The position numbers were made by a program, and so were the translations under genes. The notes under the pieces were generated by a model that was not told the DNA's origin, ran no database searches, and worked only from the letters and a program-made list of their open reading frames with translations. Positions 1 to 64,000 of a DNA stretch of 64,000 nt are shown one piece after another (positions within the stretch are counted from its first letter, which is position 1; the number at the start of each line of letters is the position of its first letter). This DNA is from Dechloromonas sp. ZY10 (lineage in GTDB: Bacteria > Pseudomonadota > Gammaproteobacteria > Burkholderiales > Rhodocyclaceae), in NCBI RefSeq assembly GCF_041378895.1, contig NZ_CP144212.1:2341501-2405500 (forward strand). The letters run 5' to 3'.

Positions 1-1384
1 CGATACTGGCGCGCAGATTCCATGTGTCGCTGACCTGCCACAGGTAATGCAGCGAGGGATCGACGCTGTGCTGACGGTGTTCGACATTGCCGGCGCTGGC
101 GCTCTCGACGCGGGTATCCAGGAACTGGTAACGCAAACCCGGCGTCAGCACCTGGCGCTCGCTCAGCTGCCATTCATCCTGGATCCAGGCGACCCGGCGC
201 TGTTCGGTCATCTGCGCGCTGTTGTCGGCTCCGCCGCCCTGGCGGCGCTGCTCGTCGTCGGTGGTCTTGTGCCGCCATTCGAGCGCACCGGTCACCAGGT
301 GGCTGTCGCCGAACAACTGCTTGCGCCGGGCTTCCAGCATCTGCTCACGCTCCTCGCGCAGCGTGTTTTCCTTCTGGAACGCGGTTTGCGCGCCGCCGCT
401 GTCGAACTTGCCGGTACGCCGCTCGCTTTCGTCGCGCTCGGCCTGCAACATCCCGCGCAGCGTCGTTTCGGTACCGCCGGCAGCGTTCTGCCGCCATTCG
501 CCGCTCAGCCGGCCGCTGGTCCGGCGGCCGTCCTCGGCGATCAGGTCGCGGCTGGAAATACCGTTGCTCAGCCGGTCGACCGTCGCTGAACGATCGGTTT
601 CGGTGTGAGTCAGGAAGGGCGTCAGGGTAAAGCGCTCGCCGTTGCCCAGATTCCACGAAAAACGCGGACTCAGCGTCAGGTTGCGATCCTCGCCGCGCTG
701 CGTCGCCTTCTCCTGCAAGGTGCCGCCAGCAAACAGGTTGGCGTTCATGGTCTGCTCGCCGACCATCGGCCGACTGTTATAGGCGCCGGAGAGCAGGTAA
801 CCGAAGTCGTTGCGGTCGGGTTCACCGTACTGGCCTTCGAGGCGCAGCGCCGGACGGCCATCGATGGCGCCGACGCCGAGCTTGGCGCCAGCCGTCTGCT
901 GCTTGGGCACGTCGCGCAGGATCAGGTTGATCACCCCGCCCGGCCCGAGCACCGGGAACTCCGGCGTGCTGTTGCGGATGATCTCGACCCGCTCGATCAG
1001 ATCGACCGGCAGACGCAGCGCCGCCATCGGATTGCGGCCGCCGCCGGGCAAAGGCTGACCATCGACCAGAATCTGCGGCATGAAGCGGTCGGGCGAGCGC
1101 ATGCGGCCGCGCGGGCCGCCGTCGAGATCGGCCGAAAGACCGGTGCCGGGCAGCTTGGAGAGCAGTTCGCCGGTGGTGGTGGCATCGAGGACATCGATTT
1201 CCTCACGGTCGTAGACAATTTTGCCGGCCGTCGCATTGCGCCGGATTTCCTGGCTCTGCGAACGCTTGGCCTGGACCTTGACCTCGCCGAGGACGGTTTC
1301 CTGGGCGCTCAACCAGGGAGAAGCCACCAGCAGCGAATACATCAGGGGCGTAGCCAGCAGGTTTGGTTTTCTTGTTTTCATCAT
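1..1384 (-). CDS. TonB-dependent outer-membrane receptor, 3' end beyond window
   Basis: About 460 codons are visible and the reading frame is still open at the window edge, so the end of the barrel is missing. The N-terminus is a signal peptide (MKTRKPNLL..., probable cleavage near LSA-QET). A plug domain follows, with TTGELLSKLPG, QILVDGQPLPGG and ERVEIIRNSTPEF followed by GPGGVINL, then alternating barrel strands. Two ATG codons lie in tandem (1384 and 1381) and neither has a strong Shine-Dalgarno, so the start is uncertain by one codon. The family imports ferric siderophores, haem or cobalamin using TonB energy. A Fur-box-like site about 130 bp upstream and the neighbouring iron genes suggest an iron ligand. 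The substrate cannot be read from the sequence. Confidence 0.85.
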   Translation of the reverse strand, partial: MMKTRKPNLLATPLMYSLLVASPWLSAQETVLGEVKVQAKRSQSQEIRRNATAGKIVYDREEIDVLDATTTGELLSKLPGTGLSADLDGGPRGRMRSPDRFMPQILVDGQPLPGGGRNPMAALRLPVDLIERVEIIRNSTPEFPVLGPGGVINLILRDVPKQQTAGAKLGVGAIDGRPALRLEGQYGEPDRNDFGYLLSGAYNSRPMVGEQTMNANLFAGGTLQEKATQRGEDRNLTLSPRFSWNLGNGERFTLTPFLTHTETDRSATVDRLSNGISSRDLIAEDGRRTSGRLSGEWRQNAAGGTETTLRGMLQAERDESERRTGKFDSGGAQTAFQKENTLREEREQMLEARRKQLFGDSHLVTGALEWRHKTTDDEQRRQGGGADNSAQMTEQRRVAWIQDEWQLSERQVLTPGLRYQFLDTRVESASAGNVEHRQHSVDPSLHYLWQVSDTWNLRASI

Positions 1385-1512
1385 TGCAATGGGAGCAGAT
1401 CGCTAAAAGTTGGGGAAGCCGCCAGCCGCACGGAGGCTGCGAAAGAGGCCGCATCGTAACAAGCTGCCGGCATTTTGTGACGCCCCTTTACAAAGCCTTA
1501 AACTTTTTACAA

Positions 1513-1531
1513 ATGCTTAATAATCATTATC
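1513..1531 (-). promoter_or_regulatory. Fur-box-like operator upstream of the truncated TonB receptor
   Basis: By hand alignment 13 of 19 positions match the Fur consensus GATAATGATAATCATTATC, including an unbroken TAATCATTATC half. It lies between the terminator of the neighbouring receptor gene and the start of the truncated receptor, so it most likely controls the latter. Binding itself is inferred. Confidence 0.6.
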
Positions 1532-1540
1532 TTGAATGCA

Positions 1541-1569
1541 AAAATCCCGGCGCTGAAAAAGCCGCCGGG
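1541..1569 (-). terminator. Rho-independent terminator of the TonB siderophore receptor
   Basis: On the minus strand a CCCGGCG/CGCCGGG stem with a 10-nt loop is followed by ATTTTT. It lies about 30 bp past the stop codon of the receptor ending at 1598. Confidence 0.65.
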
Positions 1570-1597
1570 GAGACTGCCGAAGGACTCGGCGTAGCGT

Positions 1598-3703
1598 TTA
1601 GAACGAGGTCGACAAGGTCAGGCGGGCATTCACCGGCGCCCCCACCGAAATGTTGTTGTCGCTATGCGCGGTCGGCGTGTACTTCTGGTTGGTCAGGTTC
1701 TCGACATTGAGCGCCAGGCGGGTCTTGCCGTCGGCAAAGCGGTAGTACACCGCGCCATCGACTCGGGCAAACTCGGGCAGCTTGACGGTATTGCTGATCG
1801 AGGCATAGCTCTCGGACTGGTAGATCACGCCGAGACCCAGGCCCCAGCCGCCGGCCAGGTCGAACTTGTTCCACACCGACAGGGTGTTGCGCGGCACCAG
1901 GCCAACGCGACGGCCGGCCGGGGCATCGTTGGTGCCCTTCTCGATCAGCGCGTCGAGGTAGGCATAGCCGGCGTAGACCTTCCAGTGGCTGGTCACTTCG
2001 CCCTGCAGGCCGACTTCGACCCCTTCGGTGCGCTGCAGGCCGCCGAGGACCAGGCGCTGACCGGTGGGATCGCTCGGATCCTTGGTCTTGACGTCGTCGC
2101 GGTCGGTACGGAAGACCGCTGCCGACAGCGTCATCTTCGGCAGCACGTCCCAGCGCGCACCGAGCTCGTAGTTGAGCGCGCTTTCCGGCTTCAACTGGGC
2201 GTTGGTGGTAGCCAGCGACAGTTGTTCGCCCTGCGGCAGGAAGGAATAGCTATAGCTGGCGTAGTAGGTCGACACCGCATTTGGTTGCCAGATCAGGCCG
2301 AGGCGCGGGCTGAACTCCTTGTCGGTGCGACCGAGGTCGGTCGGTGCCGCGCGGCGGTCGTCGAACTTCAGCTTGTAGTAGTCGTAGCGCAAGCCGGCCA
2401 GCAGCTTCCACTCCTTGGTCAGCGTGATCTGATCCTGCAGGTAGACTGCGGCGGTATCGGCGGTCACCTGGTTGTTGGCATCGGAGGCGGTAGCGGCGAA
2501 GCGGGTGGCACGGCCGTAAGGCGCGCCGGCGGCGACGGTCAGGCTGGTGGCGTTGCCGAAATAACCGGTCTGGCGGGTATTGCGGCTGTCCTGGTGGCCG
2601 AGTTCGAGACCGACCAGCATCTGGTGCTCGATCGCACCGGTATTGAACTTGAAGCTCAGGTCGGTCTGGTTGAAGTAATTGGTCCGGTCGTTGCCGCTGT
2701 TGTAGGCCGAGAGACTGAGCGTACCGTTGTTCTGCACCGCGCTGCCGGCGAAGACGTTCTGGTAGAACTTGTCGTAATGGCTGACGCGGAAGCTGTTCTT
2801 CAACTTGACGTTATTGTTGAAGGCATGGTCGAGGACGGCGGCCAGGCTGTTGACCTCGGTCCGCGCCACGCTTTGCTCGGTGTTGCCGAAGAAGCGGCTG
2901 CGCGCGGTGTCGTAAGGACGCCCGGCAAACGACGGCTGGCCGCGGTCGGCGGTGCGCTCGTCGAAGAGATATTCGTAGGACAGCGACAGCAGGGTGCTGT
3001 CGCTCAGCTTGAACGCGGCCGTCGGGTTGAAGCCGTAGCGCTTGAGGTCGACGCCGTCGCGGAAGCTCTCGGCCTGCTCGCCCATCAGGTTGAGGCGCCA
3101 GGATGCCGCTTCCGACAGACGACCGCCGAGGTCGCCGGTGGCCCGCACCTGACCATCGCTGCCGAGGGTCAGGCCGGCATCGGCGTGGCGGGTGAAATCG
3201 GCGCTCTTGGTCACCCGGTTGACCACGCCGCCGGCACCGCCACGGCCGAAGGCCATGCCCGCCGGGCCCTTGATCGCCTCGACCCGCTCGACGTTGTAGA
3301 GATCGCGGTAGTACTGGGTATCGTCGCGCACGCCATTAACGAAGAAGTCGGCCGTGGTGTTGATGCCGCGAATCACCATCTGGTCGCGGTTGCCCTCACC
3401 CTGCGCCATGCTGGCGCCGGGAACGTAACGCAGCACATCGCCCATGCCGCGCATCGCCTGGTCCTTGACCAACTCTTCGCCGACGACGGCGACCGAGGCC
3501 GGCACGTCCTTGAGCGCGGTATCGGTCTTGGTGAAGGAGGCGGAACGGGTGGCCCGGTAACCGGCCACCGGACCATCGGCGACTTCGCCACGGTCCTTGA
3601 CCACCACCGGGGCCAGCGATTGTTCTTGCGCCTGGGCCACGGCAACGGCGGCCAGGCCGGCAACAACGGCCAGCAGCGAAGGCTTGATCTGGAACGGCAA
3701 CAT
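1598..3703 (-). CDS. TonB-dependent siderophore receptor (Fiu/FhuE-like)
   Basis: This 701-residue outer-membrane receptor has a signal peptide (MLPFQIKPSLLAVVAG... AQAQEQS) and a plug with ALKDVPASVAVVGEELV, MVIRGINTTADFFVNGVRD and VERVEAIKGPAGMAFGRG. A 22-strand-type barrel follows and ends in the aromatic-terminated RLTLSTSF needed for barrel assembly. The frame is open 50 codons further upstream, but the ATG at 3703 has a GAGAGA ribosome site and starts exactly at the signal peptide. The family takes up ferric siderophores across the outer membrane. The catecholate-receptor-like plug suggests catecholates, but the substrate is inferred. Its promoter region carries a Fur-box-like site and it ends in its own terminator. 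Confidence 0.92.
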   Translation of the reverse strand: MLPFQIKPSLLAVVAGLAAVAVAQAQEQSLAPVVVKDRGEVADGPVAGYRATRSASFTKTDTALKDVPASVAVVGEELVKDQAMRGMGDVLRYVPGASMAQGEGNRDQMVIRGINTTADFFVNGVRDDTQYYRDLYNVERVEAIKGPAGMAFGRGGAGGVVNRVTKSADFTRHADAGLTLGSDGQVRATGDLGGRLSEAASWRLNLMGEQAESFRDGVDLKRYGFNPTAAFKLSDSTLLSLSYEYLFDERTADRGQPSFAGRPYDTARSRFFGNTEQSVARTEVNSLAAVLDHAFNNNVKLKNSFRVSHYDKFYQNVFAGSAVQNNGTLSLSAYNSGNDRTNYFNQTDLSFKFNTGAIEHQMLVGLELGHQDSRNTRQTGYFGNATSLTVAAGAPYGRATRFAATASDANNQVTADTAAVYLQDQITLTKEWKLLAGLRYDYYKLKFDDRRAAPTDLGRTDKEFSPRLGLIWQPNAVSTYYASYSYSFLPQGEQLSLATTNAQLKPESALNYELGARWDVLPKMTLSAAVFRTDRDDVKTKDPSDPTGQRLVLGGLQRTEGVEVGLQGEVTSHWKVYAGYAYLDALIEKGTNDAPAGRRVGLVPRNTLSVWNKFDLAGGWGLGLGVIYQSESYASISNTVKLPEFARVDGAVYYRFADGKTRLALNVENLTNQKYTPTAHSDNNISVGAPVNARLTLSTSF

Positions 3704-3892
3704 GAAATTCTCTCTCGTTAGTAATCGTTGAGGTCCGCCCTGCAGGCGGCCAGAAGGCAGAAAAACCTTCCGCGAGAGAGTGCTTGCCAACCGGGTACCC
3801 AGACACAACGCGGCAACGCTCCCTCGACGGGGCGCAATCGGTTTGGCTGGCATGGGCGGCGCGAAAAAGCGCGCAGCACCGGCTGGCTAATT

Positions 3893-3911
3893 GAGATCGA
3901 TTATCATTGTA
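3893..3911 (-). promoter_or_regulatory. Fur-box-like operator of the siderophore receptor
   Basis: 13 of 19 positions match the Fur consensus; the core is GATTATCATT. The octamer AGCCAGCC (minus strand) starts 4 bp further toward the gene at 3881-3888, and another partial copy lies at 3845-3851. The site is about 190 bp upstream of the start codon at 3703. Confidence 0.6.
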
Positions 3912-4287
3912 ACAAAACCTTGCTGACGCGACCAGCCGCCATCGAGGTTGACGCAGCTCGTGAAAGACCGCTGCCGTAGATGATGAAAAAATCTACGCGG
4001 GGAAGGCGGTCGGCTTTTCGGCCTAAGCTAACTGTGGGCCGCTGCTCTGGAAGAGGTGGCAATGCGACTCTTACCCGCCGTTCAGCCGCTCATGGTGGCC
4101 AACAGCATTATGCCGAAGACTTAGCGCAGCACCCAACCTAAAGCGAAAGTAGCAGGCTTTTAGAAGGTGATGCTCAGGCACCTGCGATGTTTGCAAGTTA
4201 CTTATTTATATGCCCACTGGGTCAATTTGTGACGTTTCAGGTATTCTTGAAGCTGTTAGAGAATCAGTGGGCAATCAAGGGGGGGCT
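3912..4287 (+). other. AT-richer intergenic stretch, no gene seen
   Basis: This stretch separates the iron genes from the orphan gene on the plus strand. I find no convincing coding frame or RNA gene. It contains a small perfect 7-bp inverted repeat (CGTAGAT at 3975-3981, ATCTACG at 3991-3997) with an A-rich loop. The AT-rich run just before 4210 could hold the promoter of the downstream gene, but I cannot place -35/-10 boxes with confidence. Confidence 0.4.
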
Positions 4288-5208
4288 ATGAGTAATAAAG
4301 AAGACGAATCGACTTCGGATAGCATTAAAGAACGGATGCAGTGCGGAATCGTAATGCCAATATCTGCAATCGACGGTTGCACTGCGGACCATTGGTCGGA
4401 AGTGAAAGCTATCATCACGGATGCAGTGGAGCGTATTGAAGCACCAAAGTTCACAGCAAGGCTAGTGAGCGACGCAGACGATGTCGGGGTGATCCAAAGA
4501 CGAATTGTTCAAGGAGTCTATGGCGCGGATGTAATCGTTTGTGATGTTAGCGGAAAAAATCCCAATGTTATGTTCGAGCTAGGGATGAGGTTGGCGTTCG
4601 ATAAACCGACGGTGATCATCAAGGACGACAAGACTGACTACATGTTTGATACAGGTGTGATTGAACACATAACGTATCCTCGAGATTTGCGCTTTCAGCG
4701 TATTGTCGAGTTTAAACAGCTCTTGGCGCAGAAGGTACTTGCAACCTATAACGCATCCCTACGCGATCCGGACAACTCAACGTTTCTGAAAAACTTCGGG
4801 ACGTTCAAGGTTGCGCACTTGACTGAGAAAGAAGCCTCTGCCGAACAAATCATCCTTGATGCAATCGGCGATTTGCAAAGAGAGGTTGGCGCTTTGCGAC
4901 GTAACTCCATCGCAGGATCAATTCCTTCCGGCTGGCAAAACATCTTCGAACGAGCAGCCTTCACTATGGAGGAGATTGAATCCGTCGTAACCCAAGCTGA
5001 GTCCCTTATGGCCTATGGCTCAGGCGAGGCGTTTAGTGAACTTGCTGCAATGCGAGGCACCTTGAAGCGTATCCGCGGATTGCCCTCTCTGCCAGATCGG
5101 CTTTCTTCGCGGTTGGATGCAATTCTTGCAGCTGTTCCACCAACAGCTACTACAGATGGTTTTGGGCCTAAAAAGCTGAAAATTACTACTTCCAAATCGC
5201 TTGCGTGA
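4288..5208 (+). CDS. Orphan protein with nucleoside-2-deoxyribosyltransferase/TIR-like Rossmann domain
   Basis: This is a 306-residue cytosolic protein with no signal peptide or membrane segment. Residues ~15-150 look like a Rossmann-type nucleotide-processing fold: strand CGIVMPIS, then IQRRIVQGVYGADVIVCDV followed by NPNVMFELGMRLAF, then TVIIKD. The D-x3-NPNVxxELGxR pattern is shared by nucleoside 2-deoxyribosyltransferase-like and TIR-like proteins, in which the Glu is catalytic. The remaining ~150 residues are predicted helical and unrecognised. I chose ATG 4288 over the upstream in-frame ATG 4210 because it follows an AAGGGGGGG ribosome site by 2-3 bases. Base composition is visibly lower in GC than both flanks and the gene has no partner, which suggests horizontal transfer. 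A defence role (NAD+ or nucleotide depletion) is speculative. Confidence 0.7.
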   Translation: MSNKEDESTSDSIKERMQCGIVMPISAIDGCTADHWSEVKAIITDAVERIEAPKFTARLVSDADDVGVIQRRIVQGVYGADVIVCDVSGKNPNVMFELGMRLAFDKPTVIIKDDKTDYMFDTGVIEHITYPRDLRFQRIVEFKQLLAQKVLATYNASLRDPDNSTFLKNFGTFKVAHLTEKEASAEQIILDAIGDLQREVGALRRNSIAGSIPSGWQNIFERAAFTMEEIESVVTQAESLMAYGSGEAFSELAAMRGTLKRIRGLPSLPDRLSSRLDAILAAVPPTATTDGFGPKKLKITTSKSLA

Positions 5209-5532
5209 AAGCGACTACTCCACCTGTCGGCAATATCTTGTAGACAGAGTTTCTGAAGTGTCAGACTCTTGCCCTGTGGCTTTCACAGAAGCTGCACTAT
5301 AGACAAGTGCTGGATGGTATGTAAGCGGTTGATTTTTCGGTGTATGGCTTGTGGGTTTTATTTTTTGCACATCACGACCCAAATACTTAGGCCGTTGCCT
5401 CGCAAGGTTCAGCAACCTGCCGGAATTCGAAAATTCCGCTGTTACTACACCCGAGCATCGAAGGGCCGCTGAGGCTCGAGAGTTCGTGCTCGTCGCTGAT
5501 GCATGCCGTATGGCAGTGACAGGTAGCGCAAG
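5209..5532. other. Intergenic region after the orphan gene, no gene seen
   Basis: The first part is AT-richer, like the orphan gene; GC rises toward 5450. Short open frames exist on both strands but have no homology I recognise, no ribosome site and no typical codon bias. It may be the right-hand part of a small horizontally acquired insert or decayed sequence. Confidence 0.4.
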
Positions 5533-5590
5533 TGCCATTGCGAGTGAAAAGCCCTCCCAATTCAAGGAGGGCTTTTCACTCGCAATGGCA
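5533..5590 (-). terminator. 25-bp perfect inverted repeat, likely terminator of the hydroxyacid dehydrogenase operon
   Basis: The arms at 5533-5557 and 5566-5590 are perfectly complementary over 25 bp with an 8-nt loop. The inner part is the classical AAAAGCCCTCC/GGAGGGCTTTT form, which works in both directions. It lies 36 bp beyond the stop of the minus-strand gene ending at 5626. The outer 14 bp of the stem are unusually long for a simple terminator. Confidence 0.75.
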
Positions 5591-5625
5591 AGCCAGCCAC
5601 CGGATCCAAGCCTGCGATGGAGGAA

Positions 5626-6735
5626 TCAGGCTGGCTGCAGGCACGTCGGCCCGATGGCCGCTAGCGTCGGGCAGCCGCACAGCGCCATGCAGACCTCCAG
5701 TTCCTCGCGCAGCAGGCGCAGTAGATGCGCCACGCCGAGCGGCCCGGCGACCGCCAGCGCGGCGATGTAGTGGCGGCCGATCAGGACCGCGTCGGCGCCC
5801 AGCGCCAGGGCTGTGAACACATCGCTGCCCCGGCGGATACCGCCGTCGAGGAGCAGCGGATAGCCGGCGCCGAGCGCTGCCCGGATTTCCGGCAAGGCGT
5901 GCAGGCTGGCTGGCACCCGGTCGAGCACGCGGCCGCCGTGGTTGGAGACGACCAGGCCGTCAACGCCGAGCGCACGCGCCTTGAGGGCATCGTCGGGATG
6001 CAGGATGCCCTTGAGCAGCAGGGGCAGGCGGGTTTGTTCGCGCAGCCAGGCCACATCGTCCCAGTTTGGCGCGCCGGCGAGCGCGGCAAACACCGGGCTG
6101 GTGGAGGAAACTGCGGGATTCACGGTCGACGCCGGTTTTGGCACATTTTCCAGGTTGACCGTGGAAAGCCCCGGCGGCAGCCGGAAACCGGCCCGCTGCT
6201 CGCGGTTGCGGATGCCGGCCAGGGCCGCATCGACGGTGAACACCAGGGCCTGACAGCCAGCCGCTTCGGCCCGGCGCAACAGGTGCAGCGAAGCTGCGCG
6301 CCCGCCCTGCCAGTAGAGCTGGAACCATAGCGGCCCGGCGGCCCGGGCGGCGATGTCTTCGAGCCGGGTGGTTGCCAGCGTACTGACCACGAAGGGCGTT
6401 TCCAGCGCCCCGGCCGCCAGCGCCGTCGCCAGTTCGCCGTCGGCGTGAAACAGCTTCTGATAGGCCACCGGTGCCAGCAGCAGCGGATGCTGCAGTTCCT
6501 GCCCGAACAGGCGGCAGCGAGTATGGCCGTCGCTCACCGCCGCCAGCGGCCGTGGCCAGAGGCGGAAATCGGCGAAGGCGTTGCAATTTTCCTGCAGGGT
6601 TTCCTCGTCGCCAGCACCGCCTTGCAGATAGGCCAACGCGTTGGCGTCCAGGTGCTGGCCGACCCGCCGCGCATAATCGCAGGCGGCAACGACATCGGCG
6701 GGGATCGCCGCGAGCGGCGGTAAGGGCGCGTTCAT
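5626..6735 (-). CDS. FMN-dependent alpha-hydroxyacid dehydrogenase (LldD-like)
   Basis: This 369-residue TIM-barrel flavoenzyme oxidises an L-2-hydroxyacid (lactate, glycolate or mandelate type) to the 2-oxoacid. Visible signatures are [13 protein letters not shown], the active-site Lys of LLLKGIL, the catalytic His/Arg segment [23 protein letters not shown] (the family's SNHGGRQLD motif) and the FMN-phosphate loop [25 protein letters not shown]. The ATG overlaps the piuC stop by 4 bp (ATGA), so the two are translationally coupled. This start also fits the family N-terminus. Association with piuC/fiu suggests a role in processing an imported ligand or supplying a 2-oxoacid, but the substrate is unknown. 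The long hairpin at 5533 terminates it. Confidence 0.88.
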
Positions 6736-7409
6736 TCGGCCCACTGCTGCAGGAGCTTGTGATAATGCCCGGTCAGCGCGACCAATTCGGCGTTGTCGCC
6801 GAGTTGCTGGCGCAGCTTGAGGATGGTCATGTCGAGCTCGAACAGCATCGCTCGCTGCCAGGCATCGCGGACCAGGCTCTGGGTCCACAAAAAGGAAGCG
6901 ATGCGGACCCCGGCCGTCACCGGCTCGACCCGGTGCAGGCTGGTCGAGGGATAGACGATGGCGTCGCCGGCCGCGAGTTTGACCTCATGACAGCCGTAGC
7001 TGTCCTCGGCGATCAGTTCGCCGCCTTCGTACTCGTCGGGGTCGGAGAGAAAGACCGTGGTCGACACGTCGGTGCGCACCTGGCGGCCACTGAAGCGATC
7101 GACCTGGATCGCGTTGTCGATGTGGTTGCCGTAATGGCCGCCGTTTTCGTAACGGTTGAACATCGGCGGCAGGATGTACTTGGGCAGCGCCGCCGACATG
7201 AACAGCGGGTGCCGGCGCAAGGCCTCGGCGATCCGTGGCGAGAGTTCGGCAAAGGCCGGGGAATCGACCGCCAGCTGGCGATTCTGCTTGATCGTCGCGG
7301 CCTGAGCGCCAGCGGTTTGCAGGCCATCAACCCAACCGGCGGCGTCGAGCCGCTGGCGGATGTCGGCGACTTCGGCCTTGCTCAGGACCTGCGGAATGTG
7401 CAACAGCAT
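6732..7409 (-). CDS. piuC: PKHD-type Fe(II)/2-oxoglutarate hydroxylase PiuC (YbiX)
   Basis: At 225 residues it matches the PiuC/YbiX length. The Fe(II) facial triad is visible as H-x-D in [10 protein letters not shown] (about residues 96-98) and the distal His in SLHRVEPV (about 159). The Arg of VTAGVRIA is the expected 2-oxoglutarate ligand. The family is iron-repressed and accompanies Fiu/PiuA receptors; its exact substrate is not established. ATG 7409 follows a GGGAGAA ribosome site. It sits downstream of fiu, separated by an intercistronic terminator-like hairpin, and overlaps the next gene by 4 bp. Confidence 0.93.
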
Positions 7410-7429
7410 CGGATTCTCCCTGCAATGCG

Positions 7430-7455
7430 AAAAAGCCCGCCGGGGCGCGGCGGGC
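7430..7455 (-). terminator. Intercistronic terminator-like hairpin between fiu and piuC
   Basis: On the minus strand GCCCGCCG/CGGCGGGC with a 5-nt loop is followed by TTTTT. The hairpin lies 18 bp past the fiu stop and just ahead of the piuC ribosome site. It probably lowers piuC expression relative to fiu rather than fully separating them, since no promoter is visible in the short gap. Confidence 0.7.
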
Positions 7456-7472
7456 GGAGTCTAGCGGCGGAC

Positions 7473-9731
7473 TTAGAACTGCATTTCGGCGGTCAGCATC
7501 GCCGAACGCGGGGTGCCCAGAGTCATCCGGGTGCCGCCGTTGTTGAGCGTGCTGATGTATTCCTTGTCGAACAGGTTGTACACGTTCAGGCGCAGGTTCA
7601 GGTTCTTGTTCACCCGGTACGCGGCCATCAGGTCGGCCACCCAGTAGGACGGGATATTGGGCATCGGGCTGACGGCGGCGCCGGCGGCGACCACCCGCTT
7701 CTGCTCCGACACGTAGCGAGCACCGCCGCCCAGGGTCAGGTTGCCCAGGGTGTAGGAAGTCCACAAGGTGGCGGTCAGCTCAGGCGACCAGCGGACGCCA
7801 GTGTTTTGTGTCGCGACGTTGTTCGACAGGCTGTAATTGCTGAGCGCCTCGGTCTTCATGCTCGCCACCCCGGCCGAAATCTGCCAGAAGTTGGTCAGCT
7901 GGCCGACGGCAGCAAGTTCGATCCCCTCGACGCGAGTCTTGCCGAACTGCGAGTAGCTGTTGTCAAGCGCGTTGTACGACACCTGCTTGTCGTTCTCGGT
8001 GCGGTAGGCGGCGGCGCTCAGGTTGAGGCGCTTGTTGAGCAATTCCCACTTGGTGCCGATTTCGAGGTTGGTGGTTTCCTGCGGCGAGAAGGCGGCGTTG
8101 TCGCCACTGCTCGCGGTCGCCGACAGGACAAAGGTCGACGAACCCGGCGGCGTCTTCGAATTGGCGTAAGCGGCATAGATGCTGCCGTTGTCGGCCGGCT
8201 TGTAGAGCGCACCGAGCTTCCAGCTGAACAGGTTGTCGGAGACCGACAGGCTGCCCGGCGTCAGTTGGTAGGTCGGTGCCGTGCCGACCAGCGCGGCGCT
8301 GTTGGTCGAGGTGCGGAAGCGCTCGAAACGCACACCACCGTTAAGCTGGAAGCGCTCGTTGAGCTTCAGCGTATCGAAGACATAGGCTGCCAGCGTGGTG
8401 GTATTGCCGTCGGTGTAGGCGCCGGTAGCGTAGGGCTTGCCCAGGTTGTCGCCGCTGTTGGGGCTGTACAGGTTGGCGTTCGGGTTGACGGTTGCCGGAT
8501 AAGCCACACCGTTGATCGTCTGCGCAGCGGTGGCAAAACTCAGGTTTTTCTGCCGTTCATACATCAGTTCAACACCGGCCACCAGGTCGTGGCGCAGGCC
8601 AGCGGTATCGAAGGAGGTATTGAGGCTGGTCTGATTGGCGATGATCTCGTTGATCTGATCGACGCGCTGGCGGTTGCGGTTAACCGTCCACGTTGCCGGA
8701 TTGGCGGAGGTGGCGACGAAGGCCGTCGTGCCGGCAGCGACGCCGGTCATCAGGCGGTCCATCGTGGTTCGGCCATAACGGGTGATGTTGCGCAGGGTCG
8801 AGCCGTTGCCGAGATCGTGCTCGACCTTGGCGGTCAGCATGTCGGCTTCGACCTTTTCGTAATCGCCCTTGCTGCCGTAGTAATTCTCGCGGCGAACCTT
8901 GCTGCCGGCATTGATCGCGGCAGTGGCGTTGTAGAAGCCGGCCATCCCGATGGTCGGAATACCGCCATCCGGAATATTGTCCTGGCGCACGTGCTGCGAA
9001 TAGAAATAGAAGCGGGTTGGCGTACCGAGGCCGATGGCGAAAGCCGGAGCAATCGCGTAGCCGCTGTTCTCGACCGTATCGCGGCCATCGACACCGCCCT
9101 TCTGGGCCATCGCATTGATCCGCAGCGCCGAGGTTTCGCCGACCTTCTGGCTGAAATCGGCGGTGGCGCGCAGCTTGTTGGCCGTGCCGACACCGACGGT
9201 GGCGGCATTGACCCCGTCGCGCGTGGGCAGTTTGGAAATCAGGTTGATGTAGCCGGAACCAGCGCCACGACCGATGTCGGCACCGGCAGGCCCCTTGACC
9301 ACTTCGATCTGGTCGAGGTTATAGACGTCGCGGGAGATCGCCCCGAGGTCGCGGATACCGTCGACGAAGGTCGCGGTCTGGGTCGAGAAACCGCGCATCA
9401 TGAAGGTATCGCCGGCAGAGGTATTGCCGTTCTCGCCCAACTGCATGGTGATCCCCGGGGTATTGCGCAGGGCTTCCATCAACGAGGCAGCCCCTTGTTC
9501 CTGCAGAACCTCCTTCTTGATCACCTGCACGGTCTGCGGGGTATCAACCAGCTTCTGGGTGAATTTCGGGCTGGCGCTGCTTTCGGCCTTGTACGGCACA
9601 TCGGCATTGGCCTTGACGGTCATTGCCGGCAACGAGGCCTCCTGAGCCTGCGCGGCAGCCGGCAGCGCGGCGGCAACCAGAGCGAGAAGATGCGAGGAAT
9701 TACGGTGCTTGCGACTACGGATAGAAGCCAT
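7473..9731 (-). CDS. fiu: Catecholate siderophore TonB-dependent receptor Fiu-like
   Basis: This 752-residue outer-membrane receptor has a signal peptide (MASIRSRKHRNSSHLLALVAAALPAAAQAQ, positions 1-30). The plug shows KLVDTPQTVQVIKKEVLQEQG, MMRGFSTQTATFVDGIRD, DQIEVVKGPAGADIGRG and the Fiu-like INLISKLPTRDG. The barrel ends in LTAEMQF with a terminal aromatic. ATG 9731 has an AAGGATCAG ribosome site, and the upstream in-frame extension lacks signal character. The direct neighbour piuC/ybiX is the same partner as in the E. coli fiu-ybiX arrangement, which supports the call. In that family the ligands are monomeric catechols such as dihydroxybenzoylserine. A Fur-box-like site precedes it. Confidence 0.9.
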   Translation of the reverse strand: MASIRSRKHRNSSHLLALVAAALPAAAQAQEASLPAMTVKANADVPYKAESSASPKFTQKLVDTPQTVQVIKKEVLQEQGAASLMEALRNTPGITMQLGENGNTSAGDTFMMRGFSTQTATFVDGIRDLGAISRDVYNLDQIEVVKGPAGADIGRGAGSGYINLISKLPTRDGVNAATVGVGTANKLRATADFSQKVGETSALRINAMAQKGGVDGRDTVENSGYAIAPAFAIGLGTPTRFYFYSQHVRQDNIPDGGIPTIGMAGFYNATAAINAGSKVRRENYYGSKGDYEKVEADMLTAKVEHDLGNGSTLRNITRYGRTTMDRLMTGVAAGTTAFVATSANPATWTVNRNRQRVDQINEIIANQTSLNTSFDTAGLRHDLVAGVELMYERQKNLSFATAAQTINGVAYPATVNPNANLYSPNSGDNLGKPYATGAYTDGNTTTLAAYVFDTLKLNERFQLNGGVRFERFRTSTNSAALVGTAPTYQLTPGSLSVSDNLFSWKLGALYKPADNGSIYAAYANSKTPPGSSTFVLSATASSGDNAAFSPQETTNLEIGTKWELLNKRLNLSAAAYRTENDKQVSYNALDNSYSQFGKTRVEGIELAAVGQLTNFWQISAGVASMKTEALSNYSLSNNVATQNTGVRWSPELTATLWTSYTLGNLTLGGGARYVSEQKRVVAAGAAVSPMPNIPSYWVADLMAAYRVNKNLNLRLNVYNLFDKEYISTLNNGGTRMTLGTPRSAMLTAEMQF

Positions 9732-9823
9732 CGACTGATCCTTGAAAAAGTAGTGGTCTGGCTGGCTATCCGCATTTTTGCCCGAAGGCCGCAGGCGGAA
9801 TTGGCTGGCTGATTTGACAGAAA

Positions 9824-9842
9824 TCAAATGATAACAATTCTT
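9824..9842 (-). promoter_or_regulatory. Fur-box-like operator of fiu
   Basis: 12 of 19 positions match the Fur consensus; it is the weakest of the five sites found here. Two copies of AGCCAGCC (minus strand) lie between it and the fiu start, at 9803-9810 and 9760-9767. Confidence 0.45.
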
Positions 9843-9951
9843 GTTACTATTTGTAAAGTTCTGAAACAAATTAAGCGAGCACACTGGATACCGCACTCAG
9901 CGCCAAGCCACGGCGATGCGCAGCGCTGGCCCGGTGCAACGGTAGCGGGAC

Positions 9952-11319
9952 TTAAAAAACGTCGCGGCGGTAACGGCCGGCCTGTGCCAGCTGGGTTAAC
10001 AATGCTTCACCCAAAACGTTGCGCAACACCTGCTCAACCCCGTCACCCATCCCGCGCCGACTGCCGCAAACATAGATCGCCGCGCCCCGCGCAACCCAGT
10101 CCTGCAACTCACCGGCGGCCTCGCGCAAGCGTTGCTGAACATAAGCAGGAGCCTGCGGACAGCGGGAAAAAACACGATCAATGCGCACCCCTTCTCCGGC
10201 TGGCAATAGCCGCCCGGCGTGATCATCGGCCTGCGGGCAACGCTCGCCGTAAACCAGCCATTGCTCGGCGCTGCCTGCAGCCCGGGCAGCCTTGAGATGG
10301 GCCAGCAAACCGGCCAGGCCAACGCCGTTGCCGATCAGCAGCAAGGGGCGCTGCGCATTGTCGGCCAGGTGGAACGGCGCATGCGGCCGAATCTGCCAGT
10401 CGACGCAACCATTGAGCGGCAATTCGCTACACAGGAAATTCGATGCCAGACCCGGTCGACCGTGGCGATCAACCTGGCGGCGGACCAGCAATTGCAAGCT
10501 GCCGTCGGTTGGCAGCGAGGCAATCGAGTAATCGCGCGGCGCGCCCCAGCCGGGTAATTCAATCCGCGCCAGATCTCCGGACTGCCAGATCGGCCAGTTG
10601 CTCCCTCCCCCATCGGCTGCCGGCACAAAGCATAGGCGATACACTTCCCCCCCAGAACTGCCGGGGTTGAGGTGATCGCGTTGCTGCAAACGCCACGCCG
10701 TGGTCGCCAGCGCCTGGCGGGTTAATTGGGGTGCTGCGATAAAGGCGCCCAGACCGGCAAACCAATGTTGCAGACTGGCCTCGTCACTGCGGTTGACCCG
10801 CAGCATGGCTTGCCAGGGCCGAGCACCGGCTGCCTGCAAGGCCAGATCAAGTTGCTCGCCAAAAGCGCAAAAACCGGGGTAGCGATCATCGCCGAGTGCC
10901 AGCAGGGCATACCGTGCAGCTGCCAGCGGCACTTGGCCGGCGGAGGAACGAGTCGCGGCGCACCAGGCGTCGAGCCGGGCACCAAAACGCCGGCCGTTGT
11001 CCGGCGCCTCGCCCTCGCCGGCGGTGGCGACGATGAATAAAAACCGGCCCCCGCCAGCCAATCGCTCCAGCGGCAGGAGATCGAGCGGCAGGGGCGGCGG
11101 CGCCCCGAGCAGGGCTGCGCTTTCCTCGGCCAGCGCGGCAGCGGTGCCGGTCTGGCTGGCATATACCACGGTCCACTCGCCGGCTGCCGGCAAAAGCGGA
11201 TGCCCCCGCCGCCAGGCGTGTCGGCAGAGCGCAGCCCAGGCCAGCAACACCCCGCCGGCGGCAGCCAGGCGGAGTGGCGGCACCGCCTCAAGCGCGGCCG
11301 AAAAATACTCGAACGCCAT
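9952..11319 (-). CDS. Membrane-anchored diflavin reductase (CysJ/CPR-like flavoprotein)
   Basis: This 455-residue protein has an N-terminal hydrophobic anchor (LRLAAAGGVLLAWAALCRHAW), then a flavodoxin domain (VVYASQTGTAAALAEESA, FIVATAGEGEAPDN, YALLALGDDRYPGFCAFG). An FAD domain (PRDYSIASLP) and an NADPH-binding domain (PLLLIGNGVGLAGLLAHL, YVCGSRRGMGDGV) follow, and it ends RYRRDVF like CysJ reductases. It should pass electrons from NADPH through FAD and FMN to a membrane partner. It is the last gene of an operon with a PepSY membrane protein and two periplasmic proteins next to siderophore receptors. I infer reduction of imported ferric chelates. The start lies 10 bp after the preceding stop, with no clear Shine-Dalgarno. 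Confidence 0.85.
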   Translation of the reverse strand: MAFEYFSAALEAVPPLRLAAAGGVLLAWAALCRHAWRRGHPLLPAAGEWTVVYASQTGTAAALAEESAALLGAPPPLPLDLLPLERLAGGGRFLFIVATAGEGEAPDNGRRFGARLDAWCAATRSSAGQVPLAAARYALLALGDDRYPGFCAFGEQLDLALQAAGARPWQAMLRVNRSDEASLQHWFAGLGAFIAAPQLTRQALATTAWRLQQRDHLNPGSSGGEVYRLCFVPAADGGGSNWPIWQSGDLARIELPGWGAPRDYSIASLPTDGSLQLLVRRQVDRHGRPGLASNFLCSELPLNGCVDWQIRPHAPFHLADNAQRPLLLIGNGVGLAGLLAHLKAARAAGSAEQWLVYGERCPQADDHAGRLLPAGEGVRIDRVFSRCPQAPAYVQQRLREAAGELQDWVARGAAIYVCGSRRGMGDGVEQVLRNVLGEALLTQLAQAGRYRRDVF

Positions 11320-11329
11320 CGAACAAGGC

Positions 11330-12169
11330 TTACTGTGGCTGAACTTCGACCGTACCGGCGTAAGTCCAGCGCTTGGCCGGCGGCGCCGGACGAGGCTGGC
11401 CTTCGGCGACGACCGGCCGGGCCGGATAGCTGGCGCTGATCCAGTACATTTCGGCAAACGGCCAAGTGACGCTGAACTCACCCCGGACATCGGTCGTGGC
11501 GGTCACTTCGCGCAACACGCCGCGGTAGCGGACATTGCCCGGCACCAGTGCGACCTTGAGTTCGGGCAGCGGCTTGCCGTCGAGCAAGACGCGGAAACGC
11601 GCGGCTTCGCCGGCGTGGTATTCGTCGGTGGCGCTCAGCGGCAGCACTTCGAGGCCGACCCCGGCCGGCTTCAGCGCGTCGCCGCCGAATTGCCCGGCGG
11701 TGACGATGGTCTCGATCCGGCTGTGGGTGCGGGTCACCTGCAGTTCGCTGGCGCCAGCCGGAATTTCCTTATCCAGCGCCTCAACGCTACCGCGCCAGCG
11801 CTTGGCCTCGCCGTTGAGCTTGTAACTGGCCATCGCGTTTTCGCCGACCAGCGCGATGCGGTAGCTACCGGGCTTGGCCAGCTGCACGTCGAAGACGCTA
11901 CGGCGCTTGCCGGTAAAGCTCTGCGCCGGTGCCACCGGCTTGCCGTCCGGGCCGGTGATGCTGAGGCCGTCGAGCTTGAGCGGGTTGGCGTCGAACTCGA
12001 AGGCGTTTTCACCGACCGCCGCATCGACGGTGACCCAAGGGTCCTTACCTTCGACCGCAGTGGTCGAGGGCAGCAGGAAGGAGCGATGAGCCTCCGCAGC
12101 AAGCGGCAGCAGTGCCAGCAAGAGTGTGGCAAGCACGGGAGTATTCACGGTCAACCGGTGTTTTTGCAT
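11330..12169 (-). CDS. Periplasmic DUF4198 family protein
   Basis: A 279-residue exported protein with a signal peptide (MQKHRLTVNTPVLATLLLALLPLAAEAHRS). Mature DUF4198 features are HRSFLLPST, a beta-rich body, LPLSATDEYHAGEAARFRVLLDGKPLPELKV and a C-terminal TTDVRGEFSVTWPFAEMYWISASY. ATG 12169 is preceded by GGAGAACG and starts the signal peptide; an earlier in-frame ATG lacks these. DUF4198 proteins are associated with nickel/cobalt and iron transport loci, and their molecular role is not known. Here it sits between DUF2271 and the flavoprotein reductase in one operon. Confidence 0.82.
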   Translation of the reverse strand: MQKHRLTVNTPVLATLLLALLPLAAEAHRSFLLPSTTAVEGKDPWVTVDAAVGENAFEFDANPLKLDGLSITGPDGKPVAPAQSFTGKRRSVFDVQLAKPGSYRIALVGENAMASYKLNGEAKRWRGSVEALDKEIPAGASELQVTRTHSRIETIVTAGQFGGDALKPAGVGLEVLPLSATDEYHAGEAARFRVLLDGKPLPELKVALVPGNVRYRGVLREVTATTDVRGEFSVTWPFAEMYWISASYPARPVVAEGQPRPAPPAKRWTYAGTVEVQPQ

Positions 12170-12220
12170 GATTTCGTTCTCCAGGGGAAAGGCGGAATGA
12201 GAATGCGCGAGCGACACCGC

Positions 12221-12733
12221 TCAGGGCTTGGCCTGCAGGCTGACCGCGCCGAGTTCTTCCTGGCCGCGGGCGCTGGCGTTTTGCGCGCTCTTCGGCGGCC
12301 AGGCCAGCGGCAGGCGGACTACTTCGCGGCCGCCGCCTTCGCGCGCGGCTTCGACGAACAGCGTGTAATTGCCGGGCGCCAGCTTGTCGAGCGGCGTCTT
12401 GCCACCGACAAAATTCAGGGTATGCACACCGGGGGCACGGGTCGCGCTGCTGACGGCATCGAGCGGCAGTTCAAGGTCGCGACCGCCCTTGCGCCACCAC
12501 TGGCGCAGATCCTTCATCCATTTGAGGCCGGCGTTGTCTTTCTTTTTCTGGTCATACCACACCGCCAGGTGCGTCGTTTGTGCCGGCTCGCCGCCCTCCA
12601 GCCAGACGGCCAGGTAGGGTCGGTGGTATTCGGCGACCGGCAGCGGCGGAATTTCGACCTTGAGCGACAGTTCAGCGGCCGCAAGCGGCCCGGCCAGGAC
12701 GCACAACAGGGGAAGCAGGATGCTTTTTTTCAT
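12221..12733 (-). CDS. Periplasmic DUF2271 family protein
   Basis: A 170-residue exported protein (signal peptide MKKSILLPLLCVLAGPLAAAE). The DUF2271 core shows RPYLAVWLEGGEPAQTTHLAVWYDQ, LKWMKDLRQWW, DAVSSATRAPGVHTLNF and GNYTLFVEAAREGGGREVVRLPL. No function is established for the family. Its persistent neighbours are PepSY-TM and DUF4198 proteins, as here, so it probably forms part of an inner-membrane/periplasmic complex. The gene lies 22 bp downstream of the PepSY gene. Confidence 0.85.
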   Translation of the reverse strand: MKKSILLPLLCVLAGPLAAAELSLKVEIPPLPVAEYHRPYLAVWLEGGEPAQTTHLAVWYDQKKKDNAGLKWMKDLRQWWRKGGRDLELPLDAVSSATRAPGVHTLNFVGGKTPLDKLAPGNYTLFVEAAREGGGREVVRLPLAWPPKSAQNASARGQEELGAVSLQAKP

Positions 12734-12755
12734 GGGAGCTTACTTTCTCGAAAAA

Positions 12756-13427
12756 TCAATGGAAGCAGAGCAGGATGATCAGCAGCGGCAGCACAGCACC
12801 AGCGGCGACCAGCGGCCAGGTTGCCGCCCGTTGCGCGGCGTGGCGATGCAAAATCCACAAGCCGCTGAACGAAAACACCAGGCTACCAACCGCGATCAGG
12901 TCGATGAACCAGGCCCAGGCATCGCCGGTATGACGGCCCTTATGCAGGTCGTTGGCCCAGGCGATCCAGCCTCGGTCGCTGCGTTCGTATTCGATTTCGC
13001 CACTCTCCGGATCGAGCCGCAGCCAGGCATCGCCGCCAGGTCGCGGCAAGGGCAGGTAAACCTCGTCCGGCGACCACTCGGCGGCGATCCCGGTCAGTCC
13101 GCGCAAGCCCCACTCGCCGGCCAGCCAGGCCCGCACCGAGGGCGGCAAGGCGGTCTGACGGTTGGCGCTGGCCAGCGTAGTCCGCAACTCGACCAGCAAG
13201 CTCGGCGGCAACACCGCCTGACGCCGGTCAATGCTCGCCTGCGCCTCGATCGTGCCGGCATGGTTGAGAGTGACTCCGGTCGCTGCGAAGAGCAGCATGC
13301 CGACCAGACACAAGGCCGAGCTGATCCAGTGGATGGTCAGAAACAAGCGCAGCGAGGCCGAACGTCCGGCCAGCGCAGCGTGGGCGGACGAAGTGCCAGA
13401 AGCAGAGGGAAAATCAGGGGAATTCAC
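12756..13427 (-). CDS. PepSY-associated transmembrane protein
   Basis: About 223 residues from a proposed GTG start (VNSPDFPSASG). An ATG at 13559 is also in frame, but the extra 44 residues look non-native, so the start is uncertain. Three membrane helices are visible: LFLTIHWISSALCLVGMLLFAATG with a conserved HW and NH, WFIDLIAVGSLVFSFSGLWILHRH, and LVAAGAVLPLLIILLCF. The loop LHKGRHTGDAW is typical of PepSY_TM proteins, whose membrane His residues may bind haem. It heads the DUF2271-DUF4198-flavoprotein operon behind a Fur-box-like site. I infer it is the transmembrane electron-carrying subunit of a ferric-chelate reductase. Confidence 0.78.
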   Translation of the reverse strand: MNSPDFPSASGTSSAHAALAGRSASLRLFLTIHWISSALCLVGMLLFAATGVTLNHAGTIEAQASIDRRQAVLPPSLLVELRTTLASANRQTALPPSVRAWLAGEWGLRGLTGIAAEWSPDEVYLPLPRPGGDAWLRLDPESGEIEYERSDRGWIAWANDLHKGRHTGDAWAWFIDLIAVGSLVFSFSGLWILHRHAAQRAATWPLVAAGAVLPLLIILLCFH

Positions 13428-13602
13428 GGTCAACCAGCCAAAAACGGAGAATTCCCGCCCGGCATCGAGCCGCAGCCAATGGGCAACCCGCGCTTTCTGG
13501 TCGAAAGCAAGGCAGGACGGGGGAACGATGGCTGGCGAGGCAAGCACCGCAGTCACCAACTGCGAGTACCGCCCTTTTGGCTGGCTGGCCGCAATATTAA
13601 TT

Positions 13603-13621
13603 GATAATGGTTCGCAATAGC
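13603..13621 (-). promoter_or_regulatory. Fur-box-like operator of the PepSY-reductase operon
   Basis: 13 of 19 positions match the Fur consensus, including an intact GATAATG half. The sequence GCCAGCCAGCC (minus strand, 13579-13589) follows 13 bp toward the gene, repeating the layout at fiu. The site is about 175 bp ahead of the proposed start. Confidence 0.55.
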
Positions 13622-13811
13622 AAGAAGTCGCCCCCGAGCGACCGCGCCGGCAAGGCTCCGCAGCAACTGTCAGCGCGATCGCCGCTCAGAAGCCCTGACT
13701 GCCGGCGACCGCCATTCGCCGCCCTGACCGTGCCGCATGGCACCGACCTCCTCGATCACGCCCACTCCTGCGACTGCCGGAGTGCCTGGCAAAACACCGC
13801 CCCCCGGCGTT

Positions 13812-14570
13812 TCAGTTCTTGCGGCCGTGTCCGGTCGGTTTCTGGGTAGCGGCGAGCAGGCCACGCAGGATATTGATTTCTTCGCTCTCCAGCCGGGCCC
13901 GGGCAAACAGGCGCTGCAGCTTGGGCAAGAGCCGTCCCGGCTGCGCCGGGTTGTAGAAGCCGGTGTCGGTCATCACCTGCTCCAGATGTCCGAGCAGGCC
14001 GGCAATTTCGCGATGGCTTGCGGCCGGCGCGGCATAGACCACCTCACCGCCGACCAGCGGCGGCTGCCCGGCGAAGGCGCTCATCCGGCACTCGTAGCAC
14101 ATTACCTGCGCCGCTGAACCGAGGTTCAGCGAACTGAACTCGGGATTGGTCGGGATCGATGCAACCGCCTGACATTCGCTCATCTCGACATTGCTCAGGC
14201 CATAGGTTTCGTTGCCGAACACCATCGCCACCGGGCCGTGCCCGGCCTCGCCGAGCAAACGTTCGACGCCTTCGCGCGGACCACCTAGCGCCGGCCCGAG
14301 TTCGCGCGGCCGCGCCGACACCGCCAGCGCGAAGCAGGTATCCGCCAGCGCCGAGCGCAGATCGGGGACGACCCGCGCAGCCTGCAGCAGATCGACGGCA
14401 CCGGTCGCCCGGGCATCGGCCTCGGCGTCCGGGAACTGACGCGGCTCGACCAGCCACAGATCGCTGAGCCCCATGGTCTTCATCGCCCGCGCCACAGCCC
14501 CGATATTGCCCGGGTGACTGGGTCGGCAAAGCACAACCCGGATACGGGCCAGCAGGTCTTCGGGTTTCAT
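13812..14570 (-). CDS. trmJ: tRNA (cytidine/uridine-32-2'-O)-methyltransferase TrmJ
   Basis: A 252-residue SPOUT-class SAM-dependent methyltransferase that 2'-O-methylates position 32 of the anticodon loop. The N-terminal VVLCRPSHPGNIGAVARAMKTMGL and the trefoil-knot motifs MVFGNETYGLSN and IPTNPEFSSLNLGSAAQVMCYE are diagnostic. The C-terminal helical extension (LLPKLQRLFARARLESEEINILRGLLA) is specific to TrmJ and serves dimerisation. It is divergent from suhB with a 66-bp gap, a pairing known from other proteobacteria. Confidence 0.93.
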   Translation of the reverse strand: MKPEDLLARIRVVLCRPSHPGNIGAVARAMKTMGLSDLWLVEPRQFPDAEADARATGAVDLLQAARVVPDLRSALADTCFALAVSARPRELGPALGGPREGVERLLGEAGHGPVAMVFGNETYGLSNVEMSECQAVASIPTNPEFSSLNLGSAAQVMCYECRMSAFAGQPPLVGGEVVYAAPAASHREIAGLLGHLEQVMTDTGFYNPAQPGRLLPKLQRLFARARLESEEINILRGLLAATQKPTGHGRKN

Positions 14571-14636
14571 GGTGTAAAATCCTGTTTTTCCAAAATCCAG
14601 CGGGCGGCTCCCGGCCCCCCGTCAGCTCTTTAAGTC

Positions 14637-15455
14637 ATGCATCCAGCCCTGAATATCGCCATCAAGGCGGCGCGTCGCGCCGGCCAGATCATCAATCGCG
14701 CTTCCAACGACCTCGACTCGCTCAAGGTCGCCAGCAAGCAGCCCAACGATTTCGTTACCGAAGTTGACCGCACTGCCGAAGCCGCGATCATCGAAACCCT
14801 GCAGGAGGCGTATCCGCATTACGCGATTCTAGCAGAGGAGACCGGCCACACCGCCGCCCGCTCCGGCCAGGAAGCCGAGTACCAGTGGATCATCGACCCG
14901 CTCGACGGCACCACCAACTTCATTCACGGCATGCCGCAGTACGCGATTTCGATTGCACTGGCCAAGGGTAATGTGATCGAACAAGCGGTGGTCTATGACC
15001 CCAACCGTAACGAACTGTTCACCGCGACCAAGGGCGCCGGCGCCTTCCTCAACGAGCGCCGCATCCGCGTGTCGCGCCGCCTCAAGCTAGGTGAGGCACT
15101 GATTGGCACCGGTTTCCCCTACCGCGAACTCGGCCACCTCGACACCTATCTGGCGATTTTCCGTGAACTGGTCGAAAAGACCGCCGGCCAGCGCCGCCCT
15201 GGCGCCGCCTCGCTCGATCTGGCCTACGTGGCCTGCGGCCGCTACGACGGTTTCTGGGAATTCGGCCTGTCGCCGTGGGACATGGCCGCCGGCGCACTGC
15301 TGATTTCCGAGGCCGGTGGCCTGGTCAGCGACCTGCGCGGTGATGCCAATTACCTCGACACCGGCAACATCGTCGCTGGCACGCCCAAGGTCTTCGCCCC
15401 GATGCTCAAGCTGATCCAGGATCGCCTGCCTGAATCCCTGCTCAATCGCGGCTAA
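14637..15455 (+). CDS. suhB: Inositol-1-monophosphatase SuhB
   Basis: This 272-residue Mg2+-dependent phosphatase of the IMPase family carries the metal-binding motifs AEETGH (the EE pair), [12 protein letters not shown] and the C-terminal [17 protein letters not shown]. In E. coli the protein also joins the rRNA antitermination complex. That role cannot be read from the sequence here. No strong Shine-Dalgarno precedes the ATG. Confidence 0.93.
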
Positions 15456-15565
15456 GCGCCGCGACCGACACGCCCGACCGCCACCCTGACGACGGCGGGC
15501 GCTTTCCCTCCCCGGCTAATCCGTATTACCCTTTCGTTATAAACAAAACAACGAGGGGAAAGCCG

Positions 15566-17770
15566 ATGAAAACCCTGGTCAATCGGCTGCAACATACGGG
15601 AGACCTGTGGGGAGGCATCGCCGCGATGCTGGTTGCCCTGCCGGCGGCCATCGCCTTTGGCGTCACCATCTACGCCGCCATCGGCCCCGAATTCGCGGCG
15701 CTCGGTGCCCTCGCCGGGATCATCGGCGCCACCCTGATCGGCCTGATCGCCTCAACCCTGGGCGGCACCGACCGCCTGATCAGCGCCCCCTGCGCTCCGG
15801 CCGCCGCCGTCCTCTCCGCCTTTGCCATCGAAATGGCGCAGCAAGGCAGCGACCCGACCCGGATCGTGCTCAGCCTGCTGCTGCTCGGCATCCTCGCCGG
15901 CGTGTTCCAGACGCTATTCGGCTTTGTCGGCATCGGCCGGGTGATCAAGTACATTCCGTACCCGGTGGTCAGCGGCTATTTGTCGGGCGTCGGCTTGATC
16001 ATTGTCGGCAGCCAGCTACCCAAATTTGTCGGCGCCGGTGGCGGCCACTGGTGGGAAATTGCCAGTTCCCCCTGGCTGTGGGACTGGCGGGCACTGACCA
16101 TCGGCCTGGCCACGGTGGCCGGAATGCTGCTCGGCCCGCGCCTGATCCAGCGCATTCCCGGCACTCTGCTCGGCATCGCCGCCGGAGTCGGCTGCTATTT
16201 TCTGCTCGCGCTGCAGGATGCCAGCCTCTACCAGCTAAACGACAACCGGCTGATCATCGGGCCGCTCGGCGCCCGTGGCGAAGGCTTTCTCAGCGCCATC
16301 CACGAACGCTGGACCGAGGTCGGTGAATTACGCCTCAACCAGGTCGGGGCGCTGTTCGGCAGCGCGCTGACGCTGGCCGCGCTGCTGTCGATCGACACGT
16401 TGAAAACCTGTGTCGTGCTCGACCAGATGACGCGCAGTCGCCACGACCCGAACCGCGAACTGGTCGCCCAGGGCATTGCCAACATCAGTTCCTGCGCCGT
16501 CGGCGGACTGCCCGGCGCAGGCACCATGGGGGCGACCCTGGTCAATCTCGGCAGCGGTGCCAACACGCGGGCTTCAGGTTTGATCGAAGGCGTTTCGGCG
16601 CTGATCGCCGCCCTGATCCTGGGCAGCTTCATCGCCTGGATTCCGGTGGCGACACTGGCCGCGATCCTGATCGTGGTCGGCCTGCGGATGCTCGACAAGG
16701 AACCGCTGCGCTTTGTCGAATCGCGTGCCACCGCACTCGACTTCGGCGTCGTCGTTGCGGTCATCGTCGTCGCCCTCAGTATCGGACTGATCGCCGCCTC
16801 GGCGGTCGGCGTGGTGCTCTCGATCATCCTTTTCCTGCGCGAGCAGATCGGCGGCACGGTGGTGCGGCACAAGTTCTACGCCAACCAGATGTCCTCGACC
16901 TGGCACCGGCCGGAAAACGAGATGCACATCCTCGAACAGAAAGGCGACCAGGCAGTGATCTTCGAACTGCAAGGCAGCCTTTTTTTCGGCACCACCCACC
17001 AACTCTACGGTCAACTCGAAGCCGAGTTGAAAACCCGGCAGTACGTCATTCTCGATTTCAAGCGCGTGCAATCGCTCGACGTCACCGCCACCCATCTGCT
17101 GCTGCAGGTGCGCGACAGCCTGCGCGAGCGCGGCGCCCTGCTGCTGCTCGCCAATGTCCGCGAAAACCTGCCCAACGGCCGCGACCTGCGCGAATTCCTC
17201 GAACAGACCGGGGTCACCGAGGACAGCGAGGTGGTACGCCTGTTCCCGGAACTCGACAGTGCCATCGAGTGGGTCGAAGACCGCATTCTCGGTGAGCGTG
17301 AAGATGCGCCGCCGCAGCAGGAAACACCGATTCAGCTGGCCGAGATGGAGTTGTTCAGGCAGCGCAAGGACGAAACCCTGGCCGATCTGGAGTCGCGGAT
17401 GATCACCCGGGTCTTCGCCGCCGGCGAAACCATCTACTCGCGCGGCGAACCCGGCGATGCGCTGTACCTGATCCGGCGCGGCGCGGTACGCATCTTCATG
17501 CCGCTCGGCGCCGGCCGCAGCCGCCACATCGCGACCTTTGGCCGGGGTGACTTTTTTGGCGGCCTGGCCTTCCTTGACGGCCGGCCACGCAGCAACGACG
17601 CGGTCGCCTTCGGCGAAACCGAGGTCTTCATCCTGACCCTGGAACAGTTCAACAAACTGGCCGAAGACCACAAAAAAGTCGCCTTCCTGCTCGTCACCGC
17701 CATTGCCCGCGCCCTCGCCGTCCGCCTACGCCACGCCGACAGCGAAATGGCGATGCTGCAGGAGTATTGA
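15566..17770 (+). CDS. SulP-family anion permease with STAS and cyclic-nucleotide-binding domains
   Basis: A 734-residue inner-membrane protein. Residues ~10-430 form the SulP transporter core (LPAAIAFGVTIYAAIGPEFAALGALAGIIGA, LISAPCAPAAAVLSAF, IKYIPYPVVSGYLSGVG). A STAS domain follows (~460-580, IFELQGSLFFGTTHQLYGQLE, YVILDFKRVQSLDVTATHLL). A C-terminal cNMP-binding domain is at ~600-720 (VFAAGETIYSRGEPGDALYLIRRGAVRIF, GDFFGGLAFLDGRPRSNDAVAF). The GAGGGGAAAG ribosome site fixes the start. SulP proteins move sulfate, bicarbonate or other anions. Lying directly before cysDN, sulfate is plausible but not shown. The fused cNMP domain suggests direct control by cAMP or c-di-GMP-like ligands. A terminator follows. 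Confidence 0.88.
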   Translation: MKTLVNRLQHTGDLWGGIAAMLVALPAAIAFGVTIYAAIGPEFAALGALAGIIGATLIGLIASTLGGTDRLISAPCAPAAAVLSAFAIEMAQQGSDPTRIVLSLLLLGILAGVFQTLFGFVGIGRVIKYIPYPVVSGYLSGVGLIIVGSQLPKFVGAGGGHWWEIASSPWLWDWRALTIGLATVAGMLLGPRLIQRIPGTLLGIAAGVGCYFLLALQDASLYQLNDNRLIIGPLGARGEGFLSAIHERWTEVGELRLNQVGALFGSALTLAALLSIDTLKTCVVLDQMTRSRHDPNRELVAQGIANISSCAVGGLPGAGTMGATLVNLGSGANTRASGLIEGVSALIAALILGSFIAWIPVATLAAILIVVGLRMLDKEPLRFVESRATALDFGVVVAVIVVALSIGLIAASAVGVVLSIILFLREQIGGTVVRHKFYANQMSSTWHRPENEMHILEQKGDQAVIFELQGSLFFGTTHQLYGQLEAELKTRQYVILDFKRVQSLDVTATHLLLQVRDSLRERGALLLLANVRENLPNGRDLREFLEQTGVTEDSEVVRLFPELDSAIEWVEDRILGEREDAPPQQETPIQLAEMELFRQRKDETLADLESRMITRVFAAGETIYSRGEPGDALYLIRRGAVRIFMPLGAGRSRHIATFGRGDFFGGLAFLDGRPRSNDAVAFGETEVFILTLEQFNKLAEDHKKVAFLLVTAIARALAVRLRHADSEMAMLQEY

Positions 17771-17795
17771 TCGCCGCTGGCGGCACACGGTCGAC

Positions 17796-17815
17796 CGGGG
17801 AAAACCCCGTTTTTT
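17796..17815 (+). terminator. Rho-independent terminator after the SulP gene
   Basis: CGGGG-AAAA-CCCCG is followed by six T. It is flanked by two CGGTCGACCG decamers (17788-17797 and 17817-17826), the same core as the palindromes found elsewhere in the window. Confidence 0.75.
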
Positions 17816-17851
17816 GCGGTCGACCGTGAAAACCCGGTGTTACCACCGAGC

Positions 17852-17870
17852 TTATTCAAAAATCGAATAA
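17852..17870. promoter_or_regulatory. Short inverted repeat in the cysD promoter region
   Basis: TTATTC and GAATAA form an inverted repeat with a 7-bp spacer, about 80 bp before cysD in an AT-rich promoter-like stretch. It could be an operator for a LysR-type sulfur regulator (CysB), but I have no direct evidence. Confidence 0.25.
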
Positions 17871-17951
17871 CAAGATGAAAACAGGTTCTTAAATGAATAT
17901 TAAGGACGCGCTACAATTCGCGCCATTCGACAATCCCTGCGGACACCTCAG

Positions 17952-18893
17952 ATGACTCAACGCAATCCGTCCAGCGCCACGCTGTCCCATCTCGACTGGC
18001 TCGAAGCCGAGGCCATCCACATCATGCGCGAAGTGGCCGGCCAGTGCGCCAACCCGGTACTGCTCTTCTCCGGCGGCAAGGACTCGATCTGCATGTTGCG
18101 CATCGCCGAGAAGGCTTTCCGCCCTGGCAAATTCCCCTTCCCGCTGATGCACATCGACACCGGCCACAACTACCAGGAAGTGGTTGCCTTCCGCGACAAG
18201 CGCGCTGCCGAACTGGGCGAGCGTCTGATCGTCCGTTCGGTGGAGGATTCGATGAAGCGCGGCACGGTTGTCTTGAAGCACGAAGGCGAATCGCGCAACA
18301 AGCACCAATCGGTGACCCTGCTTGAAGCGATTGAAGAATTCGGCTTTGACTGCTGCATCGGCGGCGCCCGCCGCGATGAAGAAAAGGCCCGCGCCAAGGA
18401 ACGCATCATGAGCTTCCGCGACGAATTCGGCCAATGGGACCCGAAGAACCAGCGCCCGGAACTGTGGAACCTGTATAACGCCCGCAGCCATAAAGGCGAG
18501 AACATCCGCGCCTTCCCGATCTCGAACTGGACGGAAATGGACGTCTGGCAATACATCGAGCGCGAAGGCCTGGAACTGCCGAGCATTTATTTCGCCCACA
18601 CCCGCCCGGTGGTGATCCGCCAGGGCGCCATCGTGCCGGTCAATGTGCCACTGGTCTCCGGCGAGCTGACCAACCTGCCCAAGGCCGGCGAGGAAATCGT
18701 TGAGAAACTGGTGCGCTTCCGCACCGTCGGCGACATTTCCTGCACGGCGCCGGTCGAATCGGATGCCGACACGGTCGAGAAGATCGTCGTCGAAACCGCG
18801 ACCACCACGATTACCGAGCGCGGCGCCACCCGTCTGGACGACCAGACCAGCGAAGCCTCGATGGAACAACGCAAGAAGGAAGGCTACTTCTAG
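17952..18893 (+). CDS. cysD: Sulfate adenylyltransferase subunit 2 CysD
   Basis: 313 residues, a normal length. CysD is the catalytic ATP-sulfurylase subunit, making adenosine 5'-phosphosulfate from sulfate and ATP with GTP hydrolysis by CysN. The PP-loop motif LLFSGGKDSICML is intact, followed by FPLMHIDTGHNYQEVVAFRD, CCIGGARRDEEKARAKERI and the conserved end EQRKKEGYF. It works with CysN, 91 bp downstream. No cysH, cysI or cysC is present in the window, so the rest of the assimilation (or a reverse, sulfur-oxidising use) lies elsewhere. Confidence 0.96.
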   Translation: MTQRNPSSATLSHLDWLEAEAIHIMREVAGQCANPVLLFSGGKDSICMLRIAEKAFRPGKFPFPLMHIDTGHNYQEVVAFRDKRAAELGERLIVRSVEDSMKRGTVVLKHEGESRNKHQSVTLLEAIEEFGFDCCIGGARRDEEKARAKERIMSFRDEFGQWDPKNQRPELWNLYNARSHKGENIRAFPISNWTEMDVWQYIEREGLELPSIYFAHTRPVVIRQGAIVPVNVPLVSGELTNLPKAGEEIVEKLVRFRTVGDISCTAPVESDADTVEKIVVETATTTITERGATRLDDQTSEASMEQRKKEGYF

Positions 18894-18966
18894 GATCGAG
18901 TTATTCGGAGCGAGCTGCCAGCAAAAACCGCGCACTCGATCCTCGATCCTGAATCCTTGATCCTCG
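18892..18966 (+). repeat. cysD-cysN spacer with inverted repeat and GATCCT iterations
   Basis: A perfect 10-bp inverted repeat (18892-18901 and 18934-18943) overlaps the cysD stop. The right arm opens a run of four near-copies of the octamer CGATCCTC/TGATCCTC at 18936-18966. The spacer is otherwise featureless and could form a processing or attenuating hairpin between the two subunit genes. Confidence 0.5.
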
Positions 18967-18984
18967 CCCCCACGGAAAACAGAA

Positions 18985-20259
18985 ATGTCCACACAAGACC
19001 ACATTGAAGACCACGGCCTGCTGCGCTTTCTCACCTGCGGCAGCGTCGATGATGGCAAGAGCACGCTGATCGGCCGCCTGCTGTTCGACACCAAGACCAT
19101 CCTCGCCGACACCCTGAACGCCATCGAAAAAACCTCGCAGAAGCGTGGCATGAGCGCGGTTGATCTGTCGCTCTTGACCGACGGCCTGCAAGCCGAGCGC
19201 GAGCAAGGCATCACCATCGACGTCGCCTACCGCTACTTCTCCACCGGCACCCGCAAGTACATCATCGCCGACGCGCCGGGCCATGAGCAGTACACCCGCA
19301 ACATGGTCACCGCCGCCTCGACCGCCAATCTGGCGATCATCCTGATCGACGCACGCAAAGGCGTGCTGACCCAGACCCGGCGTCACTCGAAACTCGCTGC
19401 GCTGGTCGGCATCCCGCACCTGGTCGTCGCGATCAACAAGATGGACCTCGTCGATTACTCGCAGGAAACCTACGAGAAGATCAAGGCCGAGTACCTCGAA
19501 TTCGCCAAGAAGGTCGGCATCGAAGACATCCGCTTCCTGCCGTTGTCGGCGCTCAACGGCGACATGATCGTCGACCGTGGCGACAGCCTGAACTGGTACG
19601 ACGGCCCGACCCTGCTCGAAATCCTCGAAGCCGCACCGGCTGCCCATACCGAGCACACCGAGAAGTTCCGCTTCCCGGTTCAGTTCGTCTGCCGCCCGCA
19701 GGATTCGGCCAACCCCGATCTGCACGACTATCGCGGCTTCATGGGCCGCGTCGAGTCCGGTTCGATCCAGGTTGGCGACGCGGTCACGGTTTTGCCCAAC
19801 GGTTTCACGTCGACCGTGAAAGCGGTGCAACTCGGCGGTGTCGACATCCACCAAGGCGTCACCGAACAATCGGTCACCCTGCTGCTGGCTGACGAAATCG
19901 ACTGCTCGCGCGGTGACATGATCGTCAAGAGCGCAGAAGCCCCGGCGGCGGTCAAGGAAATCCGCGCCACCGTCTGCTGGCTCTCGGAGACCCCGCTCGA
20001 CCGCGCCCGCACCTACCTGATCCGCCACACCACGCGCGACAGCAAGGCCAAGCTGACCGGCATCAACCACCGCCTCGACGTCAATACGCTGGAAAAGGTT
20101 GCCGCCGACAAATTGGCGATGAACGACATCGCCGAAGTCAGCTTCAAGCTGGCCCAACCGCTGTTCGTCGACGCCTACGCCGACAACCGTGCCACCGGCG
20201 CCTTCATCGTCATCGATGAGAGCAACAACAACACCGTCGGCGCCGGGATGATCCTGTAA
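18985..20259 (+). CDS. cysN: Sulfate adenylyltransferase subunit 1 CysN (GTPase)
   Basis: A 424-residue elongation-factor-like GTPase that drives ATP sulfurylase. The G motifs are intact: GSVDDGKSTLIGRL (G1), GITIDVAYR (G2), DAPGHEQYTRNM (G3) and NKMDLV (G4). EF-Tu-like beta domains follow. The length shows that no APS-kinase (CysC) domain is fused to it, unlike many NodQ/CysNC proteins. A palindrome and a classical terminator follow. Confidence 0.96.
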   Translation: MSTQDHIEDHGLLRFLTCGSVDDGKSTLIGRLLFDTKTILADTLNAIEKTSQKRGMSAVDLSLLTDGLQAEREQGITIDVAYRYFSTGTRKYIIADAPGHEQYTRNMVTAASTANLAIILIDARKGVLTQTRRHSKLAALVGIPHLVVAINKMDLVDYSQETYEKIKAEYLEFAKKVGIEDIRFLPLSALNGDMIVDRGDSLNWYDGPTLLEILEAAPAAHTEHTEKFRFPVQFVCRPQDSANPDLHDYRGFMGRVESGSIQVGDAVTVLPNGFTSTVKAVQLGGVDIHQGVTEQSVTLLLADEIDCSRGDMIVKSAEAPAAVKEIRATVCWLSETPLDRARTYLIRHTTRDSKAKLTGINHRLDVNTLEKVAADKLAMNDIAEVSFKLAQPLFVDAYADNRATGAFIVIDESNNNTVGAGMIL

Positions 20260-20285
20260 GCGGCCCCGCCGGCAAATCCGGCTTC

Positions 20286-20305
20286 TGCCACGGTCGACCG
20301 TGGCA
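20286..20305. repeat. 20-bp perfect palindrome with ACGGTCGACCGT core
   Basis: The sequence is fully self-complementary around GGTCGACC with outer arms TGCC/GGCA, 26 bp after the cysN stop. It is one of a set of such elements described in the findings. Confidence 0.8.
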
Positions 20306-20313
20306 AAACGTAA

Positions 20314-20347
20314 AAAACGCCTCGCCAACCTGCGAGGCGTTTTGTTT
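20314..20347 (+). terminator. Rho-independent terminator after cysN
   Basis: A 12-bp stem AAAACGCCTCGC/GCGAGGCGTTTT with a 6-nt loop runs into TTTTGTTTTT. Confidence 0.85.
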
Positions 20348-20531
20348 TTCGGCGGAGTTGTCCGGTGCCTATCGGCAGCGACGGCCAGGCCGGATCGCAA
20401 CCAGCCACGCCCCCGGTACTCGCTGAACACCTGAGCCAGCTCACCCGTCGCGGCTGCGGCAAACGCCTTGGCGCGGCCGCGTGACGAAAGCATGCAATAC
20501 TTGCATTTTTCGCCACTGCAGGAGATTTCCG

Positions 20532-21500
20532 ATGCCTATCCCCCTGAAGCGATTGCTCACTGGTGCGCTGTTTGCCGCGCTGCTCGGCGGTGCCGCCCCC
20601 TTGTGGGCCGAGGCGCCGCAGCAGAAGACCCAGGTCCCCGGCTACTACCGGCTCAACCTCGGCCAGTTCGAAGTCACCGCGCTCTACGACGGCGCCATCG
20701 AACTCGACAGCAAGCTGCTGAAGAACGCCAGCGAGCGCGAGAAGCAGCAGTTGCTGGCCCGCCAGTTCGTCAAGGGCCCCAAAGTGCAGACTGCGGTCAA
20801 TGCCTATCTGGTCAATACCGGGAGCAAGCTGATCCTGGTCGATGCCGGCGCCGCCAAGCTGTTCGGGCCGTCGCTGGGCCATATCGGCGACAACCTGAAG
20901 GCCGCCGGCTACAGCCCGGAGCAGGTCGACGTGGTACTGCTGACGCATCTGCACGGCGACCATGTGAATGGTCTGGTCACGCCCGATGGGCAGATGGCCT
21001 TCCCGAACGCCGAAATCTGGTCGAGCAAGGCCGACAGCGATTTCTGGCTGAGCGAGGAAACCGCCGCCCAGGCGCCGGCCGACTTCCAGGCCTTCTTCAA
21101 AATGTCGCGCGATGCCGCCGCCCCCTACCGCGCCGCCGACAAATGGCACACCTACATCAACGAGCGCGAACTGCTGCCCGGCGTGTTCAGTGTCGATACC
21201 CGTGGCCATACCCCCGGCCACGCCAGCTATCGCTTCGTCAGCGGCGGCCAGCGGCTGCTGGTCTTGGGCGACCTGGTGCATAACCATGCGGTGCAGTTCC
21301 CACGCCCGGAGGTTGCGATCGAGTTCGATACCGACCCGCAGCAGGCGGTCGCCGCGCGCAAGCGCATCTTCGACCTGGCGGCGCGGCAGAAGCTGATGGT
21401 CGCCGGCATGCACCTGCCCTTCCCCGGGATCGGCCATGTTCGCCGCGAAGGCAGCGGCTACGCCTGGGTTCCGGCCGAGTTCGCACCGCTCGGCAAGTAA
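20532..21500 (+). CDS. Exported metallo-beta-lactamase-fold hydrolase
   Basis: A 322-residue protein with a signal peptide (MPIPLKRLLTGALFAALLGGAAPLWAEA), so periplasmic. The zinc-binding motif LTHLHGDHVNGL (H-x-H-x-D-H) is complete, followed by TRGHTPGHASY, LGDLVHNH and GMHLPFPGIGHV. It resembles the quorum-quenching lactonase/hydrolase group of the MBL superfamily rather than true beta-lactamases. The substrate is not predictable. ATG 20532 has an AGGAGATTT ribosome site and starts the signal peptide. It appears monocistronic after the cysN terminator. Confidence 0.88.
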   Translation: MPIPLKRLLTGALFAALLGGAAPLWAEAPQQKTQVPGYYRLNLGQFEVTALYDGAIELDSKLLKNASEREKQQLLARQFVKGPKVQTAVNAYLVNTGSKLILVDAGAAKLFGPSLGHIGDNLKAAGYSPEQVDVVLLTHLHGDHVNGLVTPDGQMAFPNAEIWSSKADSDFWLSEETAAQAPADFQAFFKMSRDAAAPYRAADKWHTYINERELLPGVFSVDTRGHTPGHASYRFVSGGQRLLVLGDLVHNHAVQFPRPEVAIEFDTDPQQAVAARKRIFDLAARQKLMVAGMHLPFPGIGHVRREGSGYAWVPAEFAPLGK

Positions 21501-21599
21501 GCCCGGCAGCCACGAATGGGCAAATATCGGCCAACTGCCCGGTATTTGCCCATTTTCACGGTCAACGACCGCCTTGAGCCAAAATTCCAGAGTTCCTTG

Positions 21600-22139
21600 A
21601 TGCTGCTGCTGCGCTATCCGCTCTACTTCTGTGCCCTGCTGATCATGACCGTGATCGCGATGATCATCACCCCGCTGCTGCCGGCCTTTGCCCGCCCCCG
21701 GCTGGGACCGATCAACAATAACAACGGCAGCGGCGTCGAACCGCGCCTGCCGCACTGGCTGGCCTGGTTCGACACCCCGGACAACAGCCTGCTCGGTGAC
21801 CTCGCCTGGAAGGCGACGCACAACGGCGGCTACGGGTCGCAAGTGCAGTGGCTCTACCGCAACCAACTCTATGGCTTCAAATAGGGGCCGCTGGCGGCGC
21901 CGATGCACGCCGCCGAGCGGATCATCCACGGCGACCCGACGATCAACCGCAACAACGGCCGCTTCGGCACGATGAGCATCCGCATGCGCAGCTACTGGCA
22001 ATGGAAATGCGTCAAGCCGATCGGCCGCAGCGGCTACTGCGTGATGCTCAATTTCGGCTGGCTGCTCGACAACCCGCAGCCGCCGCGCGCGCTGTACATG
22101 CTCTCGCCGCGCCTGGCCCGGATCAAAACCCCGGATTGA
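21600..22139 (+). pseudogene. Small membrane protein (DUF7338-like) interrupted by an in-frame amber codon
   Basis: ATG 21600 opens a frame with an N-terminal membrane segment (LLLRYPLYFCALLIMTVIAMIITPLLPAF), LPHWLAWFDTPDNSLLGDLAW and VQWLYRNQLYGFK. It then meets a TAG at 21882-21884. The same frame continues for 84 more sense codons (QWKCVKPIGRSGYCVMLNFGWLL) to a natural stop. Both halves together resemble a small family I recall from Burkholderiales phages and prophages (DUF7338), in which the DTPDNSLDGD and YW-x-R-P-G parts belong to one protein. It is therefore either a nonsense pseudogene or an amber-readthrough gene. No phage neighbours are present. Confidence 0.6.
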
Positions 22140-22152
22140 CAGCAGGATCGAC

Positions 22153-22171
22153 AAAAATGATAATAATTCTC
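22153..22171 (+). promoter_or_regulatory. Strong Fur-box-like site upstream of the EAL gene
   Basis: 15 of 19 positions match the Fur consensus, the best in the window (GATAATAATT core). AGCCAGCCAGC at 22180-22190 and AGCCAGCC at 22202-22209 follow, the same order seen at the receptor promoters. The ATG of the EAL gene is 60 bp further on. Confidence 0.6.
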
Positions 22172-22231
22172 AAATAACCAGCCAGCCAGCGCCCGCGCAT
22201 CAGCCAGCCACTTCACCCGAGATGACGCCCG

Positions 22232-23020
22232 ATGCCGCCGCTTGCCACCCGCCCGCAACTCCACCCCCATACCATCCTCGAATGCCTGACGGCCAGCCGT
22301 TTCGGCGTCGAATACCAGCCGCTGGTCTGTACCGGCAGCGGCGACATCCTGTGCTATGAGGCGCTGGCCCGTTTTATCACCGCCGACGGCAGGGCCATGC
22401 CACCGGACCTGGTTTTCGAAGCCCTGCACGACAACCCGCTGCTGCTGTTGCACGCCGAACTCGAAACCAAGCGCCTGCAACTCGCCGAAGCGCCGCAACA
22501 CGGGCAACTCTTCGTCAACCTCGATCCGGACAGCTACGCCCAGGGCGAGGACGAGCACGGCGGCAACCTGTTCCTGCCGATTCTCACAGCGCAACGCAGC
22601 CGGTTGGTAGTCGAAGTGATCGAAAACCTGCATCTGCAAGATGTGGCGCTGACCCACCGGATGATGGAAGAACTCGAACGGGAAAAAATTCGCATGGCGA
22701 TCGACGACCTGTCGTCGTCGCGCGGTCTGGTCTCGTACGCTTCGCTGCTCAACGCTGCCTATCTCAAATTCGACCGCAGCTGGCTGGCTGGCGAACTGAG
22801 CGGCAGGCAGCGGACAATCCTGACCTGGGCGCTGGCACAGGCGCGCGACCTCGAACTGAAAACCGTGCTGGAAGGGATCGAAACCCCCGAACATCTGGCG
22901 ATGGCACGGCAGATGGGCTTCGATCTGGTCCAGGGCTTCATCTTCCGTGATCGTTTCGTCCGCCGCGGCTGCCAGCCGAACCAGGGAATCCCCGCCAAAC
23001 CGCTGGCAGTAGCCGCCTGA
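22232..23020 (+). CDS. EAL-domain c-di-GMP phosphodiesterase
   Basis: A 262-residue stand-alone EAL protein with no signal, membrane or GGDEF part, so cytosolic. EAL hydrolyses c-di-GMP to pGpG. The catalytic set looks complete: the EAL signature in YEALARF, Asn in FVNLD, Glu in LVVEVIEN, the DD of AIDDLSS, Lys in YLKFDRSW, Glu in VLEGIET and the QGFIF end. An active enzyme is therefore likely. It lies behind the Fur-box-like site, which would tie c-di-GMP breakdown to iron status. Its closest downstream neighbour is a large CBS/PAS sensor on the same strand, 104 bp away. Confidence 0.9.
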   Translation: MPPLATRPQLHPHTILECLTASRFGVEYQPLVCTGSGDILCYEALARFITADGRAMPPDLVFEALHDNPLLLLHAELETKRLQLAEAPQHGQLFVNLDPDSYAQGEDEHGGNLFLPILTAQRSRLVVEVIENLHLQDVALTHRMMEELEREKIRMAIDDLSSSRGLVSYASLLNAAYLKFDRSWLAGELSGRQRTILTWALAQARDLELKTVLEGIETPEHLAMARQMGFDLVQGFIFRDRFVRRGCQPNQGIPAKPLAVAA

Positions 23021-23124
23021 AGCAGGGAGAACAGTAAAATTCCCCCTCCCTCATCCCGGTTATTGCGGGTTGAGGCTAGAATGGACGAGTCGCGCCCATA
23101 CTGTCACGGCGCCTTTTGTCCGCC

Positions 23125-25740
23125 ATGAATCCAGCCACCGAACTCCGCCTCGGAGACATTGCCAGCCGCCAGGTTCTCACCGTTCCACCGGAACAGCCCC
23201 TGCGCGAAGTCATCGAACTGTTTGCCGCCCGGCGTGTTTCCTCGGTAGTGGTGGTTGAACAACGGCGGCCGATCGGGATTGTCACTGAACGTGACCTGCT
23301 GCGCCTGGCTTGCAGCGGGTACCGCGAAAACCGTCCGGTCCGGGCGGCAATGAGTGCCCCGCTCACCACTGCCCGCGCCGACCTTGATTTTTCTTCCGGC
23401 CACGCCCTGCTCTCCAGTCACGGGATTCGTCATCTGGTACTGGTCGATGCTGCTGGCGATCTGGTCGGAGTCGCCAGCGAAACCGACTTCCGCCGGCACA
23501 TCGGCAATGATTTGTTTGCCTCGATCCAGACCCTGCACGCAGTCATGGAGCCGGCAGCCGACATGCTGCCTCCCGACCTGTCGCTGGCCGAGGTGCTGGA
23601 AACCATGGCTGCACACCGCCTCGACCATGTACTGATCGGCGAGCACGAATGCGCCCGGGGAATCATTACCGAACGCGACATTCCCCGCCTGTTGGCAGCG
23701 CATATCGACCCCGAGCAAGTAACGGCCGGGGCGGTCATGTCGCAGCCACTGCGTACGGTTCCCGGCGACATCGCAGCCGCCGACGCTGCCCGCCGGATGA
23801 CCGAGGAAGGCCTGCGCCATCTGATCGTGCTGGCCTCCGATGGACGCGCCATCGGCGTCGTCAGCCAGCACCGGATGCTTGAACGGCTGAGCACCGCACT
23901 GATGGAGCGAGGACGCGACCGGTTGGCTGGCCAACTGGATTTGCTGCTCGAAATGACCGGGGTGGGCACCTGGGAATACGATCATCGCCTCGACCGCACG
24001 CAGCGCAGCCCGGCGCTCAACAAGATGCTGGGGTTCCCTGCCGGGCATGGCCCGGAACCCCTGGCCGCGATCTGCGAACGGATCGCCGACGACGACCGAG
24101 GGCGAGTCGCCACTCTGCTGGCCGAGTTCCGCAGCGGCACCCGCCACCAACTCAATGTCGAATATCTGACTCGCGATGCACGCGGCCTGCCGCGCTGGGT
24201 CAGCGTACGCGGCCGCCAGATCGAAAGCACGGCCAGCGGCGAACCGCTGCGGTCAGCCGGCGTGGCCATCGACATCAACGAGCAAAAGCTCGCCGAGCAA
24301 AAGCTGCTGGCCAGCGAAAAACGCTTCCGCTCCCTGCTTGAGAACCTTCCGCTGGCGATTTGCCACATCAACGCCGAAGGCGAAATCACCTTTATCAACC
24401 AGCGCTTCATCGCCGATTTCGGCTATACCCCGGCCGACCTCCCGCATCTTGCCAATTGGTGGCAACTGGCAGTTCCCGATCCGGATGCGCGGCAACTGGC
24501 AGTAGATCGCTGGAACGATGCCAGCGCGCTGGCAGCGCAAGATGGAGAGGTGATCCGTCCCGGCGATTTCGAAATCTGCTGCAAGGATGGGAGCCTGCGC
24601 AGCATTGAAATTTCCGGCATTGTGATCGACGAGGAAATTCTCGCCAGCTTCGTCGATGTCACCGAGCGGCGAGCACAGCAGCGCCTGCTCGAATTCGGCA
24701 ACAACATCCTGCAACTGATTTCGGTCGGCAGCGAGTTGCCGACCATCCTTGACCGGATCTGCCGCGAGATCGAAGCCCATGATCCGCAGATGCACTGCTC
24801 TCTGCTCCTGCTCGACGAAGATGGAGTGCACCTCCGTCATGGCGCAGCCCCCAGCCTCCCGCCTTCCTACTGCGCGCTGACCGACGGGATCGAAATCGGT
24901 CCGGAGGTGGGATCATGCGGCTCAGCGGCTTACCTTGCCCGCGAAATATTTTCTCCTGACCTGAGCAGCGACCCCCGCTGGCAGAATTTCCGTGACCTGG
25001 TCACCCGCCATGGATTGGCCGCCTGTTGGTCCTCCCCGATCCTGTCGACAGAGGGCAAGGTACTCGGCACCTTTGGCATCTACTGGCGGCAGGCACAGCC
25101 CGTGCTGACCCCGCAGATTCGGCGCGACATCGCTGCTGCGACCTCGCTGGCGGCAATTGCCATCGAGCGCCAACGCCGCGATACCGCCGTCCTGCGCCTG
25201 CACCAAAGCCTGTCGCGCGCTGAATCAATCGGCCAGATCGGAAGCTGGCGCTGGGACCTGCAAAAGCGCAAGGCCTACTGGTCGCCCCAGATGTATCACC
25301 TGTTCGGGCTCGACCCAACCCAGCCGGCACCGGATTTCGAGCAGTTCGTGCGCCTGGTGCACCCAGATGACCAGACCCGGGTCCGCACCGCGCTTAACCA
25401 GATTCTTGCTGGCAGCAATCCACCGCAAGCCGTCTATCGCCGCCATCCTGACCTGGGACCGGTGCGCTACCTGCAGCCCAGCTACACCACCCTGTACGAC
25501 GCCAATCGGCAAGCCTATGCCTGTGAGGGAACCCTGGTCGATGTAACGGCAGCGGTACAAAACGAAGAACGCCTGCGCCAGCAACTCGACGAATTGCGCC
25601 GCTGGCAGAAGGTCATGCTCGGCCGCGAAAGCCGGGTACTGGAACTGAAGCGTGAGATCAACGCACTGCTCGCGCGCCATGGCGAAGCTCCCCGCTACGG
25701 CAGTGTCGAAACCGGCGAGGAACTGCCATGCAGCGATTGA
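23125..25740 (+). CDS. CBS x4 - PAS - PAS - GAF - PAS sensory protein without output domain
   Basis: An 871-residue soluble protein. Residues ~8-265 hold four CBS motifs (LTVPPEQPLREVIELF followed by GIVTERDLLRL; ITERDIPRLL; TVPGDIAAADAARRMTEEGLRHLIVL), which usually bind adenosyl ligands. A PAS-like segment (~275-385), a second PAS (KRFRSLLENLPLAICHINAEG), a GAF domain (~520-675, LQLISVGSELPTILDRI) and a third PAS (IGSWRWDLQKRKAYWSPQMY) follow. It ends in the helix LRRWQKVMLGRESRVLELKREINALLARHGE, which in related proteins links PAS to a kinase or GGDEF domain that is absent here. ATG 23125 is preferred; a TTG lies 9 bp upstream. It overlaps the start of the hybrid-kinase gene by 13 bp, so the two are probably coupled. 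Confidence 0.82.
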   Translation: MNPATELRLGDIASRQVLTVPPEQPLREVIELFAARRVSSVVVVEQRRPIGIVTERDLLRLACSGYRENRPVRAAMSAPLTTARADLDFSSGHALLSSHGIRHLVLVDAAGDLVGVASETDFRRHIGNDLFASIQTLHAVMEPAADMLPPDLSLAEVLETMAAHRLDHVLIGEHECARGIITERDIPRLLAAHIDPEQVTAGAVMSQPLRTVPGDIAAADAARRMTEEGLRHLIVLASDGRAIGVVSQHRMLERLSTALMERGRDRLAGQLDLLLEMTGVGTWEYDHRLDRTQRSPALNKMLGFPAGHGPEPLAAICERIADDDRGRVATLLAEFRSGTRHQLNVEYLTRDARGLPRWVSVRGRQIESTASGEPLRSAGVAIDINEQKLAEQKLLASEKRFRSLLENLPLAICHINAEGEITFINQRFIADFGYTPADLPHLANWWQLAVPDPDARQLAVDRWNDASALAAQDGEVIRPGDFEICCKDGSLRSIEISGIVIDEEILASFVDVTERRAQQRLLEFGNNILQLISVGSELPTILDRICREIEAHDPQMHCSLLLLDEDGVHLRHGAAPSLPPSYCALTDGIEIGPEVGSCGSAAYLAREIFSPDLSSDPRWQNFRDLVTRHGLAACWSSPILSTEGKVLGTFGIYWRQAQPVLTPQIRRDIAAATSLAAIAIERQRRDTAVLRLHQSLSRAESIGQIGSWRWDLQKRKAYWSPQMYHLFGLDPTQPAPDFEQFVRLVHPDDQTRVRTALNQILAGSNPPQAVYRRHPDLGPVRYLQPSYTTLYDANRQAYACEGTLVDVTAAVQNEERLRQQLDELRRWQKVMLGRESRVLELKREINALLARHGEAPRYGSVETGEELPCSD

Positions 25741-28700
25741 ACTTGGCTGGCGCCGCGCTGCTGCTGCTTGCCGGCCTCGCTCAGGCGGCTCCCACCCGGC
25801 TTACCGTAGCGATCGACGACGCCTACCCCCCCTACGTGTTCCGCGACGAACAAGGCGAACTGAAGGGTTACCTCCCCGACCTGTGGCGCCTGTGGTCGTC
25901 CCGGACCGGGATTCCCGCCCAACTCCAGGCCCGGCCCTGGGCCGAGGCTCAGGCCTTGTTTGCCAACGGCCAAGCCGAGGTGATCGATACCGTTTTCCGT
26001 ACCCCGCAACGGGAAGCGGTGATGGACTTCTCCCCACCATACGCCAGGCTGCCGGTGCCCATTTTCGTTCACCACCAACTGCAGGGAATCGACAGCCTCA
26101 ACACGCTGCAACCCTTTCCGGTCGGAGTCAAGGAAGGCGATGCCTGCGCCGAGTACCTCCGCCGGCACGGCGTCCGCCATCTGGTGACCTACCCCGGCTA
26201 CGAACAACTCACCGCTGCTGCCGCCAACAACAACATCCGGGTTTTCTGCCTGGATGCACCACCGGCCTACTTCATGCTCGCCCGCAGCGGAAAAAGCAGT
26301 GAGTTCAGCGAAGCCTTCACCCTGTACGAGGGAGAATTCCACCGGGCGGTGAAAAAAGGCAATAGCGAGTTGTTGACCGTGGTCAACCAGGGTTTTGCCG
26401 CGATTTCGCCGGAAGACTACGCCGCACTGGACAAAAAATGGCTCGGCCGCCCCCTGGCGTCGACCAGCCTCGCCGAGCGTCACCTGCCCTATCTGCTGGC
26501 CGCCCTGACCTTGCTTGGCCTCTTGCTGCTGCTTTGGAACCGCGGCCTGCAGCGCCGGGTTCGTACGCGCACGCGCGAACTGCAAGGCGAACGCCAGCGA
26601 CTTTCGGAAATCATGGATCAGGTAGACGCACTGGTCTTCCAGAAAGACGCCGAAGGCCGCTACACCTACGCCAATCCAGCCTTCTGCCGCCTGCTGGGGC
26701 AGGAGACCGCCGGCATTCTCGGCCGCAGCGATCAGGCCCTGCTCCCCCCGGAGACCGCCGGACGACTGGCGGCCCTGGACCGACGGGTTCTTGCCGATGG
26801 CGAGCCCCTGCTCCGCCACGAAGAGGAGTTGACCCTGCCAGAAGGGGAAAGCCGCATCTATCTGACCAGCCGAACCCCGATCCGCGACCGCAACGGCCAG
26901 GTCGTCGGTCTGCTTGGCGTCGCCACCGACGTCACCGAGCAGAGCCGGGCCAATGCGGCGCTGCAGGCTGAAAAGGCCCGCGCCGACGAATTGCTCGCCG
27001 AGGCCGGACAAATCCGGCAAATTCTGCTCAGCACACTGGAAGATCAACAGATGGCCGACGCCCAGTTGCGCAAGCTGTCGCAGGCCGTCGAACAGAGTCC
27101 GGAAGCGGTAGTGATCACCAACCTCAAGGCCGAGATCGAATACGTCAATGCGGCCTTTGTCCAGATCAGCGGCTACCGGCGGGAAGAAGTGATCGGCCGC
27201 AACCCGCGCCTGCTCCAGTCGCGCCAAACGCCACGCCAGCAGTATCAGGAGATGTGGGAAAGCCTGCTCGCCGGCCGCACCTGGCGCGGCGAACTGGTCA
27301 ACCGGCGCAAGAATGGCGACCTCTATCACGAACAGGCGCTGATTTCCCCTATCCGCTCAGCTGATGGCCGGATCACCCACTACGTGGCGGTCAAGCAAGA
27401 CATCAGCGAACAACGGCGCCTGACCCGCGAACTCGAACGCTACCGCCATCATCTCGAAGAACTGGTCACCACACGCACCGCCGAACTGGCGGCAGCCAAA
27501 CAGGCTGCAGAAGTGGCGAATCAGGCGAAGAGCGCCTTCCTGGCCAACATGAGCCACGAAATCCGTACCCCGATGAACGCGATCATCGGACTCACCCATC
27601 TGTTGCAAAAGAATGTTCAGGACCCGGCGCAACGCGAACGGCTCAATCAGGTCCGCGACTCGGCCGACCACCTGCTGGCGGTGATCAACGACATCCTCGA
27701 CCTATCCAAGATCGAAGCCGGCAAGGTCGAACTGGAAAATATCGCCTTCAGTCTCGACAGCCTCTTTGCCCGAGTCGGCATGCTGATGCGCGACAAGGCT
27801 CAGGACAAGGGACTCGATTTGGTGGTTGAAACCCCACCGCTATTGCCCGGCAACCTGCTTGGCGATCCGACCCGCCTGACCCAGGCACTGCTCAACTACC
27901 TCGGCAACGCGATCAAATTCACTGAACAGGGTCATGTCAGCCTGCGTTGCCAACGACTGGACGAAAACGCGCAGCAGGTACTACTGCGCTTCGAGGTCAG
28001 CGACACCGGCATCGGCATCGAGATAGAAGCCCTTGAACGACTGTTCAAGGCATTTGAGCAAGCCGACAACTCGACCACCCGCAACTATGGCGGAACCGGG
28101 CTCGGGCTGGCGATCACCCGCCGGCTGGTCCAGCAGATGGGAGGTCAGACCGGTGTTGAGAGCAGCCCCGGCCGGGGCAGCACATTCTGGTTCACCGCCC
28201 GTTTCAGCCTCAGCTCGGCGCCAGCCACCGATCTCTTGCCTCCGCCAGCCGGCGACGAGGAAACGAGCGCGGTTCATGGTGCCGGCCGCCACGTCCTGCT
28301 CTGCGAGGACAACCCGATCAACCAGGAAGTAGCGCTTTCACTGCTGGCCGATGCCGGGCTGCAAACCACGGTCGCCACCAACGGCCGCGAAGCGGTCGAA
28401 CTCGCTGCAGCCGGGGGGTACGACCTGATCCTGATGGATATGCAGATGCCGGTCATGGATGGTCTGGAGGCTTGCCGGCAGATTCGTTGCCTGCCACAGG
28501 GACAGCATCTCCCGATCATTGCGATGACCGCCAACGCCTTTGCCGACGACCGTGAGCGCTGCCTTGCCGCCGGGATGAACGACTTTCTGCCAAAGCCGGT
28601 GAATCCGGCCGCACTCTACCGCTGCCTGCGGCACTGGCTGAGCCAGCCGACCATCCCCGCAACGCCTTCGCCGACCCCCGCGACAACCTCGACATCGACG

Positions 28701-29072
28701 CCCCTACCCTTGCTCGAAGCAGGCAAGCTCGACCTCGAACGCGCCAGCGCTGTCACCCGGAACGATCCGCAACGCCTCAGACGCCTGCTGGCGATGTTTG
28801 CCGAGAGTCACGCCAGCGACCTCGAACGGCTGGGCCTGGAATGGGCCAACCGCGACCTTGCCGCTGCCGAGCGGATCGCACATTCATTGAAGGGCGCAGC
28901 GGCAACCCTCGGCATCCAGCCGCTCGACCAGCTGGCCACTGCCCTCAACCTGGCGCTCCGCGAAAACCAGGAGGCAGCCCGGATCGAAGCCTTGCTGAGC
29001 AGCACCCGCGCCGAACTGGCGATGGTCTGCGAGTTGATCGAGGCCGATGCACCGCAGTCAAAATCGGCCTGA
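25728..29072 (+). CDS. BvgS/EvgS-like hybrid sensor histidine kinase
   Basis: 1114 residues. In order: signal peptide (LLLLAGLAQAAP), periplasmic SBP_bac_3-type binding domain (LTVAIDDAYPPYVFRDEQGELKGYLPDL, ~25-240), one membrane helix (YLLAALTLLGLLLLLWN, ~250-270), two PAS domains (~285-405 and ~455-565). Then come HisKA with the H-box SHEIRTPMNAIIGLTHLL (~His 610), HATPase (GNAIKFTE, DTGIGIE, GGTGLGLAI) and a receiver (LLCEDNPINQEV, DLILMDMQMPVMDG). An Hpt domain closes it (IAHSLKGAAATLG, ~His 1050). It would bind a small amino acid or organic solute and feed a phosphorelay. No cognate response regulator is adjacent, so its target is unknown. Its stop lies inside a 36-bp palindrome. Confidence 0.92.
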   Translation: MQRLNLAGAALLLLAGLAQAAPTRLTVAIDDAYPPYVFRDEQGELKGYLPDLWRLWSSRTGIPAQLQARPWAEAQALFANGQAEVIDTVFRTPQREAVMDFSPPYARLPVPIFVHHQLQGIDSLNTLQPFPVGVKEGDACAEYLRRHGVRHLVTYPGYEQLTAAAANNNIRVFCLDAPPAYFMLARSGKSSEFSEAFTLYEGEFHRAVKKGNSELLTVVNQGFAAISPEDYAALDKKWLGRPLASTSLAERHLPYLLAALTLLGLLLLLWNRGLQRRVRTRTRELQGERQRLSEIMDQVDALVFQKDAEGRYTYANPAFCRLLGQETAGILGRSDQALLPPETAGRLAALDRRVLADGEPLLRHEEELTLPEGESRIYLTSRTPIRDRNGQVVGLLGVATDVTEQSRANAALQAEKARADELLAEAGQIRQILLSTLEDQQMADAQLRKLSQAVEQSPEAVVITNLKAEIEYVNAAFVQISGYRREEVIGRNPRLLQSRQTPRQQYQEMWESLLAGRTWRGELVNRRKNGDLYHEQALISPIRSADGRITHYVAVKQDISEQRRLTRELERYRHHLEELVTTRTAELAAAKQAAEVANQAKSAFLANMSHEIRTPMNAIIGLTHLLQKNVQDPAQRERLNQVRDSADHLLAVINDILDLSKIEAGKVELENIAFSLDSLFARVGMLMRDKAQDKGLDLVVETPPLLPGNLLGDPTRLTQALLNYLGNAIKFTEQGHVSLRCQRLDENAQQVLLRFEVSDTGIGIEIEALERLFKAFEQADNSTTRNYGGTGLGLAITRRLVQQMGGQTGVESSPGRGSTFWFTARFSLSSAPATDLLPPPAGDEETSAVHGAGRHVLLCEDNPINQEVALSLLADAGLQTTVATNGREAVELAAAGGYDLILMDMQMPVMDGLEACRQIRCLPQGQHLPIIAMTANAFADDRERCLAAGMNDFLPKPVNPAALYRCLRHWLSQPTIPATPSPTPATTSTSTPLPLLEAGKLDLERASAVTRNDPQRLRRLLAMFAESHASDLERLGLEWANRDLAAAERIAHSLKGAAATLGIQPLDQLATALNLALRENQEAARIEALLSSTRAELAMVCELIEADAPQSKSA

Positions 29073-29099
29073 TTTACGGTCGACCGTAAATCAGGCCGA
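29064..29099. repeat. 36-bp perfect palindrome with ACGGTCGACCGT core
   Basis: The element is fully self-complementary around GGTCGACC. Its arms include the last codons and the stop (29070-29072) of the hybrid-kinase gene. An A-run and a second hairpin follow, so it probably helps terminate convergent transcription. Confidence 0.8.
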
Positions 29100-29102
29100 A
29101 AA

Positions 29103-29126
29103 AAAGCCTCCCCGGAGGGAGGCTTT
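29103..29126 (-). terminator. Terminator hairpin between convergent kinase and TRAP operons
   Basis: AAAGCCTCC/GGAGGCTTT stem with a 6-nt loop. The A-run on its left gives a T tract for the minus-strand dctM transcript, which ends 34 bp before it. Confidence 0.75.
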
Positions 29127-29159
29127 GCGCTTTGCCACGGCAAACGAGCGGGGCTCGGC

Positions 29160-30443
29160 TTACAGCATGCCCAGCTGACGCGGCAGCCACAGCGACAGGT
29201 CGGGCCAGTAGGTGACGATACCGAGGAAGACCAGCATCGACAGCAGCCACGGCCAAACCGCGATGGTCAGTTCGGTGATCCCCATCTTGGTGATTCCGGA
29301 CGCGACGTAGAGGTTGAGGCCGACCGGCGGGTGACACATCCCGACTTCCATATTCACCACCATCAGGATGCCGAAATGCACCGGATGGATGCCCAACTGG
29401 ACAGCAACCGGGAACAGGATCGGAGCGAAGATCAGCACGATCGACGACGGCTCCATGAAGTTGCCGGCCAGCAGCAGGATGATGTTCACCGCCAGCAGGA
29501 AGGTGATCACGCCCAGACCGTTGCCCAGCATCCAGTCGGCCAGTGCCTGCGGAATGTTCTCGTTGGTCATGATGAACGAGAAGAGCACGGCATTGGTGAT
29601 GATGTAGAGCAGCATTGCCGACATGTTGGCCGAATTGAGCAGCACCTTCGGCACATCCTTCAGACCCATGTCCTTGTAGATGAACACAGCGACGATGAAG
29701 GCATAGACGGCGGACATCGCAGCGGCTTCGGTCGGGGTGAAGATGCCGGAGTAAATCCCGCCCATCACCACCACGATCAGGAACAGGCCCCAGATCGACT
29801 CGCGGAAGGTACGCAGACGCTCGGCCCACGACGCCTTGGGCTGGCGCGGATAGTCGAACTTCTTGGCCCGGTACCAGGTCACGCCACCCAGGGTTGCCGC
29901 CAGGGCCAGACCCGGAATCACGCCGGCCATGAACAGGGCGCCGACCGAAGTATTGGTCGCCACCGAGTACATCACCATCACGATCGACGGCGGAATCAGA
30001 ATCCCGAGCGCCCCCGAGGTCGAGATCACTCCGGCACCGAAACGGTTCGGGAACCCCGCCTTGACCATCGCCGGCAGCAAGATCGAACCGATCGCCACCA
30101 CGGTTGCCGGACTGGAGCCGGAAACTGCGGCAAACAGCGCGCAGGCGAGCACCCCGGCCAGGCCGAGACCGCCATACCAGTGACCGACCATCGAGGTGGC
30201 AAAGTTGATCATCCGCTTCGCGACCCCGCCATGGGTAAGGAAGTTGCCGGCGAGGATGAAGAACGGAATCGCCATGATTTCGAACTTCTCGATCCCGGTA
30301 AACAATTTGAGCGCCACCGATTCGAGCGGCACCTGGGTCATGGTGAACAGGAAGGTCAGTACCGTCAGGCCGAGCGAAATCGAGATCGGCATACCGGTCA
30401 GCATCAGCACAGCCAACAGGCTGAAAATCACCAGTGCGTTCAT
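29160..30443 (-). CDS. dctM: TRAP transporter large permease DctM
   Basis: 427 residues with about 12 membrane helices. DctM is the ion-coupled translocation subunit of a TRAP transporter and works with DctQ and the binding protein DctP. Typical segments are GMPISISLGLTVL, AVSGSSPATVVAIGSILLPAM, GALGILIPPSIVMVMY, GIFTPTEAAAMSAVYAF and NMEVGMCHPPVGLNLYVASG. Its ATG overlaps the dctQ stop by 4 bp. Linkage to dctSR points to C4-dicarboxylates (malate, succinate, fumarate). Confidence 0.95.
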   Translation of the reverse strand: MNALVIFSLLAVLMLTGMPISISLGLTVLTFLFTMTQVPLESVALKLFTGIEKFEIMAIPFFILAGNFLTHGGVAKRMINFATSMVGHWYGGLGLAGVLACALFAAVSGSSPATVVAIGSILLPAMVKAGFPNRFGAGVISTSGALGILIPPSIVMVMYSVATNTSVGALFMAGVIPGLALAATLGGVTWYRAKKFDYPRQPKASWAERLRTFRESIWGLFLIVVVMGGIYSGIFTPTEAAAMSAVYAFIVAVFIYKDMGLKDVPKVLLNSANMSAMLLYIITNAVLFSFIMTNENIPQALADWMLGNGLGVITFLLAVNIILLLAGNFMEPSSIVLIFAPILFPVAVQLGIHPVHFGILMVVNMEVGMCHPPVGLNLYVASGITKMGITELTIAVWPWLLSMLVFLGIVTYWPDLSLWLPRQLGML

Positions 30444-31141
30444 TGCTGGCCTCCCTTCTTGCCATCGTCGCCCAGCGGTTTGTGCTTGAGGTCGTGCATG
30501 TGCAGGTTATCGTCCATGTTGTACGGGTTGGCTTCGACGTGCGCACCTTCCTCTTCCAGGCCATCGACGTGACCATGGTCGTGGTGCGGCAGTTCGCCCG
30601 TTTTGATGAAGCCCCAGGTCACTTGCAGGAAGCGGAAGCACATCAACGAGGAACCGAAGGGAATCGCGCTATAGACGATCCAGGTCGGCCATTCAAGATC
30701 AGGCGTGATCGGGCCTTCGAACAATTCCTCGCCGGCAATTCCGAGCGCGTTGTAGATCGCGTAGTGAGCGCCGTTTTCCCAGACGAAATGAGCTCCCAGC
30801 ATGGCCACGATGCCGGTAAAGGTGGCGCCAGCGAGCAGGCCGAAGACGATGAATTTGCCGCGCGCCTTGTCATCCAGGCGGTTGATCAGCACATCGACGC
30901 CGACGTGGATGCCGGTACGCACCCCGTAGGCCGCGCCGAACTTGGCCATCCAGACGAACATGATGATGCACAGTTCCTGCGCCCAGCCAACGTTGAGGCT
31001 GAGCAACCAGTCCTGCAGGCCGGGAATGTCATAGCCCGACAGGTAGCGGTGCATCACGGAAATGAAGATGATGATAGTCGCCGCCCCCATCAGGAAAGTG
31101 ACCAGCAACTCCTCAAGGTGATTGAGTATGCGGTTGAACAT
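30440..31141 (-). CDS. dctQ: TRAP transporter small permease DctQ with His/Asp-rich tail
   Basis: 233 residues, longer than the usual ~170-200. Four membrane helices form the DctQ core (LLVTFLMGAATIIIFISVMHRYL, WAQELCIIMFVWMAKFGAAYGVRTGIHVGVDVLI, IVFGLLAGATFTGIVAML, WIVYSAIPFGSSLMCFRFL). The last ~48 residues form a cytoplasmic tail rich in His, Asp and Glu (HHDHGHVDGLEEEGAHVE, NLHMHDLKHKPLGDDGKK). ATG 31141 is chosen because the upstream frame is only intergenic sequence. Confidence 0.92.
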   Translation of the reverse strand: MFNRILNHLEELLVTFLMGAATIIIFISVMHRYLSGYDIPGLQDWLLSLNVGWAQELCIIMFVWMAKFGAAYGVRTGIHVGVDVLINRLDDKARGKFIVFGLLAGATFTGIVAMLGAHFVWENGAHYAIYNALGIAGEELFEGPITPDLEWPTWIVYSAIPFGSSLMCFRFLQVTWGFIKTGELPHHDHGHVDGLEEEGAHVEANPYNMDDNLHMHDLKHKPLGDDGKKGGQQ

Positions 31142-31174
31142 TGGATTGATCCCCTGTTGTTGTTTTTCAGAGAA

Positions 31175-31198
31175 ATTCGGGGGCCGCAGCCCCCGAAT
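31175..31198 (-). terminator. Hairpin between dctP and dctQ (attenuator)
   Basis: A perfect 10-bp stem ATTCGGGGGC/GCCCCCGAAT with a CGCA loop, on the minus strand followed by a short T-rich stretch. It lies between the binding-protein gene and the permease genes of one operon. Partial termination would give the excess of binding protein over permease typical of such systems. Confidence 0.65.
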
Positions 31199-31222
31199 CA
31201 GCATTCCCTGAACGGCGACTGC

Positions 31223-32227
31223 TTAGAGGCTGTCCGGCTTGAAACCGGTGTCCTTATAGACAGCCTGGATCACATCCTTGCCGACCCGGCCCTCCATCTT
31301 CTGATGTACCGGGATCAGGGCCTTCTTGAAGGCCAGACGCTCTTCCTTGGTCGGGGTATAGACCGAGGTCTTGCCGCTCTTCTTGACCGCGTCCAGCGCG
31401 CTGTCATTTTCAACCTTGGCGATCTGGTTAGCGTAGCGGGTGGACTCTTCCATCGCCTGTTCCAGTTGCTGGCGGATGTCAGCCGGCAAACCGTCCCAGA
31501 ACTTCTTGTTGACGATCACTGCGTAGCCCAGATAGCCATGCTCGGTCAGCGTCAGGTGCTTCTGCACTTCGTGCATTTTCTGGGTGTACAGATTGGAAAT
31601 CGGGTTCTCGGTCCCGTCGACCACACCAGTCTGCAATGCCTGATAAACCTCCGAGAAGGCCATTTGCTGCGGCAGCGACCCGAGCGAACGCATCTGCTCT
31701 TCCAGCACCTTGGACGACTGAATGCGCATTTTCTTGCCCTTCAGATCGGTCGGCGCCTTGATCGGGTTGTTGGCGGAAAAGGATTTGAAGCCGTTATCCC
31801 AGTAAGCCAGGCCACGGATGCCCTTGGGTTCCAGTTTGGTCAGCAACTGCTTGCCGACGGCACCGTTGGTGACCTTACGCAGTGCATCGTAGTCGCTGAA
31901 AATGAACGGCAGATCAAAGACTTCGAACTCCTTGACCCCGAGCGGACCGAACTTGGCCAGCGACGGAGCCAGCATCTGGACCGCGCCCAGTTGCAGCGCT
32001 TCCATTTCTTCCTTGTCCTTGTACAGCGTCGAGTTGGCATAGACTTCAACCTTGACCTTGCCCTTGGTCATATCCGCCGCCTTCTTGGCGAACATTTCGG
32101 CGGCCTTGCCCTTGGGCGTATCGGCGGCAACGACGTGGCTGAACTTGATCACGATCGGCTGCTGGGCATAAGCCCCCAGCGAAGCGGCACAGAAAAACAG
32201 GCCGGCCAGCAGTTTGGATACCTTCAT
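31223..32227 (-). CDS. dctP: TRAP C4-dicarboxylate-binding protein DctP
   Basis: 334 residues with a signal peptide (MKVSKLLAGLFFCAASLGAYAQ), so periplasmic. The DctP-type core shows IKFSHVVAADTPKGKAAEMFAKKAADMTKGKVKVEVY, KIPMR-like KKMRIQSSKVLEEQMRSLGSLPQQMAFSEVYQALQTGVVDGTENP and LTEHGYLGYAVIVNKKFW. The Arg of MRIQSS and the NP of GTENP are the usual carboxylate-contact positions. GGAGG precedes ATG 32227; the longer frame upstream is not used. An inverted repeat shared with the dctA/dctS region lies about 100 bp upstream. Confidence 0.95.
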   Translation of the reverse strand: MKVSKLLAGLFFCAASLGAYAQQPIVIKFSHVVAADTPKGKAAEMFAKKAADMTKGKVKVEVYANSTLYKDKEEMEALQLGAVQMLAPSLAKFGPLGVKEFEVFDLPFIFSDYDALRKVTNGAVGKQLLTKLEPKGIRGLAYWDNGFKSFSANNPIKAPTDLKGKKMRIQSSKVLEEQMRSLGSLPQQMAFSEVYQALQTGVVDGTENPISNLYTQKMHEVQKHLTLTEHGYLGYAVIVNKKFWDGLPADIRQQLEQAMEESTRYANQIAKVENDSALDAVKKSGKTSVYTPTKEERLAFKKALIPVHQKMEGRVGKDVIQAVYKDTGFKPDSL

Positions 32228-32326
32228 TGGTTTTTCCTCCGGGAAATGTAACTTTGTTATTGCGTCACTAAACGTAATTGATTTACACGCCGGCAAAGTA
32301 TTACCAAAGTCCGATGGGGGGCGTAT

Positions 32327-32340
32327 TGTGGAAATCCACA
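32327..32340. promoter_or_regulatory. Candidate DctR operator upstream of dctP
   Basis: TGTGGA-AA-TCCACA is a perfect 6-2-6 inverted repeat, preceded by AT to give ATTGTGGA. The same half-site occurs four times in the dctA/dctS intergenic palindrome. Assignment to DctR is inference from this sharing and from the regulator being encoded next door. Confidence 0.5.
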
Positions 32341-32353
32341 GGTCGCCGCAACG

Positions 32354-32385
32354 ACAAAAAAAAACCGCCGGACCAGCCGGCGGTT
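32354..32385 (-). terminator. Rho-independent terminator of dctA
   Basis: On the minus strand AACCGCCGG/CCGGCGGTT is followed by a run of T (nine A on the plus strand). It lies 66 bp past the dctA stop and insulates dctA from the dctP promoter. Confidence 0.85.
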
Positions 32386-32450
32386 GAAAGCGGCACCCGA
32401 CCTCGGGGCCACGGGGAGATATCCTTAAGATAACTGCAGGCGGTTCGCCC

Positions 32451-33800
32451 TCAGTGATGCTCGACCATCGGCCGCGGGGCATGCGGAATCGGCGGCTCAA
32501 CGGCATCATCGAGAACCAGTTCGGGATGCTCGGCCTCGTCGCTGGTTTCGTTGTTGAGCACGGCGGTGAGTTTTTCGCTATCGAGAGCGTTACACCACTT
32601 GGCGACGACCAGGGTGGCGACGCTGTTGCCGATGAAGTTGGTCAAGGCGCGAGCTTCGGACATGAAGCGGTCGATCCCGAGAATCAGCGCCAGGCCGGCC
32701 ACCGGCACCGTACCGACCGCCGACAGGGTGGCAGCGAGCACGATGAAGCCGGAACCGGTCACACCGGCCGCCCCCTTCGAGGTCAACAACAGGATCAGCA
32801 ACAGAGTGATCTGGTGCTGCAGGTCGAGCGGAGTATTAGTAGCCTGGGCAATGAACACCGCCGCCATGGTCAGGTAGATCGAGGTACCGTCAAGGTTGAA
32901 GGAGTAGCCAGTCGGCACTACCAGGCCAACCACCGACTTCTGGGCACCGGCATTTTCCATCTTGGCCATCAGGCGCGGCAGCGCCGATTCGGACGACGAG
33001 GTGCCGAGCACCAGGAACAGTTCTTCCTTGATGTACTTGATCAACTTGACGATCGAGAAGCCGTGAATCTTGGCGATCACGCCCAGCACCCCGAAGATGA
33101 ACACCAGGCAGGTGAGGTAGAAAGCCCCCATCAAGCTGGCCAGTTGTTGCAGGCTGCCGACGCCGTGCTTGCCGATGGTGTAGGCCATCGCACCGAAAGC
33201 ACCGATCGGTGCCACCTTCATGATTACGCCGACAATCCCGAACAGCACGTGCGAGAGCTTTTCAATCAGTTCGAAGACCGGCTTGCCGCGCTCGCCAAAG
33301 GCGTTCATCGCGTAGCCGAAAAGTACCGAGAAGAACAGCACCTGCAGCATGTCGCCCTTGGCGAAGGCATCGACCACGCTAGTCGGAATCACGTTCATCA
33401 GGAAGTCGACCGTGGTTTGCATCTTGCCCGGACCAACATACTTGTCGATCCCCTTGGTATCGAGCGTTGCCGGATCGACATTCATCCCGACGCCCGGCTG
33501 CCAGACATTGACGATCACCAGACCAATGATCAGCGCGATGGTGCTGACGACTTCGAAGTAAAGCACGGCATAACCACCGGTCTTGCCGACCTTTTTCATA
33601 TCCTCCATGCCGGCAATGCCGACGACGATGGTGCAGAAAATGATCGGGGCGATGATCATCTTGATCAGCTTGATGAAGGCATCGCCCAGCGGCTTCATCG
33701 CCGCGCCGGTCTCGGGATAGAAGTGCCCGAGAGAAACACCGATGGCGATTGCCACCAGTACCTGAAAATACAAACTGCCGAAAATTGTTTTCTTGGCCAT
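32451..33800 (-). CDS. dctA: C4-dicarboxylate:cation symporter DctA
   Basis: 449 residues of the DAACS (SLC1-like) family, importing aerobic succinate, fumarate and malate with cations. Seen are [45 protein letters not shown], the serine-rich hairpin [14 protein letters not shown] and the substrate-site region [32 protein letters not shown] 33800 begins [12 protein letters not shown]; the longer upstream frame crosses the shared operator and is not credible. It is divergent from dctS, and the 48-bp palindrome lies between them. Two dicarboxylate importers (DctA and TRAP) under one regulator suggests affinity-tiered uptake. Confidence 0.95.
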
Positions 33801-33885
33801 GAGTCCCGCTCCATTGTTGGTATTTGGAATCGCGTACGATTCCCTCCGCGGGGACGCAGTATCGGCATCGATGCTAAGGCGGGCC

Positions 33886-33933
33886 ATTGTGGATTTCCGA
33901 ATTGTGGATAGCCACAATGCGGAAATCCACAAT
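33886..33933. promoter_or_regulatory. 48-bp near-perfect palindrome in the dctA-dctS divergent promoter
   Basis: 22 of 24 pairs are complementary. It contains outer half-sites ATTGTGGATTTCC (33886-33898) and its complement (33921-33933). An inner ATTGTGG/CCACAAT pair with 4-bp spacing lies at 33901-33918. The half-site recurs upstream of dctP. The position suits bidirectional control of dctA and dctSR by DctR, which is inferred. Confidence 0.6.
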
Positions 33934-33973
33934 CGCCGCCAGCCCGTTTTTCTGTTGGTGTACCATCCGTCGC

Positions 33974-35986
33974 ATGCCGCCCCTAGCTCCTTTGCCGCCG
34001 ACCCTTGAACAAACTCTGAGCGGTCTCCAGACCCGCCGCCTGCGCTGGCTGCTGGCCGTGCCGAAATTAGGCATCGTGCTGCTGCTGGCGGCCTTGTTTT
34101 CACTGTTGTGGCTATTGCATTACAACGAAATCGAGGAAGAACGCAGCGCGCTGATCAAGGATGTACTGTGGCTGGAGCAGAACCTGCGCTTTCACTTTGA
34201 CAGCACCGAAGAGCAACTCCAGCAACTGGCTGCCGAAATCGCCAGCGGACACGCTGGCGAGCCGCAATTCCGGGTACGCGCCACCCACCTGCTAAAAACC
34301 ATGCCGGAGGTCAGCCACCTGTTCTGGCTGGACCAGCGGCAGCGAATCGTTGCTGCCGAACCGACTGCCAACCTGCCGGATGAGGAACTCTCCCCGCTCG
34401 GGCCGACCGCGACCAGTCGTGGCATCGACGTCGCACGGCGCTTCGGCAAACCGGTCTATGGCGAATTCTTCCGCAGCAGCAATCAGCAGGCATTGAACGA
34501 ACTCCTGGTTCCAATCCACAGCCAGGGCCAAACCCACGGCATGCTGATCGCCGTGTTCAATCTCGAACAGCTACTGGCCGGCCAGGTGCCCTGGTGGTTC
34601 ACCGAAAAATACAAGGTCGACATCATTGACACCGACGACAACGTCCTGGCAGTCAAGACCCGGATCGAGGACACCGGCGGCCAAAGCTATGAAATTCCGC
34701 TCGAACCACCGGGACACGGACTCAAACTGCGAGTGACCGGCTACCGCAGCCAGGAAAACTCGCTACAGCGCCTGCTGGTGGTTGCCATCATCGTGCTGGC
34801 GATTGGCGTTTTCTGGAGTCTTTGGCTGGTCCGCGAACTGATGCAAAAGCGCAGCCAGGCCGAAGAAGCCCTGCGCGCCGAACACGCCTTCCGTACCTCG
34901 ATGGAAGACTCGCTGACTGTCGGCATGCGCGCCCGCGATCTTGAAGGCAAGGTGATTTACGTCAACCCCGCTTTCTGCAAGATGACCGGTTTCGCCAGCG
35001 ACGAACTGGTCGGACAGGTTCCGCCGATGCCTTACTGGGTCCCTGAACAGATCGACGAAACCTTTGCCATGCACCAGGCGGTGCTGGCCGGCAAGGCCCC
35101 GCCAGATGGTTTTGAGATGACCTTCCGGCGAAAAAACGAAGAGCGCTTCCATGCGCTGGTCTACGAGGCCAAACTGATCGACGGCCACGGCCAGCATATT
35201 GGCTGGATGGCCTCGGTCCTCGATATCACTGAACGCAAGCATGCCGAAGACCTGGCCCGGCAGCAGCAGGAGCAACTGCAATTTACCGCCCGCCTGGTAA
35301 CCATGGGCGAAATGGCTTCCACCTTGGCGCATGAACTGAACCAACCCCTGGCAGCCATTGCCAGCTACAACTCGGGCTGTCTCAATCTGCTGGCCAATGA
35401 CAATGCCAACCCTAGCGAACTGCGCCCGGCGCTGGAAAAGATCGGTCTGCAGGCACAGCGCGCCGGAAAAATCATCCGCCGCGTACATGATTTCGTGCGC
35501 AAGAGCGAACCCCGGCGCGCACCCTGCGACCTGCGCGAGGTGGTTGAAGACTGCCTCGGTTTCATCGAGCCAGAAGCGCGCAAACGGCATATCCGCTTGA
35601 CTTGCCAGCAAGACTCGCCGCTACCGCTGATCCCGGCCGACCGCCTGATGCTGGAGCAGGTTCTGCTCAACCTGCTGCGCAATGGCATGGAGGCCATGAA
35701 CGACACGATCGAGTCCCAGCGTCGCCTGGAAATCGCCGTCTGTCTGGGTGACAACGAAATTTCAGTCAGCGTCAGAGATCAGGGGTGCGGCATTGCCAAC
35801 GAGATTCGCGACAAGCTGTTCACCGCTTTTTTCACCACCAAGGCTGAGGGCATGGGGATCGGGCTGTCGATCTGCCGCTCAATTGTCGAATTTCACCGTG
35901 GCCGCCTGTGGGCTGAAGACAACCCCCATTCGCGCACGGGAACAGGTACGATATTCACTTTTTCGCTCCCCTTAACTGCCGACTGA
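33974..35986 (+). CDS. dctS: C4-dicarboxylate sensor histidine kinase DctS-like
   Basis: 670 residues. A first membrane helix (~28-48, [20 protein letters not shown]), a periplasmic sensory domain (~50-265), a second helix ([18 protein letters not shown]) and a PAS domain (~295-420, [25 protein letters not shown]) come first. The HisKA box [22 protein letters not shown] (His near 452) and HATPase motifs ([30 protein letters not shown]) follow. This order equals DctS of Rhodobacter, which controls dctPQM through DctR. ATG 33974 places the signal anchor at the N-terminus. It is separated from dctR by 16 bp. Confidence 0.9.
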
Positions 35987-36002
35987 GCCTGACGGATCAC
36001 CG

Positions 36003-36605
36003 ATGAGCAATGCCTGTGTTCACATCGTCGACGATGACGAAGCCATCCGCGATGCGCTGGCCTGGATGTTGAAATCCCGCAACCTAACCAGCCGCTGCTA
36101 CGACTCGGCGGAAAGCTTTCTGGCCAATTGGTCCCCGGAACTTGGCGGCTGCGTGGTGATGGACATGCGCATGTCGGGCATGACCGGCTTTGACTGCTTC
36201 GAGGCCCTGCTCAATCAGGGATCGACCCTGCCGGTTATTTTCCTGACCGGCCACGGCGATGTCCCGCTGGCCGTCGCCACCCTAAAAAAAGGCGCTTTCG
36301 ATTTCTTCGAAAAGCCCTTCGACGACCACGCCCTGGTCAATCGCATTCACGAAGCGCTCACGGCAGATGCCTGCCGGCGAGCCGCCGATGCAACCGTGGA
36401 TTCGGTACGCAACCGGCTGGCGAGCCTGACGGCCCGCGAACGCCAGATCATGGAACTGGTCCTCGCCGGAAAATTCAACAAGGTTATTGCCGACGAACTG
36501 AAAATCAGCATGCGTACCGTAGAGGTCCATCGCGCCAATCTGTTCGACAAGATGCAGGTCAAAACCGCCGTCGAACTGGCGAATCTGCTCAAAGGCAGCA
36601 ACTAA
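36003..36605 (+). CDS. dctR: Response regulator DctR-like (FixJ/LuxR type)
   Basis: 200 residues. Receiver domain 1-125 with acidic pocket VDDDEA, phospho-acceptor Asp 54 in VVMDMRMSG, Thr in IFLTGHGDV and Lys in FEKPFDDH. A LuxR-type HTH occupies ~135-197 (LTARERQIMELVLAGKFNKVIADELKISMRTVEVHRANLFDKM). It is the partner of DctS directly upstream. Probable targets carry the ATTGTGGA inverted repeats near dctP and dctA. Its stop codon is immediately followed by the siaA ATG, so siaABCD may be read from the same transcript. Confidence 0.92.
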   Translation: MSNACVHIVDDDEAIRDALAWMLKSRNLTSRCYDSAESFLANWSPELGGCVVMDMRMSGMTGFDCFEALLNQGSTLPVIFLTGHGDVPLAVATLKKGAFDFFEKPFDDHALVNRIHEALTADACRRAADATVDSVRNRLASLTARERQIMELVLAGKFNKVIADELKISMRTVEVHRANLFDKMQVKTAVELANLLKGSN

Positions 36606-38576
36606 ATGCTGACCGGGTTGCGTGCGCGTACCACGCTGCTGCTTCTGGTCATCACCCTGATTGTTGCTGTTGCCGCCATTGCCATCGGCCGGCAAACACT
36701 GAATTCGCTGCGCCACGACCTCGGCTCGGTTCTGGTCAGAGACCATGCCCGGGTGGTTCAGCAGCGAATCCAGAGCCGGGTTGGGCTAGAACTGGCGCTA
36801 TCTCAACGACTGGCGGCCTCCAGCTTGCTGCATGAATGGCTGGCCAACGAAACCTCGGAACCGGCGCGCCGCCGCTTCATCGCCGAGGCGGAAGGGTTTC
36901 GTCAGGCATTCTCCAGCCACAGCTATTTTGTTGCCAGCGAGACCAGTCGCAATTTCAGCTATTCCGACAACAATACTGGTAGCGACTTGAAACAGGGCTA
37001 CCAAGTCAAGGAAGACAAGCCGGAAAATGCCTGGTATTTCGCGACTTTGCGCGAAAAGAACGGCTACTGGATCAATGTCGACTTCGACAAAACGCTCGGT
37101 CTGACCAACATCTGGATCAATGTTGCCGTTCAAGATTCCACCGGTAAAGCCCTCGGCGTGATTGGAACCGGCATCAATCTGAATGATTTTCTCCGCGAAG
37201 TTCTCAGCAGCAGCGAGCCGGGGCTGACCACCATGGTGGTGGACCGCAAAGGAAATATCGTTGCCCACCCGGATGTTTCTCAAATGCAATTTGATCTGGC
37301 GGCAACCAGGGAGAGCGAAAAAACCATCTTTCGCCTGCTGAAGCCTGATGCTGCGGCCCAAGTAAGGACGATGATCGCAGCAGAAATCGAAACGGCGGCC
37401 GGCCCATCAACAATGCTCGCCGAACTCAACGAACAACCGCGCCTGCTTGCAATCGCCATGGTCCCAAGTCTCGGCTGGAGCATCATCGCCGCACTCGACA
37501 TGGAGAGCGGCAGCTTGCTGAGTCCGCTACATCTGAGCGGGCTACTGATAGCCTGTGCGCTACTCCTGATGCTCCTGCTTGCCGCCAGCACACTGGGAGT
37601 TGACTCGCTGATCTTGCGGCCACTGCTACGCCTGAGCGAATCAGCCCGGCGGATGGCAAACGGCAACTACGAAGTTGAATTGGCATCCACCCGTACTGAC
37701 GAACTGGGACAGCTAACCCGGGTTTTTGATCAGATGGCTGCTCAGGTCAGAACCCATTCGCAGAATCTCGAACAACAGGTAGCCCAGCGCACCAGTGCGC
37801 TGGCCACAACCAACCGCAAGCTCACCGACAGCATCCGCTACGCCAGCCTGATCCAGCGCGCCCTGCTGCCAGACAGCGCGCTCTGCGAAAATTTTGGCGA
37901 TGAGCACTTTGTGCTTTGGCGCCCCCGGGATGTCGTGGGTGGAGACCTCTATTTCTATCGCTGCGGCCCCCAAGGGCAATTGCTCGGCGTCATCGACTGC
38001 GCCGGGCATGGTGTACCCGGTGCCTGCATGACCATGATCACGCATGCCACACTAGAAATGACCCTGGCCGACACGCCATGGCAACAGCCGGCCGAACTGC
38101 TCAAGAAAATGGATGAACGCATCCGGAAAATGCTTTCGACCGACCAGGGACAAACCAAGCTGGCCACCAGTATTGACCTGGGAATTTGCCACATTGCCCC
38201 TGACCGGCAGCACCTGCACTTTGCAGGCGCGGGCATTTCCCTGGTGCGACACGATCCGGAAGGCACTCACTGGCACAGAGGGGAAAGGCGTGCCTTGAAT
38301 GATCGCAAGCCAGGCACTTACGCAGCAGAAACCATTCCGCTGAGTTCGAGCCAAACCATCTACCTGACCACCGATGGTCTGCTTGACCAGGCTGGTGGCG
38401 ATGCCGGGTACGCTTTTGGCGAAACGAGGCTGCGAGCATGGATTACCGAAAACTCACACCGCAGCATGCCGCAACAACTGCAAGCGCTGCAAAGCACCCT
38501 GGCAAGTTATCAGGCAGATGAAGTCCAGCGCGATGACATCACCGTACTCGCCTTTCGCCTTCATCCCCCGCAGTAA
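36606..38576 (+). CDS. siaA: Membrane PP2C-type phosphatase SiaA
   Basis: 656 residues. Helix (~10-30, TTLLLLVITLIVAVAAIAIG), a large periplasmic Cache-like sensor with SDNNTGSDLKQGYQ, a second helix (LIACALLLMLLLAAS), HAMP (~335-385) and a SpoIIE/PP2C domain (~420-655). The phosphatase metal motifs are DVVGGDLYFY (~442), DCAGHGVPGACMTM (~464), TDGLLD and the final DDITVLAF. In Pseudomonas aeruginosa SiaA dephosphorylates SiaC in response to carbon sources, which activates the cyclase SiaD. The ATG abuts the dctR stop with no gap, and the order siaA-B-C-D is preserved. Confidence 0.93.
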   Translation: MLTGLRARTTLLLLVITLIVAVAAIAIGRQTLNSLRHDLGSVLVRDHARVVQQRIQSRVGLELALSQRLAASSLLHEWLANETSEPARRRFIAEAEGFRQAFSSHSYFVASETSRNFSYSDNNTGSDLKQGYQVKEDKPENAWYFATLREKNGYWINVDFDKTLGLTNIWINVAVQDSTGKALGVIGTGINLNDFLREVLSSSEPGLTTMVVDRKGNIVAHPDVSQMQFDLAATRESEKTIFRLLKPDAAAQVRTMIAAEIETAAGPSTMLAELNEQPRLLAIAMVPSLGWSIIAALDMESGSLLSPLHLSGLLIACALLLMLLLAASTLGVDSLILRPLLRLSESARRMANGNYEVELASTRTDELGQLTRVFDQMAAQVRTHSQNLEQQVAQRTSALATTNRKLTDSIRYASLIQRALLPDSALCENFGDEHFVLWRPRDVVGGDLYFYRCGPQGQLLGVIDCAGHGVPGACMTMITHATLEMTLADTPWQQPAELLKKMDERIRKMLSTDQGQTKLATSIDLGICHIAPDRQHLHFAGAGISLVRHDPEGTHWHRGERRALNDRKPGTYAAETIPLSSSQTIYLTTDGLLDQAGGDAGYAFGETRLRAWITENSHRSMPQQLQALQSTLASYQADEVQRDDITVLAFRLHPPQ

Positions 38577-38596
38577 CCCCGCAAACGGAGGAAAAA

Positions 38597-39157
38597 TTGT
38601 CGCTTTGCCCACCTGCTCAAGCCATTGCCCCACCTGACCTGCACGAATTGCGGACAAGCCTTAGCCGCCAGAATATCCTGCTCTGCTTCAACGGCCCGAT
38701 CACTGCACCATTGATTGAAGAAATCGGTGCAGCCCTGCGCAGGCACATGGAAAACAACGATGAATCACCATCTGCGGTTTCCGATGTATTTTCGGTCTAT
38801 ATCGAAATTGCCCAGAATATTCGCCGTTATGCACAAGCACAGAGCAGCGAACACGAGGCGGCAACCATCGTCATTTCCAGAGACGAGCCTGGACGCTATG
38901 TGATCTGTGCCGCCAACCTTGTTTCCGGAAAAGATGGCAAAGCCCTGGTCGACCGCATCACTACCTTGGCCAGCCTTGACAAAACGGCACTCAAGGCAGC
39001 ATTCAAGGCACAACTGCGGATTCCGCGCGACGCCCTGGGTCAGGGCGCCGGACTGGGTCTAATCGACATGGCACGCAAATCCAGCGAGCCACTGAGTTGC
39101 GCCTTACAAACACAGGATGACGGTCGCGCCTTGTTCAGCCTCCGGGTGGTACTCTAA
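38597..39157 (+). CDS. siaB: SiaC kinase SiaB (TTG start)
   Basis: 186 residues of the SiaB family (DUF6272), a GHKL-like kinase that phosphorylates SiaC and so opposes SiaA. The N-box-like segment SVYIEIAQNIRRYAQ and the G-rich LGQGAGLGLIDMARKS are visible. No ATG fits; the TTG at 38597 has a perfect GGAGGA site five bases upstream and gives the expected N-terminus. It lies 20 bp after siaA. Confidence 0.87.
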   Translation: MSLCPPAQAIAPPDLHELRTSLSRQNILLCFNGPITAPLIEEIGAALRRHMENNDESPSAVSDVFSVYIEIAQNIRRYAQAQSSEHEAATIVISRDEPGRYVICAANLVSGKDGKALVDRITTLASLDKTALKAAFKAQLRIPRDALGQGAGLGLIDMARKSSEPLSCALQTQDDGRALFSLRVVL

Positions 39158-39167
39158 AATCGAGAAA

Positions 39168-39551
39168 ATGGAAAATCTGCAAATCGACCGCACCAATTCT
39201 TCCCCGTCAATCGATGCTGACTGGGACAAGGGCATCATCCGCATGCAAGGTGATTCCTACCCGGAAAATTCCTTCGAATTATTCCAGCCACTGATTGACT
39301 GGGTCGCTGCTTACCTGCGACAAACCGACCGGCCTCTGAAACTGGAACTGGAACTGCTTTACCTGAACACCAGCAGCATCCGGGCAATGATGGACATTTT
39401 CGACATCATGGAAGAAGCCTACCGTCAGGGAAAAAGCGTGGCTGCCAGTTGGTCGTATGATGCGGCAAACGAGCGAGTCGGCCAGTTGGCCGATGAATTC
39501 AAGGAAGACTGCAGCTTCCCCTTCGCCATTCAAGACAAAGCATCTTCATGA
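39168..39551 (+). CDS. siaC: SiaC regulatory phosphoprotein (DUF1987)
   Basis: 127 residues. The DUF1987 signature is clear: SPSIDADWDKGIIRMQGDS followed by YPENSFELFQPLIDWV, then LELELLYLNTSS. Counting from ATG 39168, the Thr of YLNTSS is residue 68. This matches the phospho-Thr 68 known from P. aeruginosa SiaC, which supports the start and the mechanism. Unphosphorylated SiaC binds and activates SiaD. It overlaps siaD by 4 bp. Confidence 0.93.
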   Translation: MENLQIDRTNSSPSIDADWDKGIIRMQGDSYPENSFELFQPLIDWVAAYLRQTDRPLKLELELLYLNTSSIRAMMDIFDIMEEAYRQGKSVAASWSYDAANERVGQLADEFKEDCSFPFAIQDKASS

Positions 39552-40375
39552 ATAAAAATCCGCCACTGGAAGAGCGGATTGAAGCCTTGCTGCGGGAAAG
39601 GTCGCAAGCCGGCAACGAATGGCATGCAGCACTCAGTGAGCTTTATGACCGCTATCGAAGCCAAGAACGCCTGCTTGAACGGATTACACGAATTTCCGAC
39701 CTCTTTCAACGCGCCGAAAGGGACCGCGGACAGAGTTATGCCGAGCAACTGGAACGCAAGGTTCGCCAGATCGAAAAGATTGTCCGGATCAGCGACCGCT
39801 ACCAACTGATGCTACGCGACCTCAATGACCGGCTGACCAACATTTCGACGCACGACGAGTTGACCGGCTTGCCCAATCGCCGGTTCATGCAGGAAAAACT
39901 GCAGTACGAAATTTCGAGAATGGAGCGTCAGGGCACCCGTTTTTCGATAGCCCTGGCCGACATCGACCATTTCAAGCGAATCAACGACAGCGCAGGCCAC
40001 GGTTGCGGCGATACCGTGCTGCGCGCCCTGGCCGAATGCCTTCGCAACAATCTGCGCGAGTACGATAGTTGCGCCCGCTGGGGAGGAGAGGAATTCCTTC
40101 TCCTCTTTCCCGACTGCGAACTCACACAGGCAGCAAAGCTGGCTGAACGAATCCGGGTTGCGGTACAGGCATTCGAGGCAGAAGGAGTTCCGCAAAACAT
40201 TCGCCCGACAATCAGCTTTGGAGTATCCGAGTACGCCCCAGGCAAAGGGCTCGATCAAGCATTGCGCGAAGCTGACCTGGCCCTGTATCAGGCCAAAGCA
40301 GACGGTCGCAACCGTGTTGTGTCGTACCAGGAACAACCGGGAGCCGGAGCCGATCCCGGAAACACGCTTCCCTAA
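39548..40375 (+). CDS. siaD: Diguanylate cyclase SiaD
   Basis: 275 residues. An N-terminal coiled-coil/helical stalk (~1-100), the SiaC-binding part in homologues, is followed by a GGDEF domain with HDELTGLPNRRFM and DIDHFKRINDSAGHGCGD. The active-site loop is WGGEEF (~178), a functional variant. An inhibitory I-site RxxD (REYD) sits five residues before it, so product inhibition is expected. It makes c-di-GMP and is the output of the SiaABC switch, favouring aggregation or biofilm in the known system. Confidence 0.94.
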   Translation: MNKNPPLEERIEALLRERSQAGNEWHAALSELYDRYRSQERLLERITRISDLFQRAERDRGQSYAEQLERKVRQIEKIVRISDRYQLMLRDLNDRLTNISTHDELTGLPNRRFMQEKLQYEISRMERQGTRFSIALADIDHFKRINDSAGHGCGDTVLRALAECLRNNLREYDSCARWGGEEFLLLFPDCELTQAAKLAERIRVAVQAFEAEGVPQNIRPTISFGVSEYAPGKGLDQALREADLALYQAKADGRNRVVSYQEQPGAGADPGNTLP

Positions 40376-40480
40376 GCCATTTTTTTTCGCTAGCATCACG
40401 CCACAATTATTTTTGCCGGCTACAGCTCGCAGCGATCCGGCAGCCTTTTCAGAACAGACCCCAAACTCACGAGGACATTC

Positions 40481-40807
40481 ATGAGCGAGCATATCCACTA
40501 CGTTACCGACGACACCTTCGAAGCCGAAGTGCTGCAAGCGCAGCAACCGGTTCTCGTCGACTACTGGGCCGAGTGGTGCGGCCCCTGCAAGATGATCGCC
40601 CCGATCCTCGACGAGATCGCCAATGAATACGCCGGCAAACTCAAGGTGGCCAAGGTCAACATCGACGAAAACCAGGGTACGCCGGCCAAATACGGTATCC
40701 GCGGCATTCCGACGCTGATGATCTTCAAGAACGGCAATGTCGAAGCCACCAAGGTTGGCGCAATGTCCAAGTCGCAACTCGCCGCCTTCATTGACAGCAA
40801 TCTGTAA
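40481..40807 (+). CDS. trxA: Thioredoxin 1
   Basis: 108 residues, the standard length. The redox motif WCGPCK (Cys 33 and 36), VDYWAEW, and the cis-Pro loop [14 protein letters not shown] are intact. It is a cytosolic disulfide reductant fed by thioredoxin reductase. It lies upstream of rho, the same neighbour order as in E. coli and many proteobacteria. Confidence 0.97.
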
Positions 40808-40824
40808 TCGCCGTACTCTGCGCG

Positions 40825-40851
40825 CCTGAAAACGCGGTCCGCGTTTTCAGG
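40825..40851 (+). terminator. Hairpin after trxA
   Basis: A perfect 12-bp stem CCTGAAAACGCG/CGCGTTTTCAGG with a 3-nt loop, 18 bp past the stop. The T content is inside the stem rather than after it, so it may be a weak terminator or a transcript end-protecting hairpin ahead of rho. Confidence 0.5.
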
Positions 40852-40989
40852 CAGACGCCGCCGATCCTCTCCTTTCCGGCCCGCGTCTCGTTTTTCCCGC
40901 ACCGCCCCTCCTTCGAGCCCTGCGCTCGCCCCTCCGCATTTACTGCCCGGCGCCTTGCCACCCCTGGCCTTCATGGCGCCCAGAACTCC

Positions 40990-42249
40990 ATGCAACTCTC
41001 CGAACTGAAGACCCTACACGTCAGCAAACTGCTGGATATGGCCACCGATCTTGGCATTGAAAACGCCAACCGGATGCGCAAGCAGGAGCTGATTTACGCT
41101 GTGCTCAAGGCCAAGGCCAAGAACGGTGAAACCATCCACGGCGACGGCACCCTCGAAGTCCTGCCCGACGGCTACGGTTTCTTGCGCTCGGCCGATACGT
41201 CCTACCTCGCCAACCCGGACGACATCTACGTTTCGCCGTCGCAGATTCGCCGCTTCAACCTGCGTACTGGCGATACCGTCGAGGGTGAGATTCGCACCCC
41301 GAAAGATGGCGAACGCTACGTCGCACTGACTAAACTCGACTGCATCAACGGTTTCCCGCCGGAAGCCAACAAGAACAAGATCATGTTCGAGAACCTGACG
41401 CCGCTGCACCCGACGCGTCACCTCAAGCTCGAACGTGAGATCAAGTCCGAAGAAAACATCACCAGCCGGGTGATCGACATGATCGCGCCGATTGGCTGCG
41501 GCCAGCGCGGCCTGTTGGTCGCACCGCCGAAGACCGGCAAGACGGTGATGCTGCAGAACATCGCCCACGCAATCACCGCCAACCACCCGGAAGTCGTGCT
41601 GCTGGTGCTATTGATCGACGAACGCCCGGAAGAAGTGACCGAAATGACCCGCACGGTCAAGGGCGAAGTCGTTGCCTCGACCTTCGACGAACCGGCCACC
41701 CGCCACGTTGCAGTTGCCGAAATGGTCATCGAAAAGGCCAAGCGCCTGGTCGAACACAAGAAGGACGTCGTGATCCTGCTCGACTCGATCACCCGCCTCG
41801 CCCGCGCCTACAACACCGTGCAGCCGGCCTCCGGCAAGGTGCTGACCGGCGGTGTCGACGCCAACGCCCTGCAGAAGCCGAAGCGCTTCTTCGGTGCTGC
41901 GCGCAACATCGAGGAAGGCGGTTCGTTGACCATCCTCGCCACCGCGCTGATCGATACCGGCTCACGCATGGACGAGGTGATCTACGAAGAATTCAAGGGT
42001 ACCGGCAACTCGGAAATCCACCTCGACCGCCGCATGGCCGAGAAACGGATGTACCCGGCAGTCAACGTCAATCGCTCCGGCACCCGCCGCGAAGAGTTGC
42101 TGCTCAAACCGGACGTCTTGCAGAAGATGTGGGTGCTGCGCAAGCTGTGCTACCCAATGGACGACCTCGAAGCGATGGAATTCCTGCTCGACAAGGTCAA
42201 ATCCACCAAGGGCAATGCCGAATTCTTTGATGCCATGCGTCGCGGCTAA
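40990..42249 (+). CDS. rho: Transcription termination factor Rho
   Basis: 419 residues, the standard length. N-terminal helix bundle ([23 protein letters not shown]), RNA-binding OSB fold (GYGFLRS), Walker [12 protein letters not shown], the Q/R-loop region [11 protein letters not shown], Walker B-like [16 protein letters not shown] and the K-rich segment [21 protein letters not shown]. It is a hexameric RNA-dependent ATPase that ends untranslated transcripts. A palindrome follows. Confidence 0.98.
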
Positions 42250-42274
42250 AGCGCAGCGGCCACCCGACTTTGCT

Positions 42275-42304
42275 GCTTTTTTCACGGTCGACCGTGAAAA
42301 AAGC
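42275..42304. repeat. 30-bp perfect palindrome after rho (ACGGTCGACCGT core)
   Basis: Fully self-complementary, with six T on the left and six A on the right of the CACGGTCGACCGTG core, 25 bp after the rho stop. It can act as a terminator hairpin in either direction. Confidence 0.8.
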
Positions 42305-42408
42305 CAAAAACCGGGGTGGCTAAGCTTGCCAAAAACCCTCGATTAATAGATAATCCCGAGCTTCCCAGATCGGCCACATCCGCCGGTCGCTTGATTAAAG
42401 GACAAAAG

Positions 42409-42630
42409 ATGCAAGCCGATATCCATCCGAATTACAAAGAAATCCAGGTGACCTGCTCCTGCGGCAACACCTTCGCCACCAAGTCCACGATGAGCAAGGA
42501 CGCCTTCCATATCGAAGTCTGCTCCCTGTGCCACCCGTTCTACACCGGGAAGCAGAAGATCGTCGACACCGCCGGTCGCGTCGAGAAGTTCAACCAGAAG
42601 TTCGGCGCCCTGCGTCGCAAGTCTGCCTGA
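42409..42630 (+). CDS. rpmE: 50S ribosomal protein L31 (zinc-binding type)
   Basis: 73 residues. ATG 42409 gives the canonical [19 protein letters not shown] start. The zinc ligands Cys 16, 18, 38 and 41 are all present, marking the C+ type made under zinc sufficiency. [23 protein letters not shown] is the family core. A longer in-frame ATG exists but only adds intergenic sequence. It lies downstream of rho, as is common. Confidence 0.97.
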
Positions 42631-42655
42631 TCTTCAGGATCGGATTCATCCGCCC

Positions 42656-42685
42656 AAAAGGCAGCCCGATGCGGCTGCCTTTTTC
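42656..42685 (+). terminator. Rho-independent terminator of rpmE
   Basis: An 11-bp stem AAAAGGCAGCC/GGCTGCCTTTT with a 6-nt loop, 25 bp past the stop, ends in a T run. Confidence 0.88.
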
Positions 42686-42700
42686 ATTTTCTGCTCGCGC

Positions 42701-44332
42701 ATGACGACAGCCCTTCCGTTTGCCAACCGCTTCCGTCGCGGCATGCACCTGCCGCCGACCGGTTGGGCACTCGCCGCGATGCTCGCCTTCTACGTTCTGG
42801 CCGGCCTCTTCGGCCGCGACCCGTGGAAAGGTGAAGATGCGCTGCACATCGGAGCGGCCTGGCAGATGCTCAGCCACGGCCAATGGCTGACTCCGGAAAT
42901 CGCCGGCCGCGCTTTCCACGAACCGCCGCTTTATTACTGGACCGCAGCCCTGACCGGCAAGCTGTTCGGCTGGCTGCTGCCGGCGCACGAGGCGATGCGC
43001 CTGGCCAGCGGCGCCTGGGTCGCACTGGCCTTGTCCGGGCTTTACTACGCCGGCCGCGAGCTTTACGGCCAGGATAACGCCGCCGCCAGCCCGCTCTTGC
43101 TGGCCGGCTGCGCCGGCCTGCTGGTGCACGCCCACGATGCCCAGCCCATGCTGATTGCCATCGCCGCCTACGGCGGCGCCATCGGCAGCCTTGCTGCACT
43201 CGGCCGCAAACCGCGCCTGACCGGCGGTATCTACGGCGCAGCCCTCGCCGCCTGCGTACTCGGTGCCGGTATCGCGCCCGCCCTGCCGCTGCTGCTAATG
43301 GCCCCGCTCGCCTGGTGGCTGTCGCCGGACCGGACCAAAGCGGCACAAACCCTGCTGCTCGGCCTGCTCCTTGCACTTTGCCTGCTCGCCCCATGGCCGC
43401 TGGCCCTGTACTGGCTGGCTCCGGAACGGCTCGCCGGCTGGCTGCAGGCCGAACTCGCACCGCTGCAGACGCCGTTCTCGGCCGGCGGCCTCGGACGTTT
43501 TGCCGCCCTGCTGCCATGGTTCGCTTTTCCCGCCCTGCCGCTCGCCTTGTGGACGCTCTGGATTCGCCGCCGGCAATGGGGTGCCCCCGCCCAGTTGCTG
43601 CCGCTGACACTCTTTGTGCTGACCTTGCTGCTGCTCGCACTCGCCTACCGGCCGCGCGAAATCCCGGCCTTGCTGCTGCTGCCGCCACTGGCCCTGCTCG
43701 CCACCCCGGGCGCGCTCGCGCTGCGCCGTGGCGCGGCCAACGCCTTCGACTGGTTCGCGATGATCAGCTTCACGCTGTTCGCCAGCCTGCTCTGGCTGGC
43801 CTGGTCGGCCATGGCGCTGGGCCTGCCGGAACGCCTGGCGCACCGGGTCACTGCCCTGCGTCCCGGCTTCGTCGGCCAGTTCGACCTCTCCGATTTCATC
43901 GTTGGCGTCGGGGCCACCCTGTGGTGGCTGTGGCTGATCTTCACTGCCCCACGCTCGCCCTACCGCAGCCTGACCCATTGGACCCTGGGCTGCACCATCA
44001 GCTGGCTATTGGCCACCTCCCTGATCCTGCCCTGGTTTGATTACGGCAAGAGCTACCGCCCGGTAGCCGAAGCCGTGGCCCGCACCTTGCCTGACCGCAG
44101 CACCTGCCTCGCTGAACGCGGCCTGACCGACACCCAGCGCGCCTCGCTGGCGTACTTTGTCGGCCTGGAAGCGGTCGAGGAGAAAAGTCGTGCCGGTCGC
44201 CAATGCAACTGGCTACTGGTCACCGGCCGCAGCGCACGTGAAACCGCAGCACCTGGCAGCGACTGGAAACTCGCCTGGGAAGGCAGCCGCCCCGGGGACC
44301 GCAAGGAAAAATTCCGGCTTTTCCGGCGTTGA
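42701..44332 (+). CDS. ArnT/GT39-like polytopic glycosyltransferase
   Basis: 543 residues with about 12 hydrophobic helices. The first periplasmic loop RDPWKGEDALHIGAAWQML and EPPLYYWTAAL carries the acidic (E/D) and EPPL residues typical of the ArnT/PMT (GT-C) fold. Those enzymes transfer sugars from polyprenyl phosphates in the periplasm. The C-terminal part (~470-540) is a soluble domain with two Cys. The acceptor (lipid A, protein or other) is not predictable. It begins just after the rpmE terminator and ends in a strong one, so it is monocistronic. Confidence 0.8.
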   Translation: MTTALPFANRFRRGMHLPPTGWALAAMLAFYVLAGLFGRDPWKGEDALHIGAAWQMLSHGQWLTPEIAGRAFHEPPLYYWTAALTGKLFGWLLPAHEAMRLASGAWVALALSGLYYAGRELYGQDNAAASPLLLAGCAGLLVHAHDAQPMLIAIAAYGGAIGSLAALGRKPRLTGGIYGAALAACVLGAGIAPALPLLLMAPLAWWLSPDRTKAAQTLLLGLLLALCLLAPWPLALYWLAPERLAGWLQAELAPLQTPFSAGGLGRFAALLPWFAFPALPLALWTLWIRRRQWGAPAQLLPLTLFVLTLLLLALAYRPREIPALLLLPPLALLATPGALALRRGAANAFDWFAMISFTLFASLLWLAWSAMALGLPERLAHRVTALRPGFVGQFDLSDFIVGVGATLWWLWLIFTAPRSPYRSLTHWTLGCTISWLLATSLILPWFDYGKSYRPVAEAVARTLPDRSTCLAERGLTDTQRASLAYFVGLEAVEEKSRAGRQCNWLLVTGRSARETAAPGSDWKLAWEGSRPGDRKEKFRLFRR

Positions 44333-44354
44333 CCGTGACAGACGCCCAGCCAGT

Positions 44355-44385
44355 AAAAAGGGCAGCCGCAACGGCTGCCCTTTTT
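44355..44385. terminator. Bidirectional terminator between GT39 gene and orn
   Basis: A perfect 14-bp stem AAAAAGGGCAGCCG/CGGCTGCCCTTTTT with a 3-nt loop serves both converging genes. Confidence 0.9.
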
Positions 44386-44407
44386 TCCGACGAGCGACCA
44401 CTCGCAA

Positions 44408-44953
44408 TCAGCCCTTCAGGAAATGCTCGCGGTAATACTTCAGCTCATCGATCGATTCGTAGATGTCGGCCAGCGCGGTATGCTTGCCCTTCTTCTTGAA
44501 GCCTTTGTAAACCTCGGGCTGCCAGCGCTTGCACAACTCCTTCAGGGTGCTGACATCGAGGTTACGATAGTGGAAGAAATCCTCCAGCGCCGGCATGTAG
44601 CGAGCCATGAAGCGACGATCCTGACCAATGGTATTGCCGCACATCGGCGAATAGCCCTTGCCCGAATATCGGTGCATGAAGGCCAGCGCCTCCTGCTCGA
44701 CCGTTGCCTCGTCAGTAGTTGAGGCACGCACCCGCTCGATCAGGCCGGAACGGCCGTGCGTCTTCTGATTCCACTCGTCCATGCCGGCGAGCACGGCATC
44801 GGACTGGTGCACCACCCAGACCGGCGACTCGGCGACCAGCTGCAGGTTCGAGTCGGTAACCACCATTGCCAATTCCAGGATGCGGTCGTGATCGGGCAGG
44901 AGACCAGTCATCTCCATATCCAGCCAGACGAGGTTGTTTGCGTTGCCTGCCAT
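44408..44953 (-). CDS. orn: Oligoribonuclease Orn
   Basis: 181 residues. A DEDDh 3'-5' exonuclease degrading 2-5-mers, including pGpG from c-di-GMP breakdown. The motifs are WLDMEMTGL (DE pair), [16 protein letters not shown] and the His-Asp of [16 protein letters not shown] 44953 starts [13 protein letters not shown]; the 26 extra in-frame codons upstream look non-native. Its presence supports an active c-di-GMP economy with the EAL and HD-GYP proteins here. Confidence 0.96.
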
Positions 44954-45132
44954 ATAATTCGGATTCTCTGAGATTTGACTCCCGCCTGGCGGCGGACTCC
45001 TCCGCGGTAGCAGATGCTCCAGCCGAGACACCTAGCTTGCGGCCGGGCGTCGTCAGACCGTGGAGTCGGTTTACGAATACGTGAAAGCCGGCATTTTCGC
45101 ACAGCTTTCGTCCATCCCCTCCTTCCCTGCTG

Positions 45133-46407
45133 ATGACCGCCAACGCCTCCCTGCTGAATATCCTGTTCATTGCCGCAGTCCTGCTCTCGCTGAGCCTTCG
45201 CCTGAGCTTGAACTACCGCCAGATCGCTCACGTGCGCCGGCATCGAGACACGGTGCCGCCCGCATTCGCCGATCGGATCAGCCTGACCGAGCACCAAAAG
45301 GCGGCTGATTACACGGTCGACCGTGCACAAAGCGGTTTTTTCGCGATTTTCACCGATACCAGCCTGCTGCTGGCCCTTACCCTCGGCGGCGGACTGGCCG
45401 CACTGGCCGACTTCTGGCAGCATCACCTTGGCGGCGGACTAGCCTCCGGTGCGGCCCTGATTTACAGCGTAATGCTGCTATCGAGCGCAGCCGATCTGCC
45501 GCTTGCCTGGTACCGACAATTTGTCATCGAAGCCCGCCATGGCTTCAACCGCATGACGCCAACACTATTTCTTGCCGACCTAGGCAAACAGGCGCTCCTC
45601 GGATTCATCATCGGACTGCCCCTGGTGCTGGCGGTACTCTGGCTGATGCAGGGCATGGGCGACCACTGGTGGCTATGGGTGTGGGCTTGCTGGAGCGGTT
45701 TCAATCTGTTGCTGCTATTCATCTACCCGACCTGGATCGCACCACTGTTCAACCGCTTCACCCCGCTCGCCGACGGCGAAACCAAGACCCGGATCGAAGC
45801 CTTGCTCAAGCGCTGCGGTTTTCGCGCCAACGGCCTCTTCGTCATGGACGGATCAAAGCGCTCCAGTCATGGCAACGCTTATTTCACCGGCTTCGGCAAA
45901 AACAAGCGAATCGTCTTTTTCGACACGCTGCTGGAACGCCTCAGCCCCGGCCAGATCGAAGCCGTACTGGCACACGAGCTTGGCCACTTCCACTGTCGCC
46001 ATGTACAAAAACGCATGCTCCTGATGTTTGCCGGCTCACTGATTTTCCTCTCGCTGCTCGGCCAACTTCTCGATGCCCCATGGTTTTATGCCGGGCTTGG
46101 CGTGCCACTAAGCACCGAAACCCCACAAACGGCACTGGCACTAACCCTGTTTTTTCTGACCTTGCCGGTTTTCCTGTTTCCCCTGAGCCCACTGGGCAGC
46201 TGGCTCTCCCGCCGCGACGAATTCGCAGCCGATGCCTTTGCCGCCCGCCATACCTCGGCCCACGAGCTGGCACAGGCGCTGGTCAAACTCTATCAGGACA
46301 ACGCTGCCACCCTGACCCCGGACCCACTATATTCGCTCTTTTATGACTCACACCCGGGCGCCAGCCAGCGCATCGCCCACCTGCAGACCCTGGAGAATCC
46401 GGCATGA
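45133..46407 (+). CDS. M48 family membrane zinc metalloprotease (Ste24-like)
   Basis: 424 residues with an N-terminal helix and several further membrane segments. Zinc site HELGHFHCRHV with the third ligand in SRRDEFAADAFAARH. Also SSHGNAYFTGFGKNKRIVFFDTLLERLSPGQIEAVLAHE, which is characteristic of the CAAX-protease-1/HtpX superfamily. In bacteria these proteins take part in inner-membrane protein quality control. A CACGGTCGACCGTG palindrome lies within the coding region (45312-45325, encoding the segment TVDRA). It overlaps the following cytochrome gene by 4 bp. Confidence 0.9.
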   Translation: MTANASLLNILFIAAVLLSLSLRLSLNYRQIAHVRRHRDTVPPAFADRISLTEHQKAADYTVDRAQSGFFAIFTDTSLLLALTLGGGLAALADFWQHHLGGGLASGAALIYSVMLLSSAADLPLAWYRQFVIEARHGFNRMTPTLFLADLGKQALLGFIIGLPLVLAVLWLMQGMGDHWWLWVWACWSGFNLLLLFIYPTWIAPLFNRFTPLADGETKTRIEALLKRCGFRANGLFVMDGSKRSSHGNAYFTGFGKNKRIVFFDTLLERLSPGQIEAVLAHELGHFHCRHVQKRMLLMFAGSLIFLSLLGQLLDAPWFYAGLGVPLSTETPQTALALTLFFLTLPVFLFPLSPLGSWLSRRDEFAADAFAARHTSAHELAQALVKLYQDNAATLTPDPLYSLFYDSHPGASQRIAHLQTLENPA

Positions 46408-46715
46408 AGCCCGCCCTGATCGCCCTCACCCCCTTGCTGCTGACCGGCGGCGCTCTCGCAGCCCCCTGGGGTAGCGCCGATCCACAGGCCGGCCAGGCTC
46501 GCCATGAACAATCCTGTGTGGCCTGTCATGTCCGGCTCTATGGCGGCGATGGCAGCAAGATGTACACCCGGGACGGGAGCCTGATGACCAGCCAACTCGA
46601 TCTCCTGCAAAGGGTGGCCGCCTGCAATTCACAAGTTCAGGCAGGCTGGTTCCCCGAAGAAGAGGCCGACGTAGCCGCCTGGCTCAACCAGCAGTATTAC
46701 CGGTTCAAGCACTGA
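46404..46715 (+). CDS. Small periplasmic c-type cytochrome
   Basis: 103 residues with a signal peptide (MKPALIALTPLLLTGGALAAP). One haem-attachment site CVACH is present, and a Met in the SLMTSQ region may be the distal ligand. The remainder (LLQRVAACNSQVQAGWFPEEEADVAAWLNQQYYRF) matches the small DUF-type cytochromes often found between an M48 protease and rsgA in betaproteobacteria. It is translationally coupled on both sides (4-bp overlap upstream, 1-bp overlap downstream). Its redox partner is unknown. Confidence 0.88.
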   Translation: MKPALIALTPLLLTGGALAAPWGSADPQAGQARHEQSCVACHVRLYGGDGSKMYTRDGSLMTSQLDLLQRVAACNSQVQAGWFPEEEADVAAWLNQQYYRFKH

Positions 46716-47581
46716 TGCAGGGCCGCATTGTTGCCGCTCATGGCCGGCTCTATCTGGTGGAACTGGCCGACGGCTCCCGCCTGCCCTGTTTCCCGCGCGG
46801 AAAAAAAAGCGAGGTCGCCGTTGGCGATCAGGTTGATGTTGCGCGCGCCTCCGTCGACCAGGGCGTGATCGAGGGCATTTCCCCGCGCCGCAGCCTCCTC
46901 TATCGCTCGAACGAAATCCGCCAAAAGCTGATTGCCGCCAACGTCGACCAGTTGGTTGTGGTAGTCGCCACCGAACCGGCGTTTTCAGACGAGTTGATCA
47001 CTCGCTCCCTGCTCGCAGCAGAAGATCAGGGCATCGACATCCTGATCGTCCTCAACAAATGCGACCTGAGCGACAAGCTTCCCGCCGCACGCGAGCGTCT
47101 GCAACTCTTCACCCGCCTTGGCTACCGGATTCACGAAATCAGCGCCAGGCTGCAGGCCGAAGACCTGCGCCCCGAACTACTCGGCAAAACCAGCGTTCTG
47201 GTCGGCCAATCGGGGATGGGCAAATCGACCCTGGTCAATGCGCTAATCCCAAATGCCGGTGCAGCCACCCGGGAAATTTCACTGGCGCTCGACTCGGGCA
47301 AGCACACAACGACCCATGCCACGCTCTACCACCTCGATCCGCACAGCCAGTTGATCGACTCGCCGGGACTGCAGGAATTCGGTCTCGGATACCTTGACCG
47401 CGACGACCTTGCCCATGCCTTTCGGGAGTTCCGTCCATTTCTCGGCCAATGCCGCTTTCGCAACTGCCAGCACGACAGCGAACCGGGCTGTGCGCTGAGC
47501 GCCGCAGCCGAACGGGGAGAAATTGACAGCCGCCGCCTTGCGCTCTTCCGTCGCATCGCTGCAGCCCATCAGGCGCGCTGA
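46715..47581 (+). CDS. rsgA: Ribosome small-subunit biogenesis GTPase RsgA
   Basis: 288 residues. An N-terminal OB fold and a circularly permuted GTPase with G4 (LNKCDL) before G1 (VGQSGMGKSTLVNAL) and G3 (LIDSPGLQEFGL) are seen. A C-terminal zinc finger CRFRNCQHDSEPGC has its Cys/His ligands intact. It acts in late 30S maturation. Its ATG shares the A of the preceding TGA stop. Confidence 0.95.
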   Translation: MQGRIVAAHGRLYLVELADGSRLPCFPRGKKSEVAVGDQVDVARASVDQGVIEGISPRRSLLYRSNEIRQKLIAANVDQLVVVVATEPAFSDELITRSLLAAEDQGIDILIVLNKCDLSDKLPAARERLQLFTRLGYRIHEISARLQAEDLRPELLGKTSVLVGQSGMGKSTLVNALIPNAGAATREISLALDSGKHTTTHATLYHLDPHSQLIDSPGLQEFGLGYLDRDDLAHAFREFRPFLGQCRFRNCQHDSEPGCALSAAAERGEIDSRRLALFRRIAAAHQAR

Positions 47582-47670
47582 TGCAGTTGCCTTGGGGCCG
47601 GGTGGCGATGGTAGTATGGGAACCAAAATAACAATAACGACAATCCATCACCGAAGCATGCCGAGGAACC

Positions 47671-48753
47671 ATGGCCGCAACCCAATCAACCATTCTGGTG
47701 GTCGATGACACTCCCGAAAACCTTGCAGTTCTCGGAGAGTTGCTGCAGCCTTACTATCGTGTCCGTGCCGCCAACTCGGGAAGCCGGGCATTGCAGATTG
47801 CCGGAGCACAACCGCCCGACCTGATTCTGCTCGACGTGATGATGCCGGAGATGGACGGCTACGAAGTACTCTCCCGACTCCGCTCTGCACCTGCTACGCG
47901 CGACGTGCCGGTGATCTTCGTCACAGCCATGGATGGCGTTGCCGACGAAGAGCACGGCCTTGAACAAGGGGCTGTCGATTACATTGCCAAGCCAATCCGC
48001 CCGTCAATAGTCCTGGCCAGAGTTCGCGCGCATCTGGAACTGAAGGCCGCCCGCGATATCCTGCGCGACCACAACCGCTACCTGGAAGCCGAAGTCGCCC
48101 GCCGGATGAGCGAAAATCAGGAAATTCAGCGAGTTACGATTCATGCGCTCGCGCGCCTGGCTGAAACCCGAGATCCGGAAACCGGGAACCACCTGTTACG
48201 CACCCAGGAATACGTTCGCACCCTGGCTCAAGGGTTGCGCAAGCACCCCCGCTACACAGCCGAGCTTGATGACAAAACCATCGACGCACTCGCAGAATCG
48301 GCACCACTCCATGACATCGGCAAAGTCGGAATCCCCGACAACATCCTGCTCAAACCCGGGAAGCTGACCCCGGAAGAGTGGGAAATCATGAAAACCCATG
48401 CCATTCTCGGCAGCAAGGCGATCGAACAAGCCGAAAAGGATGCCCGCAAGCCGGTGGAGTTTCTCGCCATCGCCAAGCAGATTGCCCACTGGCACCATGA
48501 GAAATGGGATGGCAGCGGCTATCCCGATGGCCTGGCCGGCGAGGCCATTCCCTTACCCGCCCGACTGATGGCACTCGCCGATGTTTTTGATGCACTGATT
48601 TCGAAACGGGTATACAAGGATGCGTTTGATTTCTCGACCGCCAGCCAGATCATCGTGGACGGGCGAGGCCATCACTTTGACCCCGACATTGTCGACGTCT
48701 TCATCCGCGAATTCAGCACCTTCCAGCACATCGCCGAGACTTACGGCGAATAG
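47671..48753 (+). CDS. HD-GYP response regulator (RpfG-like)
   Basis: 360 residues. Receiver domain (1-125; VVDDTPENL, phospho-Asp in LILLDVMMPEMDG, Lys in YIAKPIRP), a coiled-coil linker (~135-155) and an HD-GYP phosphodiesterase domain with ETGNHLLRTQEYVRTLA, APLHDIGKVGIPDNILLKPG and HHEKWDGSGYPDGL. Both signature motifs are intact, so it should cleave c-di-GMP when phosphorylated. No kinase is adjacent; the next gene encodes a membrane protein with a terminal Hpt that could supply phosphate. The AT-rich stretch before it is probably the promoter. Confidence 0.93.
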   Translation: MAATQSTILVVDDTPENLAVLGELLQPYYRVRAANSGSRALQIAGAQPPDLILLDVMMPEMDGYEVLSRLRSAPATRDVPVIFVTAMDGVADEEHGLEQGAVDYIAKPIRPSIVLARVRAHLELKAARDILRDHNRYLEAEVARRMSENQEIQRVTIHALARLAETRDPETGNHLLRTQEYVRTLAQGLRKHPRYTAELDDKTIDALAESAPLHDIGKVGIPDNILLKPGKLTPEEWEIMKTHAILGSKAIEQAEKDARKPVEFLAIAKQIAHWHHEKWDGSGYPDGLAGEAIPLPARLMALADVFDALISKRVYKDAFDFSTASQIIVDGRGHHFDPDIVDVFIREFSTFQHIAETYGE

Positions 48754-48780
48754 CTAGCCCTCCCCTTGCCGGAGAACCCG

Positions 48781-50550
48781 ATGCGTACCTTTCTGCACCA
48801 TTGGCCGGCCACCGTGATTGTCACACTGGCACTGGCGGTCTGGTTGTCCGGTAACAGACTGGCCGAAGAAGACAGGACTGCACAGATCAGCCTGGCTGAA
48901 ACCCGGTTGATGGCCATTGCCACTCTGAAAGCGCAACAATTCAGCGAATGGCGCCATGAACGAATTGCCGATGCGCAGACTCTTAGCGACAACCCGCTGC
49001 TGGTTGACCGTGTCGGCGAATTCCTTGATCAAGCCAAACCCGACGATCTCCGAACCAAGGCGCTGCGCAGCTATTTGCAAGCGATCAAGGAAAACTATCG
49101 CTACGACGATGTACTGATCCTCGACAATCACGGCAACATCCGCCTCAGTCTCAATCAGCAGCAAGGTTCCCTGCGCCCCGCCCTGGGTGCCCTGCTGGTC
49201 GCCAGCCGCATCAGCGGCCGTGCAGAAATTTCCGACTTTCACCCGGCTGCTTACGGTGGCGACTTCCATATTTCCAGCGTTGCCCCCCTGGCCAGCGGAA
49301 GCGAACCGGTCCGCCAGCAACGTGGTTACATCGTCCTCCAATCTTCGCTGGAAAACGCCCTGCTTCCCCTGCTCAGCCCACCGCACCTACTGGGCAAAGG
49401 TGTACGCAGTTACTTGGTTCGCCGCGAAGACGAACAACTCCGAGTACTCGGCCAACCCGGCCTGACCTCAAGCGAGCCATTGCTGCGCAAGATCAATTTA
49501 CGCGAAAGCGGGTTGCAGGATTTACTGACCCAGCCCACCGGGCAGAGCAACGTGGTCACCGCTCCCCCTCTGAGCCGACAACCAATCCTGGCAGCAACGG
49601 CCATCTCCACGGGCAGCGAGTGGAGAATCCTGAGTCTGGACGAAAACACGCTGCCATTGCCGACCAGCCGGATTACCCGGCTGGCGCAAGGAGCCACAGC
49701 TGCCTTGCTGCTGGCGCTCGGCCTTTGTCTTCTGGCTGATCTGCGCTCCCGGCGCCAGCCCCCCCCTTCCCTTCTGCCGGACACTGAATTACCGCCCTCC
49801 TCGCCGACTGAAGCTCGCGCCCCTTCGTCAGATTGGCCGGCAGCAGCGGTTATTCCACCCAGCACCTCTACCTCTGTGCAACCAGTCCCTGCTGCAGCCC
49901 CCCCGGTATCTGTCGCACCGACCCTAATGCACAACGGCCTCGCCCGCCTGGCAGGAATCCCGGGGTTCGATGTCAGATCAGGATTACGCGTTGTTGCCGG
50001 CCGGGAAAGCCGCTATCTGGAACTGCTCGGCAAATACCTCGAACACCACCGCGAACTCGGCAATCAGATTGCCGATGCCATCCTGGACGGCAATTACAGC
50101 CTAGCCCAAAAACTAAGTCATACTCTCAAGGGCGCCGCCGGCACGCTCGGTCTGCAAGCCAGCCAGGCGGCTGCCCGTGAACTGGAATACAGCCTGCGCG
50201 ATGCCAATACCGAGCTAATCCCATCCTGTCTGGCTGAACTGAGCAGGGTGCACGAAGCGCAATGCGCCCAGTTGGAACACCTCTGTTGCCGCCAAGCCCC
50301 CAGCCAAACCACTGTCCCCGAGAACCATGCAAAGCCGATTGATCCTGCTGCGCTAGACCAATTGTGCCGCTTGCTGGCCGATGACGACATTCGTTGTAAC
50401 GAACAGGCCCGCCAGTTACGGCCCGCTCTGGCGGCATTGCTCGGCAAGCGCCACGACGAGTTCTGGCATGCACTCGACCGCTTCGACTACCCGGCGGCAC
50501 TGGCTGCCCTGACCGATCGCCAAAAGACCATGCTAACAACAGGGCAATAA
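48781..50550 (+). CDS. Membrane sensor with C-terminal Hpt domain and no kinase core
   Basis: 589 residues. Helix near the N-terminus (ATVIVTLALAVWLSG), a Cache-like periplasmic region (~30-300; DVLILDNHGNIRLSLNQQQG, LAATAISTGSEWRILSLDE) and a second helix (LAQGATAALLLALGLCLLADL) come first. A Pro/Ser-rich linker then leads to a Hpt domain at ~390-500 with KLSHTLKGAAGTLGLQ (phospho-acceptor His). There is no HisKA, HATPase or receiver, so it cannot autophosphorylate. It may be a remnant of a BvgS-type hybrid or a dedicated membrane phosphotransfer protein. Start ATG 48781 has a CGGAGAA site. Only 27 bp separate it from the HD-GYP gene. Confidence 0.82.
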   Translation: MRTFLHHWPATVIVTLALAVWLSGNRLAEEDRTAQISLAETRLMAIATLKAQQFSEWRHERIADAQTLSDNPLLVDRVGEFLDQAKPDDLRTKALRSYLQAIKENYRYDDVLILDNHGNIRLSLNQQQGSLRPALGALLVASRISGRAEISDFHPAAYGGDFHISSVAPLASGSEPVRQQRGYIVLQSSLENALLPLLSPPHLLGKGVRSYLVRREDEQLRVLGQPGLTSSEPLLRKINLRESGLQDLLTQPTGQSNVVTAPPLSRQPILAATAISTGSEWRILSLDENTLPLPTSRITRLAQGATAALLLALGLCLLADLRSRRQPPPSLLPDTELPPSSPTEARAPSSDWPAAAVIPPSTSTSVQPVPAAAPPVSVAPTLMHNGLARLAGIPGFDVRSGLRVVAGRESRYLELLGKYLEHHRELGNQIADAILDGNYSLAQKLSHTLKGAAGTLGLQASQAAARELEYSLRDANTELIPSCLAELSRVHEAQCAQLEHLCCRQAPSQTTVPENHAKPIDPAALDQLCRLLADDDIRCNEQARQLRPALAALLGKRHDEFWHALDRFDYPAALAALTDRQKTMLTTGQ

Positions 50551-50798
50551 CACGCCCGCAAAATCCTTGAATACGCCAGGAACGCGCAGCCAGCTAACCG
50601 AAAGCGCTGCAAGGGCAAGCTAAATCGGCTATTGCGACAGCCATCATTTTTGGCAAATATTGATGCCCAGCCAATGTTTTTAGGTAATATCACGCCTAAT
50701 GCACCGTAGCGCCGGCCTATGCCCACACCATCGGCAGCAGCAAACCGCCACGGTAACAGTAGCCCGCATCTGCCTGCCTCACCCGGAGTTTTTCCTCA

Positions 50799-51164
50799 AT
50801 GAAAACCATTTTTCTCGTCGACGATTCGGCCACCATCCTGCTCAGCATTTCCAACATTCTGTCCAAGGCCGGATACGCCACCGAAAAAGCCAGTAATGCC
50901 GAAGAGGCCCTGAAAAAATTTCAAGCCGGAGTCAAGGTTGACCTGCTGATCACCGATCTGAACATGCCCGGCATGAATGGGATCGAACTAATCAAGGAAG
51001 TGCGCAAGCTCCCCAACTATCGCTTCATGCCCATCCTGTTCCTGACCACCGAATCACAGCAGTCGCGCAAAATGGAGGCCAAGGCAGCCGGCGCTTCGGG
51101 CTGGATCGTCAAACCTGCCACCGCAGATGAACTGTTGAACACGATCAAGCTCGTTCTGCGGTAA
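50799..51164 (+). CDS. cheY: CheY-like single-domain response regulator
   Basis: 121 residues, receiver only. Acidic pocket VDDSAT, phospho-Asp in [13 protein letters not shown], Thr in LFLTTES and Lys in VKPATADEL. It resembles the PilG/CheY-type regulators that start chemotaxis operons. It lies 10 bp before the first MCP gene and heads the che cluster. Confidence 0.92.
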
Positions 51165-51174
51165 CCCTCTGCCC

Positions 51175-52482
51175 ATGCTAGAAAACACCACGCCTGCGGA
51201 ACCAGCCCCGGCCGAATATTTCAAACGTGCGCTGCTGGTTGCATCGATCGTCGCGCTAGGCGCTTTCGTTTCGGTGTACTACCTCAACGACTGGTTCCAC
51301 AGCAACTTCCTGCCGATGCTGAACGTCTCATCACCGGCCGGAGACGCGATCGGCGCAATGCTGCTGGTCTTGATTTCCTACGCATCCCAACGCATGGTTT
51401 CGTATGCTTTTTACCGAGACGTGCTGTTCGGCCTGGCCAATGACCAGAAGCAGGTGTTCAGCAAAGTCTATGACGTCGAAAATGTCGGCAATGAAGTAGC
51501 CGACGAACTGGAAAGCATCCGCTCATTCAATGACGTTCTGCGCAAACAGTTGCGCAGCATCATCGATGAAACCGAAGCTGCAGCTTACGCAATTACTTCC
51601 CGCCTGCAAACCATCGACGGTGTGGTCACCGACCTTGAAGCTTTTGTCACCAGCAGTACCGATGCAGCCAAAGCCATCGCCGAAGACTCGGAAGCCAAAA
51701 TCAGCGGTAACCAGCGTCTGATTGACCGCATGGACGCCTACATCCGACGCCGGATCGAAGATGCAGAAGCCGACCGTCAGCGGATCGCTCGCATCGTTCA
51801 GGATGCCGACGAACTCGGCAAACTGGTGCAACTGATTCGTGAAATTTCGGGCCAGACCAATCTGCTGGCGCTCAATGCAGCAATCGAGGCCGCCCGGGCT
51901 GGAGAACAAGGACGTGGTTTCGCCGTCGTTGCGGACGAGGTGCGCAAACTGTCGAGCGAGACCGATACGGCCGTAGACAAGATCAACCAAGGCATTCTGT
52001 CGGTCGCCGGCAACATTCGCGGCCAGTTCCAGGACAAGCTCGCGCACAGCAATACCAACGCCGAACGCGCTGCCCTGACCGAATTTTCCGACCAACTGAA
52101 CAATCTCGGACAAAGCTACCGCGAATTGCTTGAACACGACCTGACCATGGTTGAAAAAGTGAAGTCATCGAGCGATGCCCTCGCTACCATGTTCATGGAC
52201 ACCCTGGCCAGCGTCCAGTTTCAAGACATCACCCGGCAGCAAATCGAACAGGTACTCAAAGCGCTGGACATCCTTGACCAGCATGCCAGCAACCTGGCCC
52301 GCCGGATCAAGGCCTCGGAAGGCGACAATTTCACCTACACCCCACTCACCGAGCACCTCGATCAGTTGTACAGTCTGTACGTGATGGACAAGCAGCGGGC
52401 CGATCATCATCAGGCACTGCAGCACGACGCCCCCCCTGGTCAATCGACCGCTGGCGGGTCCGCCAAAATCGAATTGTTCTGA
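51175..52482 (+). CDS. Methyl-accepting chemotaxis-type protein without periplasmic sensor
   Basis: 435 residues. Two N-terminal membrane helices ([19 protein letters not shown] and [18 protein letters not shown]) with only a short loop, then a cytoplasmic coiled coil. The MCP tip is [42 protein letters not shown]-terminal part with [28 protein letters not shown] resembles the CheZ-type CheY-binding helix region and may sense or scaffold. The final residues SAKIELF recur at the end of CheD. It may respond to internal or membrane-energy signals. Confidence 0.85.
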
Positions 52483-52490
52483 GGATCACC

Positions 52491-52796
52491 ATGAGCGATG
52501 TCAGCCGTATCACCATTACCGAAGACCTGACGATCTATAACGCGCTCGAACTCAAACAACGCCTGACCGAGGCCGTCGAGCAGGGCTCAGCCCTCGAACT
52601 GGACCTTTCGCACGTTGCCGAGATCGATACTGCCGGCCTGCAGTTGCTGATTCTGGCCCGACGTGAAGCCGGCAAGCAAAACAAGCCCATGCTCATCTGT
52701 GCAATGAGCGACAACGTCCGGCAAACCGTAGAATTCTGCAATCTGACCCGCTATCTTGGCGAAGCTGCGGCAATCAGCGAAGCCCCAACGGCCTGA
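52491..52796 (+). CDS. STAS-domain protein (anti-sigma-antagonist-like)
   Basis: 101 residues forming a single STAS domain: ITITEDLTIYNALELKQRLTEAV, ALELDLSHVAEIDTAGLQLLILA, then CNLTRYLG. In SpoIIAA-like proteins the Ser/Thr after DT(A/S) is phosphorylated. Here the sequence is IDTAGLQL, with Thr at the preceding position and Ala at the usual Ser, so phospho-control may be absent or altered. It is encoded 12 bp before cheA and 8 bp after the MCP, so it is a part of the chemotaxis operon. Confidence 0.9.
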   Translation: MSDVSRITITEDLTIYNALELKQRLTEAVEQGSALELDLSHVAEIDTAGLQLLILARREAGKQNKPMLICAMSDNVRQTVEFCNLTRYLGEAAAISEAPTA

Positions 52797-52808
52797 GGCG
52801 ACGAGAAC

Positions 52809-54992
52809 ATGGATGAACTTACCAGCGTCTTTATCCAGGAAGGGCGCGAGCAACTGCAGGCGATGGAAAGCGGTTTGCTCGAACTGGAGCAAAACCCGGA
52901 CAACCATGACGGAATCAATGGCATCTTCCGGGCAGCCCATACAGTCAAAGGAGCTTCGGGCGTCATTGAATGCCACTTCATCGAAAGCTTTATGCACAAG
53001 GTTGAGAACGTACTCGACCGCCTGCGCAATGGAGAGATTGCAGTCTCCTCTGACCTGACCGGCCTGCTGCTCCGTTGCTGCGATCAACTGGGTGCGCTGA
53101 TGGACGTTCTCGAAGCGGGTCAGCCGGATGCGCCGGCACCAGTACAGGCCACCGGCGATGGCTTGTTGCTCGAACTGGCCGTCTACACGGGAGGCGCTCC
53201 GGCCGCAATTGCCGGATCTGGCGAGCACTGCGAGGAAGACAGCAATCCGGCTGCGGTCAACACCGACAGCTGGCATATTTCGGTTCGTTTTGGCCCGCAT
53301 GTGCTGCGCGGCGGAATGGACCCGCTTTCCTTCATCCGCTACCTGGCCAGCCTGGGCGAAATTCAGGCCCTCGAAACGGTACCCGATGCCATGCCGGCAG
53401 TTGCCGAGATGGATCCCGAATCCTGCTACCTGGGTTTTGAAATCCGCTTGCAGACCCGCGCCTCAAAGGCAGACATCGAGCGTGTCTTCGACTTCTGCCG
53501 CGACGATTGCGACCTGCGCATCCTGCCGCCGAACAGCAAGCTGGCCGAATACGTCAAATTGATCCGCGAACTCCCCGAGGACGACATGCGTCTGGGAGAG
53601 ATGCTCGTCCGCTGCGGAGCACTGACCCAGAGCGAACTCGACGACGGTCTCCTTTCGCAGCAGCAACCGGAACATAGCGAAGACAGCGAACAACCACACA
53701 TTGGTGAGATTCTGGTCGACCAAAAGGTGGTTCATAAGGAAGTAGTCGAAGCAGCGATCAGCAAGCAACACCAGGTCAGTGAAAAGAAGGCGGTCGAAGC
53801 CCGCCTGATTCGGGTTCAAGCCGACAAGCTGGACCAGTTGATTGATCTGGTTGGCGAGCTGGTGATTGCTGGAGCTTCAGCCAACCTGCTGGCGCAGCGC
53901 AGCGGCCAAAGCGATCTGGTCGAATCGACTTCGGTTTTGTCACGACTGGTCGAGAACATCCGCGACTCCGCACTGCAACTGCGGATGGTCCAGATCGGAG
54001 AAACCTTCAACCGCTTCAACCGGGTAGTCCGCGATGTCTCCAAGGAGCTGGGCAAGGAAATCAATCTGGTGATCAGCGGTGCGGAAACCGAACTCGACAA
54101 GTCGGTGGTGGAAAAGATTGGCGACCCATTGATGCATCTGGTCCGCAACTCCATGGACCACGGTATCGAAGCCCCGGACACCCGCGAAGCAAAGGGCAAG
54201 CCGCGATCCGGAACGCTTGAACTCAACGCCTACCACGACTCCGGCAGCATTGTGATTGAGGTGATTGACGACGGCGCGGGTCTGCCGCGCGACAAGATAC
54301 TCAACAAGGCGATCGAGAAGGGGCTGGTGCAACCGACACAAACCTTGACCGACCAGGAAATCATCAACCTGATCTGGGAGCCCGGCTTCTCCACCGCTGA
54401 CAAGGTGACCAACCTGTCCGGCCGCGGCGTCGGCATGGACGTCGTCCGCCGCAACATTCAAAGCCTGCGTGGCAGTTGCGAAGTTTCCAGCACCGAAGGC
54501 AACGGTGCAACCTTCACCATCCGTCTGCCGCTGACACTGGCGATCATCGACGGCTTCCTGGTTGGGGTTGGCCGGGCTGCCTATGTCATCCCGCTCGACA
54601 TGGTGATCGAGTGCATCGAACTGAAGACCAATACCGCTGACCGCGATTTCCTCAATCTGCGCGGCGAAGTCCTGCCTTTTGTCCGCCTGCGCGAAATGTT
54701 CGACATTCCCGGGGAACGGCCGGCACGCGAAAACATCGTCGTCGTCCAATACGCAGGCCAGAAGGCCGGGATTGTCGTCGATCAGTTGATGGGTGAGTTC
54801 CAGACCGTAATCAAGCCGCTCTCCAGCATTTTCCGCCATCTGCGCGGGATTGGCGGCTCGACCATCCTGGGCAGCGGTGAAGTCGCGCTGATCCTCGATG
54901 TACAGGCGTTGATACAGCGCAATGCACGAGCCGAAGAACGCGAAATGAACACAGCCAGCAGCCTGCTGCGGTCAACTGTGACAAATCAATAA
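52809..54992 (+). CDS. cheA: Chemotaxis histidine kinase CheA with two MshEN-like motifs
   Basis: 727 residues. Hpt/P1 with His 44 (RAAHTVKGASG). A P2-like region (~154-255; WHISVRFGPHVLRGGMDPLSFIRYL). A linker (261-320) holds two 24-residue repeats starting RLGEMLVRCGAL and HIGEILVDQKVV. Then come the dimerisation domain (LDQLIDLVGELVIA, ~340), the HATPase (N-box HLVRNSMDHGIE, DDGAGLPRDKI, GRGVGMDVV) and a CheW-like P5 regulatory domain with LGSGEVALILD. The linker repeats fit the published MshEN c-di-GMP-binding pattern (R/H-I/L-G-x-x-L ... Q), with a longer spacer of 12 residues. The kinase itself is complete. Confidence 0.95.
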   Translation: MDELTSVFIQEGREQLQAMESGLLELEQNPDNHDGINGIFRAAHTVKGASGVIECHFIESFMHKVENVLDRLRNGEIAVSSDLTGLLLRCCDQLGALMDVLEAGQPDAPAPVQATGDGLLLELAVYTGGAPAAIAGSGEHCEEDSNPAAVNTDSWHISVRFGPHVLRGGMDPLSFIRYLASLGEIQALETVPDAMPAVAEMDPESCYLGFEIRLQTRASKADIERVFDFCRDDCDLRILPPNSKLAEYVKLIRELPEDDMRLGEMLVRCGALTQSELDDGLLSQQQPEHSEDSEQPHIGEILVDQKVVHKEVVEAAISKQHQVSEKKAVEARLIRVQADKLDQLIDLVGELVIAGASANLLAQRSGQSDLVESTSVLSRLVENIRDSALQLRMVQIGETFNRFNRVVRDVSKELGKEINLVISGAETELDKSVVEKIGDPLMHLVRNSMDHGIEAPDTREAKGKPRSGTLELNAYHDSGSIVIEVIDDGAGLPRDKILNKAIEKGLVQPTQTLTDQEIINLIWEPGFSTADKVTNLSGRGVGMDVVRRNIQSLRGSCEVSSTEGNGATFTIRLPLTLAIIDGFLVGVGRAAYVIPLDMVIECIELKTNTADRDFLNLRGEVLPFVRLREMFDIPGERPARENIVVVQYAGQKAGIVVDQLMGEFQTVIKPLSSIFRHLRGIGGSTILGSGEVALILDVQALIQRNARAEEREMNTASSLLRSTVTNQ

Positions 54993-55016
54993 TTTGAGAA
55001 TATTGGGGAGGAAATC

Positions 55017-57464
55017 ATGCTGAACAACATGAAGATCGGCCTGCGTCTGGGCATAGGTTTCGCTGCTACCTTGCTGTTGCTACTGACCATCTCGGTAGTC
55101 GGCACCCTGCGCCTCGGCCAACTCACCGACAATCTCGACTTGGTGATCAACGATCGCAACCCCAAAATCGCCCAGGCCAACGACATCATCGATGCCCTGA
55201 ACGTGATCGCCCGTTCAATGCGCAATGCACTGTTGGAAACAACACCAGACAAGGTCAAGCGTGAACTTGAGCGGATTACCGACCAACGCCGGATCATTGG
55301 CGAGCGGATCGAGAAACTGGATGCAACAATCTCGACTCCCAAGGGCAAGGAAGCCCTCAAGGCGATGAAGGATGCGCGCGCGGCCTATGTTCCGATGCAG
55401 GAAAAATTCGTTGAGTTGGCCAAGGCAGGCAAGCGCGACGAAGCGCTGGAACTGATGCTTGGTACCATCCGGAAACAGCAGTCCGACTATTTCAAGGCAA
55501 TCAACGACCTGATCGGGATGCTCAACGAAATTACCGCCAGCGAAGGCAAGACAGCGATCGATAGTGCTCAGAATGCCCAAAAACTGATGATCGGGCTGGC
55601 ATTGCTGGCCGCCTTACTGACCATTGTCTTCGCCCTGCTGATCACCCGTAGCATCACCCGCCCGGTTGGCGAAGTCGTCGATGCCGCCCGCAAAATGGCT
55701 GCCGGCGATTTCAATTTCACTCTCGCCTCCAGCAATCGCGACGAAGTCGGAGAAGTCGTCCGGGCAGTAGCCTCGGTTCAAGGTTCGGTCCAGTCCATGA
55801 CGCAGGATGTCAACGCGCTGGTTGCCGCTGCCACCGCCGGGCAACTGGCCACCCGTGCCGATGCTGGCAAACATCAGGGCGATTTCGCAAAAATCGTTGC
55901 GGGCATCAACGCGACGCTGGATGCCGTGATCGGGCCGCTCAACGTCGCTGCCAGCTACGTCGACCGCATCTCCAAGGGCGACATCCCACCACGTATCTCC
56001 GACACCTACAACGGCGACTTCAACACCCTCAAGAACAACCTCAACACCTGTATCGACGCCGTCAATAAACTGATCTCTGATGCCGGCCTGCTCGCCCAGG
56101 CCGCCGTCGCCGGCCAACTCTCCACCCGCGCCGACGCCGCGCAGCACCAGGGCGACTTCCGCCGCATCGTCGAAGGCGTCAATAACACCCTCGACGCCGT
56201 CATCGGCCCCCTCAACGTCGCTGCCAGCTACGTCGACCGCATCGCCAAGGGCGACATCCCCCACAAGATCACCGACAGCTACAACGGCGATTTCAACGCC
56301 ATCAAGAACAACCTCAACACCTGCATCGACGCCATCAACAAACTCGTCGCCGATGCCAACATGCTCTCCGCTGCTGCCGTCGCCGGCAAGCTCGACACCC
56401 GGGCCGAGGCCTCCCTGCATCAGGGCGACTTCCGTCGTATCGTCGAAGGCGTCAACGACACCCTCGACGCCGTCGTCTCTCCGATCCAGGACGTGCAACG
56501 CGTGATGTCCGCGATGGCCGCCGGCGACATGACCCAGACCATCGCCAAGGCCTACCAGGGCGATTTCGCCACCCTCAAGGATTCGATCAACGACACCATC
56601 GGCAAACTCTCGGAAACCGTTTCCCAGATCATCACCGCTGCCGACGCGCTCTCGAATGCCGCCGGCCAGGTCTCGGCCACCGCCCAGAGCCTCTCGCAGT
56701 CCTCTTCCGAACAAGCTGCCTCGGTCGAGGAAACCACCGCGTCGCTTGAGGAAATGACCGCTTCGGTCGCCCAGAACACCGAGAACGCCAAGGTCACCGA
56801 CAACATGGCCTCCAAGGCCGCCAAGGAAGCCGGCGAAGGCGGCGATGCCGTCGGCAAGACCGTCGAAGCCATGAAGTCGATTGCCGACAAGATCGGCATC
56901 ATCGACGACATTGCCTATCAGACCAACCTGCTCGCCTTGAACGCCGCCATCGAAGCCGCCCGCGCCGGCGAACATGGCAAGGGCTTTGCCGTCGTCGCCG
57001 CCGAAGTGCGCAAGCTCGCCGAGCGTTCGCAGGTTGCCGCTCAGGAAATCGGCGAACTCGCCGGTTCCTCGGTCAAGGCCGCCGAGCGCGCCGGTTCGCT
57101 GCTCCAGGAAATGGTCCCCTCGATCCAGAAGACCTCCGACCTGGTCCAGGAAATCGCCATGGCCAGCCAGGAACAGTCTTCCGGCGTCCTCCAGATCAAC
57201 AACGCGATGGGACAACTCAACAAGGCGACGCAGCAGAACGCTTCGGCCTCCGAAGAGCTCGCCGCCACCGCTGAGGAACTCGGCGGCCAGGCCGGCCAGC
57301 TGCAGCAGTTGATGGGCTTCTTCCAGGTCGACGATGGGCATCATCGTGGCGCTTACCGCCCGGCCCTGCCCAGCAGCCGCCCCGCCGCCTCCGCACCCCG
57401 TGCCGCCGTTGCCAGCCGCCCCAGCGTGGCCGCCTTCGACGAGTCCGACTTCGAGAAGTTCTGA
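55017..57464 (+). CDS. Methyl-accepting chemotaxis protein with 4HB sensor and tandem HAMP-like repeats
   Basis: 815 residues. Helix 1 (~11-30), a periplasmic four-helix-bundle sensor ([22 protein letters not shown]), helix 2 (~190-212, [21 protein letters not shown]) and a HAMP domain. Then two tandem 91-residue HAMP-like units begin at [13 protein letters not shown] (273-bp spacing at DNA level) and a third, diverged unit follows. The signalling tip [44 protein letters not shown] is intact. The tail ends in DESDFEKF, possibly a tether for CheR/CheB/CheD. From about residue 293 on, it is the same at DNA level as the second MCP of this operon. Confidence 0.93.
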
Positions 57465-58014
57465 GCAGGAGCCGCCTGATGGGACACCCCGCTCCACACG
57501 GCGCCAATAGCCGTCCGGCAGCCTCCGCTGCCGGCGGTACGCCGCAGCAATACCTCACCTTTACCTTGGGCGGCGAGATGTTTGCCCTCGCCATCCTCAA
57601 CGTCAAGGAAATCATCGAGTACGGCAGCATCACCGAAATCCCAATGATGCCCACCTTCATCCGTGGCGTGATCAACCTGCGCGGCGCCGTCGTTCCAGTC
57701 ATCGACCTCGCCTGCCGCTTCGGCGGCCAGCCTACCCAGGTCGCCCGCCGTACCTGCATCATCATCGTCGAGCTGATCGAAGGTGACCAGAAACACGATA
57801 TCGGCGTGATGGTCGATGCCGTTTCCGAAGTCCTCGAAATCGCTGCCGCTGACATCGAACCCCCTCCCGCCTTCGGCGCACGCATCCGCGCCGACTTCAT
57901 CTCCGGCATGGGCAAGGTCGGCGGCAAGTTCGTCATCATCCTCGATATCGGCCATGTCCTCTCCGTCGAGGAAATCGCCATGCTCTCCCAGATCGCTGAC
58001 AGCGAACAGGATTC
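55893..58014 (+). repeat. Long repeat copy 1 (MCP signalling half plus cheW)
   Basis: 2122 bp that recurs at 58902-61023 (offset 3009). By eye I found one mismatch (T at 55949, C at 58958). It starts inside the MCP just before the HAMP-like units and ends a few codons before the cheW stop. Confidence 0.93.
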
Positions 58015-58024
58015 CAGCAACTGA
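57479..58024 (+). CDS. cheW: CheW adaptor (copy 1)
   Basis: 181 residues. CheW couples MCPs to CheA. The core shows [55 protein letters not shown] and [13 protein letters not shown]. The first ~20 residues are a low-complexity extension ([18 protein letters not shown]). It is identical to the second CheW apart from the last residues (ending DSSN versus DSAS). It is 14 bp downstream of the first receptor gene. Confidence 0.95.
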
Positions 58025-58049
58025 ATTGCAACACCCAGGAGTCAGCACC

Positions 58050-60473
58050 ATGTCCCTCGCCAAAAGGCTTTATTTACTCATTTGTGCCGCCGCACTCGGT
58101 GTAGCAGCCGTTGCCGGTATTGGCTTCACCCAAATGGTGAGCGTTTTCAACCAGGCAAACTACTCCAACGAAAACGTCGTTCCCAGCCTGATTGTTCTGA
58201 ACCGCTCACAGCAGGAGTTTTCCCGACTGCGAATCGCTGTCTTTCGTCTGATCCTCAACAACGATGCCGCCAAGGCGCCGGAATTTGAGGGGCGGGTCAA
58301 GGAAGCCCTGGAAAAGACTGCGACTGAACTCAAGCGCTATGAAAACCTGCTCAGCGATGACAAGGACAAGCAACTCTTCCAAAACAGCCAGACCCTGCTC
58401 AAGGAATACGACGGCGCCCTCAAGCTAATCCTGCGCAATGATCGGACACAGGACACCATCGCCCAAGGTGGGGCTGTTGCCGAAAAGCTGAACCAGGCGC
58501 TTGCCGCACAGTCGCTGTATAACGAGGAACTGGCCAAAACTGCAGCCGATGCAGCGCAAAGCACCCGCAGTTCGGCCAACATCATGTTGCTGGTCTGCGG
58601 CCTTCTGACCCTGCTCGCAGTCACCGCACTCGGCCTGATTACCCTGCGTGCGGTTCTCCGCCAACTGGGCGGTGAACCGGCGGTCGCCACCGAGCTGGCC
58701 CGTCAGATCGGCGACGGTGACCTCAGCGGCGAAATCCCCCTGACTGCCAACGACAATGACAGTCTGATGGCCGCGATGAAGTCGATGCAGACCAGCCTGC
58801 GTAACATGGCGGCCGAAGCCGGACGCCTCGAACAGGCGGCCATCGAAGGCCGCCTTGCCACCCGCGCCGATGTCAGCCGCTACAAAGGCGAGTACGGCCG
58901 TATCGTTGCGGGCATCAACGCGACGCTGGATGCCGTGATCGGGCCGCTCAACGTCGCCGCCAGCTACGTCGACCGCATCTCCAAGGGCGACATCCCACCA
59001 CGTATCTCCGACACCTACAACGGCGACTTCAACACCCTCAAGAACAACCTCAACACCTGTATCGACGCCGTCAATAAACTGATCTCTGATGCCGGCCTGC
59101 TCGCCCAGGCCGCCGTCGCCGGCCAACTCTCCACCCGCGCCGACGCCGCGCAGCACCAGGGCGACTTCCGCCGCATCGTCGAAGGCGTCAATAACACCCT
59201 CGACGCCGTCATCGGCCCCCTCAACGTCGCTGCCAGCTACGTCGACCGCATCGCCAAGGGCGACATCCCCCACAAGATCACCGACAGCTACAACGGCGAT
59301 TTCAACGCCATCAAGAACAACCTCAACACCTGCATCGACGCCATCAACAAACTCGTCGCCGATGCCAACATGCTCTCCGCTGCTGCCGTCGCCGGCAAGC
59401 TCGACACCCGGGCCGAGGCCTCCCTGCATCAGGGCGACTTCCGTCGTATCGTCGAAGGCGTCAACGACACCCTCGACGCCGTCGTCTCTCCGATCCAGGA
59501 CGTGCAACGCGTGATGTCCGCGATGGCCGCCGGCGACATGACCCAGACCATCGCCAAGGCCTACCAGGGCGATTTCGCCACCCTCAAGGATTCGATCAAC
59601 GACACCATCGGCAAACTCTCGGAAACCGTTTCCCAGATCATCACCGCTGCCGACGCGCTCTCGAATGCCGCCGGCCAGGTCTCGGCCACCGCCCAGAGCC
59701 TCTCGCAGTCCTCTTCCGAACAAGCTGCCTCGGTCGAGGAAACCACCGCGTCGCTTGAGGAAATGACCGCTTCGGTCGCCCAGAACACCGAGAACGCCAA
59801 GGTCACCGACAACATGGCCTCCAAGGCCGCCAAGGAAGCCGGCGAAGGCGGCGATGCCGTCGGCAAGACCGTCGAAGCCATGAAGTCGATTGCCGACAAG
59901 ATCGGCATCATCGACGACATTGCCTATCAGACCAACCTGCTCGCCTTGAACGCCGCCATCGAAGCCGCCCGCGCCGGCGAACATGGCAAGGGCTTTGCCG
60001 TCGTCGCCGCCGAAGTGCGCAAGCTCGCCGAGCGTTCGCAGGTTGCCGCTCAGGAAATCGGCGAACTCGCCGGTTCCTCGGTCAAGGCCGCCGAGCGCGC
60101 CGGTTCGCTGCTCCAGGAAATGGTCCCCTCGATCCAGAAGACCTCCGACCTGGTCCAGGAAATCGCCATGGCCAGCCAGGAACAGTCTTCCGGCGTCCTC
60201 CAGATCAACAACGCGATGGGACAACTCAACAAGGCGACGCAGCAGAACGCTTCGGCCTCCGAAGAGCTCGCCGCCACCGCTGAGGAACTCGGCGGCCAGG
60301 CCGGCCAGCTGCAGCAGTTGATGGGCTTCTTCCAGGTCGACGATGGGCATCATCGTGGCGCTTACCGCCCGGCCCTGCCCAGCAGCCGCCCCGCCGCCTC
60401 CGCACCCCGTGCCGCCGTTGCCAGCCGCCCCAGCGTGGCCGCCTTCGACGAGTCCGACTTCGAGAAGTTCTGA
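58050..60473 (+). CDS. Methyl-accepting chemotaxis protein, second copy with a different sensor domain
   Basis: 807 residues. ATG 58050 follows CAGGAGTCAG and starts a membrane helix ([20 protein letters not shown]). The periplasmic sensor (~30-190, [29 protein letters not shown]) is a four-helix-bundle type but unlike the first receptor's. A second helix ([21 protein letters not shown]) and a HAMP follow. From ~residue 285 the protein is the same as the first receptor through the tandem HAMP-like units, signalling tip and DESDFEKF end. It is thus the same transmitter with another input module. Confidence 0.93.
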
Positions 60474-61023
60474 GCAGGAGCCGCCTGATGGGACACCCCG
60501 CTCCACACGGCGCCAATAGCCGTCCGGCAGCCTCCGCTGCCGGCGGTACGCCGCAGCAATACCTCACCTTTACCTTGGGCGGCGAGATGTTTGCCCTCGC
60601 CATCCTCAACGTCAAGGAAATCATCGAGTACGGCAGCATCACCGAAATCCCAATGATGCCCACCTTCATCCGTGGCGTGATCAACCTGCGCGGCGCCGTC
60701 GTTCCAGTCATCGACCTCGCCTGCCGCTTCGGCGGCCAGCCTACCCAGGTCGCCCGCCGTACCTGCATCATCATCGTCGAGCTGATCGAAGGTGACCAGA
60801 AACACGATATCGGCGTGATGGTCGATGCCGTTTCCGAAGTCCTCGAAATCGCTGCCGCTGACATCGAACCCCCTCCCGCCTTCGGCGCACGCATCCGCGC
60901 CGACTTCATCTCCGGCATGGGCAAGGTCGGCGGCAAGTTCGTCATCATCCTCGATATCGGCCATGTCCTCTCCGTCGAGGAAATCGCCATGCTCTCCCAG
61001 ATCGCTGACAGCGAACAGGATTC
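58902..61023 (+). repeat. Long repeat copy 2 (MCP signalling half plus cheW)
   Basis: Second copy of the 2122-bp repeat described at 55893-58014. The region between the copies (58015-58901) is unique and codes for the second receptor's sensor half. Confidence 0.93.
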
Positions 61024-61033
61024 GGCCAGCTAG
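60488..61033 (+). CDS. cheW: CheW adaptor (copy 2)
   Basis: 181 residues, same as copy 1 in sequence and in the 14-bp gap to its receptor gene, except for the final codons where the repeat ends. Two equal CheW genes suggest a dosage effect or a by-product of the receptor duplication. A 48-bp palindrome follows 10 bp after the stop. Confidence 0.95.
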   Translation: MGHPAPHGANSRPAASAAGGTPQQYLTFTLGGEMFALAILNVKEIIEYGSITEIPMMPTFIRGVINLRGAVVPVIDLACRFGGQPTQVARRTCIIIVELIEGDQKHDIGVMVDAVSEVLEIAAADIEPPPAFGARIRADFISGMGKVGGKFVIILDIGHVLSVEEIAMLSQIADSEQDSAS

Positions 61034-61043
61034 TCTGACGCAT

Positions 61044-61091
61044 GCAAAAGCGCCGGTTTTCACGGTCGACCGTGAAAACCGGCGCTTTTGC
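61044..61091. terminator. 48-bp perfect palindrome, probable terminator after the MCP-cheW genes
   Basis: All 24 pairs are complementary. The core is CACGGTCGACCGTG; the arms include GCAAAAGCGCCGG and its complement. It is the longest of the palindrome family in this window. It may separate the receptor genes from cheDRB, which then need read-through or a promoter in the following ~140 bp. Confidence 0.8.
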
Positions 61092-61231
61092 TTTTCCGGC
61101 CATGCGCCATGGCACCTTCATTTCCGCCGCTCTGTCAAGGCGTGACTTGCCCTGGATACGCCAGTATCATCGCCGGTAGTACGGGCTTGACCGCAGCCTG
61201 CGGATTGGTCGTACAGCGCTTCCATTGACGC

Positions 61232-61834
61232 ATGATTGATTACACCTCCCTCCCTTCGCGTGAAATCGAGCGCCTGTCCCGCAGCATCGGACCGGGCGAA
61301 TGGGCCATCGAGCGGCATCGGCCGATTTCGACCCTGCTCGGCTCCTGCGTTGCCGTCTGCCTCTACGACACCGGGGTGCCAATCGCCGGCATGAATCACT
61401 TCATGCTGCCGCAAATGAAAAAAAGCGCGCATGCCGACGAAGATGTGCTTCTCGCCGGCGATGCCTGCATGGAAGCCTTGCTCAATGCAATGCTGGCACA
61501 GGGAGCTGCCCGCCACCGGATTCGCGCCAAGGCTTTTGGCGGCGGTACGGTAATCGATGCCAACTTGCCGAACTCCTTGTCGATCGGCAAGAAAAATTCT
61601 GATTTCACCCGGGACTGGCTGGAGCGTGAAAGCATTCCGCTGATCGCATCCGACTTCCTCGGCCCCTGGTCGCGCAAGGTCCTGCTCGTTCCGGCCAATG
61701 GCGATGCCTACTGCAAACGTGTAACCTCCAGCCTGATCAAGGCGGAATCCCTGCGCCGCGAACAGGAAGCCTACGCCGCCTCACTGCATGTGCAGCAAGC
61801 CACCGCCTCTTCCAAGAAAATCGAGTTGTTTTGA
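61232..61834 (+). CDS. cheD: Chemoreceptor glutamine deamidase CheD
   Basis: 200 residues. CheD deamidates receptor Gln residues and can bind CheY-P phosphatases. The catalytic Cys lies in LLGSCVAVCLYD and the His in GMNHFMLP; the GGGTVIDANLPNSLSIGKKN stretch is also typical. It ends SSKKIELF, nearly the same as the end of the first MCP of this cluster (SAKIELF). The stop overlaps the cheR start (TGATG). Confidence 0.93.
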   Translation: MIDYTSLPSREIERLSRSIGPGEWAIERHRPISTLLGSCVAVCLYDTGVPIAGMNHFMLPQMKKSAHADEDVLLAGDACMEALLNAMLAQGAARHRIRAKAFGGGTVIDANLPNSLSIGKKNSDFTRDWLERESIPLIASDFLGPWSRKVLLVPANGDAYCKRVTSSLIKAESLRREQEAYAASLHVQQATASSKKIELF

Positions 61835-62643
61835 TGCAAGCCCCCGCCATTACCGACCAGGAATTCGGATTGTTCCAGCGGCTGATCTACAAGATCGCCG
61901 GGATCAACCTTGCCGATAGCAAAAAGGTGCTGCTGGTCGGACGCCTGCAAAAGCGGCTGCGCCACCACCAGCTGGATACTTTCACGCAGTATTACCGGAT
62001 GCTTGCCAGTGGCCAGCACCCGGATGAACTGCAGACAATGGTCGACCTGCTGACGACCAACGAGACCTATTTCTTCCGCGAACCCAAGCATTTCGACTTC
62101 CTGATTGAGGAAATCTTGCGCCCTCGCCGCAATCCGGGGACCTTCCGGATTCTCAGTGCAGCCAGTTCGACCGGGGAAGAAGCCTACACGATGGCGATGG
62201 TACTCGCCGAAAATCTCAAAAACAGCCCTTGGGAAGTGGTTGGAACCGACATCAGCACCCAGGTTCTGGAAAAGGCCCGGCGCGGCCACTATCCGCTGGA
62301 GCGTAACGAAGGCATTCCCCCCGCCTATCTCTCCCGATACTGCCTGAAGGGTGTCCGTTCGCAGGAAGGCACCTTCCTGATCTCCAGCGAGTTGCGCAAG
62401 CGGGTCAGCTTCCACCACCTCAATCTGACCCTGCCAGTCACTCAGGATCTGGGAATCTTCGAAGTGATCTTCCTGCGCAATGTGATGATCTATTTTGACT
62501 CGGACACCAAGCGCAAGGTGGTAGGCAATCTGCTCCCCTTGCTGGCCCCGGGCGGATACCTGATCATAGGCCACTCGGAAACGCTGAACGGCATCAGCGA
62601 TGGCCTGATCGCCCTGCGCCCGACCATTTACCAGAAAGCATAA
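61834..62643 (+). CDS. cheR: Chemotaxis methyltransferase CheR
   Basis: 269 residues. SAM-dependent glutamate methylation of MCPs. N-terminal helical domain ([33 protein letters not shown]), then [19 protein letters not shown], the SAM-binding [28 protein letters not shown] and [17 protein letters not shown] 61834 shares its A with the cheD stop; a TTG three bases earlier is less likely. Confidence 0.96.
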
Positions 62644-62645
62644 GC

Positions 62646-63755
62646 ATGGCAGACAAAATCAAAGTCATGATCGTCGACGACTCCGCGCTGGTGCGGCAAG
62701 TCGTTTCCCAGGCACTGGCCAAGGAGCCGGGGATCGAAGTAATCGCCACCGCCTCCGACCCGGTCTTTGCACTCGACAAGCTCAAGAGCCTGTGGCCGGA
62801 CGTGATCGTGCTGGACATCGAAATGCCGCGCATGGACGGCATTTCCTTCCTCAAAAAAATCATGGCTGAACGGCCGACGCCGGTAATCATTTGCTCGTCG
62901 CTCGCCGAAAAAGGCGCGCAGGCCACCTTTGACGCGATGGCAGCCGGCGCGGTCAGCATCATCACCAAACCCAAGGCTGGTCTCAAAGCCTTTCTCGAAG
63001 ACGCCTCGAACGACATCGCGCAAGCCGTCAGGGCCGCAGCCCGCGCCAACCTGCGCGCACTGACCCGGAGCAGCAGCGCCTCAAACACGGCTGCCGCAGC
63101 AGCCCTGGTCAACCGGCCCAAGATTTCCGCCGACGTGATGCTGCCCCCCGGCGGCAGTTCCACCGCGATGGCCCGCACCACCGACCAGCTGATCGCGATC
63201 GGCACCTCGACCGGCGGTACCCAGGCGCTCGAAGCAGTGCTGACCCGCCTGCCGTCGACCTGCCTGGGCATCGTCATCGTCCAGCACATGCCGGAAAAGT
63301 TCACCGCGATGTTTGCCGAACGCCTTAATGGCCTGTGCGAAATCGAGGTCCGCGAGGCCAGGAACGGCGACCGCGTGATGCCGGGGCGGGCGCTGATCGC
63401 GCCCGGCGGCAAGCACATGATGGTCAAGCGCAGCGGCGCCCAGTACATCGTCGATGTTGTCGACGGGCCGCTGGTCAACCGCCACAAGCCCTCGGTCGAC
63501 GTACTGTTCCGCTCGGTCGCCAAATTCGTCGGGGCCAATGCCCTGGGCGTCATCATGACCGGGATGGGTGACGACGGCGCGCGCGGCCTCAAGGAAATGA
63601 AGGACGCCGGTGCCAAGACCATCGCCCAGGACGAAGCCTCGTGCGTGGTCTTCGGCATGCCCAAGGAAGCAATCAAGCTCGGCGGTGCTGACCAGGTGAT
63701 GCCGCTGGAGCGGATTCCCGACGCCATGATTGCCTACACCCGCAGCAATCTCTGA
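62646..63755 (+). CDS. cheB: Protein-glutamate methylesterase CheB
   Basis: 369 residues. Receiver domain with Asp 57 ([13 protein letters not shown]), a linker rich in Ala/Ser (~120-175), and the methylesterase domain with the catalytic Ser in [10 protein letters not shown], His in [15 protein letters not shown] and Asp in [13 protein letters not shown]. It removes methyl groups or deamidates MCPs when phosphorylated by CheA. It lies 2 bp after cheR. Confidence 0.97.
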
Positions 63756-63938
63756 GCCGACGGTCACTGCCGCCGATGCCGCAAGGCGGGGCATGAGCTC
63801 AGAAGAAATCCTTCTTTGCCGAGTCCCTGCCACCGACCTAAACTCGCATCGGATTTGCCCCCGGCATCACCCCACCGGGGCAACATTGCCGTGCATGGCA
63901 GTTTTGACCGTATGCTGATCATTCGAGGAGAGGGCGCA

Positions 63939-64000
63939 ATGCCGCTGACCGAACTGGCGCTTTATTTCAACAATATCCATCCCGCACAGGACAGCGCACT
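63939..64000 (+). CDS. Start of an unidentified gene, cut by window end
   Basis: An ATG with a strong GAGGAGAGG ribosome site opens the frame MPLTELALYFNNIHPAQDSA, which is still open at the edge. An in-frame ATG at 63912 lacks such a site. Too little is visible to name it; the position suggests a further signalling gene. Confidence 0.5.
   Translation, partial: MPLTELALYFNNIHPAQDSA

Follow-up and report, generated by a model that had tools for sequence, protein, structure and literature searches.

A predicted MshEN-type domain in a CheA histidine kinase of Dechloromonas sp. ZY10 and its putative role as a c-di-GMP receptor

In the CheA encoded by the window (the whole stretch of DNA analysed here, 64,000 nucleotides of contig NZ_CP144212.1 from Dechloromonas sp. 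ZY10), residues 261-332 were shown by computation to form a four-helix domain of the MshEN type, a known family of c-di-GMP receptors. The best explanation overall, which is held here to be fairly probable, is that this bundle, placed before the P3 domain, binds c-di-GMP and tunes the CheA kinase. The gene and its domains were located as follows (positions are those of the window).

52809..54992, + strand: cheA, 727 aa, in the order P1, P2-like, MshEN, P3, P4 and P5 (ORF; Pfam; AlphaFold2, mean pLDDT 87.5)
52815..53093, + strand: P1/Hpt, residues 3-95 (Pfam PF01627, E 3.4e-13)
53271..53525, + strand: P2-like alpha/beta domain, residues 155-239 (AlphaFold2 secondary structure)
53589..53660, + strand: MshEN motif I, residues 261-284, with helices 262-269 and 274-285 (sequence; AlphaFold2; NF053729 stretch 261-286)
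53661..53696, + strand: inter-motif spacer of 12 residues (homologue alignment)
53697..53768, + strand: MshEN motif II, residues 297-320, with helix 298-304 and the start of helix 310-332 (sequence; AlphaFold2; NF053729 stretch in a whole-genome search)
53769..53804, + strand: extension of MshEN helix alpha4 to residue 332, towards P3 (AlphaFold2)
53802..53978, + strand: P3 dimerisation domain, residues 332-390 (Pfam PF02895, E 2.6e-11)
54123..54536, + strand: P4 ATPase domain, residues 439-576 (Pfam PF02518, E 5e-17)
54552..54920, + strand: P5 CheW-like domain, residues 582-704 (Pfam PF01584, E 6.4e-28)

The core domains of a CheA histidine kinase (Hpt, H-kinase_dim, HATPase_c and CheW) were all detected by Pfam in the 727-aa protein, which identifies it as a CheA. 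No Pfam match was obtained in the P2 region; judging from its position, the modelled domain at residues 155-239 probably represents P2. The first-pass annotation had placed an MshEN-like pair at residues 261-284 and 297-320, with a spacer of 12 residues, in the stretch that separates P2 from the dimerisation domain. These coordinates proved exact, and the placement agrees with the AlphaFold2 model, in which the alpha/beta domain covers residues 155-239 and P3 runs from residue 338. Motif I reads RLGEMLVRCGALTQSELDDGLLSQ (53589-53660) and motif II reads HIGEILVDQKVVHKEVVEAAISKQ (53697-53768). In 20,000 composition-preserving shuffles of the window CheA, the loose pattern of that annotation was matched at least once in 1.5% of the shuffles and as a tandem pair in 0, and a fuller motif pattern was matched in 0.1% and never as a pair; the tandem pair in CheA is not due to chance. 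Both motifs were found in CheA orthologues of the same genus (71-91% identity; L007-L024) and were present in 70 aligned CheA homologues from many genera, the inter-motif spacer across CheA homologues being 1-20 residues long. The shortest spacing of the family, a single residue, was observed in the Nitrospira CheAs L118 and L119.

Membership of the MshEN family was examined with sequence profiles. NF053729, an NCBIfam model of 53 residues for an MshE-related c-di-GMP motif (curated cut-off, 38 bits), matched the full-length window CheA in two stretches with an E-value of 3.7e-7 and 29.8 bits, under the cut-off, and matched its linker alone with 4.3e-9 and 36.0 bits, just under the cut-off. 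The same model matched all 70 homologous CheA linkers (best E-value, 7e-16), and 38 of these 70 were matched by the NCBIfam model for NfrB, a c-di-GMP-activated glycosyltransferase. A phmmer search of PDB with the single CheA sequence detected T. thermophilus PilF at 1.8e-4, and a profile of ten CheA linkers detected PilF at 8.2e-19, PilB proteins at 1e-7 to 4.8e-9 and MshE at 5.7e-6, with the PilF and PilB alignments covering both motifs in register. Over the whole of its own genome the CheA MshEN profile matched only CheA (4.8e-29) and one ATPase (3.7e-13; 578 aa, with a textbook MshEN N-terminus), and hhalign aligned the CheA MshEN with this ATPase at a probability of 97.6% (E 3.8e-12).

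Pfam matched nothing in the linker of the single window CheA, PF05157 (T2SSE_N) included. This silence is uninformative, because PF05157 misses the bundle even in the canonical MshEN ATPase of the same genome, whose bundle alone likewise gave no PF05157 match; five proteins of the genome are matched by PF05157, and in those inspected the matched part starts after the helical bundle. For the same reason, the lack of an MshEN hit, which the first-pass annotation had named as evidence against the domain, is unable to refute it. DUF4388 and FumaraseC_C, two weak Pfam matches, were rejected; they are also given by the canonical MshEN bundle and were taken to reflect a shared short-helix similarity, not identity.

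The fold was predicted with AlphaFold2. For the linker (70 sequences) four helices were obtained with moderate confidence, and the whole CheA was modelled from 54 sequences with a mean pLDDT of 87.5, the MshEN bundle having a pLDDT of about 82-94. The helices at residues 262-269, 274-285, 298-304 and 310-332 make up a four-helix bundle, and the last of them is joined by a five-residue connector to the first P3 helix, at residues 338-365. When the linker model was compared with PDB by Foldseek, the top five matches were all c-di-GMP-bound MshEN/GSPII domains (probability 0.91-1.00; rmsd 1.2-1.9 Å over 56-63 columns), and the chains after them were unrelated, with a probability of at most 0.06. 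The E-values of the MshEN/GSPII matches (0.45-2.2) are not significant alone, as is expected because the domain has only about 60 residues. VIA-align gave Z values of 5.2-7.8 for nine MshEN/PilB entries versus 3.9 for the next, unrelated chain. Sequence profiles and predicted fold together support the claim of an MshEN-type domain in CheA.

In MshE, c-di-GMP is divided equally between the two motifs. Within each of them Arg1 stacks against the base, backbone hydrogen bonds come from Gly3 and residue 4, the hydrophobic residues 2, 17 and 21 provide the base platform, and Gln24 touches ribose and phosphate (PMC5013675). The corresponding residues of the window CheA are L262, G263, L277, L281 and Q284 in motif I, and I298, G299, V313, I317 and Q320 in motif II. 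In the homologue survey proposed for the G and Q positions by the first-pass annotation, Gly3 and Gln24 were invariant in both motifs (70/70), and the full contact set except Arg1 (hydrophobic 2/17/21, Gly3 and Gln24) was intact in both motifs in 68/70; the columns within RLGE[IM]LV or LI[DN]LVGELV are conditioned, because the loci were collected with patterns containing these strings. The patterns do not include Leu21 in motif I, Gly3 in motif II or either Gln24. Motif I retains Arg1 in 49 of the 70 homologues, and position 1 of motif II is His in the window CheA and Pro in 38 of the 70.

The loss of Arg from motif II is not disqualifying, because PilF GSPII-C has Pro at this position and yet binds c-di-GMP at 0.3-0.5 µM (PMC11731258, PMC12002112). 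PilF GSPII-B, with Lys and Leu at position 1, binds at 6 nM, and Ile at positions 17 and 21 of a reconstituted GSPII-A fragment costs only 2.4-fold; GSPII-A also illustrates that, even with a restored consensus, an MshEN fold may not bind (PMC11731258, PMC12002112). The relaxed 24-residue pattern of Wang et al. 2016, a search aid that known binders need not satisfy (motif II of GSPII-B starts with Leu), is matched by motif I of the window CheA and missed by motif II, which has His at position 1 and Lys instead of Gly at position 10; both motifs match it in only 4/70 homologues. The absent C-subdomain in CheA is no obstacle, because the isolated 62-residue bundle of MshE binds c-di-GMP at 0.35 µM (PMC5013675).

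The His and Lys at positions 1 and 10 of motif II, the 12-residue spacer, and the complete loss of the module in several related CheAs would suit a degenerate MshEN that has lost ligand binding in the window CheA and serves as a mere structural spacer between P2 and P3. We know of no c-di-GMP binder with a spacer as long as these 12 residues. Such degeneration is nevertheless judged very unlikely, since Gln24 and Gly3, for which there is no obvious structural need, are invariant in the 70 homologues, and since the spacer is free to vary in length while purifying selection acts on both motifs (pN/pS about 0.25 within the genus). On the strength of the conserved contacts and the characterised homologues, the MshEN domain of the window CheA is likely to bind c-di-GMP.

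If the bundle binds c-di-GMP and tunes the kinase, as preferred here, each CheA subunit would take up one c-di-GMP, with one guanine per 24-residue motif, and the contacts would be made by the backbone amides of Gly3/Glu4, by the hydrophobic triads 2/17/21, and by Gln24 to the ribose-phosphate. MshEN helix 310-332 is almost continuous with P3 helix 338-365, and the ligand would therefore be expected to shift P1/P2 and the bundle relative to P3/P4. Binding of the ligand to PilF GSPII-B undoes the first turn of alpha1 and changes the orientation of the subdomain that follows (PMC11731258); in CheA the element after MshEN is P3. MshEN has also been reported to activate an unrelated enzyme, NfrB, allosterically (PMC8669469). 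The shift of P1/P2 against P3/P4 may in turn tune autophosphorylation or phosphotransfer to the CheY and CheB of the cluster, and the cellular level of c-di-GMP would set the gain of this chemosensory pathway. The chances that c-di-GMP controls the kinase activity of CheA are put at about even. The location of MshEN between P1/P2 and P3, from which it could move P2 or P1, and the placement of alpha4 beside P3 in the AlphaFold2 model would also suit a bound c-di-GMP that sets array joining or location, or the choice of response regulator, and not the catalytic rate. A possible parallel is the kinase of an F8-class system in P. syringae, which interacts with the non-cognate regulator WspR (PMC11253619). 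Such an effect on location or partner is considered unlikely.

The cluster has the gene order cheY - (MCP-like) - STAS - cheA - mcp - cheW - cheR/cheD/cheB, which is widely kept among relatives, and two of the genes upstream of cheA are as follows.

50799..51164, + strand: cheY of the same cluster (Pfam PF00072), upstream of cheA also in relatives
52491..52796, + strand: STAS-domain gene (Pfam STAS_2), directly upstream of cheA and conserved there in relatives

The STAS and MCP-like genes stand directly upstream of cheA in most relatives, and complexes of the PilB N-domain with PilZ (7lkn, 7lkm) were among the structural matches. Both observations are in line with MshEN being a protein-docking module, like the N-domains of some T2SS/T4P ATPases, for which a PilZ protein, the STAS protein or an array component would be a candidate partner, c-di-GMP being unbound or incidental. 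Docking is thought improbable, as it would give no obvious need for an invariant Gly3 and Gln24 in both motifs, and as the characterised non-binders XpsE (PMC5013675) and GSPII-A (PMC11731258, PMC12002112) have lost the Gly3 and/or Gln24 positions.

The first-pass annotation had further argued for c-di-GMP control from the presence in the window of an EAL protein (22232-23020), a GGEEF cyclase (39548-40375), an HD-GYP response regulator (47671-48753) and Orn. All of these genes are present, and the argument drawn from them is weak: the HD-GYP gene adjoining the cluster is kept there only in the closest of 14 relatives, and this regulator is near 2/80 further loci, at 63-64% identity. Gene neighbourhood was therefore set aside as evidence of c-di-GMP control. 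The GGEEF cyclase is probably SiaD, because its gene belongs to a SiaABCD-like operon (36606-40375, + strand); the genes of this operon and the Orn gene are given below.

36606-38576, + strand: SpoIIE-type phosphatase with HAMP and Cache, SiaABCD-like operon
38597-39157, + strand: DUF6272/SiaB-like, SiaABCD-like operon
39117-39551, + strand: SiaC, SiaABCD-like operon
39548-40375, + strand: GGEEF diguanylate cyclase/SiaD-like, SiaABCD-like operon
44408-45031, - strand: Orn-like RNase_T

Several other genes of the window were recorded. The gene between the HD-GYP regulator and cheY (48766-50550, + strand) encodes a membrane protein (TTG start) that weakly matches dCache_1 and carries an Hpt domain at its C-terminus; it was matched only in the closest of the relatives checked, where 47% of the length aligned at 45% identity. 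The gene at 51175-52482 (+ strand), which lies between cheY and the STAS gene in a place conserved in relatives, encodes an N-terminal hydrophobic stretch and a partial MCP signalling domain. A tandem mcp-cheW duplication (55893-58014 and 58902-61023) is 99.95% identical over 2122 bases, its MCPs of 815 and 885 aa having three HAMP_2 stretches each and its CheW pair having identical Pfam scores; the copies are a recent duplication or conversion. A single protein (15566-17770, + strand) joins a SulP-type permease to STAS and, at its C-terminus, to a cyclic-nucleotide-binding domain.

By tblastn, the module was found in Aeromonas, Shewanella, Pseudomonas, methanotrophs, Thauera and Zoogloea among Proteobacteria, and in Actinoplanes, Virgisporangium, one spirochaete and Nitrospira outside them; matches spanning the module and P3 were counted by us in about 52 of 398 genomes drawn from the phylum. 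The module is cleanly absent from other CheAs of the genus or order that share 48-57% identity along their length, and is therefore dispensable for the basic work of a CheA. In a tree of the P3-P5 core, about six state changes of the module were needed; they are no proof of a single origin, because the sample was picked for module bearers and is biased. The tree suggests an old module that was lost repeatedly.

To our knowledge, the known links between c-di-GMP and chemotaxis either rely on adaptors, receptors or CheY-like proteins that are separate from CheA or take the reverse route from CheA to a phosphodiesterase. It is proposed tentatively, at slightly less than an even chance, that in a broad clade of non-enteric systems (cheY-STAS-cheA-mcp-cheW-cheR-cheD-cheB) CheA itself is a c-di-GMP receptor, by which the array kinase would be set directly and independently of PilZ adaptors and chemoreceptors. 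If CheA senses c-di-GMP, the motile-to-sessile signal would enter directly at the kinase in the centre of the array; this would provide a concrete input for the chemosensory clusters of many environmental bacteria and would add a ligand-binding domain to the published domain composition of CheA.

CheA was named among MshEN-associated proteins in one sentence of Wang et al. 2016, the main text of which neither analyses the sequence of the CheA case nor treats its position, conservation or function (PMC5013675), and the main text of a 2023 survey of CheA domain architecture mentions neither MshEN nor c-di-GMP (PMC10782961). No experiment on an MshEN-containing CheA, or on direct c-di-GMP binding by CheA, was found in the open-licence literature. 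The domain combination is thus on record yet uncharacterised, and the statement of the first-pass annotation that it knew of no characterised CheA with this function agrees with this search, the combination itself having already been named (PMC5013675). What is new here is a well-supported member with a detailed anatomy, and not a new kind of system.

Among known systems, the MshEN-CheA proteins of Wang et al. 2016 (PMC5013675) have the same domain combination as the window CheA. By gene content alone (STAS/anti-sigma-factor-antagonist, cheY, cheA, cheW, mcp, cheR, cheD and cheB), the cluster is likened to F7/F8-class proteobacterial clusters (PMC7184735, PMC11253619). NfrB of E. coli (PMC8669469) resembles CheA in carrying MshEN outside the secretion ATPases, and in NfrB the domain switches an enzyme; unlike in CheA, the enzyme is a different one, MshEN is C-terminal, and binding and function were shown experimentally (PMC8669469). 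GSPII-C of T. thermophilus PilF (in 6f8l; PMC11731258) is the domain that the CheA profile matches best by sequence (at residues 302-360). It binds c-di-GMP and has Pro at position 1 of motif II, a residue shared there with 38/70 CheA homologues; it differs in lying within a triple-GSPII pilus ATPase and in having a third motif and a C-subdomain. CheA differs from MshE of V. cholerae (PDB 5htl; PMC5013675) in its spacer (12 versus 5 residues), in having no MshEN_C subdomain, in the change of Arg to His in motif II, and in the fusion of MshEN to the CheA kinase instead of an ATPase; the two proteins share the two 24-residue motifs, Gly3, Gln24 and the hydrophobic triads (PMC5013675), and a four-helix bundle with an rmsd of 1.2-1.5 Å.
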